DNA from: Dokdonella koreensis DS-123
GTDB taxonomy: Bacteria; Pseudomonadota; Gammaproteobacteria; Xanthomonadales; Rhodanobacteraceae
Assembly (NCBI RefSeq): GCF_001632775.1
Contig: NZ_CP015249.1
Coordinates: forward strand, 3,700,686-3,764,685
DNA: 64,000 nucleotides
Direction: 5' to 3'
Shown: positions 1-64,000 of the stretch, piece after piece
How the letters are laid out: each line of letters begins with the position of its first letter
How positions within the stretch are numbered: the stretch's first letter is position 1
Notes under the pieces: generated by a model
What the model saw: only the letters and a program-made list of their open reading frames with translations
Database searches by the model: none
Told to the model about the DNA's origin: nothing
Program-made: the position numbers and the translations under genes

Positions 1-5
1 CGCCC

Positions 6-1295
6 TTGAACGCCCCAGACACCGTCGTCCCCGTGCGTCGCGCCGCGGTGATCTTCATCTTCGTCACGGTCGTGCTGGACATGCTGGCGTTCGGGCTGAT
101 CATCCCGGTGCTGCCACACCTGGTGCAGGCGATGGTCGGCGGCGACATCGCCGTGGCCACCCAGTGGACCGGCTTGTTCGGCGCGCTGTTCGGGTTGATG
201 CAGTTCGTGTTCTCGCCGATCCAGGGCGCGCTGTCGGACCGGTTCGGCCGCCGACCGGTGATCCTGGCGTCGAACCTGGGCCTGGGCCTGGACTTCATCG
301 TGATGGCGCTGGCGCAGACGCTGCCGGTGCTGTTCATCGGCCGCCTCGTCTCGGGCATCACGGCCGCCAGCTTCACGACCGCCAATGCCTACATCGCCGA
401 CGTGACGCCGCGGGAGAAGCGGGCGGCCGCATTCGGCCTGCTCGGCGCCGCCTTCGGCATCGGCTTCGTGATCGGCCCCGCGCTCGGCGGCTTCCTCGGC
501 GGCATCTCGCCGCGGCTGCCGTTCTGGGTGGCCGGCGCCCTGGCGCTGGCCAACTTCGTCTACGGCTGGCTGATCCTGCCCGAGTCGCTGCCGCCGGAAC
601 GGCGCACGCCGCGCTTCGACCTCAAGGGCGCCAACCCGCTCGGCGCGCTGCGCATGCTGCGCCGCTACCCGCACGCGCTGGGCCTGGTGGTCGTGATCTT
701 CCTGACCCAGTTCGCGCAGTTCTCGCTGAACTCGACCTTCGTCCTGTTCGCCGACTACCGCTTCCAGTGGGGCCCGCAAGAGGTGGGCTACACGCTCGCC
801 CTGGTCGGCCTGTGCAGCGGCATCGTCCAGGCCGGCCTGGTCGGGCGGCTGGTGCGCCGCTTCGGTGAACGCCGTCTCATGCTGAGCGGTCTCGCCTTCG
901 GCATCGCCGGCTTCCTGCTGTTCGGGCTCGGCGCGACGCCGCTGGTGTTCCTGGCCGGCATCCCGCTGCTGGCGCTGGCCGGACTCGGCGGGCCGCCGGC
1001 GCAGGCGATCCTGACCCAGCAGGTCGACCCGCACGAGCAGGGCCGCCTGCAGGGGGCGATCAGCGGCCTGGCGGGCCTGGCGACGATCTTCGGGCCGTTC
1101 CTGTTCACCCAGGTCTTCGCCACCTTCATCGGCCCGCAGGCGAACCTGCACCTGCCCGGCGCGGCGTTCGTGCTGTCGGCGGCGCTGCTGGCCGCGGGCC
1201 TGCTGCTCGGCTGGCGGGTCACCGCCCGCTTCGCCCGCATCCCGGCCACCGACGCCGCCCCGCCACCGGTCGCCGAGCCCGGCCCGCCCGGCTGA
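6..1295 (+). CDS. MFS transporter, Tet/TCR-type drug:H+ antiporter family
   Basis: Inner-membrane efflux protein of the major facilitator superfamily, about 429 residues, the usual length of TetA-like 12-helix carriers. The first helix (around residues 14-40) holds the run LDMLAFGLIIPVLPHL typical of the TCR/Tet subgroup. The loop between helices 2 and 3 carries motif A as GALSDRFGRRPVI (around residue 75). Helix-rich sequence continues to about residue 405, followed by a short Pro/Ala-rich cytosolic tail. The first available start is a TTG at base 6 with only five bases before it, so the true start may lie outside the window. The substrate cannot be read from sequence. Tetracycline export is one option, but many chromosomal members export other compounds. 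The next gene has its own promoter, so this is probably the end of a transcript. Confidence 0.88.
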   Translation: MNAPDTVVPVRRAAVIFIFVTVVLDMLAFGLIIPVLPHLVQAMVGGDIAVATQWTGLFGALFGLMQFVFSPIQGALSDRFGRRPVILASNLGLGLDFIVMALAQTLPVLFIGRLVSGITAASFTTANAYIADVTPREKRAAAFGLLGAAFGIGFVIGPALGGFLGGISPRLPFWVAGALALANFVYGWLILPESLPPERRTPRFDLKGANPLGALRMLRRYPHALGLVVVIFLTQFAQFSLNSTFVLFADYRFQWGPQEVGYTLALVGLCSGIVQAGLVGRLVRRFGERRLMLSGLAFGIAGFLLFGLGATPLVFLAGIPLLALAGLGGPPAQAILTQQVDPHEQGRLQGAISGLAGLATIFGPFLFTQVFATFIGPQANLHLPGAAFVLSAALLAAGLLLGWRVTARFARIPATDAAPPPVAEPGPPG

Positions 1296-1368
1296 ATCGA
1301 CCGGCACCGCGCCGCCCGGCCTTGCGGGCACGCGCACCGAATCCACCGGACAAACCGGCGCGGCCGGG

Positions 1369-1374
1369 TAGAAT
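1369..1374 (+). promoter_or_regulatory. Probable -10 element of the M28 peptidase gene
   Basis: TAGAAT sits 26 bases before the chosen ATG and would place transcription start near 1381, giving a leader of about 19 bases. No good -35 box is visible at the usual spacing, which is common in GC-rich Xanthomonad promoters. The site argues against the longer reading frame that starts upstream of it. Confidence 0.4.
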
Positions 1375-1399
1375 CGCCGTTTTCGCCGCGGAGAATCCC

Positions 1400-3118
1400 A
1401 TGCGTCCCATCCTCCCCGCCAGCGCCGCCGCCAGCCTGCTGGCGCTCGGCCTCGTCGCCTGCCAGCGCGAACAGGCGCCGGCACCGGCGTCGACACCGGC
1501 CACCACCGCACCGGCGGCCGCGCAGCCGCGCCAGCCGGTGGTGCCGACGGCCGAAGGCGCCTGGAGCCCGGCGATCACCGCCGAGGATTTCGCCGCGCGC
1601 GTGCAGAAGCTCGCGTCGGACGCGTTCGAGGGGCGCAAGCCCGGCACCGTCGGCGAGCGCCTGACGACGGCCTACCTCAAGGACCAGTTCGAGCAGATCG
1701 GCCTGAAGCCCGGCAACAACGGCAGCTGGTTCCAGACCGTGCCGATGGTCGAGACCACCCTGGTCGACGCCGACCAGGTCGCGCTGGACGTCAAGGGCAG
1801 CGCCGGCGAGGCGCGCTTCGCGTTCGGCAGCGACATGGTGATCGGCACCCTCGACGGCAGCCTCGATGTCGAGCTCAAGGACAGCGACGTGCTCTTCCTC
1901 GGCTACGGCGTCGATGCGCCGGACCAGCAGTGGAACGATTTCGACGGCGTCGACGTCAAGGGCAAGACGATCGTCGTGCTGGTCAACGACCCGGGCTGGG
2001 GCTCGCAGGATCCGGACCTGTTCAAGGGCCGTGCGCTGACCTACTACGGCCGCTGGACCTACAAGTTCGAGGAAGCCGCGCGCAAGGGCGCGGCCGCCGC
2101 GCTGATCGTCCATGAGGACGCTGGTGCCGGCTATCCGTGGAGTGTCGTGCAGAGCGGCTGGAGCGGTCCCCAGCAGAGCCTGCCCGCCAGCGAGGACCCG
2201 GCGCCGCGCCTGAAGGCCGCCGGCTGGCTGACCGGCGACGCCGCGCGGCGGTTGTTCGCCGCCGCCGGCAAGGACTTCGACGCGCTGAAGAAGTCCGCGG
2301 ACGTGCGCGGCTTCAAGCCGGTCGATCTCGGCACCACGCTCTCGGCCCGCTTCAGCAACACGGTGACGCGTTCCAGCTCCGAGAACGTGCTCGCGCTGCT
2401 GCCCGGCACCACGCGTGCCGACGAGGTCATCGTCTACACCGCCCACTGGGACCACCTGGGCAAGGACGAGCACCTCCAGGGCGACCAGATCTACAACGGC
2501 GCGATCGACAACGCCACCGGCGTGGCCGCCCTGCTGGAGATCGCCGAGGCGTTCAAGCACCAGCAGCCGGCGCCGCAGCGCTCGATCCTGTTCCTGGCCG
2601 TCACGCTGGAGGAATCGGGCCTGCTCGGCTCGGCCTACTACGCCGCCCACCCGGCCTATCCGCTGGCCAAGACCGTGGCCAACATCAACATCGACGCGCT
2701 ACCGATCATCGGCCGCAGCAAGGACGTCAACGTGATCGGCCTGGGCCAATCGGAACTGGACGCCTACGTCACCGAGGCCGCCGCCGCCCAGAACCGGACC
2801 ATCACCGGCGACGCTTCGCCGGAGAAGGGCTTCTTCTTCCGATCCGACCACGTCAACTTCGCGCGCGGCGGCGTGCCGGCGCTGTACGCCTCCGGCGGCC
2901 AGGACCTGGTCGAGGGCGGCTCCGAAGCCGGCGCCAAGGCCAAGGCCGACTACACCGCCCACCGCTACCACAAGCCGGCCGACGAGTACGACCCGGCCTG
3001 GGACCTCAGCGGCACGATCGAGGACCTGCAGCTGCTCTACGCCGTCGGCGGCAAGCTGGCCGGCGAATCGACCTATCCCCAGTGGAAGCCGGGCGCCGAC
3101 TTCCGGCGTCCCGAGTAA
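1400..3118 (+). CDS. Exported M28 family metallopeptidase (lipoprotein)
   Basis: Zinc aminopeptidase of family M28, 572 residues. The ATG at 1400 is chosen because it follows a GGAG and a likely -10 box and opens a lipoprotein signal peptide whose lipobox LVAC puts the lipidated Cys at residue 21. An Ala/Pro/Thr-rich linker follows. A protease-associated (PA) insertion lies around residues 160-260 (ARKGAAAALIVHED). The M28 metal and catalytic residues are all present in order: H349 (TAHWDHLG), D370 (GAIDNATG), E404/E405 (VTLEESG), D432 (NIDALP) and H484 (SDHVNF). The enzyme should act at the cell envelope or periplasm on peptides. Exact specificity is not readable. It appears to be monocistronic. 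Confidence 0.93.
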   Translation: MRPILPASAAASLLALGLVACQREQAPAPASTPATTAPAAAQPRQPVVPTAEGAWSPAITAEDFAARVQKLASDAFEGRKPGTVGERLTTAYLKDQFEQIGLKPGNNGSWFQTVPMVETTLVDADQVALDVKGSAGEARFAFGSDMVIGTLDGSLDVELKDSDVLFLGYGVDAPDQQWNDFDGVDVKGKTIVVLVNDPGWGSQDPDLFKGRALTYYGRWTYKFEEAARKGAAAALIVHEDAGAGYPWSVVQSGWSGPQQSLPASEDPAPRLKAAGWLTGDAARRLFAAAGKDFDALKKSADVRGFKPVDLGTTLSARFSNTVTRSSSENVLALLPGTTRADEVIVYTAHWDHLGKDEHLQGDQIYNGAIDNATGVAALLEIAEAFKHQQPAPQRSILFLAVTLEESGLLGSAYYAAHPAYPLAKTVANINIDALPIIGRSKDVNVIGLGQSELDAYVTEAAAAQNRTITGDASPEKGFFFRSDHVNFARGGVPALYASGGQDLVEGGSEAGAKAKADYTAHRYHKPADEYDPAWDLSGTIEDLQLLYAVGGKLAGESTYPQWKPGADFRRPE

Positions 3119-3197
3119 GGATCACCGCCCGCTCCGGGCCGGCCACGCGGCCGGTCCGGGGCCTGCGGGAACGCGAAAAGCGCTGTAAAGCGAGTTT

Positions 3198-3205
3198 GCT
3201 ACACT
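3198..3205 (+). promoter_or_regulatory. Extended -10 promoter of corC
   Basis: TGCTACACT fits an extended -10 element (TGn plus TACACT) and lies 37 bases before the corC ATG. The implied leader is about 30 bases. It would drive the corC-DUF4105-corA operon. Confidence 0.45.
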
Positions 3206-3242
3206 CCGCGGTCCCGCCCCCGTGGCGCCGCCCCCGTCGAGA

Positions 3243-4088
3243 ATGAGCGAGGATCCCCCGAGTAGACCGCCCCGGACCTGGTTCGGCCGTATTTTCCAGG
3301 TGCTGAGCGGCGAGCTGCGCAGCCGTGAGGAGCTGATCGACGAGCTCCGTCACGCCCAGTCCACCGGACTGATCTCCAACGATACGCTGGCGATGATCGA
3401 GGGTGCCATCGAGGTCACGGACCTCAAGGTGGCCGACGTCATGGTCCCGCGCGCACAGATGGTCTCGATCGCCGTCGACGATCCGCTTCCGGAGATCGTC
3501 CAGACCGTCATCGAATCGGGGCATTCGCGCTTCCCCGTCCACGGCGACGACCGCGACGAGATCCTCGGCATCCTGCTGGCGAAGGACCTGCTGCGCTGCT
3601 TCACCCAGACCGGCGACGCGCCCGGCGAGATCCGGCCGCTGCTGCGCTCGGTGATCCTGATCCCCGAGTCCAAGCGCCTGAACATCCTGCTCAAGGAATT
3701 CCGGCTGTCGCGCCATCACATGGCGATCGTCGTCGACGAGTACGGCGGTGTCGCCGGCATCGTCACGATCGAGGACGTGCTCGAGCAGATCGTCGGCGAC
3801 ATCGACGACGAACACGATGACGACGACGACCGCCAGACGCTGATCCGGGTCTCGCCGGACGGCACCTTCCTGGTCGACGCCCAGACCCCGATCGCCGCGT
3901 TCAACGAGCGCTTCGGCAGCGAGTTCAACGACGAGGAGTACGACACCGTCGGCGGCATGATCGCGGCGACCGTCGGCCACCTGCCCCAGCCCGGCGACGA
4001 GGCGGACCTCGGCGGCTTCCATTTCCAGGTCATGAAGGGCGACGCCCGGCGCGTCCAGCAGTTCGCGGTCCGGATGCACGTCGCGTGA
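3243..4088 (+). CDS. corC: CorC/HlyC-type CBS-domain protein (magnesium/cobalt homeostasis)
   Basis: Cytosolic protein of 281 residues, matching E. coli CorC/YbeX (about 290). It has a short N-terminal segment, two CBS domains (around residues 60-185, with VADVMVPRAQMVSI at the start and GGVAGIVTIEDVLEQIVGDI at the end of the pair), a very acidic linker (DDEHDDDDD) and a C-terminal CorC_HlyC transporter-associated domain (around 195-275). It lacks the membrane DUF21 domain. CBS pairs bind adenine nucleotides, and CorC is linked genetically to Mg/Co efflux. The ATG at 3243 follows an extended -10 promoter. The gene overlaps the next one by four bases (GTGA), and corA is third in the same run, so a role in divalent cation handling fits the context. 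Confidence 0.9.
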   Translation: MSEDPPSRPPRTWFGRIFQVLSGELRSREELIDELRHAQSTGLISNDTLAMIEGAIEVTDLKVADVMVPRAQMVSIAVDDPLPEIVQTVIESGHSRFPVHGDDRDEILGILLAKDLLRCFTQTGDAPGEIRPLLRSVILIPESKRLNILLKEFRLSRHHMAIVVDEYGGVAGIVTIEDVLEQIVGDIDDEHDDDDDRQTLIRVSPDGTFLVDAQTPIAAFNERFGSEFNDEEYDTVGGMIAATVGHLPQPGDEADLGGFHFQVMKGDARRVQQFAVRMHVA

Positions 4089-5386
4089 TCCGGCCTGCGT
4101 CCCGACGCGGCGGCCTGGCGCTGCGGCTGGGCGCATGGGCCTGGCTGGCGCTGCTGGCCGTCCTGATGCGGGTGCCCGCCGCGGACGCCGCCGAGCCCGG
4201 CGAGACGCTGCAGATCAGCCTGCTCACCTACGGCCCCGGCGAGCTGTACTGGGAGCGCTTCGGCCACAACGCGCTGCTCGTCCGCGATCGCGCCACCGGC
4301 GAAGCCCTCGTCTACAACTACGGCATGTTCGATTTCGCCGAGGACGACTTCTTCTGGAACTTCGTCCGCGGCCGCATGACCTACCACGTCGGCGCCTGGC
4401 CGCTGGACGAGGACCTGCCGGCCTATGTCGCCGCCGGCCGCGGCGCGGTCGAGCAGCAGCTGGACCTGGCCCCGGCACAGCGGGCCGCCTTGCGCGATTT
4501 CCTCGAATGGAACGTGCAGCCGGCCCACGCACGCTACGACTACGACTACTTCACCTCCAACTGCTCGACCCGCATTCGCGACGCGATCGACCGCGCGCTC
4601 GGCGGCGCGCTGCGCGACCAGTCGCGCGGGCGGTCGCGCGGCTACACCTATCGCATGGACGCCGTCCGCCTGCTCGCGCCGCAGCCGTGGCTGATGCACG
4701 TGGTCGACCTCGGCCTCGGGCCGTTCGCCGACCAGCGGCTGGACTTCTGGCAGGAGAGCTTCGTGCCGATGACGCTGGCGTCCGTCGTGCGCGATGCCCG
4801 CATCGTCGACGACGCCGGCGCCACCCGCCCGCTGGTGATGGCCGAGGACACGCTGGCCGAGAACCGGATCGCCGCTCCTCCCGAGCTGCCGGCCGACCTG
4901 CGCTGGCCGTTCCTGGCGGGCGGCATCGGCATCGGCCTGGCATTGACCGCGCTGGCCCGCGCCCGCCGCTACCGCGCCGCACGGATCGGCTTCTCGCTCG
5001 CCGCGCTGCTGGTCGCGCTGGCCGCCGGCCTCGGTGGCCTGGTGCTGGCCCTGCTGTGGGGCTTCACCGAGCACCGTGCGGCCTGGCGCAACGAGAACCT
5101 GCTGCTGCTCGACCCGCTCTGCCTCGCGCTGCTGCCGACTTGGTGGGCGGCGATGCGACCGGCCTGGCGGCCGGGCCGCGTCGCACGGATGCTGATGCTG
5201 CTGGTGCTGCTCGCGGCGGGTTTCGCGGTGTTCTCCAAGGTGCTGCCGTGGTTCGTCCAGCAGAACGGCCATTGGATCGCCCTGCTCGTACCGATCCATG
5301 TCGCGCTGGCGCTGGCGCTGTGGCGCCAGCCGGCGCCCGGCCGGGCCGCGGCGAACATTGCCGGAGACGACCCCGAAGCGGCATGA
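4085..5386 (+). CDS. DUF4105 membrane protein
   Basis: 433-residue exported membrane protein. An N-terminal signal sequence (about residues 1-36) is followed by a DUF4105 domain (about 40-240) with the family hallmarks LLTYGPGELYWERFGHNALL and VYNYGMFDF, and a conserved NCSTRIRD stretch that resembles the NC motif of papain-like/NlpC-like folds. About five hydrophobic helices fill residues 270-425. The molecular function of DUF4105 is unknown. The GTG start overlaps the stop of corC in a GTGA, so translation is probably coupled. The gene sits between two divalent-cation genes with only 7 bases to corA, which suggests co-expression with Mg/Co transport. Confidence 0.82.
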   Translation: MIRPASRRGGLALRLGAWAWLALLAVLMRVPAADAAEPGETLQISLLTYGPGELYWERFGHNALLVRDRATGEALVYNYGMFDFAEDDFFWNFVRGRMTYHVGAWPLDEDLPAYVAAGRGAVEQQLDLAPAQRAALRDFLEWNVQPAHARYDYDYFTSNCSTRIRDAIDRALGGALRDQSRGRSRGYTYRMDAVRLLAPQPWLMHVVDLGLGPFADQRLDFWQESFVPMTLASVVRDARIVDDAGATRPLVMAEDTLAENRIAAPPELPADLRWPFLAGGIGIGLALTALARARRYRAARIGFSLAALLVALAAGLGGLVLALLWGFTEHRAAWRNENLLLLDPLCLALLPTWWAAMRPAWRPGRVARMLMLLVLLAAGFAVFSKVLPWFVQQNGHWIALLVPIHVALALALWRQPAPGRAAANIAGDDPEAA

Positions 5387-5393
5387 TCGGCCC

Positions 5394-6416
5394 ATGGCCG
5401 AAGCTCCCGCCCCCGTCACCGCCGAGGCGCCGCGCCCGCAGACCCCGATGGTCGTCAACTGCGTGGCGTACTCCAACCAGGGCCGTCGCGTCGGCGACAT
5501 CACGATCGACGAGATCAGCGACGTGCTCGAACGGCCCGACCAGTTCGTCTGGGTCGGGCTCCACGAGCCGGACGCCCAGCTGCTCGACAAGCTGCAGGAG
5601 GAATTCGGCCTGCACGACCTCGCCATCGAGGACGCCAACAACGCGCACCAGCGCCCCAAGATCGAGAGCTACGGCGACTCGCTGTTCATCGTCGCGCAGA
5701 CCGCGCAGTTCGTCAGCGGGCGGATCGAGTTCGGCGAGACCCATGTGTTCCTGGGCCGCAACTACATCGTGACGATCCGCCACGGCGCGTCGCTGTCGTA
5801 CGCGCCGGCCCGGCGCGGCTGCGAGCAGACACCCGACCTGCTCGCGCTCGGCCCCAGCTACGGCCTGTACTCGGTGCTCGACTTCATCGTCGACAACATC
5901 TTGCCGATCGTCCGCAACTTCCGCGAGCAGCTGCAGGACCTGGAGGACGACATCTTCCAGGACACCTTCAAGCGCCAGACGATCCGCAGCCTGTACGAAC
6001 TGAAGAAGGAGCTGGTCTCGCTGCGGCTGGCGGTGGCACCGCTGCAGGACATGCTCAACCAGCTGGTACGCCTGTACCCGGGCCTGATCCGCGACGAGGT
6101 CCGGCCGTACTTCCGCGACGTCTCCGACCACGCGATCCGCATCAACGAATCGATCGACACGATGCGCGAGATGCTCTCGGCGGCGATCAGCATCAATGCC
6201 GCCGTGGTCGGCGCCTCGCAGAACGAAGTCGTCAAGCGCCTGGCGGGCTGGGCGGCGCTGCTCGCCGCGCCGACCCTGATGACCAGCTGGTACGGGATGA
6301 ACTTCCACCAGATGCCCGAGCTCGACAAGCCCTGGGGCTACCCGGCGATGATCGCGCTGACCGTCTCGATCTGCGGCGGCCTGTTCCTGTTGCTGCGCCG
6401 GGCGCGCTGGCTGTAG
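5394..6416 (+). CDS. corA: CorA family magnesium/cobalt transporter
   Basis: Pentameric inner-membrane channel for Mg2+ and Co2+, 340 residues. The ATG at 5394 starts 7 bases after the DUF4105 stop, and an in-frame upstream extension overlapping that gene is rejected. The large N-terminal cytosolic funnel domain is followed by two C-terminal helices. The first ends in the selectivity-filter signature YGMNF (the GMN motif), followed by the acidic loop HQMPELDKPWGYP and a second helix with a basic tail (RRARWL). This is the usual CorA layout. It is the last gene of the corC-DUF4105-corA operon. Confidence 0.95.
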   Translation: MAEAPAPVTAEAPRPQTPMVVNCVAYSNQGRRVGDITIDEISDVLERPDQFVWVGLHEPDAQLLDKLQEEFGLHDLAIEDANNAHQRPKIESYGDSLFIVAQTAQFVSGRIEFGETHVFLGRNYIVTIRHGASLSYAPARRGCEQTPDLLALGPSYGLYSVLDFIVDNILPIVRNFREQLQDLEDDIFQDTFKRQTIRSLYELKKELVSLRLAVAPLQDMLNQLVRLYPGLIRDEVRPYFRDVSDHAIRINESIDTMREMLSAAISINAAVVGASQNEVVKRLAGWAALLAAPTLMTSWYGMNFHQMPELDKPWGYPAMIALTVSICGGLFLLLRRARWL

Positions 6417-6621
6417 AGCACCGCGGCGCCTGCACCGATTCGTTCCACGGCGGCGGCCGGTCCCGGCGGGCCGCCTGCCACCATCCTGCGCGCCCATGCG
6501 GACCTGCCGGCAGCAGGCACCGGCGCCGTCCATTCGACCAATGGCTAATGCACCGCGGCTTGACCGTGGTGCGCTGCGGGAACACGCTTTCCCGGTTCCC
6601 AATCCGTAGGGTGGAGGCGGT

Positions 6622-8685
6622 ATGACATCGGTCGCAAGCAAGTTGGGATGGCTGGCCCTGGCCATCCTCGGCGCGTTCTGCCTGGGCACCGTCGCCTTGC
6701 ACCGGGGCGAGACGATCAACGCGGTCTGGCTGGTGACGGCCGCCGTCTCGATCCTCTTCATCGCCTATCGCTTCTACAGCAAGTTCATCGCCGAGAAGGC
6801 GCTGCGCCTGGATGCGACGCGGGCGACGCCGGCCGTGCTGCGCAACGACGGCCTGGACTACGTGCCGACCGACAAGTACGTGGTGTTCGGCCATCATTTC
6901 GCCGCGATCGCCGGCGCCGGACCGCTGGTCGGCCCGGTGCTCGCCGCGCAGATGGGCTACCTGCCCGGCACGCTCTGGATCCTGGTCGGCGTGATCTTCG
7001 CCGGCGCGGTGCAGGACTTCATGGTGCTGTTCTTCTCCTCGCGCCGCGACGGCAAGTCGCTCGGCGACATGGCCCGCTCCGAGCTCGGCCCGGGCGCCGG
7101 CGTGGTCGCGATGATCGGCGTGACGATGATCATGTTCATCATCCTGGCCGTGCTCGCCCTGGTCGTGGTCAAGGCGCTGGCGGAAAGCCCGTGGGGCACC
7201 TTCACGGTGGCGATGACGATGCCGATCGCGCTGTTCATGGGCGTCTACCTGCGCTACCTGCGCCCCGGCCGCGTCATGGAAGTCTCGATCATCGGCCTGG
7301 TCCTGCTGCTCCTGTCGATCTGGCTCGGCGGCGTGGTCGCCCACGACCCGGCCTGGGCCGAGGCGTTCCATTTCAACGGCCGCCAGCTCGCCTGGATGCT
7401 GATCGCCTACGGCTTCGTCGCCTCGGTGATCCCGGTCTGGCTGCTGCTGGCACCGCGTGACTACCTGTCCACGTTCCTCAAGATCGGCACGGTGGTGCTG
7501 CTGGCCATCGGCATCCTGATCGCCGCGCCGGAACTGCGGATGCCGGCGTTGACCAAGTTCGTCGACGGCACCGGCCCGGTGTTCGCCGGCGGCCTGTTCC
7601 CGTTCCTGTTCATCACGATCGCCTGCGGTGCGGTGTCCGGCTGGCATTCGCTGATCTCGTCCGGCACCACGCCCAAGCTGCTGGCCAACGAGAAGGAAAC
7701 ACGTTTCATCGGCTACGGCGGCATGCTGATGGAAGCCTTCGTCGCGATCATGGCCCTGATCGCCGCCTGCGTGCTCGATCCGGGCATCTACTTCGCGATG
7801 AACGCGCCCGCCGCGCTGATCGGCACCACGGTCGAATCGGCGGCGCAGGCGATCAGCAACCTGGGCTTCGTGATCACGCCGGAGGCGCTCGCCCAGACCG
7901 CCACCGACATCGGCGAGGGCACGATCCTCTCGCGCGCCGGCGGCGCGCCGACGCTCGCCGTCGGCATGGCGCACATCCTGCACAGCGTGATCGCCGGCGA
8001 AGGCATGATGGCGTTCTGGTACCACTACGCGATCCTGTTCGAGGCGCTGTTCATCCTCACCACGGTCGATGCCGGCACGCGCGCCGGGCGCTTCATGATC
8101 CAGGACCTGGCGGGCCTGGCCGTGCCGGCCCTCAAGCGCACCGAATCATGGGCCGCCAACCTGATCGCGACCGCGCTGTGCGTGGCTTGCTGGGGCTACT
8201 TCCTCTACCAGGGCGTGGTCGATCCGCTCGGCGGCATCAACACCTTGTGGCCGCTGTTCGGCATCGCCAACCAGATGCTGGCGGCGATCGCGCTGACCGT
8301 ATGCTGCGTGTGCCTGATCAAGATGAAGCGCGACCAGTACGTGTGGATCCCGCTGGTGCCGACTGTGTGGCTGCTGATCTGCACGCTGACCGCCGGCTGG
8401 CAGAAGGTGTTCCACGGCGACGTGCGCATCGGCTTCCTCTCGCATGCGAAGAAGTACGCCGACGCGCTGGCCCAGGGCCAGGTGCTGGCGCCGGCCAAGT
8501 CGCTCGACGACATGAACCGCATCGTGTTCAACGACTACGTCAACGCCGGCCTCGCGGCCACGTTCATGGCGATCGTCGTCGTCGTCGTCGTGTTCGGCAT
8601 CCGCGCCGCGGTTCGCGCACGGCGCATCTCGCTGCCGACCGCGCAGGAAACGCCGTACGTCGCGTTGGCCTCGGTGGCACGATGA
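6622..8685 (+). CDS. cstA: Carbon starvation protein CstA family transporter
   Basis: Large inner-membrane protein, 687 residues (E. coli CstA is about 700), with about 16-18 predicted helices. Family signatures include KYVVFGHHFAAIAGAGPLVG and the following GPVLAAQMGYLPGTLWIL near residues 90-130, and VSGWHSLISSGTTPK near 345. CstA members take up peptides or pyruvate and are usually induced under carbon limitation. The ATG follows a GGTGGAGG-like ribosome site. The stop overlaps the start of a YbdD/YjiX gene in ATGA, the normal partner order for CstA-type pyruvate transporters. The 205 bases upstream carry no recognised operator that I can defend. Confidence 0.95.
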   Translation: MTSVASKLGWLALAILGAFCLGTVALHRGETINAVWLVTAAVSILFIAYRFYSKFIAEKALRLDATRATPAVLRNDGLDYVPTDKYVVFGHHFAAIAGAGPLVGPVLAAQMGYLPGTLWILVGVIFAGAVQDFMVLFFSSRRDGKSLGDMARSELGPGAGVVAMIGVTMIMFIILAVLALVVVKALAESPWGTFTVAMTMPIALFMGVYLRYLRPGRVMEVSIIGLVLLLLSIWLGGVVAHDPAWAEAFHFNGRQLAWMLIAYGFVASVIPVWLLLAPRDYLSTFLKIGTVVLLAIGILIAAPELRMPALTKFVDGTGPVFAGGLFPFLFITIACGAVSGWHSLISSGTTPKLLANEKETRFIGYGGMLMEAFVAIMALIAACVLDPGIYFAMNAPAALIGTTVESAAQAISNLGFVITPEALAQTATDIGEGTILSRAGGAPTLAVGMAHILHSVIAGEGMMAFWYHYAILFEALFILTTVDAGTRAGRFMIQDLAGLAVPALKRTESWAANLIATALCVACWGYFLYQGVVDPLGGINTLWPLFGIANQMLAAIALTVCCVCLIKMKRDQYVWIPLVPTVWLLICTLTAGWQKVFHGDVRIGFLSHAKKYADALAQGQVLAPAKSLDDMNRIVFNDYVNAGLAATFMAIVVVVVVFGIRAAVRARRISLPTAQETPYVALASVAR

Positions 8686-8954
8686 ACCTGCCTGCGGGCA
8701 AGCGTGGGCCGCGCGCACCGCAAGGCCCGCTCGACCCCGGCGAGGCGGCCGCGCGCGCCGCCGCCTCGCCACTGGCCGCACTGTGGCTGCGTGCCGTGCG
8801 CATCGCCCGCCAGATCATCGGCATCCCGGACTACGGCACCTATGTCGCGCACCTGCGCGCCTACCATCCGGACCGACCGATCCCGACCTACGCCGAGTTC
8901 TTCAACGAGCGCCTGGAAGCACGCTACAAGGGCGGCGGCGGACGCTGCTGCTGA
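8682..8954 (+). CDS. YbdD/YjiX family small protein, CstA partner
   Basis: 90-residue cytosolic protein. Its C-terminal 60 residues carry the family core: a helix ending in RQIIGIPDYGTYVAHL, then HP, PTYAEFF, R and a Gly/Cys-rich end. E. coli YbdD and YjiX are about 65 residues, so this copy has roughly 30 extra N-terminal residues rich in Ala, Pro and Arg. Its start overlaps the cstA stop by four bases, so coupled translation is expected. YjiX/YbdD proteins are needed for activity of the paired CstA-type transporter. Confidence 0.9.
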   Translation: MNLPAGKRGPRAPQGPLDPGEAAARAAASPLAALWLRAVRIARQIIGIPDYGTYVAHLRAYHPDRPIPTYAEFFNERLEARYKGGGGRCC

Positions 8955-9138
8955 CGCCCGCTGCCGACCGGACGCAACCGGACTTGTCGGCGCCGAGCCC
9001 GGACACGGATACTGGACGCCGGCACCACCGGCAGCGTCCTCCGATGATCGTTCCGACATCCCGGCTCCTTCCACCCTCGCTCCTCGCCGGCTGCTGCGCT
9101 GCACGCCGCCACTGCACCCTCACCGCAACGGAAGCACC

Positions 9139-9636
9139 GTGAGCGCGCCGCTGTTCCGACCCGTCCATCGCGACGATGCCGACGCGATCTGCGCGATCTA
9201 CAACCCGCACGTGCGCGAGACGATCGTGACGTTCGAGGACGTGCCGGTCACGCCGGCACAGATGATCGAGCGCATCGACCAGGTGCTCGGCGCGGGATAT
9301 CCGTGGCTGGTCGCGCAGCACGAAGGACGCGTCGCCGCCTATGCCTATGCCACGCGCTGGCGCAGCCGCGCCGCCTACGATCCCACGGTCGAGACGACGA
9401 TCTACGTCGCCGCCGACGCGCAGCGCAGCGGCGTGGGCCTGCCGCTGTACCAGTTGCTGCTGCGCACGCTCGCCGAGCACGGCTTCCATGTCGCGCTCGG
9501 CTGCATCGCGCTGCCGAATCCGGCCAGCGTCGCATTCCACGAACGCTGCGGCTTCCTGAAGGTCGCGCACCACGCGCAAGTGGGGCGCAAGTTCGACCGC
9601 TGGGTGGACGTCGGTTTCTGGCAGCGCACGCTGTAG
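9139..9636 (+). CDS. GNAT N-acetyltransferase, phosphinothricin acetyltransferase-like
   Basis: 165-residue single-domain GNAT enzyme. The GTG start is supported by a GGAAG a few bases upstream and by the immediate start of the domain (PLFRPVHRDDADAICAIYN). The stretch YNPHVRETIVTFEDVPVT matches the N-terminal region of the Pat/Bar subgroup. The acetyl-CoA pyrophosphate loop is DAQRSGVGLPLYQ (about residues 94-106), followed by CIALPNPASVAFHERCGF, the typical C-terminal motif of the fold. It acetylates an amine on a small molecule (methionine sulfone/sulfoximine or phosphinothricin in characterised members). The actual substrate is unknown. Confidence 0.9.
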   Translation: MSAPLFRPVHRDDADAICAIYNPHVRETIVTFEDVPVTPAQMIERIDQVLGAGYPWLVAQHEGRVAAYAYATRWRSRAAYDPTVETTIYVAADAQRSGVGLPLYQLLLRTLAEHGFHVALGCIALPNPASVAFHERCGFLKVAHHAQVGRKFDRWVDVGFWQRTL

Positions 9637-9743
9637 TCGCGCGCCGCGAATCGCCACGATATTGATGCATCGCAGCGAACCTTGTCCGGCGCTTGCGTGC
9701 GCAAGACCGCGCCCACGCTGCCGCTGTCGCCGGACGCCCGGCG

Positions 9744-9749
9744 TATACT
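9744..9749 (+). promoter_or_regulatory. Possible -10 element upstream of the SRPBCC gene
   Basis: TATACT, preceded by GCG, lies 116 bases before the SRPBCC start. If used, it yields a long leader that contains a 13-bp hairpin. No convincing -35 box is seen. Confidence 0.35.
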
Positions 9750-9772
9750 GGCCGGGCCGCTTCTAGGCAGCC

Positions 9773-9804
9773 CGTCTTCGCTCGACCGTGATCGAGCGAA
9801 GACG
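9773..9804 (+). promoter_or_regulatory. Strong 13-bp hairpin in the leader of the SRPBCC gene
   Basis: A perfect inverted repeat has arms CGTCTTCGCTCGA (9773-9785) and its complement (9792-9804) around a 6-base loop. It lies between a likely -10 box and the ATG at 9865. No T-run follows, so it is not a standard terminator. It may be an RNA stem that protects or attenuates the mRNA, or an operator palindrome. Confidence 0.6.
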
Positions 9805-9864
9805 CCCGATGTAGCCTGACGACGCATCGATGCGATGCGCGCCGAGCCGAACAGGAGAAACCGT

Positions 9865-10281
9865 ATGGCCAAGGTCAAGATGTCCACGCCGCTGCCGGTA
9901 TCGGCCGATCAGGTCTGGAAGCTGATCGGGGGTTTTCATGCCCTGCCCGATTGGCATCCTGCCGTGCAGAAGAGCGAACTGGCCGACGGCGGTCGCGTCC
10001 GGCGCCTTCAGCTGATGGGCGGTGCCAGCCTGGTCGAGCGCATGGAATCGTTCGACGACAACGATCACGTCTACACCTACACGCTCGAGAAGGGCGCCCT
10101 GCCCGTCGCCAACTACAAGTCCACCGTGCGCGTGCGCAACGAGGAAGGCAAGGAGGGCTGCGTGGTCGAGTGGTCGGGCGACTTCGTTCCCGCCGGCGTA
10201 CCGGAGAACGATGCCGTCGCGACGATGCAGGGCATCTATCAGGCCGGCCTCGACAACCTGCGCAAGCTCTTCAACGTCTGA
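9865..10281 (+). CDS. SRPBCC (START/Bet v1-like) family protein
   Basis: 138-residue cytosolic protein with the Bet v1-like fold of the polyketide cyclase/dehydrase group. The N-terminal strand-helix (STPLPVSADQVWKLIGGFHAL), the LPDWHPAVQKSE segment, the central YTYTLEKGALPVANYKSTV and the C-terminal amphipathic helix (ATMQGIYQAGLDNLRKLF) all match. Members bind hydrophobic ligands, and some are cyclases. The ATG follows AGGAG with good spacing. An S9 peptidase gene starts 32 bases downstream on the same strand. No pathway can be inferred from the context. Confidence 0.88.
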   Translation: MAKVKMSTPLPVSADQVWKLIGGFHALPDWHPAVQKSELADGGRVRRLQLMGGASLVERMESFDDNDHVYTYTLEKGALPVANYKSTVRVRNEEGKEGCVVEWSGDFVPAGVPENDAVATMQGIYQAGLDNLRKLFNV

Positions 10282-10313
10282 GGCGGCTGCATGCACGGTT
10301 TTCAGGGGCGTGC

Positions 10314-12821
10314 ATGATGCAGCGCCACGGGGGGTTTCTGCGCGGGCTTCGCGGCCTGGCCGGCGGCTTGCTGATGGTCCTGGCCGCCGTTGCGGGTGCA
10401 CGGGAAATCAGTCCCGGCGACACGGTCGAGCCGCGCGAGGGACGCGGACTGGTGGCGATAGCGGTCGAGGCCGCGCTACCGGTTTCCTCGCTCAAGATCG
10501 ACCGGAAGGACGGTGGCTTCGGCGGCCAGCGCCTGCTGCGGCTGGGACATGGACGCAGCCTGCGTCTGCTCGAACTGCCCGCGGGTGACTACCGCTTCAG
10601 CCGGCTCGAGATCGGCCTGGACAACCGGCCCCTTTGGTACCTTAACCTGAGCAAGGATGGCCGCCTGGATTTCAAGGTCGAACCCGGCGTCATCAGCTAT
10701 GCCGGCGACCTCGACCTGATCGCACTGGGCTACAGCAGGTTCCATACGGCGCCACGCAACCGGTTCGCCCAGCTCGCGATTGATCTCGACAAGGACTATC
10801 CCGGTCTGCGCAAGCGCTGGCCGTTGCGCTGGCAAGGCGCCGTACCGGATCGCTTCGGCGAGTTCCTTGCGAACGAGCTGGGCGACATGCCGTTGTCGGC
10901 CGCGCTCGAAGCCGCCGAATCGGCGACGATCAAACCGGCGGAGAAGGACGACGCGGAGAAGGCAGGCGGAGACGACCGGCTACCTGCCCTGGTCCGCGAG
11001 CTGTTCGCGGACTGGCAGGTATCGACGATCCGGATGAACCCCGCCGGCGACATGCTGGCGGTCGCTGAGCAGAAGGGCGATCGACACACGATCAGCGTGC
11101 TGGACGTAGCCACGCTGCAGGCCAGCCCCGTCTACAGCGGCGACTACCCGGTATACCAGATGAGCTGGGCAGCGGACCGTACCTTGCTGATCGGCGTCAA
11201 CAACCGCGGACGCACCAGCTATGCCGTCCGCCTTCGCGTCGAGCCGGGCCGGGCACCGTCCTTCGACCTGCTGACGTTTCCGTATGCCGGCTGGTTCGTC
11301 AGCACGATCGGCACAGAGGGGCGGCAGGCCGTATTCGCGCGTGTCGAGACGGAAGGAGGCGCTGGCCTCTATCGCGTCACGCTTGACGGCAAGCGGATCG
11401 AACGCAGCCAGTTCGAACGCAGCCGCAGGCTGGACAAGGGACTGGAGGGCTGGAGCAACGTCCTGACCGACCGCAGCGGCGTGCCGCGCGCCGTCATGGC
11501 GACCGAGGACGGCGACTACGTGCTCAAGACCCAGACCCGCACCGACGGCACCTGGCAGGTGGTACGGCGCTTCTCGTCGGAGGACCGCTTCCAGTTGCTG
11601 GAAATGGCACCCGGCGGGACGAGCTTCTATGCCACCACCGACATCGACCGCGCCCAGACCGAACTGGTCCGCGTCGACCTGGCCGATGGCAAGATCGTAC
11701 AGACCCTGCTGACCCTGCCCGGCATCGACATCCTCGAGGTTCTGACGACGCCGACCGGCGAACCAGTCGGCGCCAGCTACCTGCAGGACGGCCGGCACCA
11801 GATCCACTACTTCGACTCGGCCAGCGGCTCGCTGCACGCGATACTGGCCCGTGCGCTTCCGGATCGCAGCGTGGCCGTCTACGAAACCAGCCGCGACGGC
11901 ACGCGCGCCCTGGTCATCGCCAACGACGAGACCAATCCGGGCACCTACTACCTCTACGACGCCGGGCACAACCGCATTGAGGAACTGCTCTCCCGGCTGG
12001 AACCGTTCCGGCAGGCACGCCCCGTGCGCTCTTCACTGCTGCGCCTGGCCGCGACCGACGGAACGCCGATCGAGGCCTATCTCAGCCTGCCCGAAGGCAA
12101 GGGTCCACATCCGCTGGTCGTGATGCCCCACGGCGGCCCGATCGGCGTGCGCGATACGCTGCACTACGACCCGGAAGTCCAGCTGATGACCAACCGCGGC
12201 CATGCCGTCCTGCGGGTGAACTTCCGGGGCTCCGGTGGATTCGGCCGCGAGTTCCGACATGCCGGCTACGGCGCGTTCGGGACCCAGATCGAGGACGACG
12301 TGCTCAGCGCCGTGGACAAGGCGCTGCGCGAGCATCCCCTCGACCCGGGACGTGTCGCCCTGCGTGGCAGCAGCTACGGCGGATACTCGACCCTGATGGG
12401 CCTGATCCGCTTCCCGGAGCGGTATCGCTGCGGCATCGCGACGGCGGCGGTGACGGACTGGCCGTTGACGTTCTCGTCCAGCGACTGGGCCGCGAGCACC
12501 TCGGCGCAGGACCTGATGAAGAAGATGGTCGGTGACCCCGTCAAGCAGATCGCCGAGGTCGAGGCGATTTCCCCAGTCTACCGGTACCGCCAGATCGGCA
12601 AGCCACTGCTGCTGGCGCACGGTGCACAGGATCGCCGCGTGACGATCGAGCATGCGTTGCGGCTGCGGCTGCTGCTGGCCAAGGCCGGACGCCCGGCGCG
12701 CTGGCTGCCGTTCGACGACGAAGGACACGGCATCGCCAGCCTGGACAATCGCCTGCGCCTGGAGGCGGCAGTCGATTCGTTTCTGGCCGACTGCCTCAAG
12801 CCGGCCGGCGCTACACCCTGA
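10314..12821 (+). CDS. Exported S9 (prolyl oligopeptidase) family serine peptidase
   Basis: 835-residue peptidase with a Sec signal peptide (about 1-29, ending AAVAGA). Two adjacent ATG codons follow AGGGG, and the first is used here. An extra N-terminal domain of about 220 residues has no recognisable family. A beta-propeller-like region occupies about 230-560 and a C-terminal alpha/beta-hydrolase domain about 580-830. The catalytic triad is visible: S687 in GSSYGGYS, D773 in GAQDRRV and H805 in EGHGI. Members cleave short peptides, often after Pro or Ala. The signal peptide puts it in the periplasm or outside the cell. Confidence 0.92.
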   Translation: MMQRHGGFLRGLRGLAGGLLMVLAAVAGAREISPGDTVEPREGRGLVAIAVEAALPVSSLKIDRKDGGFGGQRLLRLGHGRSLRLLELPAGDYRFSRLEIGLDNRPLWYLNLSKDGRLDFKVEPGVISYAGDLDLIALGYSRFHTAPRNRFAQLAIDLDKDYPGLRKRWPLRWQGAVPDRFGEFLANELGDMPLSAALEAAESATIKPAEKDDAEKAGGDDRLPALVRELFADWQVSTIRMNPAGDMLAVAEQKGDRHTISVLDVATLQASPVYSGDYPVYQMSWAADRTLLIGVNNRGRTSYAVRLRVEPGRAPSFDLLTFPYAGWFVSTIGTEGRQAVFARVETEGGAGLYRVTLDGKRIERSQFERSRRLDKGLEGWSNVLTDRSGVPRAVMATEDGDYVLKTQTRTDGTWQVVRRFSSEDRFQLLEMAPGGTSFYATTDIDRAQTELVRVDLADGKIVQTLLTLPGIDILEVLTTPTGEPVGASYLQDGRHQIHYFDSASGSLHAILARALPDRSVAVYETSRDGTRALVIANDETNPGTYYLYDAGHNRIEELLSRLEPFRQARPVRSSLLRLAATDGTPIEAYLSLPEGKGPHPLVVMPHGGPIGVRDTLHYDPEVQLMTNRGHAVLRVNFRGSGGFGREFRHAGYGAFGTQIEDDVLSAVDKALREHPLDPGRVALRGSSYGGYSTLMGLIRFPERYRCGIATAAVTDWPLTFSSSDWAASTSAQDLMKKMVGDPVKQIAEVEAISPVYRYRQIGKPLLLAHGAQDRRVTIEHALRLRLLLAKAGRPARWLPFDDEGHGIASLDNRLRLEAAVDSFLADCLKPAGATP

Positions 12822-13073
12822 CGAGTTTCCGAAGCGAACGATGGGTTGAAGACTGCGCCGGCGGATGACCGGTGCATCGCACGCTGTCGCGACTGTGGTC
12901 CCCAACAGGTCCGGCCTCCGATCGGTCGACTTCCCACGCATCCGCACGACCTGTGACGACAGGTGCCTGCAACCGGCATCGACCTGCAGCATGTGCAGGC
13001 GTCGCGTAGCGGATGACGATGGACACGCGGAGGCGCGCACCCTCCTATCCCGCGGGTGCGTCCGTCCAGACGG

Positions 13074-15458
13074 CTAGGCCGCCTCGTGATCCTCGCGCAG
13101 CCGCGCGACGATCGCGTCCAGTGCGCGATCGAACAGCGGTGCTTCCTCCAGCACGACGGCCGCGCCGGCCCGAAGCTCCGCGGCCAGCGCGGTGAGGGTC
13201 TTGTCGTCGACCTTCAGGCCGCGCCGGTTGACGAACAGGTACTTCGAGCTGATCGGGCTGATCCAGGACAGCTTGGCGCGCTCGCGATGGCCGTTCTCGT
13301 CGACCAGCTCCAGCCAGGTGCCCGGCCGCAGCGACCGCGCCAGTTGCAGGAACTCGTCCTCCTGGAGGAAGGCCTCGCCACGGTCGCCCTCGATCGTACG
13401 GGTGCCGAGCACGATCTCCTCGACCGGGCTGCCGGCCAGCTCGGCCGTGCCTGCGGCATCGGCTGCCTGCCCTGCCTCGGCAGCGGGCTGCGCGCCGGCG
13501 GCGGCCAGGCAGGCGCGCTCGACGATGACCTCGCGCACGGTCTTGCGCTCGACCGGCGCGCCTCCCTGGAGCGAGGCGTAGAAATCCGCCAGCGCCCTCA
13601 TCGTCTCGGTGATCTCGTTGTCGTGCAGGCCGATCGTGCCCAGGCCATGGCGCAGCGCACGCTCGATCTGCGGCTTGACCTTCTGCAGGCGCAGGCGGTC
13701 GGCCTCGGTGCCCTTCGGCAGCGCGCTCCAGACGAACTCGTCGACGAAGCGCAGGCCGTTGCGCCACTCCTCGGAATTCTCGCCGTGGCGCAGCAGCGCG
13801 ACGACGAGATAGTTGGCCCAGGGACGCGACAGCACGGCATGGATGATCGGCGGCAGTACCCGTTCGTCGATACGCTGCAGGATCTCGCGCGCCGCCGTGC
13901 GCCGCGCTTCTTCCAGGCGCTCGCGCCCGCGCGCGGCCTCGGCCACGCGCTGCTCGGCCAGTCCCGCGCGCTTGCGGCCCTGGTCGAGGAACCCCTCGAA
14001 GGATTCCAGTTCGTGCTCGAAGATCGCGATGTCGTCGTCGAACTCGGTCAGGATCTTCTCGACCGACTGGCGCACGCGATCGAGCAGCCGATGGTCGCGG
14101 TCGGCTTCCTCGGACCAGCCCAGGCCCGCCTGCGCCAGCGCATCGAGCAGGCGCCGCGCCGGGTGCGCCCGCTGCGCGAACAGGTGGCGGTCGAGAATCG
14201 CGACCTTGAGATACGGGATCTGCAGCCGGCTCAGCACGGCCTGCATCTGGGCCGGCAGGTTGCGGTCCTGCAGGATGTATTCGAACAGCATGCCGACCAG
14301 GTCGATCGTGTCCTCGTCGGCACTGGAGACATGGCTGTGACCATGGCCGTCGCCGCTGCCGATCCGCTGGACCTGGTCGAGCAGGTCCTGCTTGATCTGC
14401 TGCACCGCCTGCGCGGCATCGGCCATGCTGCTGGCCTGCGCGTGCTGCCGGCTGGCGGCGAGCTGGTTCTGGCTCTGCAGGATCGTCAGCGCGCTGAGCA
14501 GGTCCACCGGACTCAATACCGGCGGCGCGGCCAGTTCGGACTCGTGGCGGAAATGCTCGGCGGCCTCGTGCGCCGGACTCCGGCGGCCGGCCAGCAGCTT
14601 GTTGAGCGTCTGGTAGAGCTCGGTCTGCCAGGCCACGGTGGCCGGGTCGTAGCGGCCCCGATCGGCGTGCGCGTCGACGTGCGGCGCGGGCGCACCCGCA
14701 TGACCGGCCGGCGCCGCGGCATGGCCGCCGGCGCCCGCCGACGGACGCGCGGGCGCCGACGCGATCTGCGGCAGCACGCCGGCCTGGATCAGCTCGCCGT
14801 TGACTTCCTCGTACAACCCGTCCAGACCGCTCATGACGTAGCGATCGAACAGCTTGTAGACGATCAGGCGCACGTGCATGCCGAGGTCGAACTCACGCGT
14901 CGCCTCGCGGAACGCCTCGCCGAGCGCGGCCGGCCCGATCGGGTTGCTGCCGTCGTCGACCTGCCCGCCGCCGGTCACGACCGACAGCCGCTGGTTGATC
15001 TGGAACAGCGACCGCGACCACCGGCTGTTGGCCTTGGCGACCATGCCGGAGACCGCCAGCGATTGCTCGAGCTCCTGGTCGTCGACCAGCGACAGGCCGC
15101 CACCGGCCTGCGGGGCGACCTCGGGGCGTGCCGTGCGCATCCGGCCTTCGGCGAAATCCGTGAAGGCCTTGGAGACCTGCTCCTGGAACCGGCGCTCGAC
15201 CAGGTGGCGCTTCTTGCGGACCTCGCGCATGCCGTCGAAGAACTGGGTCTGCGCGGCGTTGTTCTCGGCCTTCTCGGCGAGGTCGAACAGGGCGTCGTCG
15301 ATGTTCTCGAACAGGACGCCGACCAGGGCGCTGATGCGCTTGAGCGCAATGCCCCGGACCCGCTTGAGCAGATCGCCCAGACGGTCGCCGGCGGCGCTCT
15401 GGATCGACTGCCGCTGGTGCAGGTCGATGATCTTCTTGCTGTCGTCGGGGCTGACCAT
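13074..15458 (-). CDS. DUF1631 family protein
   Basis: Large cytosolic protein of unknown function, 794 residues from the chosen ATG (MVSPDDSKKIIDLHQ). Another in-frame ATG lies at 15506. Neither has a clear Shine-Dalgarno site, so the start is uncertain by 16 residues. The family hallmarks are long helical stretches, LREDDEFLQL-like segments, and a C-terminal PilZ-like portion with GTWLELVDENGHRERAKLSWISP and SKYLFVNRRG (about residues 690-760), which resembles domains that bind c-di-GMP. An Ala/Pro/His-rich low-complexity patch lies around 230-270. A c-di-GMP link is inference from that C-terminal segment only. The gene stands alone, divergent from nothing on its 5' side. Confidence 0.85.
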   Translation of the reverse strand: MVSPDDSKKIIDLHQRQSIQSAAGDRLGDLLKRVRGIALKRISALVGVLFENIDDALFDLAEKAENNAAQTQFFDGMREVRKKRHLVERRFQEQVSKAFTDFAEGRMRTARPEVAPQAGGGLSLVDDQELEQSLAVSGMVAKANSRWSRSLFQINQRLSVVTGGGQVDDGSNPIGPAALGEAFREATREFDLGMHVRLIVYKLFDRYVMSGLDGLYEEVNGELIQAGVLPQIASAPARPSAGAGGHAAAPAGHAGAPAPHVDAHADRGRYDPATVAWQTELYQTLNKLLAGRRSPAHEAAEHFRHESELAAPPVLSPVDLLSALTILQSQNQLAASRQHAQASSMADAAQAVQQIKQDLLDQVQRIGSGDGHGHSHVSSADEDTIDLVGMLFEYILQDRNLPAQMQAVLSRLQIPYLKVAILDRHLFAQRAHPARRLLDALAQAGLGWSEEADRDHRLLDRVRQSVEKILTEFDDDIAIFEHELESFEGFLDQGRKRAGLAEQRVAEAARGRERLEEARRTAAREILQRIDERVLPPIIHAVLSRPWANYLVVALLRHGENSEEWRNGLRFVDEFVWSALPKGTEADRLRLQKVKPQIERALRHGLGTIGLHDNEITETMRALADFYASLQGGAPVERKTVREVIVERACLAAAGAQPAAEAGQAADAAGTAELAGSPVEEIVLGTRTIEGDRGEAFLQEDEFLQLARSLRPGTWLELVDENGHRERAKLSWISPISSKYLFVNRRGLKVDDKTLTALAAELRAGAAVVLEEAPLFDRALDAIVARLREDHEAA

Positions 15459-15678
15459 GAGATCTGCAGTCCGGGTGAACCTGTCGGAGCGGTCCCCTCC
15501 CGCCATCGCCGACAAGCTTATTCACACACCGTTATTCTTATGTGAACCAACGCACAAGGCCGACAGGCCATGACGAATGTCGACGATTTCCGTCGTCATC
15601 TGCCGGTTATCGGCCGCCGTCCTCGCATCCGCCGCTCCCTTTTGCGGCACTGCCCGCCTGCGGCGAATCGCAGGCGTC

Positions 15679-15948
15679 CTACCCGGCCACGAAACCGGCC
15701 ACTCCGGCCACCGGGATCGCCTGGTCCGCCAGCATCACGGGGATGCCGTCGTCGATCCGGTAGACGCGCTGCCCGTCGGCGGCCAACAGCCCCGCCTGCA
15801 GCGGCTGGCGGCGCACCTGGCCATCGGCCGTCGCCAGCCCGTCGGCGGCGATCGCGCGGTTGAGCGCATCGAGTTCGTCGCGCCGCAGCGCGCGCACGGC
15901 ACCCTTGCTGACCGGGCAGCGCAGGATGTCCAGCAATCGTGAATCCAT
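15679..15948 (-). CDS. Trm112/YcaR family protein
   Basis: 89-residue small protein. It opens with [18 protein letters not shown] and ends with [15 protein letters not shown], the conserved ends of the Trm112 family (YcaR in E. coli, about 60 residues). An insertion of about 25 residues separates them. Only the first Cys of the usual zinc knuckle set is kept, so zinc binding is doubtful. Family members act as small activators or partners of other enzymes, for example methyltransferases. In many proteobacteria the gene neighbours lpxK or kdsB, which are not seen here. It is divergent from purE. Confidence 0.85.
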
Positions 15949-15993
15949 CGGTCGTCGCATCGGGCGGGCACCGGAAGGCGCCCGGTTGTGCTT

Positions 15994-15999
15994 ACAATA
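15994..15999 (+). promoter_or_regulatory. Probable -10 element of purE
   Basis: TACAAT in the Trm112/purE divergent region lies 49 bases before the purE ATG. The -35 region is poorly conserved. No PurR-like operator could be recognised with confidence. Confidence 0.4.
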
Positions 16000-16047
16000 G
16001 CGGTTTCGCGCAGGTTGTGCGCGCCAGACTCGCGATCCAGCAGCGCA

Positions 16048-16557
16048 ATGACCAACAGCAAGGCCGGGCAACCGCTGATCGGCGTGGTGATGGGCTCCCG
16101 TTCGGATTGGGACACCCTGCGTCATGCCGTCGAAACCCTCGAGCGTCTCGACGTGGCGCACGAGGTCCGCGTCGTCTCCGCCCACCGCACGCCGGACCTG
16201 CTGTTCGACTATGCCGAACAGGCGGCCGGCCGCGGCCTCAAGGTCGTGATCGCCGGGGCCGGCGGCGCCGCCCACCTGCCCGGCATGCTGGCCGCCAAGA
16301 CGCGGCTGCCGGTCTTCGGCGTGCCGGTGCAGTCGCACGCGCTCAACGGCATGGATTCGCTGCTGTCGATCGTGCAGATGCCGGCCGGCATTCCGGTCGG
16401 CACCCTGGCGATCGGCCGTGCCGGCGCGGTCAACGCCGCCCTGCTGGCGACCGCCGTGCTCGCGCTCGAGGACGCCGCGCTGGCCAACCGCCTGGATGCG
16501 TTCCGGCGCGAGCAGACCGACGCCGTGCTCGCCAAGTCCGACCCGCGCGAAGACTGA
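16048..16557 (+). CDS. purE: N5-carboxyaminoimidazole ribonucleotide mutase
   Basis: Class I PurE of 169 residues, the usual length, which converts N5-CAIR to CAIR in de novo purine synthesis. Substrate-binding motifs are [16 protein letters not shown] (phosphate loop), [13 protein letters not shown] with the catalytic His, and [15 protein letters not shown]. The C-terminal [12 protein letters not shown] is also typical. The ATG at 16048 is chosen because the domain begins within a few residues and upstream sequence reads like leader DNA. purK follows four bases after the stop, which together with the N5-CAIR mutase sequence class indicates the two-step bacterial route. Confidence 0.97.
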
Positions 16558-16561
16558 TCCG

Positions 16562-17695
16562 ATGGCGACGATCGGCATCCTCGGCGGCGGCCAGCTCGCC
16601 CGCATGCTCGTCCTCGCCGGCACGCCGCTCGGCCAGCGCTTCCGCCTGGTCGACAGCGCCGGCGATGCCTGTGCCGCACAGATCGCCCCGCTGGTGCAGG
16701 CCGACTGGCGCGATTTCGCCGCACTGGAGGCCTTCGCCGCCGACAGCGACGTCGTCACCTTCGATTTCGAGAACGTACCGGCCGAAACCGCCGAATGGAT
16801 GGCCGCCCGCACGCGCGTCTTCCCGAACCCGGCCGCGCTCTCCGTCGCCCAGGACCGGCTCGCCGAGAAGACCCTGTTCGGCCGGATCGGCCTGGAAACA
16901 CCGGCCTTCGCCGCCGTGGACAGCCGCGAAGACCTGGAGCGCGCCGTCGCCGCGACCGGCCTGCCGGCCGTGCTCAAGACGCGTCGCCTCGGCTACGACG
17001 GCAAGGGCCAGTTCGTGCTGCGCGCCCCCGCCGACCTCGACGCCGCCTGGCAGGCACTCGGTGGCGTGCCGCTGATCCTCGAAGCCTTCGTGCCGTTCGA
17101 CCGCGAGGTGTCGGTGGTCGCGGTGCGCTCGCGCACCGGGGAATTCCGCCACTACCCGCTGACCCGCAACTGGCATGCCGGCGGCATCCTCTCCGCCAGC
17201 CTGGCACCCCTGGCCGGCGATCCGGCGCTGGAGGCGCGCGCGGTCGCGCATGCCCGCACGCTGGCCGAGCACCTGGACTACGTCGGCGTGTTCGCGCTGG
17301 AGCTGTTCGTCCACGGCGAGCGCCTGCTCGGCAACGAGATGGCGCCGCGCGTGCACAACTCCGGGCATTGGACGATCGAAGGCACCGGCTGCAGCCAGTT
17401 CGAGAACCACGTCCGTGCGATCCTGGGCCTGCCGCTCGGCGACACCGCGGCGATCGGCACCAGCGTCATGCTGAACTGGATCGGCGAACTTCCCGAAGCC
17501 GATGCCGTCCTGCGCGAGCCGCGCGCCCACTGGCACGACTACGGCAAGTCTCCGCGCGCCGGCCGCAAGGTCGGCCATGCGACGCTCTGCGGCGACGACC
17601 CGCGCGAACTGGCCGATCGCCTCGAACGGATCGGCGCGGCACTGGGACGCAACGAGCAGGTGGCGCCGGTCCTCGCCGCGCTGCGCGCCAGCTGA
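16562..17695 (+). CDS. purK: 5-(carboxyamino)imidazole ribonucleotide synthase
   Basis: ATP-grasp enzyme of 377 residues that makes N5-CAIR from AIR, bicarbonate and ATP. The N-terminal GIFGGGQLARML-like start (here GILGGGQLARMLVLAG), the glycine-rich GYDGKGQFVL loop, LEAFVPFDREVSVV, and the metal/ATP segment NEMAPRVHNSGHWTIEG all match the family. It starts four bases after the purE stop and is certainly co-transcribed. The downstream flavoprotein starts 13 bases after its stop, so it may share the transcript. Confidence 0.97.
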   Translation: MATIGILGGGQLARMLVLAGTPLGQRFRLVDSAGDACAAQIAPLVQADWRDFAALEAFAADSDVVTFDFENVPAETAEWMAARTRVFPNPAALSVAQDRLAEKTLFGRIGLETPAFAAVDSREDLERAVAATGLPAVLKTRRLGYDGKGQFVLRAPADLDAAWQALGGVPLILEAFVPFDREVSVVAVRSRTGEFRHYPLTRNWHAGGILSASLAPLAGDPALEARAVAHARTLAEHLDYVGVFALELFVHGERLLGNEMAPRVHNSGHWTIEGTGCSQFENHVRAILGLPLGDTAAIGTSVMLNWIGELPEADAVLREPRAHWHDYGKSPRAGRKVGHATLCGDDPRELADRLERIGAALGRNEQVAPVLAALRAS

Positions 17696-17708
17696 GCCGA
17701 CCCGTGCG

Positions 17709-19310
17709 ATGAGCGCCGTGTCCGATCGCCACGACGTCATCCTGATCGGCGGCGGCCACAACGGCCTGGTCTGTGCGACCTATCTCGCCAAGGCCGGGCT
17801 CAAGGTCCTGGTGTTGGAGAACCGCGACGTCGTCGGCGGCGCGGCGGTCACCGAGGAATTCCATCCGGGCTTCCGCAACTCGGTCGCCGCCTATACGGTC
17901 TCGCTGCTGCAGCCGAAGGTGATCGCCGATCTCGACCTGCACGCGCACGGCCTGCGCATCGTGCGGCGCCGGCTCGGCAACTTCCTGCCGCTGCCGGACG
18001 GCACCCACCTGAAGGTGGGCGCCGGCGTCACCCAGGCCGAGGTCGCGAAGTTCTCGCGCCGCGACGCGGAGCGGCTGCCGGACTACGAGCGGCGACTGGA
18101 CGCGATTGCCGACGTGCTGCGTGCGCTGGCGCTGGAGCCGCCGCCCAACGTGACCGACGGTGGCTGGTGGAAGGCGCTGCCGGAACTGCTGCGCGCCGGC
18201 CGGCTGGGGCGGCGCCTGCATGCGCTCGACGAGACGCTGCGCCAGGAGCTGCTGGATCTGTTCACGATCTCCGCGGCCGAGTACCTGGACCGCTGGTTCG
18301 AGAGCGAGCCGATCAAGGCGGTCTTCGGCTTCGACGGTGTCGTCGGCAACTACGCCAGCCCCTACACGCCGGGCAGCGCCTACGTGCTGCTGCACCACGT
18401 CTTCGGCGAGGTCGACGGCGTCAAGGGTGCCTGGGGCCATGCGATCGGCGGCATGGGCGCGATCACCCAGGCGATGGCCCGGGCTGCCGAAGCGGCCGGC
18501 GCCGAGATCCGCACCGGCTGCGGCGTACGCGAGGTGACCGTCGAGAACGGCCGCGTCACCGGCGTGGTCACGACCGGCAGCGACGTCCTCACGGCGCGCG
18601 CGGTGGTCGCCAACGTCAACCCGAAGCTGCTCTACGAACGGCTGATCGCGCCCGACGTGGTACCGGCGCCGACGCGCGAGCGCATGCGCCACTGGCGCTG
18701 CGGCTCCGGCACGTTCCGCATGAATGTCGCGCTCGACCGCCTGCCCGATTTCACGGCACTGCCCGGAACGGGCGACCACCTGACAGCGGGCATCATCCTG
18801 GCGCCGAGCCTGGCCTACATGGATCGCGCCTACCGCGACGCTGTCGCGCACGGATGGTCGCGCGAGCCGATCGTCGAGCTGCTGATTCCCTCGACGCTGG
18901 ACGACAGCCTGGCGCCACCCGGCAAGCACGTCGCCAGCCTGTTCTGCCAGCACGTCGCGCCGGCGTTGCCGGACGGACGCTCCTGGGACGATCACCGCGA
19001 CACGGTGGCCGACCTCATGATCGCGACCGTGGACCGCTATGCGCCGGGCTTCGCCGCCTCGGTGCTCGGCCGGCAGATCAAGAGCCCGCTGGACCTGGAG
19101 CGCGACTTCGGCCTGGTCGGCGGCGACATCTTCCACGGCGCGCTCACGTTGAACCAGCTCTTCAGCGCCCGGCCGATGCTCGGCCAGGCCGGCTACCGCG
19201 GCGCCCTGCCCGGCCTGTACCTGTGCGGCGCCGGCACCCATCCGGGGGGCGGCGTCACCGGCGCACCGGGCCACAATGCCGCCCGCGTGATCGCCGCCGA
19301 CCTGCGCTGA
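17709..19310 (+). CDS. PYROXD2-like NAD(P)/FAD-dependent oxidoreductase
   Basis: 533-residue flavoprotein of the phytoene-desaturase-like amine oxidase superfamily. The N-terminal dinucleotide-binding motif is VILIGGGHNGLVCATYLAKA, followed by a Glu (VLVLENR) that should bind the FAD ribose. The C-terminal FAD motif LYLCGAGTHPGGGVTGAPGH is that of the PYROXD2 subgroup rather than of carotenoid desaturases. No carotenoid gene is nearby. The reaction is unknown. It starts 13 bases after purK and may be cotranscribed, although no functional link to purine synthesis is known. Confidence 0.87.
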   Translation: MSAVSDRHDVILIGGGHNGLVCATYLAKAGLKVLVLENRDVVGGAAVTEEFHPGFRNSVAAYTVSLLQPKVIADLDLHAHGLRIVRRRLGNFLPLPDGTHLKVGAGVTQAEVAKFSRRDAERLPDYERRLDAIADVLRALALEPPPNVTDGGWWKALPELLRAGRLGRRLHALDETLRQELLDLFTISAAEYLDRWFESEPIKAVFGFDGVVGNYASPYTPGSAYVLLHHVFGEVDGVKGAWGHAIGGMGAITQAMARAAEAAGAEIRTGCGVREVTVENGRVTGVVTTGSDVLTARAVVANVNPKLLYERLIAPDVVPAPTRERMRHWRCGSGTFRMNVALDRLPDFTALPGTGDHLTAGIILAPSLAYMDRAYRDAVAHGWSREPIVELLIPSTLDDSLAPPGKHVASLFCQHVAPALPDGRSWDDHRDTVADLMIATVDRYAPGFAASVLGRQIKSPLDLERDFGLVGGDIFHGALTLNQLFSARPMLGQAGYRGALPGLYLCGAGTHPGGGVTGAPGHNAARVIAADLR

Positions 19311-19668
19311 GATCGCGCGTTCCTTCGATCGATCCACTCGGCGCCGCACCGAACCCGTGCGCGCGAAACGGCGCGCGTGATCGCGGAACGCGAGAGACCG
19401 CGCGCCTGCGGCGGATGCCGCCATCGATGCTCGCTTCATCGGCCGTGCCGGGGCGCACATCGCACGCGCCCCACCGCGATGCCAATGGACGTCCAGCGGC
19501 TGAACCGCAAATGACGCCCGGACGAAGACGTCGTGGCGATGCACCGGATAACGGTATAAACTGTATAAATCATTTATCGCAGCGCATCGTGCCGGCATCC
19601 CGGCACGATGCATCCGGTCCTACCCTGCACGCGCCGCGCGCTCGAACGCCGGCTTCGTTTTCGAGTCG
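19311..19668. other. Intergenic region with AT-rich palindromic site
   Basis: No credible gene is seen. The only structured element is an unusually AT-rich stretch near 19552-19578 in otherwise 70% GC DNA, described separately as a possible operator. The remaining sequence is GC-rich with no hairpin that I can support. Confidence 0.6.
19552..19578 (+). promoter_or_regulatory. AT-rich palindrome, possible operator upstream of hydrolase gene
   Basis: Bases 19565-19577 read ATAAATCATTTAT, a perfect 6-1-6 inverted repeat. A further GGTATAAA half-site starts at 19553. The element is 91 bases before the alpha/beta hydrolase ATG. It matches in 12 of 13 positions the core of the palindrome at 30156-30168, so both could bind the same regulator. 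Confidence 0.45.
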
Positions 19669-20790
19669 ATGAGCCTGCCGTTCGCACACCGTTTCCGCGT
19701 GCCGCTGCGCACCCTCGCCCTGCTGTCGGCCTGCGCCATCGCGGCGCTGCTGACGACGCCGGCGTGGCTGCGCGCGAGCGCGTTGCTGCCGTCGACCGCT
19801 CCCGAACCGTTCGCCGAGATCGACACCGGCCACGAAGCCTATGCCGTGACCGATCTGGAATGGATCGACTCGCGCCGCGACCGGCGCGTGCCGGCGAAGC
19901 TGTTCTGGCCGGCGGCCGCAGCGGGACGTCCCGTGCCGCTGGTGATCTTCTCGCACGGCATCGGCAGCTCGCGCGACGGCTACACCTACCTGGGCCGCTA
20001 CTGGGCCGGTCACGGCATCGCCAGCCTGCACGTGCAGCACGTCGGCAGCGATCGCGCGTTGTGGGAAGGCAGCGTGGCATCGCTGGTCGCGCGCTTCCGG
20101 CAGGCGACCGACGAGACCGAGGCGATCGCGCGCGTCGAGGACCTGCGCTACGCCCTGGACCGTCTGCTCGAAAGCGAGCGCGGTGCGCAGGTCGCACGCG
20201 ACCGCATCGCCGCCGCCGGACACTCCTATGGCGCCACCACCACCCTGCTCGCAGCCGGCGCGGCGGTCCATCGCGACGGGCGGCTCCTGCAGTTCCGCGA
20301 TCCGCGTATCGGCGCGGCCATCCTGATCTCCTCACCCCCGTTCTATGGCGAGACGGACTTCGTGCCGATCCTGTCGGGCATCCACATCCCGACACTGCAC
20401 ATCACGACCGCGGAAGACGTGATCCGCCTTCCCGGCTTCGGCTCGGGACCGGAGGATCGCCTGAAGGTCTTCGACGCCACCGGCAGCCGCTTCAAGACAC
20501 TGGCGGTCTACCGCCACGGCAGCCACAACGTGTTCACCGATCGCCGCTACTTCGATTCACGGCAGGTGGCGGCCGAGGTCAAGGCCGCGACGCAATCGCT
20601 GTCACTGGCCTTTCTCGAGCAGGCGTACGGAACGGACGGGGCCGACCTCGAGGCCTGGGGGCGTGCGCACCGGACCTTGTTCGCGCAGTACATCGCCGGA
20701 TCGCACGGCGAGCCGACAGGGACGATCGGAGCGGACCGTACGACCGCCGCCCGCTTCTCCGGCCATCCACACGCCTGGTCGTTCCGGTAG
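19669..20790 (+). CDS. Exported alpha/beta hydrolase, PAF-acetylhydrolase/dienelactone-hydrolase-like
   Basis: 373-residue hydrolase with an N-terminal signal sequence or anchor (about residues 12-36). The oxyanion segment is VIFSHGIGSSRDGYTYLGRY (about 93-112). The nucleophile is S186 in AAAGHSYGATTT, and H286 in YRHGSHNVF is a likely catalytic His. Layout and motifs resemble the platelet-activating-factor acetylhydrolase group and chlorophyllase-like esterases. The substrate is unknown. The gene stands alone behind an AT-rich palindrome and converges on the HU-like gene. Confidence 0.83.
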   Translation: MSLPFAHRFRVPLRTLALLSACAIAALLTTPAWLRASALLPSTAPEPFAEIDTGHEAYAVTDLEWIDSRRDRRVPAKLFWPAAAAGRPVPLVIFSHGIGSSRDGYTYLGRYWAGHGIASLHVQHVGSDRALWEGSVASLVARFRQATDETEAIARVEDLRYALDRLLESERGAQVARDRIAAAGHSYGATTTLLAAGAAVHRDGRLLQFRDPRIGAAILISSPPFYGETDFVPILSGIHIPTLHITTAEDVIRLPGFGSGPEDRLKVFDATGSRFKTLAVYRHGSHNVFTDRRYFDSRQVAAEVKAATQSLSLAFLEQAYGTDGADLEAWGRAHRTLFAQYIAGSHGEPTGTIGADRTTAARFSGHPHAWSFR

Positions 20791-20983
20791 CCGGATCCGT
20801 TCGCGCATCAGGCGAGGCGTCGGTGAATCGTTCCGGAGCGGAGTGTCTGTGCGCTGCCCGCGCGGAGCGAAACCATCGGCGCGGAAGATCAGGCGGAGAG
20901 TGCTTGGGAGTGACGCGCGCGCGGCGATGCCGCGCGGAAGAACGGATGCGGCGGCCACTGCCGCCGCATCCGGGAAAACGCAA

Positions 20984-21364
20984 TCAGGCCGCGGCGTCCT
21001 TGAGCTTCTTCAGCGCGCGCACCTTGATCTTGACGGTCGCCGGCTTGGCGGCGAACCACTGCTCTTCCTTCGTGAACGGGTTGATGCCCTTGCGCTTGGG
21101 CTTGGCAGGCACCTTCACGACGTTGATCTTCAGCAGACCGGGCAGCGTGAAGGAACCGACGCCCTTCTTGCTGACCGAGCCGGCAACCGCCGATTCCAGG
21201 CTCGACAGCACGGCGCGGACGTCCTTCGGGGCCACACCGGTCGATTCGGCCAGATGCGCAACCAGGCCCGACTTGCCGAGGGCTTCCTTGATCGGCTTGG
21301 CGGTGGTGGCCTTGGCGGCGGCCGGCTTCTGCGGGGCGGTCTTCTTCGCGGGCTTCTTGGTCAT
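20984..21364 (-). CDS. HU/IHF-family DNA-binding protein with basic N-terminal tail
   Basis: 126-residue nucleoid protein. An N-terminal Lys/Ala/Pro-rich tail of about 23 residues (TKKPAKKTAPQKPAAAKATT) precedes an HU-fold domain of about 95 residues. The domain has the LVAHLAESTGVAPKDVRAVL helices, the GSFTLPGLLKINVVKVPAK strand pair and the DNA-binding arm ending in KKGINPFTKEE, where HU proteins usually have RNP(R/Q)TGE. Canonical HU is about 90 residues, so the tail is the unusual part and resembles eukaryotic H1-type tails. The ATG is preceded by TGGAGTGA. The gene is monocistronic and abundant expression is likely. Confidence 0.9.
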   Translation of the reverse strand: MTKKPAKKTAPQKPAAAKATTAKPIKEALGKSGLVAHLAESTGVAPKDVRAVLSSLESAVAGSVSKKGVGSFTLPGLLKINVVKVPAKPKRKGINPFTKEEQWFAAKPATVKIKVRALKKLKDAAA

Positions 21365-21476
21365 CGGTGTCACTCCAGGTATCGGGGTTTGGGTACGGGG
21401 AATCACGGCTTCGGAGTGCGCACTGTAGGGCAAGCCCGACGCGCCGCCAAGCAGGTTCGAGGGCGCTGCAACGCGC

Positions 21477-21498
21477 AAAACCCAGGGGTTTTCGCCGC
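21477..21498 (-). promoter_or_regulatory. Small inverted repeat and shared 16-mer upstream of the HU-like gene
   Basis: AAAACCC-AG-GGGTTTT forms a short palindrome at 21477-21492. It overlaps the 16-mer GCGGCGAAAACCCCTG (minus strand, 21483-21498), which occurs again upstream of the cold-shock gene at 58380-58395, also on the minus strand. It lies about 120 bases before the HU start. The role is unproven. Confidence 0.3.
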
Positions 21499-21539
21499 TA
21501 CGGGCGGGTGTCGGCACGCCAGGCTGCCGGGAGGCGCCG

Positions 21540-21564
21540 GCCGGCCCCCGGCGCCGGGGCCGGC
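21540..21564 (-). terminator. GC-only hairpin 3' of the phytase gene
   Basis: Perfect 9-bp arms GCCGGCCCC / GGGGCCGGC surround a 7-base loop, 73 bases downstream of the phytase stop. There is no T-run, so this would be a Rho-independent-like hairpin without a U tract, or an mRNA end stabiliser. Confidence 0.35.
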
Positions 21565-21636
21565 GGCGGGTCCGAGCCGGGTGTCGCCGGGGGCCCGGGC
21601 GGCGGCCGGAAGCGGGCGCGGATGCCGCCCGCCCTG

Positions 21637-22776
21637 TCAGTTCGGGCAGCGCGGCGCCAGCGACAGGCCGCGGGCAATGTCGCGCCAGTCGAACGCGGCC
21701 ACCGCCTGGTCGTCGTGCACGGCGTAGAAGGCGCCGTCCGGGAAGCGCGGCGTGGCTCCGGCGTGCAGCCAGACGCCGTCGGTATTGCCGGTCACGCGAC
21801 CGGCGAAGGCCCCCAGGTGCTCGAGCGTGCGCCGGTCGAAGACATGGAACAGGCTGCGGTCCTTGAACTGGTCGGTCGCGATCCAGTAGCCGCTGCCGTC
21901 GCCGCAGGCCCACAGCGCGATGCCTTCGGCCTGGGCCTTGAACAGGCCGAGCGTACGGCCGCGGAACCGACCGTCCAGTCCGTAGTCGCGGACCGCCGTG
22001 CCGGTAGCAGTGTCCTCCTCGGCGACCAGCAGGCGGCCATTGGCAGGATCGCCCCACAGCGACTCGGGAATGCGGATCGCGCCGGCTTCGGTGGTATCGC
22101 CGTGGGTACCGGTCAGCCGCGCCCGGAGCCGCCCGGCGTCGACTTCGACCGCATAGCGCTTGATGCGTGCGCCGAGCGCGGACAGCGGTGGTGCGACATC
22201 CTCGCCGTGTGCGTCGGTGCCGGCCATGTAGGCGTCGGAGACCAGCACGTCGTAGCGGCCGGGCGCGGTCTCCTGCAGCCACAGGCCGTACGGCTGCACG
22301 AGGTCGCCTTCGCCGAAGCTGCCCAGCGACGCGAAGGCCGGCAGGCGCAGCACCTGGACACGGTGGTTGTCGCGCTCGACCACGAAGGCGAGGTCGCCGA
22401 TGACGAAGATGCCGTTGGGCCGGTCGAACTGGCCGACACCGGTGCCGGGCGTCCCGCGGTCGCCGAGCGGCGCCCCGCTGTCGCCATCGTAGATCTTCAG
22501 GCGGCCGCTGGCCTTGGCCGTGGCCAGCAGCAGCGGCCGGCCGGCGGCGTCGATCCAGACCGCCGGGGAATCGACGTTGTCGTCCGGCGTGGCCGGCGTC
22601 ACGAAGGCCTCGCCGACGACCACGTGCGCGATGCCCGACCCGGCCAGCAGCGGGTCGGCGCCGCCCTGGTCCGGCTCGGACGCGGGTGCGGTGGCGACCG
22701 GCCTGCCGGCGCAGCCGGCCAGGATACCGACGGCGAGCACCACGGCGAACGCCGGACGAAATGCGAAACGGGACAT
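21637..22776 (-). CDS. Beta-propeller phytase, lipoprotein
   Basis: 379-residue phytase of the beta-propeller (BPP) family, which removes phosphate from phytate in a calcium-dependent way. The lipoprotein signal peptide has lipobox ILAGC with Cys at about residue 22, so the enzyme is envelope-anchored. Diagnostic stretches are TPDDNVDSPAVWID (around residue 62), FDRPNGIFVIGDLAF, VVERDNHRVQVL, VAEEDTATGTAVRDYGLDG, QAEGIALW and NTDGVWLHAG near the end, covering the six-bladed propeller. Length is normal. A CGAGG sits before the ATG. It is divergent from a TonB-dependent receptor across 169 bases, an arrangement seen repeatedly for BPP genes in Proteobacteria. Confidence 0.92.
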   Translation of the reverse strand: MSRFAFRPAFAVVLAVGILAGCAGRPVATAPASEPDQGGADPLLAGSGIAHVVVGEAFVTPATPDDNVDSPAVWIDAAGRPLLLATAKASGRLKIYDGDSGAPLGDRGTPGTGVGQFDRPNGIFVIGDLAFVVERDNHRVQVLRLPAFASLGSFGEGDLVQPYGLWLQETAPGRYDVLVSDAYMAGTDAHGEDVAPPLSALGARIKRYAVEVDAGRLRARLTGTHGDTTEAGAIRIPESLWGDPANGRLLVAEEDTATGTAVRDYGLDGRFRGRTLGLFKAQAEGIALWACGDGSGYWIATDQFKDRSLFHVFDRRTLEHLGAFAGRVTGNTDGVWLHAGATPRFPDGAFYAVHDDQAVAAFDWRDIARGLSLAPRCPN

Positions 22777-22945
22777 GCCAGGCCTCGGAATGGCGGTGAG
22801 GGCGCAGCTTGTACCACGGCCCGCCGGCAGTTTTCGTTGCAGCGCGAAGACGCCGCCCGGTCGCGTGCAGGGTCACATTGCCGCCATCTTGGCCTTCTAC
22901 TTTCGCGTGCCCTGCCACCCCTCCGGCGGCCTCCTCGAGTACGCG
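22777..22945. promoter_or_regulatory. Divergent promoter region of phytase and TonB receptor
   Basis: 169-base shared regulatory region. Phosphate (Pho box) or iron (Fur box) control would be expected from the gene content, but I find no site that matches either consensus well enough to call. Confidence 0.4.
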
Positions 22946-25270
22946 ATGAAAAGACAGCTTCTGGCCGTGAGTCTCTCGCAGGCGATCGCGCTGGCATTGC
23001 CGATGCAGGCAGCGGCACAGACCGCGGCGACGCCGCAGGACGCGCAGACAGCTCCGGTCGAGCTCGACGGCGTGGTGGTCACCGGCCAGATCGTCTATCG
23101 CGATCGCGCCGACGCCGTGGCGCCGACGCTGTCGTACGACCTGGCGTACTTCCAGCGCTTCGAACCGCGCACGGTCGGCGACATGCTCAAGCGCGTACCG
23201 AGCGTGGCCTTCCTGTCCGACGTGCTCGAGTACGACGGTGCGCGGCTGCGCGGCATGGACCCGGGCTACACGCAGATCCTCATCAACGGCAAGAAGGTGC
23301 CGGGCGCGGGCGACGACCGCTCGTTCTTCGTCGACCGCATTCCCGCCGAGGTGGTCGAGCGCATCGAGATCGTGCGCAGTCCCAGCGCCAACCGCTCCGG
23401 CGACGCAATGGCCGGCGCGATCAACATCGTGCTGCGCGACGCCTACGAATTCGACGGCGCCTACATCCGGGCCGGCGCGTCGGTCTTCGACGACGGCGAG
23501 GTCACGCCGACGCTGGCAGGCGTCGCCAGCGGCGATTTCGCCGGCGGCCACGCCCTGGTCGGCATCAGCCACCAGGGCCGCTACAACCCCAAGCAGAAGC
23601 AGAGCCTGCGCTACGAGGCGCCCGGCGGCGCCTTCGTCGACCGCGAGGACCAGAGCGACACGCGCGACGGCACCGATGATTCGTTCAACCTCTCCTACAC
23701 GCGCGAACTCGGCCCCGGGCGACTGTCACTGTCGGGCCTGTACGTGAAGACCGACCGCACCGAGACCGAGCATTCGAGGGAGTTCAACGTCCGCACCGGC
23801 TCGACACCCGACCACCTGCTCTCGGTCAACGACCAGGTCGTGGACATCGACCAGGAGAACCTCGCGCTGTCGCTCGGCTACGCCATCGACGCCGGCGGCG
23901 GGCGCACCGAGGTCGAGGCCAGCTACGCGCGCTTCAAGGACACGCAGTTCGACACCGAGGAAGAGATCGCCTACGACGCCGAGGAGACGCCGCCGGTGTT
24001 CGACGGCTACGAAGGCACGCGCACGCTCGGCGACATGCGCGACAGCGAACGGGCGCTGACGGTCTCGCACAAGCGCGATCTCGGCGGCGCCACGCTGGCG
24101 TTCGGCGTCGACTACACCGGCAAGGACCGCGACGCGCGGCTGCGCACCAGCGAGGTGGAGGCCGAGGACGAAGGAGCGCCGTTGCCGCCGTACGTGGACT
24201 TCGAGACCGCCGCGAGCACGATCGAGGAACGGCGCGTCGATCCGTACCTGATGTTCTCCGGCAGCCGCGGCTTGATCGACTGGGAGACCGGCCTGCGCTA
24301 CGAGACCACCGACGTGGACGTGACCGCCGACGGCGCCGCCTGGTCCAACGACTACGCCACGCTGCTGCCGTCGGCACACCTGCGCTGGAACCTCGGCGAC
24401 GACGACCGCATCAGCCTGTCGCTGGCGCGGACCGTGCGCCGCCCGGCCTTCCGCGACCTGCTGCCGCTGCTGCTGGAGGAAGAGTACGGCGACAACGACT
24501 TCATCGGCGACCCGCAACTCGACCCGGAGCGCGCCTGGGGCCTGGACCTGGGCTTCGAGCACCGGCTGGGCCGCCGCGGCATCGTCGGCGTCAACCTGTT
24601 CTACCGCGACGTGCAGGACCTGATCGAGATCGTCAGCACCGGCCAGCCCAGCGCCACCGCGCTGGACGATCATGCCGAGGACATCGAGGACTTCCTGGCC
24701 GACCACCCCGGCGCTACGCCGGAAACACCCGGCTATCCGCAGCTCGATCCCGACAGCTGGGTCTACACTGCCGCCAACGTCGGCGACGGCCATGTGTACG
24801 GCGTCGAGCTGGACCTGTCCACGCCGCTGACGGCGCTCGGCCTGCCCGATACCGGCGTGTTCCTCAACTACTCCTGGCTCGATTCGAGCGTGAAGGATGC
24901 GCTCGGCAAGCGCCGGTTCAACGACCAGGCGCGCTCGGTGTTCAACGTCGGCTTCATCCACGACATCCCGTCCGCCGGCCTCACCTTCGGCGCCAGCTAT
25001 CGCCGCCAGGGCGACGCGTATGCGCGCCTGCTGGCCGAGGAGGTGACGACCGAGTACGGCGCCGACCTGGAAGCCTTCGTCGAGAAGCGCTTCGGCAAGA
25101 AGTGGACCGTGCGCCTGACCGGCTCGAACCTGCTCGACGCGTCGAAGGACGAGACCTTCCACGCGTTCGACACGCTCGGCGACCAGATCGACCGCGACTA
25201 CGACGAGTACGAGCGGGAGACCGAGAAGGCCGGCCCGGTGTTCCAGCTGGTCGCCCGCTACGTGTTCTGA
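22946..25270 (+). CDS. TonB-dependent outer-membrane receptor
   Basis: 774-residue outer-membrane receptor. A Sec signal peptide (about 1-25, ending MQAAAQ) is followed by a TonB-box-like ELDGVVVTG near residue 40. The plug domain (about 60-170) has ILINGKKVPGAGDD and VERIEIVRSPSANRSGDAMAGAINIVL. A beta-barrel follows and ends in the aromatic terminus RYVF. Acidic surface strands are frequent. It probably imports a phosphate- or metal-containing ligand, because it is divergent from a beta-propeller phytase. Phytate or its breakdown products, or the calcium/iron complex of phytate, are plausible ligands by context only. Its last 13 bases overlap the convergent CHAD gene. Confidence 0.93.
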   Translation: MKRQLLAVSLSQAIALALPMQAAAQTAATPQDAQTAPVELDGVVVTGQIVYRDRADAVAPTLSYDLAYFQRFEPRTVGDMLKRVPSVAFLSDVLEYDGARLRGMDPGYTQILINGKKVPGAGDDRSFFVDRIPAEVVERIEIVRSPSANRSGDAMAGAINIVLRDAYEFDGAYIRAGASVFDDGEVTPTLAGVASGDFAGGHALVGISHQGRYNPKQKQSLRYEAPGGAFVDREDQSDTRDGTDDSFNLSYTRELGPGRLSLSGLYVKTDRTETEHSREFNVRTGSTPDHLLSVNDQVVDIDQENLALSLGYAIDAGGGRTEVEASYARFKDTQFDTEEEIAYDAEETPPVFDGYEGTRTLGDMRDSERALTVSHKRDLGGATLAFGVDYTGKDRDARLRTSEVEAEDEGAPLPPYVDFETAASTIEERRVDPYLMFSGSRGLIDWETGLRYETTDVDVTADGAAWSNDYATLLPSAHLRWNLGDDDRISLSLARTVRRPAFRDLLPLLLEEEYGDNDFIGDPQLDPERAWGLDLGFEHRLGRRGIVGVNLFYRDVQDLIEIVSTGQPSATALDDHAEDIEDFLADHPGATPETPGYPQLDPDSWVYTAANVGDGHVYGVELDLSTPLTALGLPDTGVFLNYSWLDSSVKDALGKRRFNDQARSVFNVGFIHDIPSAGLTFGASYRRQGDAYARLLAEEVTTEYGADLEAFVEKRFGKKWTVRLTGSNLLDASKDETFHAFDTLGDQIDRDYDEYERETEKAGPVFQLVARYVF

Positions 25271-26133
25271 GCCGCGTCGGCGGGCGCGACGGACCTGGCG
25301 CCACCGGGGCCCGGTCCCGGCAGCCCGGCCAGCGCCTCGGTACGGACCTGGCTTTCTGGCAGCGCTTCCAGCGCCACGCGAAGCAGGCCCAGGTCCTGCT
25401 CGGCGCCGAGGGCATCGACCGCCTCGGATACGGTCCGGAAGCCCGGGGCCTTGCGGCGCAGCCAGGCCAGCAGCCGGCGAACAGCCGGGTCGCTTTCCGG
25501 CTCGCGCTGGCGCAGCGTCTTCAGCGCGTTCCACTGCATGCGCAACCGGCGCAGACGGCGGCGCCAGCGATGGCGTTGCTCCACCGTGGCCGCGGTGGCC
25601 GTCGCGGACACGCGGGCCCGCTCGACGCGCCGCAGGCTGCGTGCGAGCGCACGCCTGACATCCTCCGGGTCGAGCCGGTTCCACGGCAGCCGCCGCAGTG
25701 CGGTCTCGAGCCGCGCGACCTCGGCCAGCCGTGTGGCGAATGCCGGATCCTGCGCCAGCGTCGACGCCAGCAGCTGCTGGCGGCGTACGACCAGCCGGCG
25801 CCGTGCCGCCGACCAGCGGCGGCGCTCTTCTTCATCGGTTGCGCGACGGGCCAGCCGCCCGGCCAGATCGACCACGACGTGGGCATCGCGCAGCGCCGAC
25901 AGGCTGCCGGCCAGCGTCTTGAGCCGGGCGTCCAGCCGCTGCGCACGCCGGCCGAAGCGCGCGTGCGCCAGCTCCAGTACGGCCCGCAGCCGGCGGATCG
26001 CCTTGCGTGCCTCGTGGACGCCGCGATGCCGTGCCGTGGTGCCGGCCAAGGCCGCCGCGATCGCCCGCATCTGGTCGAGGGCCCCCGCGCGCAAGTCCGC
26101 GCCCAGGCCCCGCTCGTCCGCCGGCACCGTCAT
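25258..26133 (-). CDS. CHAD domain protein
   Basis: 291-residue Arg-rich helical protein consisting almost wholly of a CHAD (conserved histidine alpha-helical) domain. The conserved histidine/basic helix is HRGVHEARKAIRRLRAVLEL (about residues 37-56), with further paired motifs LRDAHVVVDL and RRLRMQWNALKTLR. CHAD domains bind inorganic polyphosphate, and stand-alone copies associate with polyphosphate granules. It lies next to the phytase/TonB genes, so it may belong to the same phosphate biology. It overlaps the receptor gene tail-to-tail by 13 bases. There is no CYTH domain, unlike many fusions. Confidence 0.88.
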   Translation of the reverse strand: MTVPADERGLGADLRAGALDQMRAIAAALAGTTARHRGVHEARKAIRRLRAVLELAHARFGRRAQRLDARLKTLAGSLSALRDAHVVVDLAGRLARRATDEEERRRWSAARRRLVVRRQQLLASTLAQDPAFATRLAEVARLETALRRLPWNRLDPEDVRRALARSLRRVERARVSATATAATVEQRHRWRRRLRRLRMQWNALKTLRQREPESDPAVRRLLAWLRRKAPGFRTVSEAVDALGAEQDLGLLRVALEALPESQVRTEALAGLPGPGPGGARSVAPADAAQNT

Positions 26134-26352
26134 GGCTCATCCCCACCGGCGATCACCGGGGTCGATCGCGGCCCGCCGGACCCGGCGGCACGGCGCGGTG
26201 GCCTGGAGCGGCGTTTTGCGGAAACGGCGCGCATCGGGAATCCCGCGGCCGCTGTGGCCGGTCGATGCCAAGACTAGCCGAACGCCGTGAGAGAACCGTT
26301 ACGCCTCCGGCGCCGGCGCCAGGCGCCATGAGACCGGCACGCACCGCGCCGG

Positions 26353-27117
26353 CTACATGCCGCGAAACCGATGCACGAACGCGGCGCTGACGGGCAGCGT
26401 TTCGGGCCGGCTCTTCAGGCGCAGTCCCGGCCGGCCGAGGTCGTCCTTGCGCAGCCGCTCGATCGCCGAGACCCGCACGACCACGCTGCGGTGCACCTGC
26501 CAGAACAGGTCCGGATCGAGCCCTGCCAGGAGCTCCTTGAGCGGCATGCGGATCACCGCCTCGTCGGCGGCGGTGACGACGCGCACGTACTTGTCCTGCG
26601 CCTGGAAGTAGACCACTTCGTCGATGCCGATCATGCGCACGCTGTCGCCGGCGCTGGCGCTGATCCAACGGATCAGGCGCTCGCCGCGCGGCCGCAGCTG
26701 CGCTTCGAGCTCGTCGATCGCCGGTGCCGGCGCGACCGGCCGCGGCTGCTGCAGGCGGATGCGCAGCCGGTCCACCGTCTGCTGCAGCCGGGCGGCCTGT
26801 ACCGGCTTGAGCAGGTAGTCGGTCGCACCGGCCTCGAACGCGCGGATCGCGTACTCGTCGTAGGCCGTCGTGAACACGACCAGGCCGCCACCGGCCACCA
26901 CCGCGCGGGCGACGTCCAGGCCGCCGACGCCCGGCATGCGGATGTCCAGGAAGGCCACCTGCGGACGCTGTTCCGCAGCGACCAGCAGCGCCGAAGGCCC
27001 GTCTTCGCAGGCGCCGACCACCTCCAGCTCCGGCCACGCCTCGGCCAGCATGTCCAGCAGCGCGGCGCGCTGCGGCGCCTCGTCCTCCGCGATCAGGGCG
27101 GTGACCACGGCACTCAT
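26353..27117 (-). CDS. LytTR-type response regulator
   Basis: 254-residue regulator. The receiver domain (1-120) has the acidic pair E11/D12, phospho-acceptor D58 in AFLDIRMPG, T at TTAYDEYAIRAFEAGATDY and the Lys in LLKPV. A LytTR DNA-binding domain (about 150-254) has ISASAGDSVRMIGIDEVVYF and WQVHRSVVVRVSAIERL. Proteins of this class bind direct-repeat sites and activate a few target genes. The start overlaps the upstream kinase stop in ATGA, so the two are translated together and form a cognate pair. Confidence 0.94.
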   Translation of the reverse strand: MSAVVTALIAEDEAPQRAALLDMLAEAWPELEVVGACEDGPSALLVAAEQRPQVAFLDIRMPGVGGLDVARAVVAGGGLVVFTTAYDEYAIRAFEAGATDYLLKPVQAARLQQTVDRLRIRLQQPRPVAPAPAIDELEAQLRPRGERLIRWISASAGDSVRMIGIDEVVYFQAQDKYVRVVTAADEAVIRMPLKELLAGLDPDLFWQVHRSVVVRVSAIERLRKDDLGRPGLRLKSRPETLPVSAAFVHRFRGM

Positions 27118-28325
27118 GGCGCCTCGACCGGGATGCGGATCTGCGCCCGGGTCCCCTCGCCGGGCCGGCCGTCCAGCCGCAGCCGCGCGCGATCGCCGTA
27201 GCGCATCGCCAGCTGGTCGCGCACGTTGGCCAGGCCCATGCCGCTGCCGAGGCCCGGCTGCAGGCCGGCGCCGTCGTCGCTCACCGTCACCACCAGCTCG
27301 CCCTCGGTCCGCTGTGCGTCGATCCGGATGCGCCCGGGACCGGGCTTGGGTTCGATGCCGTGCTTGACCGCGTTCTCGACCAGGGTCAGCAGCAGCAGCG
27401 GCGGATAGGCGCAGCCACGCAACGCGGGCGCCACCTCGACCGCGTAGCCCAGCCGGTCGCCCGTGCGCAGCCGCATCAGCTCCAGGTAGCTGGTGCAGAT
27501 GTCCAGCTGCTGGCCGAGCGTGGAATGCAGCAGCGCGTCGTCTTCGCGCAGCTTCGGGATCGTCGCGCGCAGGTGGTCGACCAGCGCGTCGAGCGTCGCC
27601 TCGGCGCGCGCCGGATCGCGGCGGACCAGCGCGCGCACCGAGGCCAGGGTGTTGAACAGGAAGTGCGGCTCCACCTGCGCCTGCAGCAGGCCCAGGCGCA
27701 GGTCGGCACGCTGCGCCTGCACGCGTGCATCGGCCAGTTCGCGCTGGTTGCGGTGATCGCGCCAGCGCTGCCGCTCGCTGAAGTAGGCGCGCAGCGCAAG
27801 CCCGCCACCGAAGAGGCCGTAGATCACGATCAGCAGCAGTATGTTGAGCGCGGTCGAGACCGCCTGCTCGATCGGCCCGAGGTCCGGCGCCGGTGGACGG
27901 GCGGACGGACCGAGGGCCGCCACCAGCATCGCATCGATGCGTGCGGAGGCGATCGAGTCGGCGAAGTAGCTGACGACCATGCCGAGCAGCATCGCCGCGA
28001 CGATGCCGCGCCGTTCGGCCAGCGCCGACCAGCCGCGATGCCGTACCCAGGTCGCCAGCGCCGGCCCGGCGGTCGCCATCAGCGCGAACCCGGCGAACTG
28101 GTACGACGCCATCGGCAGCACCAGGCCGTAGTCGCGCGCCAACAGGCCGATCGTTCCGCCGATCAGCAGCGCGATCACGCCGATGATGGTCGCGAACAAG
28201 GCGCTGCGGCCGCGCAGCCACGGCAGGCTGAACACCGGGTACTGGCGGTAGCGGCTCCAGGCCGTGCCGCCGCCGACCAGGACGTCGGGCGGCAGGCGGC
28301 GGTCGAGCGGGTAGCCGGCGGTCAT
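27114..28325 (-). CDS. LytS/YehU-type sensor histidine kinase
   Basis: 403-residue membrane histidine kinase. About four helices (around 42-64, 73-92, 108-126, 160-180) form a compact sensor with no large periplasmic domain. A coiled stretch leads to the His_kinase (PF06580) dimerisation motif QAQVEPHFLFNTLASVRAL, whose His (near residue 222) is the phosphorylation site. An HATPase domain with N-box TLVENAVKHGIEP and G-box DDGAGLQPG follows. The gene starts 10 bases after the stop of the exported serine hydrolase and overlaps the LytTR regulator by four bases, so the three form one operon. The signal is unknown. Membrane stress or a product of the hydrolase is possible. Confidence 0.93.
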   Translation of the reverse strand: MTAGYPLDRRLPPDVLVGGGTAWSRYRQYPVFSLPWLRGRSALFATIIGVIALLIGGTIGLLARDYGLVLPMASYQFAGFALMATAGPALATWVRHRGWSALAERRGIVAAMLLGMVVSYFADSIASARIDAMLVAALGPSARPPAPDLGPIEQAVSTALNILLLIVIYGLFGGGLALRAYFSERQRWRDHRNQRELADARVQAQRADLRLGLLQAQVEPHFLFNTLASVRALVRRDPARAEATLDALVDHLRATIPKLREDDALLHSTLGQQLDICTSYLELMRLRTGDRLGYAVEVAPALRGCAYPPLLLLTLVENAVKHGIEPKPGPGRIRIDAQRTEGELVVTVSDDGAGLQPGLGSGMGLANVRDQLAMRYGDRARLRLDGRPGEGTRAQIRIPVEAP

Positions 28326-28335
28326 GCCGATGCGC

Positions 28336-29970
28336 TCAGCGGCGCTCGCCGCGCAACTGCTGGCCGCCCTGCAGCAGCGTCAGCGCGCGGACCACGCCGG
28401 CGTCGTCACGCTCGAAGCGGATCTCGGCTGCGACGGCCTCGGCGACGAACACGTCCTTCTCCACTGCCTTGACCTCGATCGGCTGCTGGCCGCTGCCCTG
28501 GACGTACAGTGTGCCCGCCTTCGCGCTCACCGTCAGCGAGAAGGCCGGTACCAGCGGATACTCGCCGACGTAGTCGCGCAGCGCCTCGGGCGTCAGCGTC
28601 ACGGCTGCCTTGGCGACGGGCGGATCGAGCCGCACGGCCGGCAGCTCCGCGCCGAGCTGCATCCACGTGAACGTGTAGCCGCCCGGCGTGCGCTGCGGCC
28701 GCAGCACCGCGTCGAAATCGAGCGGGTAGAAGTCGCCGGCGTCGTCGTAGCCCATCGCATGCGCGCCCTGCCCCTCCGGCTCGATCACCAGGGCGCCGTC
28801 GCGTTGCGTGAGCTGCATCGTCAGTCCATCGCCGATGCGGTAGCGCCCGGCCAGCCCGTCGAGCAGGGCGCGATCGGGAGCGGCCGCCTTGCGCGGCGCG
28901 CCGAGCGGGAAGCTGGCATCGACCAGGTGCAGGCCGAGACTGCCGAGGCTGCCGATCGAGGTCCAGGCGGTATCGGCCAGGATGACCACGCCACGCTGGC
29001 GCGCACGGTCCACCGCGACGAACGAGGAGAATCCGCCGGTGCCGCCCTCGTGGACCAGCACGCGGCGCTCGCCGACCGGCATCAGCATCCAGTTCATGCC
29101 CATCGGTGGATGCTGCGAAAGCGGCTGCTGCGTGGCCTCCAGCACCGCGACGATCGGCGCGTCGCCGTGGCCGAGCTGGCCCCGCACGTAGCGCACCATG
29201 TCCTCCAGCGTCACGCGCACGCCGCCGACGCCGGCGAAGTCCACCGGGAAGGTCCAGGCCGGCGTCGCGCGACCGTTCGGCGTGTGGCCGATCGCCGCGC
29301 GGATGCCCCCGGGCCGCCGCGCGACGTAGGCGCCGTCCATGCCGAGCGGCCGCAGCAGCCGCTCGGCCAGCAGCGTCTCGTAGTCCTTGCCGGCGCGGCG
29401 GGCCACCGCCAGCGACAGCACCATCGAGGCGAAGTTGGAGTATTCGAACTGCGTGCCCGGCGCCGCCGTCAGCTTCACGTCGCCGAGCGAGTCGAGCAGG
29501 TCGCGCTCGGTCAGCTTCGCGTACGGATCGGCCTGGGTGGCCGTCGACATGCGCGAGGGCAGCGCCGGCAGGCCCGAGGTATGCGTCACCACATGGCGCA
29601 GGCGGATCGGCTGGCCCTCGAAGACCGGCAGCGGCGTCCCCTTCGGCAGGTAGTCCGCCAGCGGATCGTCGAGCGCGGCCTTGCCCTGCGCGATCAGGTC
29701 GGCCAGCAGGGCGGCCGTCATCGTCTTGCTGACCGATCCGATCTCGAACGCCGTCTTCGCGTCGACCCGGGCCGCGTCGGCCGGATCGGCGCAGGCGATC
29801 GTGCGTGCGACCCGGTCGCGTTCGATCACGGCCACGGCCATGCAGGCGCCGGTACGGTCGCCGGCCAGGCGCCGGTTCACCAGGTCGCGCAGCTGCGCGT
29901 CGTCGATCGCCCGGGCCTGTCCGGACGCAAGGGCCAACCCCAGCGCGACGCCGATCGTTGCCAGATGCAT
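28336..29970 (-). CDS. Exported serine hydrolase, class C beta-lactamase family fold
   Basis: 544-residue periplasmic or secreted hydrolase of the beta-lactamase/DD-peptidase (family S12) fold. The signal peptide is about 1-20 (ASGQARA). The catalytic S79-x-x-K82 is in EIGSVSKTM and the second motif Y177-S-N179 is in FEYSN. A third HxG-type motif is likely at VHEGGTGGF (about residue 320). About 170 C-terminal residues form an extra domain (DUF3471-like). Such proteins are usually esterases, D-aminopeptidases or peptidases rather than resistance beta-lactamases. AGGAG precedes the ATG. It heads an operon with a sensor kinase and a LytTR regulator. Confidence 0.9.
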   Translation of the reverse strand: MHLATIGVALGLALASGQARAIDDAQLRDLVNRRLAGDRTGACMAVAVIERDRVARTIACADPADAARVDAKTAFEIGSVSKTMTAALLADLIAQGKAALDDPLADYLPKGTPLPVFEGQPIRLRHVVTHTSGLPALPSRMSTATQADPYAKLTERDLLDSLGDVKLTAAPGTQFEYSNFASMVLSLAVARRAGKDYETLLAERLLRPLGMDGAYVARRPGGIRAAIGHTPNGRATPAWTFPVDFAGVGGVRVTLEDMVRYVRGQLGHGDAPIVAVLEATQQPLSQHPPMGMNWMLMPVGERRVLVHEGGTGGFSSFVAVDRARQRGVVILADTAWTSIGSLGSLGLHLVDASFPLGAPRKAAAPDRALLDGLAGRYRIGDGLTMQLTQRDGALVIEPEGQGAHAMGYDDAGDFYPLDFDAVLRPQRTPGGYTFTWMQLGAELPAVRLDPPVAKAAVTLTPEALRDYVGEYPLVPAFSLTVSAKAGTLYVQGSGQQPIEVKAVEKDVFVAEAVAAEIRFERDDAGVVRALTLLQGGQQLRGERR

Positions 29971-30152
29971 GGTCGTGATCTCCTGTGGTCGAGGGAGACC
30001 GATGCTGCCGGGTGCGGGCGCGTCCTGCCCGACGCTGCGACGAACCGGCCGATCCCGCCGACGAACCCCGCCCTGGCCGGAGCGGCCGCGTGGCGGTGCC
30101 GTCCGTCGGGCGCCGCTGGCGGGGATCGCGCGAACCGGCTAGGCTTGGCTTC

Positions 30153-30171
30153 GGTATAAACCATTTATACC
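30153..30171 (+). promoter_or_regulatory. Perfect AT-rich palindrome, likely operator
   Basis: GGTATAAACCATTTATACC is a perfect 8-3-8 inverted repeat in the divergent region between the serine hydrolase and the small basic protein. It ends 18 bases before the ATG at 30190. Its core ATAAACCATTTAT is nearly identical to the site at 19565-19577. The position overlaps where RNA polymerase or the ribosome would bind for the rightward gene, which suggests repression, perhaps autoregulation by that gene's basic product. Confidence 0.55.
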
Positions 30172-30189
30172 GATTGACCGGAGAAGTGT

Positions 30190-30555
30190 ATGGCGAATCG
30201 AACGACGGCGGACCGGACCGGCAAGAAGCCGGCCGCTCCCGGCAAGACTCCGGCACGCGTCGCGCGGCCGGTGAAGCGTCCCCCGGCGCCGGCCAGCGGC
30301 ACCGCGGCGGCCGGCAACGGCAAGGAACCGAAGAAGCACAAGCTGGTCCGCGACAGCTTCACGATGCCGCGTGCGGACTTCGAGCTGATTCATGCGCTCA
30401 AGGAGCGCGCGCTCGGGTTCAAGCACCCGGCGAAGAAGAGCGAACTGCTGCGTGCCGGCCTGCAAGCCCTGGCGGCTCTGGACGACGCGGCGTTGCAGGC
30501 ACGACTGGAACGGCTCGTTCCGCTCAAGCCCGGCCGGCCGAAGAAGCGCGACTGA
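30190..30555 (+). CDS. Small basic protein, probable ribbon-helix-helix-like DNA-binding protein
   Basis: 121 residues. A 50-residue Lys/Ala/Pro/Arg-rich disordered tail leads to a compact C-terminal part beginning KHKLVRDSFTMPRADFELIH and followed by an LKERALGFKHPAKKSELLRAGLQAL helix pair. The strand-then-two-helices pattern, with basic residues on the strand (VRDSFTMP), resembles short ribbon-helix-helix repressors. The KPGRPKKRD tail resembles an AT-hook. I recall similar uncharacterised proteins in Burkholderia and Xanthomonas but no function. GGAGAAG precedes the ATG. A perfect palindrome immediately upstream suggests autoregulation. Confidence 0.75.
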   Translation: MANRTTADRTGKKPAAPGKTPARVARPVKRPPAPASGTAAAGNGKEPKKHKLVRDSFTMPRADFELIHALKERALGFKHPAKKSELLRAGLQALAALDDAALQARLERLVPLKPGRPKKRD

Positions 30556-30565
30556 ACCGGTGGCT

Positions 30566-30589
30566 CCCGCGCCGGCACACCGGCGCGGG
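30566..30589 (+). terminator. Terminator hairpin after the small basic protein gene
   Basis: A perfect 10-bp stem, CCCGCGCCGG (30566-30575) with its complement (30580-30589), surrounds a CACA loop, ten bases after the stop codon. It lacks a clear T-run but has the right position. Confidence 0.5.
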
Positions 30590-30619
30590 GCTCGTCATCG
30601 GTTGCTCGCATCCTGCGAT

Positions 30620-30657
30620 CGTCGCCCGGGATCCGGCCCTGCCGGCCCCGGGCGACG
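30620..30657 (-). terminator. Terminator hairpin after the nuclease gene
   Basis: An 11-bp stem has arms CGTCGCCCGGG (30620-30630) and the complement (30647-30657). The 16-base loop itself contains CCGGC-CCT-GCCGG. It starts six bases after the minus-strand stop of the large nuclease. No T-run is present. Confidence 0.5.
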
Positions 30658-30663
30658 CGGTCG

Positions 30664-33600
30664 TCATTGCGTGACCGGCGCCAGCCAGGGCCGCTCGTCG
30701 CCGACCACGGTGCGCAACCGCACCGGCAGCGCGTTGCGGTCGTGGGCCAGCGGTGCCGGCGCTGCGCCGGCGCTGCCGACATACAGATAGCCGCGTGCCT
30801 CGCCGGCCTGCTGCCAGCCCAGCTCAAGCGGGCCGGCGCCCGGCGTCAGCGGCTGCCAGCCGCTGCGCGCAGCGCGTCCATCGGCATCGCGGACGGTGAC
30901 GCGCACGGCAGGCTGCGCGCCCAGGCGGACCAGGTCGATCGCGAACAGCGCCTCGCCGCTGCCGGCCTGGCCGACGGCGACGCGCACCGGCAGTGCGCCG
31001 AGCCGGCCGACGAGGTCCGCGTCCGGCAGCAGGCTGGCGCCGACGAAGCCCGCTGCGTCCGGCGCATCCAGCGCCTGGTCGGCCTCGGCCTGCTCGAAGT
31101 CGTCGCGGAACAACACGATCAGCGTCGCCGTGTCGCTGGCGCTGTTGTTGGCCGGATTCGGGTCGGTCACACCGGGCGCCACCGTCGCGGTGACCGCGTT
31201 GACGATCGGCTCGTCGTCGGCACCGGCCTGCACCGTAGCCGAGTACAGGTAGGTCACCTGGCTGCCGGCCGGCAACGTGACGGTGTCGCTCAAGACCTCG
31301 CCGCTGCCGTCGGCGCAGGTGGCGCCGCCGGTGGTGGTGCAGACCCAGGTGCCGTCGGCCAGCACCGCCGGCAGCACGTCGCTGACCGTCGCGGTCGCCG
31401 CGGCCGGCCCGGCATTGCTGACGGTGATCAGGTAGTCGAGCGTCTGGCCGACCTGCACGAAGTCGCGCCCGTCGGTGATCGTCACCGCGACGTCCGCCTG
31501 CGCCGGCAGGGTCACCGCCGTCGTGGCCGTAGCGCTGTTGTTGCCGCCCGCCGGATCGGCGGTGGCCGCGGTCACGGTCGCGGTGTTGGTCACGGTCGTT
31601 CCACCGGCATCGGCTGCCACGGCGACCACCAGGGTAAACACCGCCGAGCCGACCGCCATCGTCGGCTGCTGGCAGGTCACGGTACCGCTCTGGCCGATCG
31701 CCGGCGTCGTGCACGACCAGCCGGACGGCGCGCCCAGCGACGTGAAGCGGACCGCGGACGGCAAGGCATCGGTCAGCGTCACCGACGCCGCGCTGTCCGG
31801 ACCGGCATTGGCGAGCGTGATCGTGTAGGTCAGCGCGCCGCCGGCCTCGACCGGATCGGGCGCGTCCACCAGCATCACCGAAAGATCCGCCTGCGGCGCC
31901 GATACCGTGGTCGTCGCCGTCGCGCTTCCATTGCCCGGCACCGGGTCGAACGTCGTCGAGGTGGCCGAGGCGGTGTTCGTCACGCTGCCGCTGGCGTCCG
32001 CCGCCACGTCGGCGACCAGGGTGAACACGGCGCTGCCGACCGCCATCGACGGCCGCTGGCAGCTCACCGTGCCGGCCTGGCCGGCGGCCGGCGTCGTGCA
32101 CGACCAGCCGGCGGGCGATGTCAGCGACGCGAAACGCAGCGATGCCGGCAAGGCGTCGGTCAGCGTCACCGCGGCTGCGGCGCTCGGGCCGGCATTGGTC
32201 AGCGTGATCGTGTAGGTCAGTGCCGCACCGGCAGCGACCGGGTCCGGACTGTCGAGGAGGGTGACGGCCAGATCGGCCGCGGTGTCGACGCCGACCGTCT
32301 CGGTGGCGCTGTTGTTGGCGGTGGCCGGATCGGCCGTCGCCGAGGTGACGGTGGTCGCGGCGGCCAGCGTGCTGCCCTGTGCCAGGTCCGCCGCGACGGT
32401 GACCGCCAGTGTGAAGGCCGCGGTGCCCGGCGCGAACGTGGCCAGCGTGCAGGTCACGGTACCGGCGGTACCGACCGCGGGTGTCGTGCAGGTCCAGCCG
32501 GCGGCGCCGGAAAGCGTGGCGAACCCGGTGCCGGCCGGCAGGGCCAGCGTCCAGCTCGCGCTGCTGGCCGACGCGGGGCCGAGGTTGCGGACCTCGATCG
32601 CGTAGGTCAGCGTTCCGCCCGCCAGGACCGGATCGGGCGTGGCGCTGGCGCTGATCGCCAGGTCGGTCGATACCGCATCGGCGAAGAGGCCGACCAGGAC
32701 CGGATCGTGGTCGGACACGCGGTAGGGGCTGGCCGGCTCGAACAGCACGCGCGGCGGCGTCAGCCCCGAGCCGTCGGGCTTCTCCTCGTAGTCCGGCTCG
32801 CCGGTATCGCGTACTTCGTCGTTGTAGTCGAACAGCGGCACCTCGTCGGCGTTGATGTGCCAGACGCCGATGCCGGCGACCTGGGTGTCGAGCGCGGCAT
32901 TGGCCAGCGCGTAGTCCAGGTGGCCGAGCTGGCCGTCGAACAGGTACGAGTACGCGGCCGGGCCGAGCCGGTCGGCGATCAGGTCGACATAGCTGCCACC
33001 GGCGAGCGTCGTCATCGGGGTTTCGCGCGCATAGGAGTTGAAATCGCCGAGCAGCAGCACGTCCGGGTCGCCGGCGGCCGGTATCACCGTGCCGTTGATC
33101 CAGGTCAGCAGGCGGCTGGCCTGCTGGTTGCGCCGGCTGGCGAAGCACGCCTGGCCGTCGCCGGAATCGGCATCGGCACCGCTGGCGCCCGAGCAGCCCT
33201 TGGACTTGAAGTGGTTGGCGACCACGGTGAAGCGCTCGCCGAACGCCGGATTGCCCGCATCGACCACGTCGAAGGTCTGCGCGGTCGGCGGCCGGTTGTG
33301 GATCGCGTTGAGATCGACCTGTGGCGCACCGACCGGCGAGAGCACGCCGGAGCGGTAGATCAGCGCCACGCGGATCGCATCGCTGCCGAGTGCGCCGCCG
33401 GTGTTGACGTAGGCATACGGATGGCTGCCGCCGCAGCGCGCGTTGACCGCGCCGAGCAAATCGGTGACGGCGGCCGAGGTCGGGTGGTTCTCGATCTCGA
33501 CCAGGCCCACCACGTCGGCGTCGAGGCCGCAGACCACCAGCGAGGTGCGCTCGCGCTGGCGCACCAGTTCGGCGGCGCTGTCGGCGCCGCGGCAATCCAT

Positions 33601-36042
33601 CGTGCCGGACGGGCCGCAGGGGCCGGACGAGGTGCTGGCGGTCGTGTCGATCGTCGAGAAGTAGTTCAGCACGTTGAAGCCGGCCGCCTTGATCGCGCCG
33701 GGCACCACCGGCGCCGTCGCCGGGCGCGGGTTGGCGACGGTGAACGTCGCCGGACGCGCCGTCGTCGGCCGGATGCGCCAGGCATCGGTGCCGGTGAAGC
33801 CGGCGAAGGACCAGTGCAGCACGCCGGTGAGGTTCTGCACCTGGTCGCCGCCGCGGAAGAAGTCCGTGCCCTGCACGCCGACGCCGAGGCCGCCGTTGGC
33901 CCGCGGGTGGTAGATGTACTGCTGGCCGTCGGGCTGGGTCAGCGAGACGTTCTCGGTGTTGTTGTCGTCGTCGAGGATCACGCGGCGGCGCGCGAGCTCC
34001 GCCAGGTGGGCGTTGTAGGCGCTGGCGCCGGGGGCGTGGTCCTCGGTGAACTGGCGCGGCCGCTCGCCCTGGTACAGCGTGATCTGGCCGAACCGCGCGA
34101 GCTGGAAGTACTCGGACACCGCCAGCGAATCGACGTAGGTCACCAGCATGCCTTCGCGCGCTTCGTAGAACGCGTCGACGTCGCCGCTGATCGGCAGCGT
34201 GATCGGCGTGGGCGTGACTTCGTCGAGGTGGTTACCGGTCGAGGTCACGACCACCGCCGCTGCCGTCGTGGCATTGAGCTGCGTCATGCCGAAGTATTCG
34301 GAGACCGTGCCGGAGACGCGCACGCGCTGGCCTTCGGCCACGCCGACCGGGCAGGCGCCGCAGTAGACGAAGATGCCTTCGGACGTGGCCGGATTGGCAT
34401 CGGCGTCGGCGTCCTCTTCCTGCAGGAAGAAGCCCGACAGGCGGCCATTGCCCTGGTAGCTGGCGGTGACGACGCCTTCCACCGAGACCGTGACGCCGGC
34501 CGCGATCGGCGTGGCGGCGCCGCTGCCCTGGAGGTCGTGGATGCGATGCGAGGTCGGCGGCGCGTCGTCGTTGAGGATCGTGCCGATGCCTTCGGCGACC
34601 ACGGCCACGGCGTTGACGACGTTGCTGACCCGCACGTAGAAGGTTTCGTCCGGTTCCGGCGTCGTGTCGCCGTTGACGGTGACGGCGAAGCTGTAGCTGT
34701 CGGTGCCGGCCGCGATCGTCTGGCCGGTCAGCGACCGCGCGATGTAGTCCGACGGCGCCGTCGCGCTGCCGTCCGCCGTGGCGATGTCGAAGCTGACGCC
34801 GCCCGCGGGGGCGGGCTCGGTCAGGCTCACGGTGAACGTGAACGCCTTGGTGCCGCTGTTGCCCTCGGTCTCCGAGACGCTGTCCACGCGCAGCAGCACG
34901 CCGGCGTCGTCGTTGACGATCAGACCGATGCCGGTGTCGTTGGCGACGCTCGCGCCGACCACGTTGGACACGCGGACCAGGAACACCTCGTCGTCCTCCG
35001 GCACGGTGTCGCCGTTGACCAGGACGGTGTAGGTCGCGCTCGACTGGCCGGCGGCGATGGTCTGACCGGTCAGCGACAGCGCGGTGTAGTCGGACGGCGC
35101 GGTCGCGGTGTCGTCGATCGTCGCGAGGTCGAAATGGACGCCGCCGGCCGGGGCCGGTTCCGACAGGCTGACCGTGAACGTGAAGGCCGTCGTGCCGGTG
35201 TCGCCCTCGTCGAGCGTCACGTCGTCGATGCTGAGTTCGGGACCGGCGGCTTCACCGTGCGCAGTGACCGAGAAGTCGTCGATCGACAGGCCATGATCGG
35301 CGCCGGTGTGATCCGGATCGGCGAAACGCAGCATGACCTCGCTGCCAGCCGGGATGCTGAGGCCGGTGATCGTGAAGGCCTTGGCCGTGCGGTTGGCGGC
35401 CAGGTTGCCGTTGAGCGCGCCCGCCGTCCCCGTGGTTACCGGGCTGGTGAAGTCGAGCGCCGTCACGGCGACACCGGTCGACTGGAATTCGGCCAGCGTG
35501 CCGGTCACCGACGGATTGCCGATCAGGTACGAGAACGTGATCGTCTGCTGCGCGGCCGTACCGGTCGCGCCGCTGTTGCGCCACTGCTCACCGGTGAAGG
35601 CGACGTCCAGCGAGGTGATCGTCGTGCCGGTCGCATTCTGCAGCCGCACGCCCCAGAACAGGTTGCCGACGGCGGCATTGCCCGAGCCGAGCGAGCCGAG
35701 TGCGCGATCGCTGCTGCCGCTGGCGCCGTAGCTGTAGAGGTTGCCGGCGTTGCTGGCGCCGGTATCGGCGACGATCGTCGTGCCGGTGCCGACCCGCGCG
35801 TGGAACCATCCGGGTATCGTCGCGTTGTTGGTCCAGGTCGTCGAGCCGCTCGCCGGCAGGCCGTTGAAGTCCTGCGTGTACGGCGTATCGAGCGCGGTCA
35901 GCGCGACCTGTGCCGCGGCCGGTGCCGTGCCGAGCGCGAGCGCCGCCAGGGCCAGAGCCCGGCCGAACCGATTGCGGCGCGCGAGCGCGCGCTCATGAGC
36001 ACCGCCCTCCCGGGGCGGGCAGGCGAAACGAAGCAGGACCAC
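30664..36042 (-). CDS. ExeM/NucH-type extracellular endonuclease with Calx-beta and DUF11 repeats
   Basis: 1792-residue secreted nuclease. The GTG at 36042 is preferred because AAGGAG lies six bases before it. It gives a long basic N-region and a signal peptide ending TAPAAAQ (about residue 45). In order come an ExeM-type N-terminal domain (about 50-265, YTQDFNGLPASG), two Calx-beta domains (about 270-490), an OB-fold region (about 500-620), and an endonuclease/exonuclease/phosphatase domain (about 780-1110) with VGLVEIENH, VVANHFKSKG, LLLGDFNSY and SDHDPVLVG as metal and catalytic motifs. Four DUF11 repeats (about 1118-1640, each with TYxIxxxNxGP) follow, and then a 140-residue C-terminal domain that starts at FRDDFE. 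Family members degrade extracellular DNA, for example in biofilms. Confidence 0.9.
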   Translation of the reverse strand: MVLLRFACPPREGGAHERALARRNRFGRALALAALALGTAPAAAQVALTALDTPYTQDFNGLPASGSTTWTNNATIPGWFHARVGTGTTIVADTGASNAGNLYSYGASGSSDRALGSLGSGNAAVGNLFWGVRLQNATGTTITSLDVAFTGEQWRNSGATGTAAQQTITFSYLIGNPSVTGTLAEFQSTGVAVTALDFTSPVTTGTAGALNGNLAANRTAKAFTITGLSIPAGSEVMLRFADPDHTGADHGLSIDDFSVTAHGEAAGPELSIDDVTLDEGDTGTTAFTFTVSLSEPAPAGGVHFDLATIDDTATAPSDYTALSLTGQTIAAGQSSATYTVLVNGDTVPEDDEVFLVRVSNVVGASVANDTGIGLIVNDDAGVLLRVDSVSETEGNSGTKAFTFTVSLTEPAPAGGVSFDIATADGSATAPSDYIARSLTGQTIAAGTDSYSFAVTVNGDTTPEPDETFYVRVSNVVNAVAVVAEGIGTILNDDAPPTSHRIHDLQGSGAATPIAAGVTVSVEGVVTASYQGNGRLSGFFLQEEDADADANPATSEGIFVYCGACPVGVAEGQRVRVSGTVSEYFGMTQLNATTAAAVVVTSTGNHLDEVTPTPITLPISGDVDAFYEAREGMLVTYVDSLAVSEYFQLARFGQITLYQGERPRQFTEDHAPGASAYNAHLAELARRRVILDDDNNTENVSLTQPDGQQYIYHPRANGGLGVGVQGTDFFRGGDQVQNLTGVLHWSFAGFTGTDAWRIRPTTARPATFTVANPRPATAPVVPGAIKAAGFNVLNYFSTIDTTASTSSGPCGPSGTMDCRGADSAAELVRQRERTSLVVCGLDADVVGLVEIENHPTSAAVTDLLGAVNARCGGSHPYAYVNTGGALGSDAIRVALIYRSGVLSPVGAPQVDLNAIHNRPPTAQTFDVVDAGNPAFGERFTVVANHFKSKGCSGASGADADSGDGQACFASRRNQQASRLLTWINGTVIPAAGDPDVLLLGDFNSYARETPMTTLAGGSYVDLIADRLGPAAYSYLFDGQLGHLDYALANAALDTQVAGIGVWHINADEVPLFDYNDEVRDTGEPDYEEKPDGSGLTPPRVLFEPASPYRVSDHDPVLVGLFADAVSTDLAISASATPDPVLAGGTLTYAIEVRNLGPASASSASWTLALPAGTGFATLSGAAGWTCTTPAVGTAGTVTCTLATFAPGTAAFTLAVTVAADLAQGSTLAAATTVTSATADPATANNSATETVGVDTAADLAVTLLDSPDPVAAGAALTYTITLTNAGPSAAAAVTLTDALPASLRFASLTSPAGWSCTTPAAGQAGTVSCQRPSMAVGSAVFTLVADVAADASGSVTNTASATSTTFDPVPGNGSATATTTVSAPQADLSVMLVDAPDPVEAGGALTYTITLANAGPDSAASVTLTDALPSAVRFTSLGAPSGWSCTTPAIGQSGTVTCQQPTMAVGSAVFTLVVAVAADAGGTTVTNTATVTAATADPAGGNNSATATTAVTLPAQADVAVTITDGRDFVQVGQTLDYLITVSNAGPAAATATVSDVLPAVLADGTWVCTTTGGATCADGSGEVLSDTVTLPAGSQVTYLYSATVQAGADDEPIVNAVTATVAPGVTDPNPANNSASDTATLIVLFRDDFEQAEADQALDAPDAAGFVGASLLPDADLVGRLGALPVRVAVGQAGSGEALFAIDLVRLGAQPAVRVTVRDADGRAARSGWQPLTPGAGPLELGWQQAGEARGYLYVGSAGAAPAPLAHDRNALPVRLRTVVGDERPWLAPVTQ
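31093..31110 (-). other. C-terminal FRDDFE motif of the nuclease
   Basis: Encodes FRDDFE directly after the last DUF11 repeat, 142 residues before the end. It marks the start of a C-terminal domain shared with the RCC1/lamin-tail protein, where the motif is HRDGFE at 49128-49145. The delta-60 protein ends in FADDFEP. Confidence 0.6.
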
Positions 36043-36717
36043 GGACTTCTCCTTGGAAGCGAACGGTTGCAATCGACGAAATCCCCACGCCCACGCCTTC
36101 GCCTTGCCACGAAGGCGACGCCAGAGCACCGCGGCGATGGTGGTCGGCCGATGCGACACCGTCATGACGCCTGACCGATCCGGCGGCGCCACAGTCCCCC
36201 TGCAGAACCGCATGATGCCGGGTTTCCGAAGCGCCGGCGAAACGCCACCGCGCTGCGACCGTCCGTGGGGAAAAGCCGCTGCGCGTCACACTTCCCGATG
36301 TGCACCGGCAACATTCGCGAAAACGCGAAGCCGTTCCTGAAAACCCTTCGCACCCGGGCGCAGGAGTTGCTTCCTGGTAGCCATGACCCACCGCGCCTCG
36401 TTCGCTTCCCCGCCCGGCCTCGCGCATGCAGCGCCTGCAAGGCCGTGCGCAGCGCGGCGAGGACGGCATCCGGCGGATGTACGCGACACCGGCGTAGCGG
36501 CCCGGGCCGGCGCGACGCGGCGCGTCGCTTGTCGACAAATTGCGCGCGGGTATGACCCGCCGGCGCGTCCGGCCCCAGGCGCTTCGTCGCGATGCGATCA
36601 CCGGCCCTCGTGCCGGCACCGCCCCGGACCAGGACCTTCTTCAACCACCCTGCGCGATCCACGAGGCGACGTCCGCAGCGGAACCGACCTGTCGCTTCGA
36701 TCCCAAGGAGAACACCC
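36043..36717. other. 675-base divergent region between nuclease and roadblock-like gene
   Basis: No gene is supported. Open frames here have no family resemblance and read like GC-rich shadow sequence. The nuclease Shine-Dalgarno (AAGGAG on the minus strand) is at 36049-36054, and the roadblock gene site AAGGAG is at 36705-36710. A short CGCGAAAACGCG palindrome lies near 36316-36328. It is long for this compact genome and probably holds two promoters. Confidence 0.5.
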
Positions 36718-37077
36718 GTGGCCAATATCAACGAAAGTCTGGCGAAGCTGCTCGAGATCGACGGCGCCACCTGCGGCGCGATCGTCGATGCCAACAGCGG
36801 CATGATGCTGGGCAAGGCCGGTACCGGCATCGACCTGGACCTGGCGGCCGCCGGCAATACCGAGGTCGTCCGCGCCAAGCTCAAGACGATGAAGTCGCTG
36901 GGCTTGAACGACACGATCGAGGACATCCTCATCACGCTCGGCAAGCAGTACCACATCATCCGGCCGGTGGTGGCCAAGCCCGGGCTCTTCGTCTACCTCG
37001 TGCTCGACAAGGCGCGCTCGAACCTGGCGCTGGCGCGCCGCGCCGCCCAGGAAGCCGAGCAGGCCCTGCAGATCTGA
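36718..37077 (+). CDS. Roadblock/LC7-like small protein
   Basis: 119-residue cytosolic protein. The GTG start is fixed by AAGGAG seven bases upstream. The whole protein looks like one roadblock/LC7 domain: LAKLLEIDGATCGAIVDANSG (helix then strand), a central helix with TEVVRAKLKTMKSLGL, then IEDILITLGKQYHIIRPV and LFVYLVLDKARSNLALARR, which correspond to the last strands and helix. Such proteins bind and regulate Ras-like GTPases of the MglA type in bacteria. No GTPase gene is adjacent. Assignment is by fold pattern and is moderately sure. Confidence 0.75.
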   Translation: MANINESLAKLLEIDGATCGAIVDANSGMMLGKAGTGIDLDLAAAGNTEVVRAKLKTMKSLGLNDTIEDILITLGKQYHIIRPVVAKPGLFVYLVLDKARSNLALARRAAQEAEQALQI

Positions 37078-37180
37078 CCGCCACGGCGGGACGGGGCCCG
37101 CCGTACCGCACGCCATCGGATCGCGCTTTCCGTGCAAGGAGGCCGGAAGGCGCGGCCGCGCGATCCGGATGCCGTGCCGC

Positions 37181-37594
37181 CTACCCGGCGGTGTCCGGCA
37201 TCGCCACGAGGGCCCAGAACGGCACGCCGCGCTCGGCCCAGGCCAGCGCGGCCTCCTCCAGTACGTCGAGCAGCACATCGAAGGTGCGATCGCCGTGCCG
37301 CAGCGGCGCGTCGCGCAGCAGCGTCAGCACGTAGCCGCCGGCCGGCAGCCAGCCCAGGTCGCGCAGGCTGTCGGCAAGCGCATCCCAGTTGCCGCCGAAC
37401 GTCGGCGGAAAATCCAGCGCCTCGGCGATGCGCCGCAGGAGGGCCGTCTTGCCGCGGCAGCCGCGCAGGTCGACCTGACGCGCCAGCAGGCCGGCCTCCC
37501 GCGCCGCCTGCGCGAGCGCGCCGAAGTCCGCAGCGGCGACCAGGTAGAGGCCCGCCCGTGCCGGATCGGCCAGCAACGGCAGCGGCGCGCTCAT
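37181..37594 (-). CDS. Barstar family RNase inhibitor
   Basis: 137-residue barstar-like protein. The diagnostic segment is FPPTFGGNWDALADSLRDLG (about residues 62-81), which corresponds to the inhibitor helix and loop of barstar, followed by YVLTLLRDA. It is longer than Bacillus barstar (about 90) through an N-terminal extension (residues 1-35) and a C-terminal tail. It overlaps the upstream RNase gene by four bases (ATGA), so it is made together with its target. It should stay in the cytosol and neutralise RNase that has not been exported. Confidence 0.92.
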   Translation of the reverse strand: MSAPLPLLADPARAGLYLVAAADFGALAQAAREAGLLARQVDLRGCRGKTALLRRIAEALDFPPTFGGNWDALADSLRDLGWLPAGGYVLTLLRDAPLRHGDRTFDVLLDVLEEAALAWAERGVPFWALVAMPDTAG

Positions 37595-38010
37595 CGCGGC
37601 ACCTCGAAGCGGCGGAAGCTCGCGTAGTGATCGTCGGTGTAGTAGTACGCCGCCGGCGGCTGGCCGCCGGTGACGATGCGGCGCGCACCGCGATGACCCA
37701 GGCCCGGCGTGGCGACCGTGTATTCCCGGTAGTAGCCGCGCGCCATGCGCGGCAGATGCCCTTCGCGATTGCCGAACACGCCGCCATCCTGCGGGTGCGG
37801 GAACGGGCCGCCGCGCGCGATCAGCCGCACGGTCTCGCGTGCCTCGGGCGGCAGGAAGGCCGGCAGGTCGACGGGGGCGGCCACCTCGCCACCGGCCGGC
37901 GCTGCCGGCGACGGCACCGGTCCGGACGCAGGCCGCAGCCAGGCCGCGACGAGGACCAGCACCAGCAAGGCCAGGACGGAAAACGACGTGCGGGCTATCG
38001 GCGAGGCCAA
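37591..38010 (-). CDS. Barnase/N1-T1 family ribonuclease, exported or membrane-anchored
   Basis: 139 residues. A hydrophobic segment (about 11-26) acts as signal peptide or anchor, then a Pro/Ala linker, then a barnase-like domain from about residue 50. Alignment by eye with barnase places the catalytic residues at E96 (YYREYTV, equal to E73), R107 and R111 (GHRGARRIV, equal to R83 and R87) and H128 (TDDHYASF, equal to H102). The FGNREGHLP loop is also conserved. The enzyme should be an active guanine-preferring endoribonuclease outside the cytosol. Its immediate downstream gene is the inhibitor. Confidence 0.92.
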   Translation of the reverse strand: MASPIARTSFSVLALLVLVLVAAWLRPASGPVPSPAAPAGGEVAAPVDLPAFLPPEARETVRLIARGGPFPHPQDGGVFGNREGHLPRMARGYYREYTVATPGLGHRGARRIVTGGQPPAAYYYTDDHYASFRRFEVPR

Positions 38011-38128
38011 GGCGGCATGCGGCCATCAGGAAAACCAGGCCGCATTGTGCCTGTGCCACGCCGCGCCGCGCGACCCCGCTCTGCCGCTTCGGCGTACAGT
38101 AGCCATCCCGGCCACGCGGACGCCGACC

Positions 38129-38728
38129 ATGCCTGCTCGCGATCCCCGCATCGACGCCTACATCGACCGCGCCCAGCCGTTCGCGCAACCGATCCTCACC
38201 CACGTCCGCGGCCTCGTCCACGAAACCTGCCCGGACGTCGAGGAAACGATCAAATGGGGCATGCCGACCTTCGTGCACGCCGGCGGCCTGCTCTGCGGCA
38301 TGGCGGCGTTCAAGCAGCACGCCTCGTTCGGCTTCTGGAAGCACGGCCTGGTCATGGGCGAGGACGGCGAGCGCAACGGCATGGGCAGCTTCGGCAGGCT
38401 CGTCTCGATCGAGGACCTGCCGCCCAAGCGCACGCTGATGGCGCTGATCCGCAAGGCGGTCCGTCTCAACGAGCACGGCGTCCGGACCGCAGCGGCGCCA
38501 CGCCGCGCCCGGCCGCCGCTGGCCGTGCCGGCCGACCTGCAGCAGGCGTTGCGCGCCGTGCCGGCCGCCGCCCGGACCTTCGAGGCGTTCAGTCCCAGTC
38601 ATCGGCGCGAGTACGTCGAGTGGGTGCTCGAGGCCAAGCGCGCGGAGACACGGCAACGGCGGATCGCCCAGGCGGTCGCCTGGATGACCGAGGGCAAGCC
38701 GCGCAACTGGAAATACGTGAAGGGCTGA
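38129..38728 (+). CDS. YdeI/OmdA family protein with DUF1801 domain
   Basis: 199 residues. The N-terminal DUF1801 domain (about 15-120) has CPDVEETIKWGMPTFVHAGG and MAAFKQHASFGFWKHG. The C-terminal bacteriocin-protection (OmdA) helix region (about 130-195) includes FEAFSPSHRREYVEWVLEAK and RRIAQAVAWMTEGKPRNWKY. Proteins of this group (Bacillus YdeI, Salmonella YdeI/OmdA) are linked to tolerance of cationic peptides, but the mechanism is unknown. The gene is monocistronic and divergent from the barnase gene. Confidence 0.87.
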   Translation: MPARDPRIDAYIDRAQPFAQPILTHVRGLVHETCPDVEETIKWGMPTFVHAGGLLCGMAAFKQHASFGFWKHGLVMGEDGERNGMGSFGRLVSIEDLPPKRTLMALIRKAVRLNEHGVRTAAAPRRARPPLAVPADLQQALRAVPAAARTFEAFSPSHRREYVEWVLEAKRAETRQRRIAQAVAWMTEGKPRNWKYVKG

Positions 38729-38829
38729 ACACCGCTCCCGGCAACGGCGGTCCACGCGGATCGCGCCCCGTTCAGCCGCCGGTGGGGGCCATTGGGCACA
38801 AAGACGCATTCCTTCCACTCGCGAGACGC

Positions 38830-39447
38830 ATGCTCATGAAACTGCCGCTTCCGTCGCCGGCCCACCTGGGACTGGGCCTGCTCGTCGTCGCCCTGGCGTC
38901 CGGCTGCACCCAGAGCCAGGCCCCCGCACCGTTGGCCGCCGAACAGCAACCGGCGGCGGCCGATGCCGCCTCCCCCACTGCCGCGCCCGACGCGGCCGAG
39001 CGCGCCCCGGCCGCCGCCGACTACGCCCGCGTCGTCAGCGTGACGCCGGTCAAGCGCCGCGTGGATCACCCGCGCCAGGTCTGCGAAGACCGTGTCGTCA
39101 CGCGGCAGGCGCGCCCCAAGGATGAGAACAAGGTCACCGGCACCGTGGTCGGCGCCCTGGTCGGCGGCGTCGCCGGCAACCAGGTCGGCGACGGCCGCGG
39201 CCGCGACCTGGCCACGGTGGCCGGCGTCGTCGGTGGCGCAGTGGCCGGGCGCAAGATCCAGGAAAACCAGCAGCGCAAGAACACCGTGACCCACGTCGAG
39301 AACGTCTGCCGCACCGTCAACGACGCCACCGAAGAGGTCTACGCCTACGACGTCGGCTACGAGTACGCCGGCACCGTGCTCACCGCGCGCCTCGACCACG
39401 ACCCGGGCGACCGCGTGAAGCTGCCGGTCCGCGGCATGGTGCAATGA
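38830..39447 (+). CDS. Glycine-zipper 2TM domain lipoprotein
   Basis: 205-residue outer-membrane lipoprotein. The signal peptide ends in lipobox LASGC (Cys at about 27), followed by an Ala/Pro-rich linker. Two glycine-zipper helices, VVGALVGGVAGNQVGDG and VAGVVGGAVAGRKIQE (about 105-145), are the hallmark of the SlyB/17-kDa-antigen type. Paired Cys (CEDRV and VCRTV) flank the zipper and may form a disulfide. Two ATGs lie six bases apart and the first is taken here. The likely role is envelope integrity. Confidence 0.86.
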   Translation: MLMKLPLPSPAHLGLGLLVVALASGCTQSQAPAPLAAEQQPAAADAASPTAAPDAAERAPAAADYARVVSVTPVKRRVDHPRQVCEDRVVTRQARPKDENKVTGTVVGALVGGVAGNQVGDGRGRDLATVAGVVGGAVAGRKIQENQQRKNTVTHVENVCRTVNDATEEVYAYDVGYEYAGTVLTARLDHDPGDRVKLPVRGMVQ

Positions 39448-39758
39448 CCGCGACGCGGCACCGCGCCGACAGCGGACGCCGCGCGATGCCGCAGCGGTGG
39501 CGGCGCGATCCCGCCGACGTCCCGTAACGCCGGGTCGCATCGGGCGAAGCCCCGCCGGACGACGCGCGCGCCTTGGCGTCGGCGCGCAGGCGGCGGTTCG
39601 CCCACGTACGGGATGCTGGCCGGGCGCCAGCGGGTTCGGATCGCCACGCCGGCAACCGGTGTCCGCTCGCGACGCTCCGTGCCGGCGCCTGCCGCGCGCG
39701 ATGCGCAGGCCGCATCGTTCCACTCCACCCGACCGGGCTGGACACTACCGAGGTCGCC
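39448..39758. other. Leader and intergenic region before the glucan synthase
   Basis: 311 bases with no supported gene. An in-frame open stretch continues upstream of the glucan synthase, but it is Arg/Ala-rich and unlike the family N-terminus, so it is treated as untranslated. No terminator or operator was recognised. Confidence 0.5.
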
Positions 39759-42700
39759 GTGAAGCTACCGCTCGGATCCTGGAACCGCTGGCTCACAGGG
39801 CCCAAGGCCGCCGATACGCGCAGCCTGCTGGCGGCCGAGATCGAACAGCCGCTGCGCGCCGAGCTGTTCAGCACCGAGCAGATGGAAGAACACGGGGCGG
39901 TACTGGCCCGGTTCCACCGGCTGTACGGCGGGCGCAGCCGCAACCGCCTGCTGGCCCGGCTCGCCGACAACGAAGCGGCCCTGCTGCAGACCTGCGACCT
40001 GCTGAATGCCGCGATCCGCGAAGGCCGGCGCGTCACGCCCGCCAGCGAGTGGCTGCTCGACAACTACTACCTGATCGACGAGCACCTGCGCACCGCGCGC
40101 AGGCACTTTCCCCAAGGGTACAGCTGGCAGCTGCCGCGACTGGCCAACGGCGTATCGGCCGGCCTGCCGCGGATCTACGACATCGCGCTGAACGCGATCT
40201 CGCACGGCGACGGCCGGTTCGACCAGGAGAGCCTGCATCGCTTCGTCGCCGCCTACCAGCGCGTGGCGCCGCTCTCTCTCGGCGAACTGTGGGCGATACC
40301 AATCATGCTGCGGCTGGCGCTGATCGAGAACCTGCGGCGCGTCGCTATGCGGGTGATGCTCGATCGCCGCCACCGCGACCTGGCGGCGGTCTGGGGGGAG
40401 ACGATGGCCCAGGTCGCCGCGCGCGATCCCAAGAGCCTGATCCTCGCCGTGGCGGACATGGCGCGCTCGGACCCGCCGGCGAGCAGTTCCTTCGTCGCCG
40501 AACTGATGCAGCGCCTGCAAGGCCAGAGCGCTTCGCTGGCCCTGCCGGTGTCCTGGCTCGAGCAACGCCTGGCCGAGGCGGGCGTGACGATCGAGCAGCT
40601 GGTGCAGTCGGAGAACCAGCAGCAGGCCGCCGACCAGATCTCGGTCAGCAACTCGATCGCCAGCCTGCGCCTGCTGCTGTCGACCGACTGGCGCCGCTTC
40701 GTCGAGGGCCTCAGCCGCATGGAGGCGATCCTGCACACCGATCCGGCGGGGGTCTATCCTGCGATGGACTTCGCGACCCGCGATACCTATCGCCATGTCG
40801 TCGAGCGCCTGGCGCGCCGCGCCGCCCGCCCCGAGGAGGACGTCGCCGCTGCCGCGATCGCGCTGGCGGCCGCGCATGCGGCCACGCCCGACGCGCCGCA
40901 GGCCCACGTGGGCTGGTACCTGATCGGCGAGGGCCGGCCGGTGCTGCGGCGGGCCTGCGGCCTGCGCGCGGCACTGCGCCGGCCACCGCTGTCGCTGTAC
41001 CTGGGCACGCTGGCCGTCCTCACCGCCACGCTGGTCGCCGCGCCCGCGCTGTGGCTGCTGCGTACGCCCACCTCCCTCGGCCTGGCGCTCGCGACCATCG
41101 GCCTGCTCACGCTGGCGGCGAGCCAGCTCGCGCTGACGATGACCCACTGGCTCACCGCGATCGTGACCGTGCCGCAGGCGCTGCCGCGGATGGACTACAG
41201 CCGCAGCATCCCGGCCGATGCCGCGACCCTGGTGGCCGTGCCGCTCCTGATCGGCGACGAAGACGCCGCGCGCGAGGCGATCGCGGACCTGGAGATCCGC
41301 TACCTGGCCAATCGCCAGGAGCACCTGTACTTCGGCCTGCTCAGCGACTTCCCCGATGCCGCCAGCGAGCACACCGATGGCGACGAGGCGATCCTCGCCG
41401 CCGCCGTGGCCGGTATCGAGGAACTGAATCGGCGCCATGCCGGCGAGCGCGGCGGGCCGTTCTTCCTGTTCCACCGGCCGCGCCGCTGGAACGCAGGCGA
41501 AGGCGCCTGGATCGGCGAGGAGCGCAAGCGCGGCAAGCTCGGTGCGCTCAACGCGCTGCTGCGCAGCGGCGATGCCTCGCGCTTCTCGCGGATCGTCGGC
41601 ACGGTCGATGCCCTGCAGGGCATCAACTACGTGATCGTCCTGGATGCCGACACCCAGCTGCCGCATGGCGCGGCGCACGAACTGGTGGCGACGATGCGCC
41701 ATCCGCTCAACCGTCCCCGCTTCGCGCCGGACGGCAGCCGCGTGGTCGCCGGCTACGGCATCCTGCAGCCGCGCGTCGGTACCGCGCTGACCCTGGCCGG
41801 GCTGTCGCGCTACGCCACGCTGTTCGGCGGCGACCCGGGGCTGGACCCGTATACCCGCGCGGTGTCCGACGTCTACCAGGACCTGTTCGGCGAGGGCTCG
41901 TTCACCGGCAAGGGCATCTACGACGTCGAGGCGTTCGAGCGCGCGCTCGGCCAGCGCCTGCCCGACAACCGCATCCTCAGCCACGACCTGCTCGAAGGCA
42001 GCTATGTGCGCGCCGGCCTGGCCAGCGACCTGGTGCTGTTCGAGGACTTCCCGCAGAGCTACGCCGCCGACATCCGCCGTCGCCACCGCTGGATCCGCGG
42101 CGACTGGCAGATCGCCTGCTGGCTGCTTCCGTGGGTGCCGGGCAGCGACGGCCGCCACGAAGCCAATCCGCTGTCGGGACTGGCTCGCTGGAAGATCTTC
42201 GACAACCTGCGCCGCAGCCTGGTGGCACCGGCCCTGTTCGCCCTGCTGGTGCTCGGCTGGACGGTGCTGCCCGCGCCGGGCTACTGGACGGCGATCGTCC
42301 TGCAGCTGGTCCTGGTGCCGGTACTGGTGGAGGCGCTGCTGGCGGCGGCGCGCAAGCCGGCCGAGGCCGCGTGGCGCCGTCACCTGGGCTTCGCGGTGCG
42401 CAGCGCCGGCCGGCGGCTCGGCCAGGCGCTGTTCGCCCTGGCCTGCCTGCCCTTCGAGGCGCTGGTCGCCGTCGACGCGATCGTGCGCACGCTCTGGCGG
42501 CTGTTCGTGTCGCGGCGCCACCTGCTCGCGTGGACGCCTTCGAACATGGTCCAGCGCAGCCTCGGCGCCGGGCCTGCGCACATGCTGCGGCAGATGGCGT
42601 TCTCGCCGCTGGCGGCGCTCGGCATCGGCGGCAGCGTGGCCTGGCTGCAGCCGGCCGCGCTGCTGCCGGCGCTACCGTTCCTGCTGGTCTGGCTGCTGGC

Positions 42701-45700
42701 GCCCTGGATCGCCTGGCACGTCAGCCGGCCACCGCGGCCGGCGCAGACCACGCTCGACCCGCGCTACCAGCCCCTGTTGCGCGACGTCGCCCGCCGGACC
42801 TGGCACTTCTTCGAGCGCCACGTCGACAGCTCCGATAACTGGCTGCCGCCGGACAACTACCAGGAACAGCCCGACGGCATCCTCGCCACGCGCACCTCGC
42901 CGACCAACATCGGGCTCAGCCTGCTGGCCGCGCTGGCCGCGAACGACCTCGGCTACCTGTCGCTGCGCAGCCTGCTCGAACGCATCACGGCGACATTCGA
43001 CACGCTCGACCGGCTCGAACGCCACCGCGGGCATTTCTACAACTGGTACGACACCCGCAGCCTCGCCCCGCTGCCGCCGCGCTACGTGTCCACCGTCGAC
43101 AGCGGCAACCTGGCCGGCTTCCTGCTGACGCTGCGCCAGGGCCTGCTGGGCCTGGCGGATTACGCGCCATCGCGCGCGCGCCTGCTGCCCGGCCTGATCG
43201 ACACGGCCACCGTGCTGCGCAGCCTGGCACCCGCGCCGTTGCAGCCGTCGGTGACGCGCTTCCTGCAAACTGCCGCCGAGGCCGAGGCCCGCTGCAACGC
43301 CGGTCCGTGCAATCTTGCGGCGATCCTGGCGGTGCTGGAGCAGGAGGCGCGCACCGTACTGGAAGCCGCTCCGGATACCGACGCGGCCGACTGGGCACGC
43401 CGCCTGGTCGTCCAATGCGCCGAAGCGGTCGAGGAGCTGCAGGTGTTCGCCGCCGCGCCCGCCGCCTCGCTGGCGGAACTGGCCGGCACCGGCTCCGCCA
43501 CGGCGATCACCTGGCTCGGCGTGGCGCGGCAGCTGGCCGAGCGCGCGGCCGGCTTCGCCCGGCCCGACTACGGCTTCCTGCACGACCGCGCGCGCGACCT
43601 CTTCAGCATCGGCTTCAACGTCGACGACCACCGCCGCGACCTGGGCTACTACGACCTGCTGGCCTCCGAGGCGCGCCTGGGCATCTTCGTCGCGATCGCC
43701 CAGGGCCAGGTATCGCCGAAGAGCTGGTTCTCGCTCGGACGGCTGCTGACCCAGGCCGGGGGCGCGCCGGTGCTGCTGTCGTGGAGCGGCTCGATGTTCG
43801 AGTACCTCATGCCGAACCTGGTGATGCCGGCCTACCCGGGCTCGCTGCTGGAGCACACCGGCCGCGCCGCGGTCACCCGGCAGATCGCCTATGGCCGCGA
43901 ACGCGACGTTCCCTGGGGCATCTCCGAAAGCGGCTACCTCCTGACCGACGCGGCGCAGAACTACCAGTACCGCGCCTTCGGCGTGCCGGGCCTGGGCCTG
44001 CAGCGCGGACTGGCGCAGGAGCTGGTGATCGCCCCGTATGCCAGCGCGCTCGCCCTGCTCGCGGCACCCGATGCCGCCGCCGAGAACCTCCAGCGCATGG
44101 CCGGGCAAGGCTGGCTGGCGCCGCAGGGTTTCTACGAGGCGATCGACTACACCGGCACGCGCCTGCCGCCGGGCCAGCGTTGCGCGGTGGTGCGCTCGTT
44201 CATGGCGCACCACCAGGGCATGGCCCTGCTGGCGATCGAGCACGTGCTGCTGGACCGGCCGATGCAGCGCCGCTTCGAGGCCGACCCGCAGGTGCAGTCC
44301 GCGCTGCTGCTGCTGCAGGAGCGCCTGCCGCGCGCCACCGGCCAGCCGGCGCGCGATCCCAAGCTGGTCGATGCGCGCAACGCCGGCGAAGCGGCAGCGG
44401 TGCCGCTGCGCGTGTTCGATCGTCCCGATCCGGCGGTGCCGGCCGTGCAGTTGCTCTCCAACGGGCGCTATCACCTGATGCTGAGCAGCGCCGGCGGCGG
44501 CTACAGCCGCTGGCGCTCGATTGCGCTGACGCGCTGGCGCGAGGATCCCACGCGCGACGACTGGGGCAGCTTCTGCTACCTGCGCGACCTCGGCAGCGGG
44601 CGGGTGTGGTCGACCGCGTTCCAGCCGACCCTGGAGGCCGACGAAACCTACGAGGCGGTCTTCACCGAGGCGCGCGTGGAATTCCGCCGCCGCCTGGACG
44701 ACTGGGAAACGCATACCGAGATCGTCGTGTCTCCCGAGGACGACATCGAGCTGCGCCGCACCCGCATCACCAACCGCGCGGCGACCGCGCGCACGATCGA
44801 GGTCACCAGCTATGCCGAGGTGGTGCTGGCGCCGGCGATCAGCGACAGCCTGCATCCGGCCTTCAGCAAGCTGTTCGTGCAGACCGAGATCGTCGCCTCG
44901 CGCAATGCCATCGTCTGCTCGCGCCGGCCGCGCGACGCGCACGACCAGCCGCCGTGGATGTTCCACCTGCTGGCCGTGCACGAAGGCCAGAGCCTGGGCA
45001 CCTCGTTCGAGACCGATCGCGCGCGCTTCCTCGGGCGCCACGGCTCGCCGGCGCGCGCCGCCGCGCTGGCACCGGGCGCCGACCTGTCGGGCACGGCCGG
45101 CTCGGTGCTCGATCCGATCGTGGCGATCCGCAGCCGCATCCGCGTGCCGCCGGACCAGACCGTCCTGGTCGACCTGGTCACCGGCGTCGGCGCCAGCCGC
45201 GACCAGTGCCTGCAGCTGGCCGACACCTATCACGACCGGCGGCTGGCCGATCGCGTGATCGACCTGGCCTGGACCCACAGCCAGATCTCGCTGCGCCAGA
45301 TCAACATCAGCGAAGCGGCGGCGCAGACCTATGCCCACCTGGCCGGCCGGCTGCTCTACAGCCACGCCTCGCTGCGCGCCGAGGCGCAGCTGGTCGTGCG
45401 CAACCGCCGCGGCCAGCCCGGGCTGTGGACCTATGCGATCTCCGGCGACCTGCCGATCATGCTGGTGCAGGTCAGCGACGAGGCGCACCTGGACCTGGCG
45501 CGCGAAGCGGTGCAGGCGCACGCCTACTGGCGCATGAAGGGCCTGGTCGTGGACCTCGTGATCTGGAACGAGGAGCGCGGCGGCTACCGGCAGAGCCTCA
45601 ACGACGCGCTGATGGGGATGATCGCCGCCAGCGTCGACGCCAACGTGCTCGAACGCCCCGGCGGCATCTTCGTCCGCGCGGTCGAGCAGATCCCGCACGA

Positions 45701-48239
45701 GGACCGGGTACTGCTGCTGGCGGTGGCGCGGGTCGTGCTCAGCGACAAGAACGGCAGCTTCGGCGAGCAGCTGCGGCGCCGCGCGATCGGTGACCCGACG
45801 CCGCCGCGGCTGCTGCCGCGCGAGAACCCGCCCGTGTCCGCGGCAGTCGAACCCGAGCCGGCGCCGTCACCGGCGCTCGACAACGGCCTGGGCGGCTTCT
45901 CCGAGGACGGCCGCGAGTACCTGATCGTGAGCCGCCCCGGGGAGACGACGCCGGCCCCCTGGTCCAACGTCATCGCCAACGAGCACTTCGGCTGCGTCGT
46001 CAGCGAAAGCGGCATGGGCTACACCTGGCACGAGAACGCACACGAGTACCGCCTGACGCCGTGGCACAACGACCCGGTCACCGATGCCGCCGGCGAGGCG
46101 TTCTACCTGCGCGACGAGGACAGCGGCCGCTACTGGTCGCCGGCGCCGCTGCCGGCTCGCGGCAGCGGGCCGTACACGACGCGGCACGGCTTCGGCTACA
46201 GCGTGTTCGAGCACGTCGAGGACGGCATACGCAGCGAGCTGCGCATCTACGTGGCGCCGGACGCGGCGGTGAAGTTCTTCGTGCTGCGGCTGCGCAACCT
46301 GTCCGGCCGGCGCCGGGCGCTCTCGGCGACCGGCTACGTCGAATGGGTGCTCGGCGACCTCGCCGAGAAATCGGCGATGCACGTCGTCACCGAGCTCGAT
46401 CCGCGCAGCGGCGCGCTGGTCGCGCGCAACCGGTTCCATCCGGAGTTCGGCGAACGGGTGGCCTTCTTCGACGTCGACGAGCCGGCCCGCACGCTGACCG
46501 GCGACCGCCTGGAGTTCATCGGCCGTAACGGCACGCTGGCGCAGCCGGCGGCCCTGCAGCGCCAGCGCCTGTCCGGCCGGGTCGGCGCGCTGATGGATCC
46601 GTGCGCGGCGATCCAGATCCCGTTCGAGCTGGAGGACGGCCAGTCGCGCGAACTGATCTTCCGGCTCGGCGCGGCGGCCCAGGCCGACGACGCCAGCGCG
46701 CTGATCCTGCGCCTGCGCCAGCCGGGTACCGCGCGCGACGCGCTGGAAGCCGTCCGTGCGCGCTGGGCCGACCTGCTCGGCGCGGTGCAGATCGCCACGC
46801 CCGACCGCGCGCTCGACCGGCTCGCCAACGGCTGGCTGCTCTACCAGGTGATCTCGGCGCGGCTGTGGGCGCGCAGCGGCTACTACCAGTCCGGCGGCGC
46901 GTTCGGCTTCCGCGACCAGTTGCAGGACGCGATGGCGCTGGTGCATGCCGCACCGCGGCGGCTGCGCGATCAGCTGCTGCTGTGCGCATCGCGGCAGTTC
47001 AAGGAGGGCGACGTGCAGCACTGGTGGCACCCGCCCGCCGGCCGCGGCGTGCGCACGCGCTGTTCGGACGACTACCTGTGGCTGCCGCTGGCCTGCTGCC
47101 GCTACATCGCCTGCGGCGGCGACCGCGCCGTCCTCGACGAGACCCGGCCGTTCCTGGAAGGCCGGCCGCTCAACGCCGACGAGGAATCCTACTACGACCT
47201 GCCGCTGCGCTGGGACGACCACGCCACGCTGTACGAGCACTGCGTGCGTGCGATCGAGCACGGCCTGCGCCTGGGCGCGCACGGCCTGCCGCTGATCGGC
47301 AGCGGCGACTGGAACGACGGCATGAACACCGTCGGCAGCGCCGGACGCGGCGAAAGCGTCTGGCTGGGCTTCTTCCTGCACCGCGTGCTGGTCGATTTCG
47401 CGCCGCTGGCGCGCGATCGCGGCGATGCGGCCTTTGCGGAACGCTGCGAGACCGCGGCGGCGGTGCTGCGCGAGCAGCTCGACCGGCACGGCTGGGACGG
47501 CGGCTGGTACCGGCGCGCCTATTTCGACGACGGCACGCCGCTGGGTTCGCAGCGCAACGCCGAGTGCCGCATCGACTCGATCGCGCAGAGCTGGGCGACG
47601 CTGTCCGATGCCGCTCCCGCCGCGCGCGCGGCACAGGCGCTCGACGCGCTCGACGCGCAACTGGTCAAGCCGGACGCCCGGCTGGTCCAGCTGCTCACCC
47701 CGCCGTTCGACGGTGCCGGGCCGGACCCGGGCTACATCCGCGGCTACGTGCCCGGCGTGCGCGAGAACGGCGGCCAGTACACGCACGCGGCGATCTGGGC
47801 GGCGATGGCCTTCGCCCAGGCCGGACGCACCGCGCGCGCCTGGGCGCTGTTCGACATGATCAACCCGCTGCACCATGCGCGCACGCGCGAGGAAGCGGAG
47901 GTCTACAAGGTCGAGCCGTACGTGGTCGCGGCCGACGTCTACGCGGTCGCGCCGCATACCGGCCGCGGCGGCTGGACCTGGTACACCGGCTCGGCCGGCT
48001 GGATGTACCGCCTGGCGATCGAGTCGCTGCTGGGCATCCGCCGCGAGGGCGCGCAGCTGCGCATCGATCCGCGCCTGCCCGCCGGCTGGCCCGGCTTCCG
48101 CTTCAGCTACCGCTACGGCGGTACGACCTATCGCGTGGCGGTCGTCGTCGGCGACGGCCCGGTCGCGCCGGGCGGCACCACGCTGGCCCTGGTCGACGAC
48201 GGCGGCGAGCACGCGGTCGAGGTGGTGGTCGCACGCTGA
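39759..48239 (+). CDS. ndvB: Cyclic beta-1,2-glucan synthase (GT84-GH94 multidomain)
   Basis: 2826 residues, almost exactly the length of NdvB/ChvB. It makes cyclic beta-1,2-glucan from UDP-glucose at the inner membrane. The GTG start has GAGG upstream. In order: an N-terminal cytosolic region (1-400), two helices (about 409-471), the GT84 glucosyltransferase (about 487-820, VLDADTQLPHG near 627, then RRRHRWIRGDWQ), several helices (about 824-990), a glycoamylase-like domain (about 1040-1480, TRTSPTNIGLSLLAAL, GTLPPGQRC-like region), and a GH94 phosphorylase part with two substrate-binding modules (about 1570 and 2069) and the catalytic GSGDWNDGMN, where the general acid is expected among D2517/D2520. 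Periplasmic cyclic glucans serve osmoadaptation and host interaction. Confidence 0.95.
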   Translation: MKLPLGSWNRWLTGPKAADTRSLLAAEIEQPLRAELFSTEQMEEHGAVLARFHRLYGGRSRNRLLARLADNEAALLQTCDLLNAAIREGRRVTPASEWLLDNYYLIDEHLRTARRHFPQGYSWQLPRLANGVSAGLPRIYDIALNAISHGDGRFDQESLHRFVAAYQRVAPLSLGELWAIPIMLRLALIENLRRVAMRVMLDRRHRDLAAVWGETMAQVAARDPKSLILAVADMARSDPPASSSFVAELMQRLQGQSASLALPVSWLEQRLAEAGVTIEQLVQSENQQQAADQISVSNSIASLRLLLSTDWRRFVEGLSRMEAILHTDPAGVYPAMDFATRDTYRHVVERLARRAARPEEDVAAAAIALAAAHAATPDAPQAHVGWYLIGEGRPVLRRACGLRAALRRPPLSLYLGTLAVLTATLVAAPALWLLRTPTSLGLALATIGLLTLAASQLALTMTHWLTAIVTVPQALPRMDYSRSIPADAATLVAVPLLIGDEDAAREAIADLEIRYLANRQEHLYFGLLSDFPDAASEHTDGDEAILAAAVAGIEELNRRHAGERGGPFFLFHRPRRWNAGEGAWIGEERKRGKLGALNALLRSGDASRFSRIVGTVDALQGINYVIVLDADTQLPHGAAHELVATMRHPLNRPRFAPDGSRVVAGYGILQPRVGTALTLAGLSRYATLFGGDPGLDPYTRAVSDVYQDLFGEGSFTGKGIYDVEAFERALGQRLPDNRILSHDLLEGSYVRAGLASDLVLFEDFPQSYAADIRRRHRWIRGDWQIACWLLPWVPGSDGRHEANPLSGLARWKIFDNLRRSLVAPALFALLVLGWTVLPAPGYWTAIVLQLVLVPVLVEALLAAARKPAEAAWRRHLGFAVRSAGRRLGQALFALACLPFEALVAVDAIVRTLWRLFVSRRHLLAWTPSNMVQRSLGAGPAHMLRQMAFSPLAALGIGGSVAWLQPAALLPALPFLLVWLLAPWIAWHVSRPPRPAQTTLDPRYQPLLRDVARRTWHFFERHVDSSDNWLPPDNYQEQPDGILATRTSPTNIGLSLLAALAANDLGYLSLRSLLERITATFDTLDRLERHRGHFYNWYDTRSLAPLPPRYVSTVDSGNLAGFLLTLRQGLLGLADYAPSRARLLPGLIDTATVLRSLAPAPLQPSVTRFLQTAAEAEARCNAGPCNLAAILAVLEQEARTVLEAAPDTDAADWARRLVVQCAEAVEELQVFAAAPAASLAELAGTGSATAITWLGVARQLAERAAGFARPDYGFLHDRARDLFSIGFNVDDHRRDLGYYDLLASEARLGIFVAIAQGQVSPKSWFSLGRLLTQAGGAPVLLSWSGSMFEYLMPNLVMPAYPGSLLEHTGRAAVTRQIAYGRERDVPWGISESGYLLTDAAQNYQYRAFGVPGLGLQRGLAQELVIAPYASALALLAAPDAAAENLQRMAGQGWLAPQGFYEAIDYTGTRLPPGQRCAVVRSFMAHHQGMALLAIEHVLLDRPMQRRFEADPQVQSALLLLQERLPRATGQPARDPKLVDARNAGEAAAVPLRVFDRPDPAVPAVQLLSNGRYHLMLSSAGGGYSRWRSIALTRWREDPTRDDWGSFCYLRDLGSGRVWSTAFQPTLEADETYEAVFTEARVEFRRRLDDWETHTEIVVSPEDDIELRRTRITNRAATARTIEVTSYAEVVLAPAISDSLHPAFSKLFVQTEIVASRNAIVCSRRPRDAHDQPPWMFHLLAVHEGQSLGTSFETDRARFLGRHGSPARAAALAPGADLSGTAGSVLDPIVAIRSRIRVPPDQTVLVDLVTGVGASRDQCLQLADTYHDRRLADRVIDLAWTHSQISLRQINISEAAAQTYAHLAGRLLYSHASLRAEAQLVVRNRRGQPGLWTYAISGDLPIMLVQVSDEAHLDLAREAVQAHAYWRMKGLVVDLVIWNEERGGYRQSLNDALMGMIAASVDANVLERPGGIFVRAVEQIPHEDRVLLLAVARVVLSDKNGSFGEQLRRRAIGDPTPPRLLPRENPPVSAAVEPEPAPSPALDNGLGGFSEDGREYLIVSRPGETTPAPWSNVIANEHFGCVVSESGMGYTWHENAHEYRLTPWHNDPVTDAAGEAFYLRDEDSGRYWSPAPLPARGSGPYTTRHGFGYSVFEHVEDGIRSELRIYVAPDAAVKFFVLRLRNLSGRRRALSATGYVEWVLGDLAEKSAMHVVTELDPRSGALVARNRFHPEFGERVAFFDVDEPARTLTGDRLEFIGRNGTLAQPAALQRQRLSGRVGALMDPCAAIQIPFELEDGQSRELIFRLGAAAQADDASALILRLRQPGTARDALEAVRARWADLLGAVQIATPDRALDRLANGWLLYQVISARLWARSGYYQSGGAFGFRDQLQDAMALVHAAPRRLRDQLLLCASRQFKEGDVQHWWHPPAGRGVRTRCSDDYLWLPLACCRYIACGGDRAVLDETRPFLEGRPLNADEESYYDLPLRWDDHATLYEHCVRAIEHGLRLGAHGLPLIGSGDWNDGMNTVGSAGRGESVWLGFFLHRVLVDFAPLARDRGDAAFAERCETAAAVLREQLDRHGWDGGWYRRAYFDDGTPLGSQRNAECRIDSIAQSWATLSDAAPAARAAQALDALDAQLVKPDARLVQLLTPPFDGAGPDPGYIRGYVPGVRENGGQYTHAAIWAAMAFAQAGRTARAWALFDMINPLHHARTREEAEVYKVEPYVVAADVYAVAPHTGRGGWTWYTGSAGWMYRLAIESLLGIRREGAQLRIDPRLPAGWPGFRFSYRYGGTTYRVAVVVGDGPVAPGGTTLALVDDGGEHAVEVVVAR

Positions 48240-48677
48240 CGCGCGGACCTCGGAGCCGGCCCTGTCCGCGCAGCGCCTTGGCAACGGCCACGACGCGCGG
48301 ATTGCCCGCCCGAGCTGCCGGCGAGACCGCAAGGCGCGCCGGCGTGCCGCTCGGCCACGAGCGCCGCAGCAAGGTTCTCCGCGGTCGCTTCCGTCTCGGA
48401 TGGTGCGTGCCAGGGGCGAGGCTTCCGCCACCGGCCCGGTCGGCTGCCGCGAAGCAGCCGGCCCTGCGGCGCCGGACGCGGAACCAGGCGCACGCGCCCG
48501 GCCCGCCCGCCGTCGCTGGCACGGTGTCGAGAAAGGGTTGCCCTGCCCGTTCTCGACGCACATGCGGTTGCAGCAAGGCCGCGCTACCGGTTCCGCGGAC
48601 CGACGGCGTGCGCCGTCGTTCCGCGCGCGATCCCTCCCGGGATCGCGCTGACAGGGTGTTCGTAGCTCGACAGCCGG
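48240..48677. other. 438-base convergent intergenic region
   Basis: The region lies between the 3' ends of the glucan synthase and the RCC1/lamin-tail gene. No gene is supported on either strand. It carries two hairpins close to the minus-strand gene end: CGACGGCG-TG-CGCCGTCG (48601-48618) and a longer one listed separately. Confidence 0.6.
48625..48648 (-). terminator. Terminator hairpin for the RCC1/lamin-tail gene
   Basis: Perfect 10-bp arms GCGCGATCCC / GGGATCGCGC surround loop TCCC, 30 bases after the minus-strand stop codon. There is no T-run. It may act on both strands in the convergent region. Confidence 0.5.
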
Positions 48678-51600
48678 TTAGTCGGCGTCGCCTTCGGGCG
48701 CGACGACCAGCGGCAGGGCCGACCGCAGCCGGTAGGCGACGGGCTGTCCGGCCAGCGGAAGCTGCAGCTCGGCACCGGCGACGCGAAGCCGTGCCGTCGG
48801 CGCGCCGGTCCCGCCGCTCGCGTCCTCCGGACGCGGTGCCGGCACCAGCGCCAGGCGAAGCTCGGCACCCGCGACCACCGCCAGCCAGCCGGTGGCATAG
48901 GCGTTGCCGCCTTCGTCCTGCGCGACCAGCCGCAGCCAGGTACGCACCCCGTGATTGAGCCGTTCCAGGCGGAACGCCCCGGATGCCGGCTGCAGGCCGT
49001 CCGGTACCGCTGCCAGCACGGTCTCGATCAGCGGCTGGCCCGGTGCCGGCCAGGTCAGGCCGAGCGTATCGCCGGTGGCGAGGGACGCGCTCACCGCGTC
49101 CAGCGGCAATGCACCCGGGTTCTCCGGCTCGAAGCCGTCGCGATGGATCACGACCTGGCCGGAGACCTCGGCCGTGTTGTTGCCCAGGTTCGGATCGCGA
49201 TCGTCCATGGCCTGGGCCTGCGTCGTCACCGCGCCATCGGCTTCCCAGCGCACCGGTGCACTCACCAGGTAGCTGACACTGCCGCCGACCGGAATCGTCA
49301 GGCCGGCATCCCCGAGGTTGCCGGTGCCGCTGGCCGTACAGCCGCTGCCGGCCGCGTCGATGCACAGCCACGTGGCGAAGTCGAGATCCAGCGCCGGCGA
49401 CAGGCTGCTCGCCACGCTGGCTGCGGTGGTCGGGTCCGGACCGAGGTTGCTGACGGTGACCACGTAGTCGAGCAGCTGGCCGCGCTGGGCGTAGTCCAGA
49501 TGGGCGACCAGGCCGACCGCCAGGTCGGTCTGGGGTACCGGCACGCGGCCGACGCCCTGCAGGCCGAGCGTGGCGGTGACGCCGCCGGCGCTGCCGACGC
49601 CGAGCACGGCGGTCGCCGGTCCGGCGGCGGTCGGCGCGAAGCTGACGACGACCGCGCAGCTGGCCTGGGCCGGCAGCACGGTACCGCAGGCACTGGTGTC
49701 GGCCGTGAAGGCGCCGCCCGGTGCGGTGAAGTTGAGCTCGCTCGCGTCCGCCGCGCCGGTGTTGCGCAAGGTGGCGGTCAGCGGCGTGGCGGTGGTGCCG
49801 GTCTGGACCTCGCCGAAATCGAGGCTCGCCGGGTCGAAGGCCAGCACCGGCAACGGCGCGGCGACGAACGTGGCGATGACGTTCTGGTCGGCACTCATCG
49901 CCACCGTGCACGCGGCGCTGCCGCTGCAGGCGCCGCTCCAACCGCCGAACACGAAGCCGGAGGCCGGCGTCGCGGTCAGCTGCACGGCCGTGCCGGCCGC
50001 GTAGCGCTGCTCGCAGTCACCCGGACAGGCGATGCCGTCGCCGCTGACCAGGCCCTGGCCGGCGCCTTCGATCGCCACCGTCAGCAGGTACTCGGTGACG
50101 CTGCCGCACGGATCGTAGGCGACGCCGGCGCGCGTGCTGCGACCGGGGCTGCCGATTGCGCCGTTGTTCGAGGTCACCGAGCCTTCGCCGTCGGCGACCG
50201 CCGACAGCGTCCAGGCGAACACGTCGTCCGCGCCGAGACCCGCCGCCGACACCCAGCCGCTGGCGCCGGTCGTGCGAATGCTGCCCGGGAACGCCTGGTC
50301 GCCGTAGGTCAGGCGGTCCACCAGCGTGCCGCTGGCGTCGAAGAGGTTGATCTGGTCGGCGCGACCGAGGTTGTTGGTGTAGCCACCGAGGATCTTGGCG
50401 CCGGCGCACAGGCGCCAGTCGCTGCGGAACGCCTCGGTCTCGCTCTCGGCCAGCACCACCGACTCGCCCGGCTGCACGCTGCCGAAGCCGCTGAGGTCGA
50501 AGCCGATCGCCGGATCGGCGCTGTCGTCGTCGTAGCGCCAGCCGGTCATGTCGACCGCCGTCGTGCCGACGTTGGTCAGCTCGATGAACTCGCCGCCGGC
50601 GCCGTCGTACATCCATTCCGTGATGCGCATCGCCGGCCGGTCCGTCGGCACGGCGGCCAGCGTGAACGCCTGGCTGTAGGACTTCTGGTAGACCTGCTGC
50701 AGATCCTTGGTGGCACCGGTGCCGTAGAAGTTGGTGTCGCCGCTGTCGGTGATGACGCGCACGGTCGCGCCCTCCACCAGCGGATGCGGCACCGCGCCGA
50801 TCGCCTCCCAGGCGCCGCCGGTCAGGCCGTCGTCGCTCGGCAGGGTCTGGTTGAACTGCGGCGCATGGTCCGGACGGCCGTCCCAGGTGTAGAGCGCCCA
50901 GGACTCGTTCTGCGGCGACGGACCGGCCGAGATCAGGTAGTCGCCCTGGGCATTGGACGCCAGCGCGCGGATGCTGCGGCCGCCGAGGTCGAGGAAGATC
51001 GGCGCGCCGAACACCGCCGGGCCGCTGCCGGGCGTGCCATTGGTGAGCGCGGCAGCGTTGAGCAGCGGCACGATCAGCGCATCGTAGCGACCTTCGCGCT
51101 GGATCGTCGGCGCGCGAAAGCCCAGGTAGACCGCCGAACCGTCGGGATTGAACTCCAATCCCTCGATGTTGAACCCGCCCGGCGCATTCGGCAGCACGCC
51201 GCCGGCGGTGGCGGCAATGAAGCCCAGCGCATTGGCGCCCAGGCCGTGGCCGTTGGTCTGGTCCCAGGCGCGCAGTTCCGCCCACAGGTTGTTGTAGCGG
51301 CCGCGGAACACCAGCTCCGTCCCGGCACCCGAGCCGGTGATCGTCGCCGCCACGAAGGTGCGGCGCTCCGGCCGCGCCGAGCCGCTGCGGTTGTTGCCGT
51401 GCGAGCCGGTCAGCAGCAGCAGGTCGCCCGAACGCGTGATGCCCTCGAAGTCGATCTCCGAGCTGGTCCCGAGCTGTGATGCGTTGAACGCCCAGGTCTT
51501 GACCGGCCGTCCGGTCTCGCCCGCGCGGTGCAGGAAGATCGTGTTGGTCTCGTCGTTGAGCAGGATCACGTAGCCATCACCGACGTCGAGCGCGGCCGAA

Positions 51601-54290
51601 GCGTCGCTGATGTGGTGGTGGTAGCGGCCGCTGGGGTCGGGTGCCTGCGTCGAGGAAGCGTACTGCAGCGTCGCCGACTGGCCGTTGCCGTCCGGGTCGG
51701 TGACGATGAAGGTCACATTGGAAAGGCCGCGCCCCACCGGCGCGAACGTCACGGTCCGCTCGGCGCCCTCGCCCGAAAGGGTCACGCCGGCCGGCGTGAT
51801 CACGGACGCGTTCGCGGTCGTCACCTGGATCGTCAGGCCGGCCAGCGGGCTGTCCGGATCGGCGATCGTCAGCGTGGTGCCGAGGTTGGTCGGATCACCG
51901 ACCGAGCCCACGACGATCGAATCGGCAGCCGTGATCGTCGGCGGCAGGCCGGTCACCGGCGCGAACGGCTCGACGAGCGTCGGCACCAGTGAAGGATCGG
52001 CCGTGAGCGACGGCCCGTTGCCCTGCTGGCCCTGGTCGTCGCGGCCCCAGCAGTAGAAGCGGCCGGCCGCGGTGGCGCCGCAGGTGAGGTTGTTCTCGGC
52101 ACTCAGTTCGGTGAAGACCGTTCCGGGCGGCAGCGTCGCCGTTGCCACCGGATGCGGGCTGTAGCGCGAGGTACCGTCGCCGGTGCCGAGCGCGCCCCAG
52201 TTGGCGAAGCCCCAACAGTAGGCCGCGCCGGTGTCGAGGATGCCGCAGGTATTGGTACTGCCGCCTTCCAGCGCGATGAAATGCGTGCCGGCCGGGATCG
52301 TCGTCGTCACGACCGGATTGGGCAGCAGGATGTCCAGGCTCTGCGCGCCGTTGCCGACCGCGCCGTTGATGCCGGCGCCCCAGCAGTAGGCGACATCGCC
52401 GGTGGTCAGCGCACAGCTGTGGCTGTCGCCGGCGGTCACCGCCGCGAAGTGCGTCCCCGCCGGCAGTCCCGAGGTGACGACCGCGCTGATCGGAAGGTCG
52501 GTCTGGCCGCTGGTGCCGATGCCGAGCTGGCCGTTGCCGTTGCGACCCCAGCAGTAGAGGTTGCCGTCGCTGGCCAGGCCGCAGGTATGGCCGGATGCCG
52601 CGCTGAGCGAGACGAACGACGTATCGGCCGGCAGCCGCGCCATGTCCACCGGCGACGGGCTGGCCTGGTTGCCGGTGACGCCGGCCGGCAGGCCGAGCGG
52701 GCCGCTGCGGCCCCAGCAATACGCGGTGCCGGTCTCGGCGATGCCGCAGGCATGCGTGGAGCCGGCCGCCAGCGAGACGAAGCCCTTGCCGGCCAGCGGC
52801 GTCATGTCGACGGCGACCGGGGCGGGCTGGTTGGCGGTCACCGCCGCGCCGTTGCCGAGCTGGCCGTACTCGTCCTGTCCCCAGCAGTAGGCCAGGCCGT
52901 CGCTAGTCAACCCGCAGGCGAACGACATGCCCGCCACGATCGACGCGAACCGCGTTCCGGCCGGCAGGCCGGTCAGGTCCACCGGATACGGGCTGACCAT
53001 GTTGGACGTCACGGCCGCGCCATTGCCCAGGCGCCCCCCCGCATCCGATCCCCAGCAATAAGGCAAGCCGCCGGCATCGAGTCCGCAAGCGAACTGCGAA
53101 CCGGCCGCGATCGTGGCCAGCACCGGCGCCGGGCCGCCGCCGTCGCACGGATCATAGGCCGTGCCGGCGCGCGTGCTGCGGCCGGGGTTGCCGATCGCGC
53201 CGTTGTTCGAGGTCACCGAGCCTTCGCCGTCGGCGACCGCCGACAGCGTCCAGGCGAACACGTCGTCCGCGCCGAGACCCGCCGCCGACACCCAGCCGCT
53301 GGCGCCGGTCGTGCGAATGCTGCCCGGGAATGCCTGGTCGCCGTAGGTCAGGCGGTCCACCAGCGTGCCGCTGGCGTCGAAGAGGTTGATCTGGTCGGCG
53401 CGACCGAGGTTGTTGGTGTAGCCACCGAGGATCTTGGCGCCGGCGCACAGGCGCCAGTCGCTGCGGAACGCCTCGGTCTCGCTCTCGGCCAGCACCACCG
53501 ACTCGCCCGGCTGCACGCTGCCGAAGCCGCTGAGGTCGAAGCCGATCGCCGGATTGGCGCTGTCGTCGTCGTAGCGCCAGCCGGTCATGTCGGCCGGCGC
53601 AGTGCCGACGTTGGTCAGCTCGATGTACTCGCCACCGGCACCGTCGTACATCCACTCCGTGATCCGCATCTGCGCCTGGGCGCCACCGCCGCACGGGTCA
53701 TAGGCCGTGCCGGCGCGCGTGCTGCGACCGGGGCTGCCGATTGCGCCGTTGTTCGAGGTCACCGAGCCTTCGCCGTCGGCGACCGCCGACAGCGTCCAGG
53801 CGAAGACGTTGTTCGCACCGAGGCCCGCCGCCGATACCCAGCCGCTGGCACCGGTCGTGCGGATGCTGCCCGGGAACGCCTGGTCGCCGTAGGTCAGGCG
53901 ATCCACCAGCGTGCCGCTGCCGTCGAAGAGGTTGATCTGGTCGGCACGGCCGAGGTTGTTGGTGTAGCCGCCGAGGATCTTGGCGCCGGCGCACAGGCGC
54001 CAGTCGCTGCGGAACGCTTCGGTCTCGCTCTCGGCCAGCACCACCGACTCGCCCGGCTGCACGCTGCCGAAGCCGCTGAGGTCGAAGCCGATCGCCGGAT
54101 TGGCGCTGTCGTCGTCGTAGCGCCAGCCGGTCATGTCGACCGCCGTCGTGCCGACGTTGGTCAGCTCGATGAACTCGCCGCCGGCGCCGTCGTACATCCA
54201 TTCGGTGATCCGCATCTGCGCCTGGGCGGCGCTGGCGGACAGCACGAGCAACAATCCGGCGGCCAGCCGGTATGTGCGAACAAAAGCCAT
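48678..54290 (-). CDS. Giant secreted protein: lamin-tail domains, RCC1 propeller, DUF11, C-terminal FE-motif domain
   Basis: 1870 residues with a Sec signal peptide (about 1-25, SASAAQAQ). The start is at 54290 because GGGGAG precedes it. Domains in order: two lamin-tail domains (about 26-200 and 208-382, MRITEWMYDGAGGE), seven RCC1-type repeats each with an ACGL...YCWG Cys pair (about 385-770), a cadherin-like segment plus a DUF3616-like esterase/propeller region (about 772-1217, IDFEGITRSGDLLLLTGS), a third lamin-tail domain (about 1221-1395), a divergent InlB B-repeat (GFVFGGWSGACSG), an ASH/choice-of-anchor-like domain, one DUF11 domain, then a 150-residue C-terminal domain opened by HRDGFE. 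It is probably an extracellular or surface structural protein. No catalytic residues are evident. Confidence 0.88.
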   Translation of the reverse strand: MAFVRTYRLAAGLLLVLSASAAQAQMRITEWMYDGAGGEFIELTNVGTTAVDMTGWRYDDDSANPAIGFDLSGFGSVQPGESVVLAESETEAFRSDWRLCAGAKILGGYTNNLGRADQINLFDGSGTLVDRLTYGDQAFPGSIRTTGASGWVSAAGLGANNVFAWTLSAVADGEGSVTSNNGAIGSPGRSTRAGTAYDPCGGGAQAQMRITEWMYDGAGGEYIELTNVGTAPADMTGWRYDDDSANPAIGFDLSGFGSVQPGESVVLAESETEAFRSDWRLCAGAKILGGYTNNLGRADQINLFDASGTLVDRLTYGDQAFPGSIRTTGASGWVSAAGLGADDVFAWTLSAVADGEGSVTSNNGAIGNPGRSTRAGTAYDPCDGGGPAPVLATIAAGSQFACGLDAGGLPYCWGSDAGGRLGNGAAVTSNMVSPYPVDLTGLPAGTRFASIVAGMSFACGLTSDGLAYCWGQDEYGQLGNGAAVTANQPAPVAVDMTPLAGKGFVSLAAGSTHACGIAETGTAYCWGRSGPLGLPAGVTGNQASPSPVDMARLPADTSFVSLSAASGHTCGLASDGNLYCWGRNGNGQLGIGTSGQTDLPISAVVTSGLPAGTHFAAVTAGDSHSCALTTGDVAYCWGAGINGAVGNGAQSLDILLPNPVVTTTIPAGTHFIALEGGSTNTCGILDTGAAYCWGFANWGALGTGDGTSRYSPHPVATATLPPGTVFTELSAENNLTCGATAAGRFYCWGRDDQGQQGNGPSLTADPSLVPTLVEPFAPVTGLPPTITAADSIVVGSVGDPTNLGTTLTIADPDSPLAGLTIQVTTANASVITPAGVTLSGEGAERTVTFAPVGRGLSNVTFIVTDPDGNGQSATLQYASSTQAPDPSGRYHHHISDASAALDVGDGYVILLNDETNTIFLHRAGETGRPVKTWAFNASQLGTSSEIDFEGITRSGDLLLLTGSHGNNRSGSARPERRTFVAATITGSGAGTELVFRGRYNNLWAELRAWDQTNGHGLGANALGFIAATAGGVLPNAPGGFNIEGLEFNPDGSAVYLGFRAPTIQREGRYDALIVPLLNAAALTNGTPGSGPAVFGAPIFLDLGGRSIRALASNAQGDYLISAGPSPQNESWALYTWDGRPDHAPQFNQTLPSDDGLTGGAWEAIGAVPHPLVEGATVRVITDSGDTNFYGTGATKDLQQVYQKSYSQAFTLAAVPTDRPAMRITEWMYDGAGGEFIELTNVGTTAVDMTGWRYDDDSADPAIGFDLSGFGSVQPGESVVLAESETEAFRSDWRLCAGAKILGGYTNNLGRADQINLFDASGTLVDRLTYGDQAFPGSIRTTGASGWVSAAGLGADDVFAWTLSAVADGEGSVTSNNGAIGSPGRSTRAGVAYDPCGSVTEYLLTVAIEGAGQGLVSGDGIACPGDCEQRYAAGTAVQLTATPASGFVFGGWSGACSGSAACTVAMSADQNVIATFVAAPLPVLAFDPASLDFGEVQTGTTATPLTATLRNTGAADASELNFTAPGGAFTADTSACGTVLPAQASCAVVVSFAPTAAGPATAVLGVGSAGGVTATLGLQGVGRVPVPQTDLAVGLVAHLDYAQRGQLLDYVVTVSNLGPDPTTAASVASSLSPALDLDFATWLCIDAAGSGCTASGTGNLGDAGLTIPVGGSVSYLVSAPVRWEADGAVTTQAQAMDDRDPNLGNNTAEVSGQVVIHRDGFEPENPGALPLDAVSASLATGDTLGLTWPAPGQPLIETVLAAVPDGLQPASGAFRLERLNHGVRTWLRLVAQDEGGNAYATGWLAVVAGAELRLALVPAPRPEDASGGTGAPTARLRVAGAELQLPLAGQPVAYRLRSALPLVVAPEGDAD
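49128..49145 (-). other. C-terminal HRDGFE motif of the RCC1/lamin-tail protein
   Basis: Encodes HRDGFE immediately after a DUF11 domain, 149 residues before the C-terminus. The downstream domain aligns with that of the nuclease: both have G-x-x-AF-x-[IL]-[DE] near position 50, an R-x-V/L-x-x-D run, then GW and a basic R-x-R-L-R-like end. Confidence 0.6.
50105..50630 (-). repeat. Lamin-tail repeat copy A (526 bp)
   Basis: Third lamin-tail domain of the protein, about 2.5 kb from the other two copies. Its central portion of more than 300 bases differs from copy B at only about one position, while the edges differ more. Confidence 0.85.
53144..53669 (-). repeat. Lamin-tail repeat copy B (526 bp)
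   Basis: Second lamin-tail domain. It is separated from copy C by a 20-base linker, yet is closer in sequence to the distant copy A than to the adjacent copy C. Confidence 0.85.
53690..54215 (-). repeat. Lamin-tail repeat copy C (526 bp)
   Basis: First lamin-tail domain, directly behind the signal peptide. It is the most divergent of the three at synonymous sites (for example GTTCGCACC where A and B have TCCGCGCC). Confidence 0.85.
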
Positions 54291-54627
54291 GGTGGGTACT
54301 CCCCGAAAGAAAAAACGGCGGCGCCGCACGAAGGTGCAGCGACGAAGCGCGGGGAGTGTGGCCGGACATCGTTGCGGTCCCGTGATGCTGGCATGTCATC
54401 GGCGGCCGGGTCCGCCGTACACCGTCGGCGGCTGCGCGCGGGACCGTGGGACGCGGCCGGCGGGCGCCGTTGCGCGCCGGCGGCCGACCCGCAGCGCGGG
54501 GCCCGGCCATGACCGGAAGGCCGGGGTGACACACGGCGGCGCCGTCCTGCGCCCTGGGGCACGACAGACACCCCTCCGCCGCGCGGGTGCAGCCCCCGAC
54601 CGCTTCGACGCCGACCACGGAACCGCC
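54291..54627. other. Divergent promoter region of two secreted propeller proteins
   Basis: 337 bases without a supported gene, between the RCC1/lamin-tail gene and the delta-60 gene. On the minus strand an 8-bp stem (54322-54329 with 54334-54341, loop GAAG on plus) followed by CCGCCG and six T's (54310-54315) lies just before the ribosome site GGGGAG. It could act as a leader attenuator, but the gap before the T-run is not standard. Confidence 0.4.
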
Positions 54628-56811
54628 ATGAACCCGACCCGCACCCCCGTCCCGCTCCGGTGCCTGCCGCTCCGCGCCGCGCGGCGTCCCACTGCGATCA
54701 TCCGTTTCGCCGGGGTCCTCCTCGCGGCGCTCGCCGGGTCGATCCCCGCAGCGGCGCAGAGCCCGGCGCCGCTGCCCCGCCCCGACCTCCACCTGGTCGT
54801 CAACGGCAGCGTCCAGGCGCTGCTGCGGCTGCCCGATGGCAGCCTCGTGTTCGGCGGCACATTCACCTCGGTCAACGGCCAGCCGCGGGCCAACCTGGCC
54901 AAGCTGCGGCCCGACGGCACGCTCGATCCGGACTGGAATCCGGCCCCCGATCGCGAGGTCTATGCGCTCGCCGCCGACACGGCCGGCAATGTCTATGTCG
55001 GCGGCTGGTTCTACGCCATCGGCGGGCAGTCGCGCACGAACCTCGCCAAGGTCTCCGCCACCGGCACCGGCACGGCCGATGCGAGCTGGAATCCGGCGCC
55101 CGATTCGTTCGTCTATGCACTGGCGGTCGATGCCGGCGGCGCCGTCTATGCCGGCGGCCAGTTCGGCATGATCGGCGGCCAGAACCGTGCGAACCTCGCC
55201 AAGCTCGCCGGTACCGGCTCGGGCGCGGTGGACGCGACCTGGGACCCGGCGCCCGATTCCACCGTCCGTGCGCTCACCGTCGATGGCGCGGGCAATGTCT
55301 ATGCCGGCGGCCAGTTCTTCCTGGTCGGCGGCCAGGCCCGCCGGTACATCGCGCGGATCTCGGGTGGCGGCGTGGTCGATGCCACCTGGAATCCGACGGC
55401 CAGCGGCCTGGTCGGCGCGCTGGCGCTCGATGGCGCCGGCGGCGTCTATGCCGGCGGCGAGTTCACGACGATCGGCGGCCAGGCCCGCCCCTATGTCGCC
55501 AAGCTCTCCACGGCCAACGGGACAGTCGATGCCGGCTGGAACCCGGCACCCGATCGCCGGGTCGGCGCGCTGGCCGTCGACGCCGCAGGCCATGTCTACG
55601 CCAGCGGCCTCTTCACGACGATCGGCGGCCAGGCGCGCAATGGCCTGGCCAAGCTGTCCGGCAACGGCAGCGGCGCGGCCGACGCGAACTGGAACCCCTC
55701 GCCCCAGGGCGGCCAGGTCAGCGCGCTGCTGGCCGACGCCGGCCGGGTGTACGCCGGCGGCAGCTTCTTCCATGTCGGTGGCGCCTACCGCCTGGGCCTG
55801 GCCATGCTCTCGGGCAGCGGCGTCGGCGCGCCCGGCGCTGCGGTGGATGCCGAAACACCGGCCCGCGCCGCCTCCCTGCTGCTCGAGCGTCCGTACGGCA
55901 TGCTGGTCGGCGGCGAGTTCCTCAAGGCCAACGGCATCCTGGCGCCGTACGCCTTGCGGCTGAAGAGCGACGGCACGATCGACACCCATCCCAGCGCCGA
56001 CGACGCGATCCTGGCGCTGGTGGCCGCCTCGCTCGGCGAGCCCGGCCCCTTGACGATATCCGGCGTGCTGCGGGCGGTGGTCGCCTTGCCGGACGGCAGC
56101 TTCGTGTTCGGCGGCGCCTTCACCTCGGTCGGCGGCACGCCGCGCAACTACCTGGCCAAGCTGCGGCCCAACGGCACGCTCGACCCGGACTGGAATCCGA
56201 ACGCCGCCGGTGGCGGCGTCTACGCGCTCGCCACCGACGGCGCCGGCAACGTCTATGCCGGCGGCCGCTTCACCAGCGTCGGCGGGCAGCCGCGCAACCG
56301 CCTGGCCAAGATCGCCGGCAGCGGCACCGGAGCGGTCGATCCGGCCTGGAATCCCGGCGCCGACGAGGAAGTCAGTGCGCTCGCCGTCGATGCAGCCGGC
56401 CGCGTCTACGCCGGCGGCAGCTTCACCCATGCCGGCGGCCAGGCGCGCGCGCGACTGGCCAGGCTGGCCGGCACCGGTGCCGGCGCTGCCGATCCGTCCT
56501 GGAACCCCGGTGCCGATCGTGCCGTCACCGCACTGGCGACGGACCCGGCCGGCTGGGTCTACGTCGGCGGCAAGGTGTCGACCGTCGGCGGCATCGGCCG
56601 CGATCGCATCGCACGGCTGGATGCCGCTACCGGCGCCGTCGATCCGGACTGGAACCCGGGCGCCGATGCCGACGTGCTCGCGCTGGCACGCGCGTCGAGC
56701 GGCGTGATCTATGCCGGCGGCCGCTTCGATGTGATCGGCGGCGCATCGCGCAACGGCCTGGCCGCGCTGCCGGCCTCGGACGTGCTGTTCGCGGACGACT
56801 TCGAGCCGTAG
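54628..56811 (+). CDS. Secreted delta-60-repeat beta-propeller protein ending in DDFEP
   Basis: 727 residues. The signal peptide ends about residue 44 (SIPAAAQ). The rest is made of about 13 repeats of 45-50 residues with the pattern (V)YAGGxFxxxGGQxRxxLAKL...WNPxPD, the delta-60 repeat that forms beta-propeller blades. Two halves each open with nearly the same block (LPDGSLVFGGTFTS near residue 66 and LPDGSFVFGGAFTS near 488), so an internal duplication is likely. The protein ends in FADDFEP, the same motif that opens the C-terminal domain of two other giant proteins here, but nothing follows it. Function is unknown and the location extracellular or surface. It is divergent from the RCC1/lamin-tail gene. 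Confidence 0.87.
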   Translation: MNPTRTPVPLRCLPLRAARRPTAIIRFAGVLLAALAGSIPAAAQSPAPLPRPDLHLVVNGSVQALLRLPDGSLVFGGTFTSVNGQPRANLAKLRPDGTLDPDWNPAPDREVYALAADTAGNVYVGGWFYAIGGQSRTNLAKVSATGTGTADASWNPAPDSFVYALAVDAGGAVYAGGQFGMIGGQNRANLAKLAGTGSGAVDATWDPAPDSTVRALTVDGAGNVYAGGQFFLVGGQARRYIARISGGGVVDATWNPTASGLVGALALDGAGGVYAGGEFTTIGGQARPYVAKLSTANGTVDAGWNPAPDRRVGALAVDAAGHVYASGLFTTIGGQARNGLAKLSGNGSGAADANWNPSPQGGQVSALLADAGRVYAGGSFFHVGGAYRLGLAMLSGSGVGAPGAAVDAETPARAASLLLERPYGMLVGGEFLKANGILAPYALRLKSDGTIDTHPSADDAILALVAASLGEPGPLTISGVLRAVVALPDGSFVFGGAFTSVGGTPRNYLAKLRPNGTLDPDWNPNAAGGGVYALATDGAGNVYAGGRFTSVGGQPRNRLAKIAGSGTGAVDPAWNPGADEEVSALAVDAAGRVYAGGSFTHAGGQARARLARLAGTGAGAADPSWNPGADRAVTALATDPAGWVYVGGKVSTVGGIGRDRIARLDAATGAVDPDWNPGADADVLALARASSGVIYAGGRFDVIGGASRNGLAALPASDVLFADDFEP
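56788..56805 (+). other. Terminal FADDFE motif of the delta-60 protein
   Basis: Encodes FADDFE, followed only by Pro and the stop codon. It is compared in the findings with FRDDFE and HRDGFE of two neighbouring secreted proteins. Confidence 0.55.
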
Positions 56812-56829
56812 CCGTCGGCGCGCACGGCA

Positions 56830-56853
56830 GAAGCGGCCGCAGGCGGCCGCTTC
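56830..56853. terminator. Bidirectional terminator hairpin
   Basis: GAAGCGGCCGC-AG-GCGGCCGCTTC forms an 11-bp inverted repeat between two convergent genes, 18 bases after the delta-60 stop and touching the stop of the membrane protein gene. There is no T-run on either side. Confidence 0.5.
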
Positions 56854-57739
56854 ACAGGGCCAGGAACGAATAAGCCTGCATCAGATCCAGGGCGTGCCGG
56901 AACAAAGTGTAGGAAACACCCATCAGGATCGGCGCGGTCAGCGATCCGAGTCTGTCGAGCACGCGCTTCAAGCCGTGCAGGACGGAGTGGTTCGTGCTGA
57001 TGGCCGCCACGACCAACCAGAGGAGGATCGCAAAGAACGTCGGCGTCACCGAGACCAGCATCAACGCGATGACGGGACCCCGGTTCGGAATCGCGATCTC
57101 CAGCCCCAGAAGCACGTCGATCAGGAACAGGCCGACGAGGGTGTATCCATGCATCACGGCCGGCGCGATGGCCAGCAGGAAGCCCGGATCGAACCGCTCG
57201 CCCATGGCGACCATCGCGGTGACGACCAACCCGACCATCGCCAACGACGCGCCGATGCACGCCGCGACGGTTCCCGACAGCGATGCCAACGTCGCCCGGG
57301 CCACCTGCCTGGCCAGGCCGCTCCCGCTCAGCCGCTTGTAGGCTCGAAAGAACCACACGACACACTGGTACTCGACCAGCCAATGCACCGGTACCGCCAT
57401 CACGGCCCCCTGCGCCAGCTCAAGCGCGGCATCGCGCGCTGGCTCCGACCGCATCAGGTCGGCCGCCATCACGAGGCTCGCCACGCCAGCTACGCCCAGT
57501 CCCAGGGTCTTCAGGCGCGAAACGCGGCCGTTCCTGGTCAGGAAGAACACCCGCAGCAGATACTCGTAGAGCCGCTTGCGCAGGTCGGCAAGGGGATGGG
57601 CCGCCAGATCGGCCTCCACGGCCTGGGACATCTGCGCGAGCAGATCGCGCACCCGCTTGAACGACAGCAGCGCTCCCAGGACGAAGACCAGAACGGAAGC
57701 CAGCAACAGCGCCCAAATCGCTGCCTTGACGATCAGCAC
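56852..57739 (-). CDS. Multi-pass membrane protein of unknown function
   Basis: 295 residues. The GTG at 57739 is chosen because AGGGGGG lies six bases upstream. A longer start at 57760 lacks any ribosome site. About six hydrophobic stretches: residues 5-25 (WALLLASVLVFVLGALL), about 75-95, 110-130, 150-180, 195-220 and 235-260, with a cytosolic-looking charged loop after the first helix (ADLRKRLYEYLLRVFFL). I do not recognise a family. The C-terminal half is rich in Pro, Gly and Thr within helices, as in channels or transporters, but there is no signature. The gene appears alone, with a terminator-like hairpin at its stop. Confidence 0.72.
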   Translation of the reverse strand: MLIVKAAIWALLLASVLVFVLGALLSFKRVRDLLAQMSQAVEADLAAHPLADLRKRLYEYLLRVFFLTRNGRVSRLKTLGLGVAGVASLVMAADLMRSEPARDAALELAQGAVMAVPVHWLVEYQCVVWFFRAYKRLSGSGLARQVARATLASLSGTVAACIGASLAMVGLVVTAMVAMGERFDPGFLLAIAPAVMHGYTLVGLFLIDVLLGLEIAIPNRGPVIALMLVSVTPTFFAILLWLVVAAISTNHSVLHGLKRVLDRLGSLTAPILMGVSYTLFRHALDLMQAYSFLAL

Positions 57740-57926
57740 CGCATGCCCCCCTGAAGGCACTTCATGGGTCCGCCGGACGTCGCGACCGGCCGAGGGTCGA
57801 CGCGTGCAGGCCGATCCCTCAGGGGGAGTATTACGGACGAGCCGCTGCGGTGGCTAGATGCCCGGCCGGCATCAGGCGGCGGCGAACGCTTCCCGCGGCA
57901 CGGCGCATTTCCGCGCGGCGCCCAAC

Positions 57927-57958
57927 AAAAAACCCCGGGTGTCGCCACCCGGGGTTTG
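57927..57958 (-). terminator. Intrinsic terminator of the cold-shock gene
   Basis: On the minus strand the stem ACCCCGGGTG / CACCCGGGGT (57932-57941 with 57946-57955, four-base loop) is followed at once by six T's. It lies 35 bases after the cold-shock stop codon and is the only textbook intrinsic terminator in the window. Confidence 0.9.
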
Positions 57959-57992
57959 CTTGGATCTGCCGCTGGGCGGCTGCGGGCGCTTC

Positions 57993-58202
57993 TTAGGCGA
58001 CCTGGACCTCATCGGCCTGCATGCCCTTCTGGCCCTGCACGGCGACGAACGTCACGCGCTGGCCTTCCTGGAGCGACTTGAAGCCGCTGCCCTGGATCGA
58101 GCGGAAATGCACGAAAAGATCCGGGCCGCTTTCCGGCGTGATGAAGCCGAAGCCCTTGGCGTCGTTGAACCACTTGACGGTACCGTTCTGGCGATTGGCC
58201 AT
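57993..58202 (-). CDS. Cold-shock domain protein (CspA family)
   Basis: 69-residue single cold-shock domain that binds single-stranded RNA and DNA. The RNP1 motif is KGFGFITP (residues 16-23) and RNP2 is LFVHFRSI (29-36). Length and [16 protein letters not shown] are typical. The position-31 His of RNP2 is kept. AGGAG precedes the ATG. A structured leader and a strong terminator frame it as a monocistronic, highly expressed gene. Temperature control is plausible from the leader but not shown. Confidence 0.97.
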
Positions 58203-58502
58203 GTCTCTAACTCCTGACAACTCAATAAGTGATGAAATGGGTGTGGCCTACGAAAAAGCCGTCGGCCGGTACTGAGTTGCCAAGGAGAACGCGAGAGGGA
58301 ACGAAGGAGCGGATCGAGCGATCAACCACATCGGGCCACGATTCACAGTGACCCTGGTAAACACAGTGCCGCCACTGTACAGGGGTTTTCGCCGCAAAGC
58401 GAGTGCAGGTTGCGCCGGCCGGCGGCGGACCCGTGCGTTCCGCCCCCCGCGGGTGCCAGAATCGGCGCCGCCCGGGGCGGGACCCGGAGGGGGACGGACC
58501 AC
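58203..58502 (-). promoter_or_regulatory. Leader and promoter region of the cold-shock gene
   Basis: 300 bases with no gene. On the minus strand CAACTCA (58273-58279) pairs with TGAGTTG (58218-58224). The second arm sits just before the AGGAG ribosome site, so the leader can fold into a stem enclosing about 48 bases. Such structures are typical of CspA-type mRNA thermosensing. Upstream, the 16-mer GCGGCGAAAACCCCTG (58380-58395) is followed directly by TACAGT, a fair -10 candidate. Confidence 0.5.
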
Positions 58503-59783
58503 ATGGCGACACCCGCAGGCAACTCGCCGCGGCGCGTGCTGTTCGCGAGCCTGATCGGCACGACGATCGAGTTCTTCGATTTCTACATCTACGCAACGGC
58601 CGCGGTGCTGGTGTTCCCGCAGCTGTTCTTCCCGTCCGGCGACCCGGCCTCGGCCACCCTGCAGTCGCTGGCGACCTTCGCCCTGGCCTTCTTCGCGCGG
58701 CCGATCGGCTCGGCGCTGTTCGGGCACTTCGGCGACCGCATCGGCCGCAAGGCCACCCTGGTCGCCGCCCTGCTGACGATGGGCGGCTCGACCGTGCTGA
58801 TCGGCCTGCTGCCGACCTACGCCTCGATCGGCCTGCTGGCGCCGGCCCTGCTGGCGCTGTGCCGGTTCGGCCAAGGGCTGGGCCTCGGCGGCGAATGGGG
58901 CGGTGCCGTGCTGCTGGCCACCGAGAACGCCCCGCCCGGCCGCCAGGCCTGGTACGGCATGTTCCCGCAGCTCGGCGCGCCGATCGGCTTCCTCTGCTCG
59001 ACCGGCGTATTCCTGCTGCTGACCGCGTGGCTGGACGAGGCGCAGTTCCTCGCCTGGGGCTGGCGCATCCCGTTCCTGGCGAGCGCGCTGCTGGTGTTCG
59101 TCGGCCTCTACGTCCGCCTCAGGCTGACCGAGACGCCGGCGTTCCGCGCCGCGATCGCCAACGAGGAGCGCGTGCGCCTGCCGATGGCCACCGTGCTGGC
59201 GCAGCACCCGCTGGCGCTGGTGCTCGGCACCTTCGCGGCCACCGCCACCTTCGTGCTGTTCTACCTGATGACGGTCTTCGCGCTCAGCTGGGGCACCTCG
59301 GCTCTCGGCTACCAGCGCGAGCAGTTCCTGCTGCTGCAGATGGTCGGCGTGCTGTTCTTCGCCGCGACGATCCCGCTGTCGGCGGTGGCCGCCGACCGGC
59401 GCGGCCGCCGCGCGGTGCTGATCGGCGCCACGGTCGCGATCGGTGCCTACGGCCTGGCCTTCGCGCCGCTGTTCGGCGCCGGCAGCCCGGCCGGCGTGCT
59501 GGCGTTCCTGGCGATCGGCCTGGGCCTGATGGGGCTCACCTACGGCCCGCTCGGCACCGCACTGGCGGAGCTGTTCCCGACCGCGGTGCGCTACACCGGC
59601 GCCTCGCTGACCTTCAACCTCGCCGGCATCGTCGGTGCCTCGCTGGCGCCGTACATCGCCACCTGGCTGGCCGGCCACCACGGCCTCGCCTGGGTCGGCT
59701 ACTACCTGTCGGCCGCCGCGGCGGTGTCGCTGGCCGCATTGCTGGCGATGCGGCCGCCAGGCGGCAGCCCCGCCGGCCGCTGA
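58503..59783 (+). CDS. MFS transporter, metabolite:H+ symporter (MHS) family
   Basis: 426-residue inner-membrane symporter of the MHS group (ProP, KgtP, ShiA relatives). The N-terminal FASLIGTTIEFFDFYIYATA (first helix) and HFGDRIGRKATLVAALL (motif A, about residue 77) are diagnostic, as is RFGQGLGLGGEWGGAVLLATE (about 118). About 12 helices are expected. GGAGGGGG lies before the ATG. Substrates in the family are organic acids, betaine, proline or shikimate. None can be chosen here. The downstream small exported protein begins three bases after the stop. Confidence 0.92.
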   Translation: MATPAGNSPRRVLFASLIGTTIEFFDFYIYATAAVLVFPQLFFPSGDPASATLQSLATFALAFFARPIGSALFGHFGDRIGRKATLVAALLTMGGSTVLIGLLPTYASIGLLAPALLALCRFGQGLGLGGEWGGAVLLATENAPPGRQAWYGMFPQLGAPIGFLCSTGVFLLLTAWLDEAQFLAWGWRIPFLASALLVFVGLYVRLRLTETPAFRAAIANEERVRLPMATVLAQHPLALVLGTFAATATFVLFYLMTVFALSWGTSALGYQREQFLLLQMVGVLFFAATIPLSAVAADRRGRRAVLIGATVAIGAYGLAFAPLFGAGSPAGVLAFLAIGLGLMGLTYGPLGTALAELFPTAVRYTGASLTFNLAGIVGASLAPYIATWLAGHHGLAWVGYYLSAAAAVSLAALLAMRPPGGSPAGR

Positions 59784-59786
59784 CCG

Positions 59787-60419
59787 ATGCCCACCGGGAT
59801 CCGCCGCCGCGCAGCGCCGGCATCCCGGCCCGGCGGCGGCGTGTCCGCGATCACGCGCGGGACCTGGCGCTGCATTGCCTTCTTCGTGGCGGCCATCGCC
59901 GCGCTGCCGGCACCGGCCGCCGAACCCGCATCGGTCCGCGACTTCGACAACCCGCAGGTGGGGCGCATCCAGCTGCAGGTGCCGCCCGACTGGCTCGCCT
60001 ACGAACGCCAGGACGGCGCCGGCACCACCTTCGTGCGGCTGCTGCCGCCCGATTCGCGCCGCTTCGGCCTGGAGATCCAGGTCAACACCCGCGAACGCCT
60101 CGGGCTGCCGGCGCTGACCGTGGATGGCCTTCCGGGCTACCTGGTCAGCCGCCTGTCCGGCCTGCTGCCGCGGTTCCTCGAGACCGCGGTGGCGCCGGTG
60201 CGCTTCGGTCCGGCCGGCGACGGCGCCTATGCGCGCCTGACCGACCGCCACCCGCGCCAGGGCGAGTTCCTGTTCCTGACGCGCGGCGTCCGGCTCGACG
60301 GCGAGGCCGTCATCGTCTTCACGCTGTATTCGAGCGACCACGACGCCAGCGTGCTGACGCCGGTGCTGGCCGTGGCGGCGAGCGTGACGATCGTGCGGCC
60401 GGTCAGCGCCGGCCGCTGA
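59787..60419 (+). CDS. Exported protein of unknown function
   Basis: 210 residues with a basic N-region and a signal peptide that ends near residue 45 (ALPAPAAEP). The mature part (about 165 residues) has regular beta-like stretches (RIQLQVPPDWLAYER, RLLPPDSRRFGLEIQVN, EFLFLTRGVRLDGEAVIVFT) and no Cys. I do not recognise the family. The layout resembles small periplasmic lipocalin- or PsbP-like domains, but that is only a guess. The gene starts three bases after the MFS gene and so is probably co-transcribed. Its last 17 bases overlap the convergent GT4 gene. Confidence 0.75.
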   Translation: MPTGIRRRAAPASRPGGGVSAITRGTWRCIAFFVAAIAALPAPAAEPASVRDFDNPQVGRIQLQVPPDWLAYERQDGAGTTFVRLLPPDSRRFGLEIQVNTRERLGLPALTVDGLPGYLVSRLSGLLPRFLETAVAPVRFGPAGDGAYARLTDRHPRQGEFLFLTRGVRLDGEAVIVFTLYSSDHDASVLTPVLAVAASVTIVRPVSAGR

Positions 60420-61554
60420 CGCCGGCGATGACCTCGGTGTAGAGATCGAGGAACTGCGCGGCGGAACGGTCGAGCGTGAAGCGGGCCTCCCAGCGCGCAC
60501 GGCCGGCCGCGCCGAGCCGGTCGCGACGCGCCGGATCGCCGCCGAGCAGCGCGATCGCCGCAGCCAGGTCCCCGGCGTCGCCCGGGGCCACGCGCAGGCC
60601 GGCGTCGTCGCCGACCACGCTGGCGATACCCGAGCCCGGCACGTCGCTGGCGATCACCGCACGGCCGGCCCGCATCGCTTCCAGCAGCACCACGCCGAAC
60701 GCCTCGCCGCGGTCCAGCGACGGCAGCACCACGGCATCGGCCGCCACATAGGCCGCCGCCAGCACGGCATCGTCGACGGCACCGGCGAAGCGCACGCGCG
60801 CGGCAATGCCGAGCCGGTCGGCCAGCGCGGCCAGGCGCGGCGCTTCCTCGCCCTGGCCGATCAGCACCAGGCCGGCAGCGGGCGTCCGCGCCAAGGCGGC
60901 CAGCAGCACGTCGAACCCCTTGTAGGCGCTGAAGCGCCCCACCGCCAGCAGCCGCAGGCCGGTCCCGGCCGGCCAGTCCGGCGGTGCCGCGGCCACGGCC
61001 GGCGCCGGGCCGATGCCGAGCGGGATCGCCCGCGTCTTCGCCCGCCACGGTGCCAGCGCCCGGCTCGCCGCGCCGTAGGCTTCGGATGTGGTCACGACGG
61101 CGGCGGCGCGGCGCAGCAGCGCCTGCTCGAACGGGCGATAGACGCGGTAGGCCGCACGCAGGCGCCAGTCCGGCGTATCGGTCGGCACCTCCGCGTGCCA
61201 GTGCACCACCCAGGGCAGCCGCCGCGCCGCCGGGCTGGTCAACGCCCAGAACGCCGACGGGTTCGGCAGGTGCAGGTGCAGGACGTCCGGCCGGAAGCTG
61301 CGCAGCAGGCGCGCCAGGTGCAGTGCGAAAGCGGGGCTGAGCGGCGTGTAGAGCGGCGCGGCCAGACAGCCGGCACGCACCACCTCGATACCGTCGACCG
61401 TGGCCGATTCGGCGTACCGGCGACCGGCCGGCTGGTGTACCAGCGCGGCGGCCGCGTGGCCGCGGTCGCGCATCCATTCGGCCAGGTCCTGCGTGCAGCG
61501 CTCGATGCCGCCGCGCTGCGGTGCGTAGTACTTGCCGACGTGCAGGATGCGCAT
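60403..61554 (-). CDS. Glycosyltransferase family 4
   Basis: 383-residue GT-B fold glycosyltransferase. The N-terminal Rossmann part opens with MRILHVGKYYAPQRGGIERC and contains PDVLHLHLPNPSAFWAL. The C-terminal nucleotide-sugar-binding part has LLAVGRFSAYKGFDVLLAAL (about residues 228-247) and DRGEAFGVVLLEAMRAGRAV with the EX7E pattern (about 283-302). It transfers a sugar from a nucleotide sugar to a lipid-linked acceptor or another sugar. It is the third gene in an apparent operon after a GT2 and a DUF2304 gene, with 39 bases between it and the latter. Confidence 0.92.
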   Translation of the reverse strand: MRILHVGKYYAPQRGGIERCTQDLAEWMRDRGHAAAALVHQPAGRRYAESATVDGIEVVRAGCLAAPLYTPLSPAFALHLARLLRSFRPDVLHLHLPNPSAFWALTSPAARRLPWVVHWHAEVPTDTPDWRLRAAYRVYRPFEQALLRRAAAVVTTSEAYGAASRALAPWRAKTRAIPLGIGPAPAVAAAPPDWPAGTGLRLLAVGRFSAYKGFDVLLAALARTPAAGLVLIGQGEEAPRLAALADRLGIAARVRFAGAVDDAVLAAAYVAADAVVLPSLDRGEAFGVVLLEAMRAGRAVIASDVPGSGIASVVGDDAGLRVAPGDAGDLAAAIALLGGDPARRDRLGAAGRARWEARFTLDRSAAQFLDLYTEVIAGVSGRR

Positions 61555-61593
61555 GGCGGCCTCAGCAGGACGGCGCCACGGCGCGCCGGACGC

Positions 61594-61977
61594 TCATTCG
61601 TCGTCGGAGACGAGGTCGAGGTCGCCTTCGGGCAGCTTGTAGCCGACCCGGTCCAGCTCCCGCTCGAGGATCGCCAGCTTCTGCGTCAACCGCCGCAGCT
61701 GCCGCTCCTGGCGCGAGCGCTCGATGTCGAGCTTGAGCAGGCGCAGCAGCACGAACGACAGGCCGATGATGATCGGCAGCACCGGCGCGTAGCTGATGCC
61801 GGTCGCGCGGCCGAGCCAGCCGACCAGGGCGGGAAACAGGCCGAGCACCAGCGTCGCCAGCGCCACGCCCAGCCACCAGACCGCATAGGGACCGTGCAGG
61901 TGGTCGCGCCGGACCAGGTAGAGGATCGCCAGTGCCAGGCCGATGCCGATGATGCCGGCGGTGAGCTGGGCGTTCAT
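61594..61977 (-). CDS. DUF2304 membrane protein
   Basis: 127 residues with three helices (about 5-22, 32-52, 67-85) and a cytosolic coiled-coil tail (RSRQERQLRRLTQKLAILERELDRV), ending in acidic residues. This is the normal DUF2304 layout. The family has no established function but lies next to polyprenyl-phosphate-type GT2 enzymes in many polysaccharide clusters. The start overlaps the GT2 stop by four bases. Confidence 0.87.
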   Translation of the reverse strand: MNAQLTAGIIGIGLALAILYLVRRDHLHGPYAVWWLGVALATLVLGLFPALVGWLGRATGISYAPVLPIIIGLSFVLLRLLKLDIERSRQERQLRRLTQKLAILERELDRVGYKLPEGDLDLVSDDE

Positions 61978-62708
61978 CGCCGCGCGCTCCCGGCGGGCGC
62001 CTGCCGCGGCGCACGGCGGCCGGCGTCGAAGCGCGCCAGGCACAGCACCGTCGTGTTGATCATGTAGCGCAGCACCACCCACCAGGACGCGAACACGCGC
62101 GAATGACCGTTGCAGCGCGGCCGCATCGGCGTGGGCACCTCGGCGATCGTGCGGCCTTCGCGCGCCAGCAGCATCAGCACGCCGACGTCCTGGAAGTCGA
62201 GCAGGCTCGCCTCGGGCGAGGCCAGGCGCGCCACCGCGCGGCGGTGGTAGAGCCGCAGGCCCGAGGTGAAATCACGCAGCGGCAGGCCGGTCAGCACGCG
62301 CAGGTAGTGCCAGGCGACGCGCTTGGGCCGGCTGAGCCGCTCGGTGCAGGTGCCGATCACCACGTCCGCTCCGCTGCGCGCCTGTTCGCCGAACAGCGCC
62401 GGCAGCGAGGACGGCAGGTGCTGGCCGTCCGCATCCAGGGTCACCACGCCGCCGTAGCCGCGCCGCAAGGCGTAGCGGATGCCGGCCTGGGTCGCCCCCC
62501 AGGCACCCAGCCCGATCGGCAGGACCAGCACCTCGGCGCCCGCCGCGCGGGCCGCCTCGGCGGTACCGTCGTCGCCGGCGTCGTCCACCACCAGCACGTC
62601 GCAGCCGAGCACCTGGCGGACGCCGCGCACGACTTCGCCCACCGTGGCCGCCTCGTTACGGGCGGGCATGACGGCCAGGCAATCGCGCGGATTCAAGGGC
62701 GGACGCAT
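61974..62708 (-). CDS. Glycosyltransferase family 2 (DPM1-like)
   Basis: 244-residue GT-A enzyme of the dolichol/polyprenyl-phosphate-sugar synthase type. Motifs: VMPARNEAATVGEVV (about 13-27), VLVVDDAGDDGTAEAA, and GGVVTLDADGQH with DxD (about 85-96). Then comes RLSRPKRVAWHYLRVLTGLPL and DFTSGLRLYHRRAV, the conserved acceptor-side region. It probably makes an undecaprenyl-phosphate-linked sugar for the neighbouring GT4. It is the first gene of GT2-DUF2304-GT4. Confidence 0.92.
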   Translation of the reverse strand: MRPPLNPRDCLAVMPARNEAATVGEVVRGVRQVLGCDVLVVDDAGDDGTAEAARAAGAEVLVLPIGLGAWGATQAGIRYALRRGYGGVVTLDADGQHLPSSLPALFGEQARSGADVVIGTCTERLSRPKRVAWHYLRVLTGLPLRDFTSGLRLYHRRAVARLASPEASLLDFQDVGVLMLLAREGRTIAEVPTPMRPRCNGHSRVFASWWVVLRYMINTTVLCLARFDAGRRAPRQAPAGSARR

Positions 62709-62783
62709 CGGGATCGGGGCGGGCCCGGCGAGAAAGGACCGCGATTCTCGGCAGTCACGCAAGCCGCTGTCAACCGCGGGCCC

Positions 62784-62814
62784 GCCGGAAACCGCGTAAC
62801 GGCGCGGTTCCGGC
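62784..62814 (-). terminator. Strong hairpin between the ABC and glycosyltransferase operons
   Basis: GCCGGAAACCGCG (62784-62796) pairs with CGCGGTTCCGGC (62803-62814) in 12 base pairs with one bulged A and a six-base loop. It lies 14 bases after the minus-strand stop of the permease gene. It has no T-run, but its position suits termination of the ABC operon before the GT2 start. Confidence 0.55.
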
Positions 62815-62828
62815 CCGCCCGGCGCCGC

Positions 62829-63632
62829 TCAGCTGACGCTCTCGGCGCTGTAGCGCGCCAGCAGGCCGCTGCGCACCGCGCGGCGATGGATATGGACGAA
62901 GAACGCATAGGCCGCCAGCACCTCCAGCACCGCCAGCCCCAGCGCCCAGGCCAGGGTCTGGGCCGGAAACGGCTGGCCGGCGAGGATCGCCCGCATCCCC
63001 TCGAACACGTAGGCCGGCGGCAGCAGGTGGGCGACCCACTGCATCCACGCCGGCAGGATCGACAGCGGATAGAACACCGCCGCGAACGGCGACAGCAGCG
63101 CCGGGATCGGCCAGATCAGCCATTCGGACGCCGGTCCCAGCCGCAGCACGATCGCGCTGGCCAGGATCCCCAGCCCCACGCCGAACAGCAGCAGGACCAG
63201 CAGGAACGGCACGAAGGCCAGCCCGTAGGCGAAGAACGACAGGCCGAACACCCCGGTCGCCAGCGCCAGCATGACCGCCAGGCTGATCGCGCCGGTCGCC
63301 AGGCTGGTCAGCACCAGGCCGGTCACGTATTCGGAGATCGCCAGCGGTGTCGCGAACAGGTTCAGGAGGTTGCGCGCCCAGATGTCCTCGAAGAACGCGG
63401 TCGTCACGCCGTGCATGATGCGGCCGAAGAAATTCCACAGCAGCACCGCGCCGAGCAGACCGAGCGCCAACGCCGGCCCGGCATCCGACAGCGTGGCCAG
63501 GTAGCGCGTGATGAAGCCCCACAGCACGATGTCGATCGCGCTCCAGGCGAAGGCCGGCACCAGCCGGGTCGGGCTGGCGCGCATCAGGTAGAACTGGCGC
63601 AGCACGATCGCGCCGACACGACGCAGTTTCAT
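62829..63632 (-). CDS. ABC-2 type exporter permease
   Basis: 267-residue integral membrane protein with six helices, typical of ABC-2 permeases. The N-terminal amphipathic KLRRVGAIVLRQFYLMRASP and the loop WNFFGRIMHGVTTAFFEDIWARNLLNLFATPLAISEY fit the family. The conserved C-terminal region has LSILPAWMQWVAHLLPPAYVFEGMR. It exports a polymer, lipid or drug together with the ATPase encoded just upstream (four-base ATGA overlap). The substrate is unknown, although the adjacent glycosyltransferases would fit a lipid-linked glycan. Confidence 0.92.
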   Translation of the reverse strand: MKLRRVGAIVLRQFYLMRASPTRLVPAFAWSAIDIVLWGFITRYLATLSDAGPALALGLLGAVLLWNFFGRIMHGVTTAFFEDIWARNLLNLFATPLAISEYVTGLVLTSLATGAISLAVMLALATGVFGLSFFAYGLAFVPFLLVLLLFGVGLGILASAIVLRLGPASEWLIWPIPALLSPFAAVFYPLSILPAWMQWVAHLLPPAYVFEGMRAILAGQPFPAQTLAWALGLAVLEVLAAYAFFVHIHRRAVRSGLLARYSAESVS

Positions 63633-64000
63633 CGCTCCCCCTCGGCCGCCAGCGGCTGGCGCGCCAGGCGGATGAACAGCGCGTCCAGCGAATCGGCACC
63701 GTGCTGGTGCGGCAGCGTGCGCGGATCGCCTTCCAGCAGGATGCGCCCCTGCGCCAGGAACAGCACGCGGTCGCAGACTGCCTGCACCTCGTGCATGTTG
63801 TGCGAGGTCCACAGGATGCCGCCACGACCACGGTCGGCGATGCCGCGGATCAGTGCGCGCAGGTCCTGGGCCGTCGCCGGGTCCAGCGAGGCGGTCGGCT
63901 CGTCCAGCAGCAGCAGGACCGGATCGTTGAGTACCGCCTTGGCCAGGCCCACACGCGTCTGCTCGCCCGAGGACAGCAGACCGCAGCGCGTGTCGGCGAA
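63629..64000 (-). CDS. ABC transporter ATP-binding protein (partial, 5' end beyond window)
   Basis: The last 123 codons of an ABC ATPase are visible. The reading frame runs open to the window edge (FADTRCGLLSSGEQTRVGLA), so the N-terminal Walker A part lies outside. Present are the signature LSSGEQTRVGLAKAVL, Walker B VLLLLDEPTASLDP and the switch His region ILWTSHNMHEVQAVCDRV. It overlaps the permease start by four bases and forms the exporter with it. Confidence 0.93.
   Translation of the reverse strand, partial: FADTRCGLLSSGEQTRVGLAKAVLNDPVLLLLDEPTASLDPATAQDLRALIRGIADRGRGGILWTSHNMHEVQAVCDRVLFLAQGRILLEGDPRTLPHQHGADSLDALFIRLARQPLAAEGER

Follow-up and report, generated by a model that had tools for sequence, protein, structure and literature searches.

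Three proteins of the window and their C-terminal ends

The window, a 64-kb stretch of the Dokdonella genome, encodes three proteins that carry a D-[GD]-F-E motif in or near their ends (HRDGFE, FRDDFE and FADDFE). The first is an RCC1/lamin-tail repeat protein encoded on the reverse strand (48678..54329), which begins with a signal peptide (MAFVRTYRLAAGLLLVLSASAAQA) and, according to Pfam, contains lamin-tail, RCC1, VesB-like Ig and DUF11 domains. Towards its C-terminus there is a VesB-like Ig domain (PF22544)/choice-of-anchor D region (49584..49850) and, immediately ahead of the motif, a DUF11 domain (49164..49526; PF01345, E 3.4e-7). The motif itself, HRDGFE (49128..49145), is a weak form in which H replaces F and V occupies position -3; it is internal, with the stop 149 residues further, and is followed by an unnamed C-terminal domain of about 149 residues (48681..49127) for which homologues were found. 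The second protein, an extracellular nuclease also encoded on the reverse strand (30664..36213), contains an ExeM/NucH endonuclease domain (32686..34482; NF033681, E 1.7e-153), and its last DUF11-type (DUF7927) domain (31150..31458) lies ahead of FRDDFE (31093..31110), which is likewise internal, the stop being 142 residues further, and precedes a second, divergent copy of the unnamed domain (30667..31092). The third, a delta-60 repeat beta-propeller protein on the forward strand (54628..56811, with the start placed according to its signal peptide, MNPTRTPVPLRCL), carries FADDFE at its C-terminus (56788..56805). None of the three window proteins matched an NCBIfam C-terminal sorting domain above cut-off. 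Between two of the tagged genes there is a giant ORF on the forward strand (39573-48239; 2888 residues from a TTG start), which by eye has the look of a cyclic beta-glucan synthase/GH94-type glycosyltransferase.

The original prediction had correctly described the RDGFE and RDDFE openings behind DUF11 or DUF11-like domains, as well as the end of the delta-60 protein at FADDFEP, where FADDFE stands one residue ahead of the stop. It had also proposed a single small module common to the three proteins, which did not hold: the delta-60 protein has only a nine-residue tag and the tail domain is absent from it. The tag and the tail domain are thus two separate things, and it is the tag that recurs.

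The tails of 149 and 142 residues had been aligned by eye, and the alignment was right. Compared pairwise alone they are barely significant (shuffle p 0.01-0.13), and direct pairwise alignment was dropped as proof of kinship, its signal being too weak by itself. Because a profile built from the RCC1/lamin-tail tail and seven further homologues, with the nuclease tail excluded, scores the nuclease tail at 18.7 bits (best of 2000 shuffles, 9.6), the two tails are, judged from profile comparison, members of one remote domain family. AlphaFold models of both tails, computed from two-row alignments, consist in each case of a helix followed by a five-strand beta run, at a pLDDT (41-42) too poor to fix the fold. 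The Dokdonella genome itself encodes a second copy (G000:C1:3038239-3038697, E 6.6e-17) and two additional ones (loci L100 and L099), and homologues were found in genomes G001 (E 7e-8) and G004. A profile search of 349 Lysobacterales genomes recovered the domain in only six, the Dokdonella genome included, belonging to genera g1, g14 and g26 and all to family f1. As had been suspected, no named family covers it, since searches of Pfam, NCBIfam and PDB gave no match.

In every tail homologue inspected the order is constant: a DUF11-like region, a tag or degenerate tag (YRDGFE, FRDGFE, HRDGFD, FQDGFE, FRTGMD, MRSGFD, FRDGYE or FKDRFD) and then the domain up to the protein end. It is reasonable to suppose that this domain of about 145 residues was appended later, and in a lineage-specific way, at the C-terminus behind DUF11 and tag. 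The tail-domain proteins of the window have weaker tags, with no acid at position -3, and may or may not still use them. DUF11 (PF01345) precedes both tag and tail domain in these proteins, yet it is a repeat domain, and most of the tagged proteins examined lack it ahead of the tag.

A nine-residue tag on exported proteins

The tag, of consensus [DE]-x-[LIV]-F-x-D-[GD]-F-[ED] or, put more narrowly, D-x-[LI]-F-A-D-[GD]-F-E, is found mostly at the extreme protein end. A search of the Dokdonella genome with a DNA pattern for [FHYL]-x-D-[GDES]-F-E gave 61 matches, against three for the reversed pattern used as control. Fifty-nine of these matches are credible tags, in ORFs of 296-2449 codons encoding exported-type proteins, and the other two lie in antisense ORFs and are false; the predicted restriction to exported proteins was borne out, and cytosolic carriers, which would have spoken against it, are absent. 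In 48 of the 59 carriers the tag stands 0-10 residues from the stop (median 2), and among these terminal tags conservation extends to two positions that the search pattern leaves free, with D/E at -3 in 43 and L/I/V at -1 in all 48. An additional class ends in FADGFD (nine variants within the stretches examined), and in genome G039 many tags end precisely in FADGFE-stop. Since the tag codons differ synonymously at most positions, selection acts on the protein.

In the 0-10 residues between terminal tags and the stop there is no hydrophobic helix. The tag was not assigned to GlyGly-CTERM, given that no TM helix follows it and that no NCBIfam C-terminal sorting domain was matched above cut-off in the three window proteins, nor to PEP-CTERM, which has a PEP motif plus a TM helix. 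A PDZ C-terminal ligand was also rejected, because 0-10 residues follow the motif or the motif is internal or N-terminal.

Matches had been expected to be strictly C-terminal, and this is not the case: about ten tags are internal, and several others stand at the mature N-terminus. In Dokdonella the non-terminal tags are placed between two domains, with the exception of one immediately after the signal peptide (locus 1521230, MKRYLGVLVGVMALTTAQA-RPLFVDGFEPP). The same placement was found in genomes G041 (QPIFADGFE) and G059 (QVPFGDGFE), probably in G039, and at locus L157 with the variant FIDEFE; the acid at -3 is often missing from such N-terminal copies. The Dokdonella protein with the tag at its mature N-terminus rather than its C-terminus (L080) is a serine hydrolase of beta-lactamase fold, and L157, from another lineage, may encode a relative of it, with FIDEFE at the same place.

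Apart from being exported and tagged, most carriers are unrelated to one another. Among them are S8-type proteases, a metalloprotease, CSLREA-type and other beta-helix proteins, beta-propellers, HYDIN/VesB-like Ig proteins and the beta-lactamase-fold hydrolase, classes assigned by eye from sequence, with Pfam and NCBIfam run for the window proteins only. By a strict rule 46 of the 59 carriers have signal peptides, against 89 of 218 untagged neighbours (p 4e-7), and those of the remaining carriers are mostly recognisable by eye; a looser rule gave 57 of 59 and is unreliable, as it also accepted internal starts. A type I secretion signal was rejected, the carriers having Sec signal peptides.

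The genes that recur in the neighbourhood of the tags are mainly regulators, and no sorting enzyme was found among them. In 17 of about 53 own-genome tag stretches there is a CadC-like regulator (winged-helix, TM segment and TPR; about 700-950 residues), mostly directly upstream of the tagged gene and on the same strand, forming a recurrent cassette of regulator and tagged protein (loci L071, L081, L084, L096, L100, L102, L107, L109, L111, L115, L116 and L117 among others). Genes resembling those for ECF-type sigma factors and Ser/Thr protein kinases, named by eye, also recur near tagged genes in several genomes (L083, L097, L113, L120, L128, L269 and L273). At L070 and L102 of Dokdonella the tagged genes are clustered, in tandem or close to one another, and include paralogues (324956 and 326446; 2585470, 2591042 and 2592650), suggesting duplication-driven expansion with the tag retained.

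The three carriers within 26 kb first noticed are therefore an incomplete picture, as this genome has about 60 tagged proteins and the tag extends over much of the Lysobacterales. Among 200 genomes of the order it is abundant in many families (10-53 matches) and near zero in others, and named carriers include Pseudofulvimonas, Chiayiivirga, Wenzhouxiangella, Dokdonella and Tahibacter. Outside the order the pattern stays at background, with about 1-2 matches per genome and a maximum of eight (273 good genomes from about 170 gammaproteobacterial families), and matches in other phyla fall in tiny spurious ORFs.

Co-occurrence of the tag with one type II secretion system lineage

Genomes were divided into tag-rich (at least ten tags) and tag-poor (fewer). 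With the NCBIfam GspG model at 160 bits or more, a high-scoring GspG of the type II secretion system (T2SS) was detected in all 31 tag-rich genomes first tested versus two of 13 tag-poor ones. PF03934 (GspK) was rejected as a T2SS marker, since it cross-matches helix-hairpin-helix proteins, some of them in Bacillus. When the 200 genomes of the order were scored for a canonical GspG (E below 1e-43), those at least 90% complete showed the same association, with 52 of 55 tag-rich versus 34 of 108 tag-poor genomes positive (Fisher p 8e-16, phylogeny ignored). The association also holds within family f1, in which canonical GspG is present in four of four tag-rich genomes (13, 15, 32 and 49 tags) versus none of 30 tag-poor ones (0-5 tags). 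In family f2, 14 genomes have canonical GspG and just one of them (G118) is tag-rich.

In a GspG tree all 29 sampled tag-rich rows fall in one clade (support 94/82). The clade also takes in ten tag-poor rows (six from genus g35, one from G110 and, on long branches, G178, G198 and G091), and it excludes ten of the 13 GspGs sampled from tag-poor f2 genomes. Few tags or none accompany canonical GspG in genus g35 (1-7 matches), in G110, G178, G198 and G091 and in other f2 genomes, and G066, G093, G152 and some incomplete genomes are tag-rich with no canonical GspG detected. The tag is nearly always accompanied by one T2SS lineage, and that T2SS can exist without the tag, as one would expect of a tag that is read by the T2SS or by something co-inherited with it. 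The link is correlational, and the co-variation rests on few independent events.

The T2SS operon of G041 has the order gspG-H-I-J-K-L-M-N, with H assigned from its position, and adjoins bioA and rsmE (both named from sequence appearance), as in other families. When T2SS operons were compared in search of an additional gene specific to the tag, nothing other than G to N was seen; in tag-poor f2 genomes the outlying T2SS loci have diverged too far to be compared by BLAST.

Possible roles of the tag

The suggestion of a lineage-specific sorting or anchoring signal survives in part: the element is lineage-restricted, it is borne by exported proteins and sorting is its best reading, and it is carried by the tag, not by the module. 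We propose that the tag acts as a linear sorting signal whose most likely reader is one T2SS lineage, and give this reading a probability of roughly 0.5. The carrier would first cross the inner membrane via Sec and fold in the periplasm, with the tag in an exposed tail or linker. We infer that a receptor, the likeliest being a component of the T2SS lineage encoded by gspG-H-I-J-K-L-M-N beside bioA/rsmE, would then bind the tag and recruit the protein for passage across the outer membrane to the cell surface or medium. Because the position of the tag is flexible, a docking peptide is favoured over a cleaved anchor, and sortase-type cleavage was rejected on the same ground.

Taken further, this reading implies a common linear T2SS signal, a portable nine-residue motif placed at either mature end or between domains, which, across the Lysobacterales, would mark unrelated Sec-exported proteins, several dozen in each genome, for a single T2SS lineage; taken jointly, these statements fall a little short of an even chance. 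The Sec signal peptides of the carriers and the presence of a T2SS in tag-rich genomes support T2SS reading, and the window carriers resemble T2SS substrates known elsewhere (ExeM-type nuclease, VesB-like Ig-fold). Against it, T2SS substrates are, to our knowledge, generally thought to have no common linear signal. In PelI, an exposed loop of nine residues (loop 3) contacts domains of GspC and GspD and acts as a T2SS signal (PMC7949064), and the Ig-fold of VesB holds a secretion signal that depends on the GspC PDZ domain (PMC12369372). In these proteins, too, it is a nine-residue exposed stretch or a terminal Ig-like domain that brings folded substrates to the T2SS, but such determinants are protein-specific and structural, whereas the tag would be one linear motif on dozens of unrelated proteins.

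The main rival, which we consider unlikely, is that the tag is a surface-retention signal on which an outer-membrane receptor or ligase acts after, and independently of, the secretion system, the T2SS correlation being indirect. Many carriers are indeed of repeat or beta-propeller type, as is typical of cell-surface proteins, the tag sits at the place of GlyGly-CTERM in ExeM relatives (PMC3237569), and tag-poor genera with a T2SS exist. However, no partner gene was found, the tolerance of N-terminal, internal and C-terminal tags disfavours a cleaving ligase such as sortase, and the T2SS association, also that within family f1, would be left unexplained. As a short aromatic-acidic motif located in flexible protein ends and with no fixed position, the tag could also be a recognition peptide for a periplasmic chaperone, protease or quality control, or another docking motif unrelated to export, but such roles would not be expected to track one T2SS lineage or to miss most relatives of the same family, and we regard them as improbable. 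It is very doubtful that the tail domain is the sorting module and the tag there merely a linker remnant: the tag is often degenerate in tail homologues (RTGMD, RSGFD, FKDRFD, HRDGFD) and so may be dispensable in them, but the domain was found in six of 349 genomes of the order, and dozens of carriers per genome, including the delta-60 protein, end at the tag with nothing or almost nothing after it. A DNA-level element or gene-duplication artefact, as the high copy number and the GC-rich core of many copies might suggest, has a negligible chance in view of the synonymous codon variation, the mostly unrelated carriers and the spurious nature of the matches in other phyla.

The sorting signal preferred here has its closest parallel in GlyGly-CTERM/rhombosortase, whose signal is carried by extracellular nucleases (ExeM-type) and trypsin-like proteases in genomes that generally have a T2SS (PMC3237569). 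Similarly, the tag is lineage-limited, C-terminal on unrelated signal-peptide proteins and linked to T2SS genomes, with extracellular nucleases and proteases among its carriers. Unlike GlyGly-CTERM, it lacks a TM helix, Gly/Ser stretch and basic tail, may also occupy internal positions or the mature N-terminus, and marks dozens of proteins per genome instead of up to thirteen. PEP-CTERM/exosortase and MYXO-CTERM/myxosortase are likewise genome-wide, many-to-one systems for exported proteins, but their signals are tripartite (motif, TM helix and basic end), whereas the tag consists of nine residues, has no TM helix and often forms the protein end. Literature searches for the motif string and for sorting signals in these genera found nothing, and we found no paper or family model describing the tag. 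A genome-wide sorting tag on exported proteins is a known kind of signal, and what is new, as far as we know, is a tag of nine residues that has no membrane helix, is flexible in position and is linked to a T2SS.

How the T2SS chooses its substrates is a long-standing open question. A defined nine-residue motif on about 60 proteins, co-varying with one T2SS lineage even inside single families, makes this question directly testable. Whatever reads it, the tag would represent an undescribed sorting signal on a sizeable set of exported proteins in an environmental bacterial order; it would make exported surface proteins predictable from sequence alone during annotation, and it could serve as a portable export tag.
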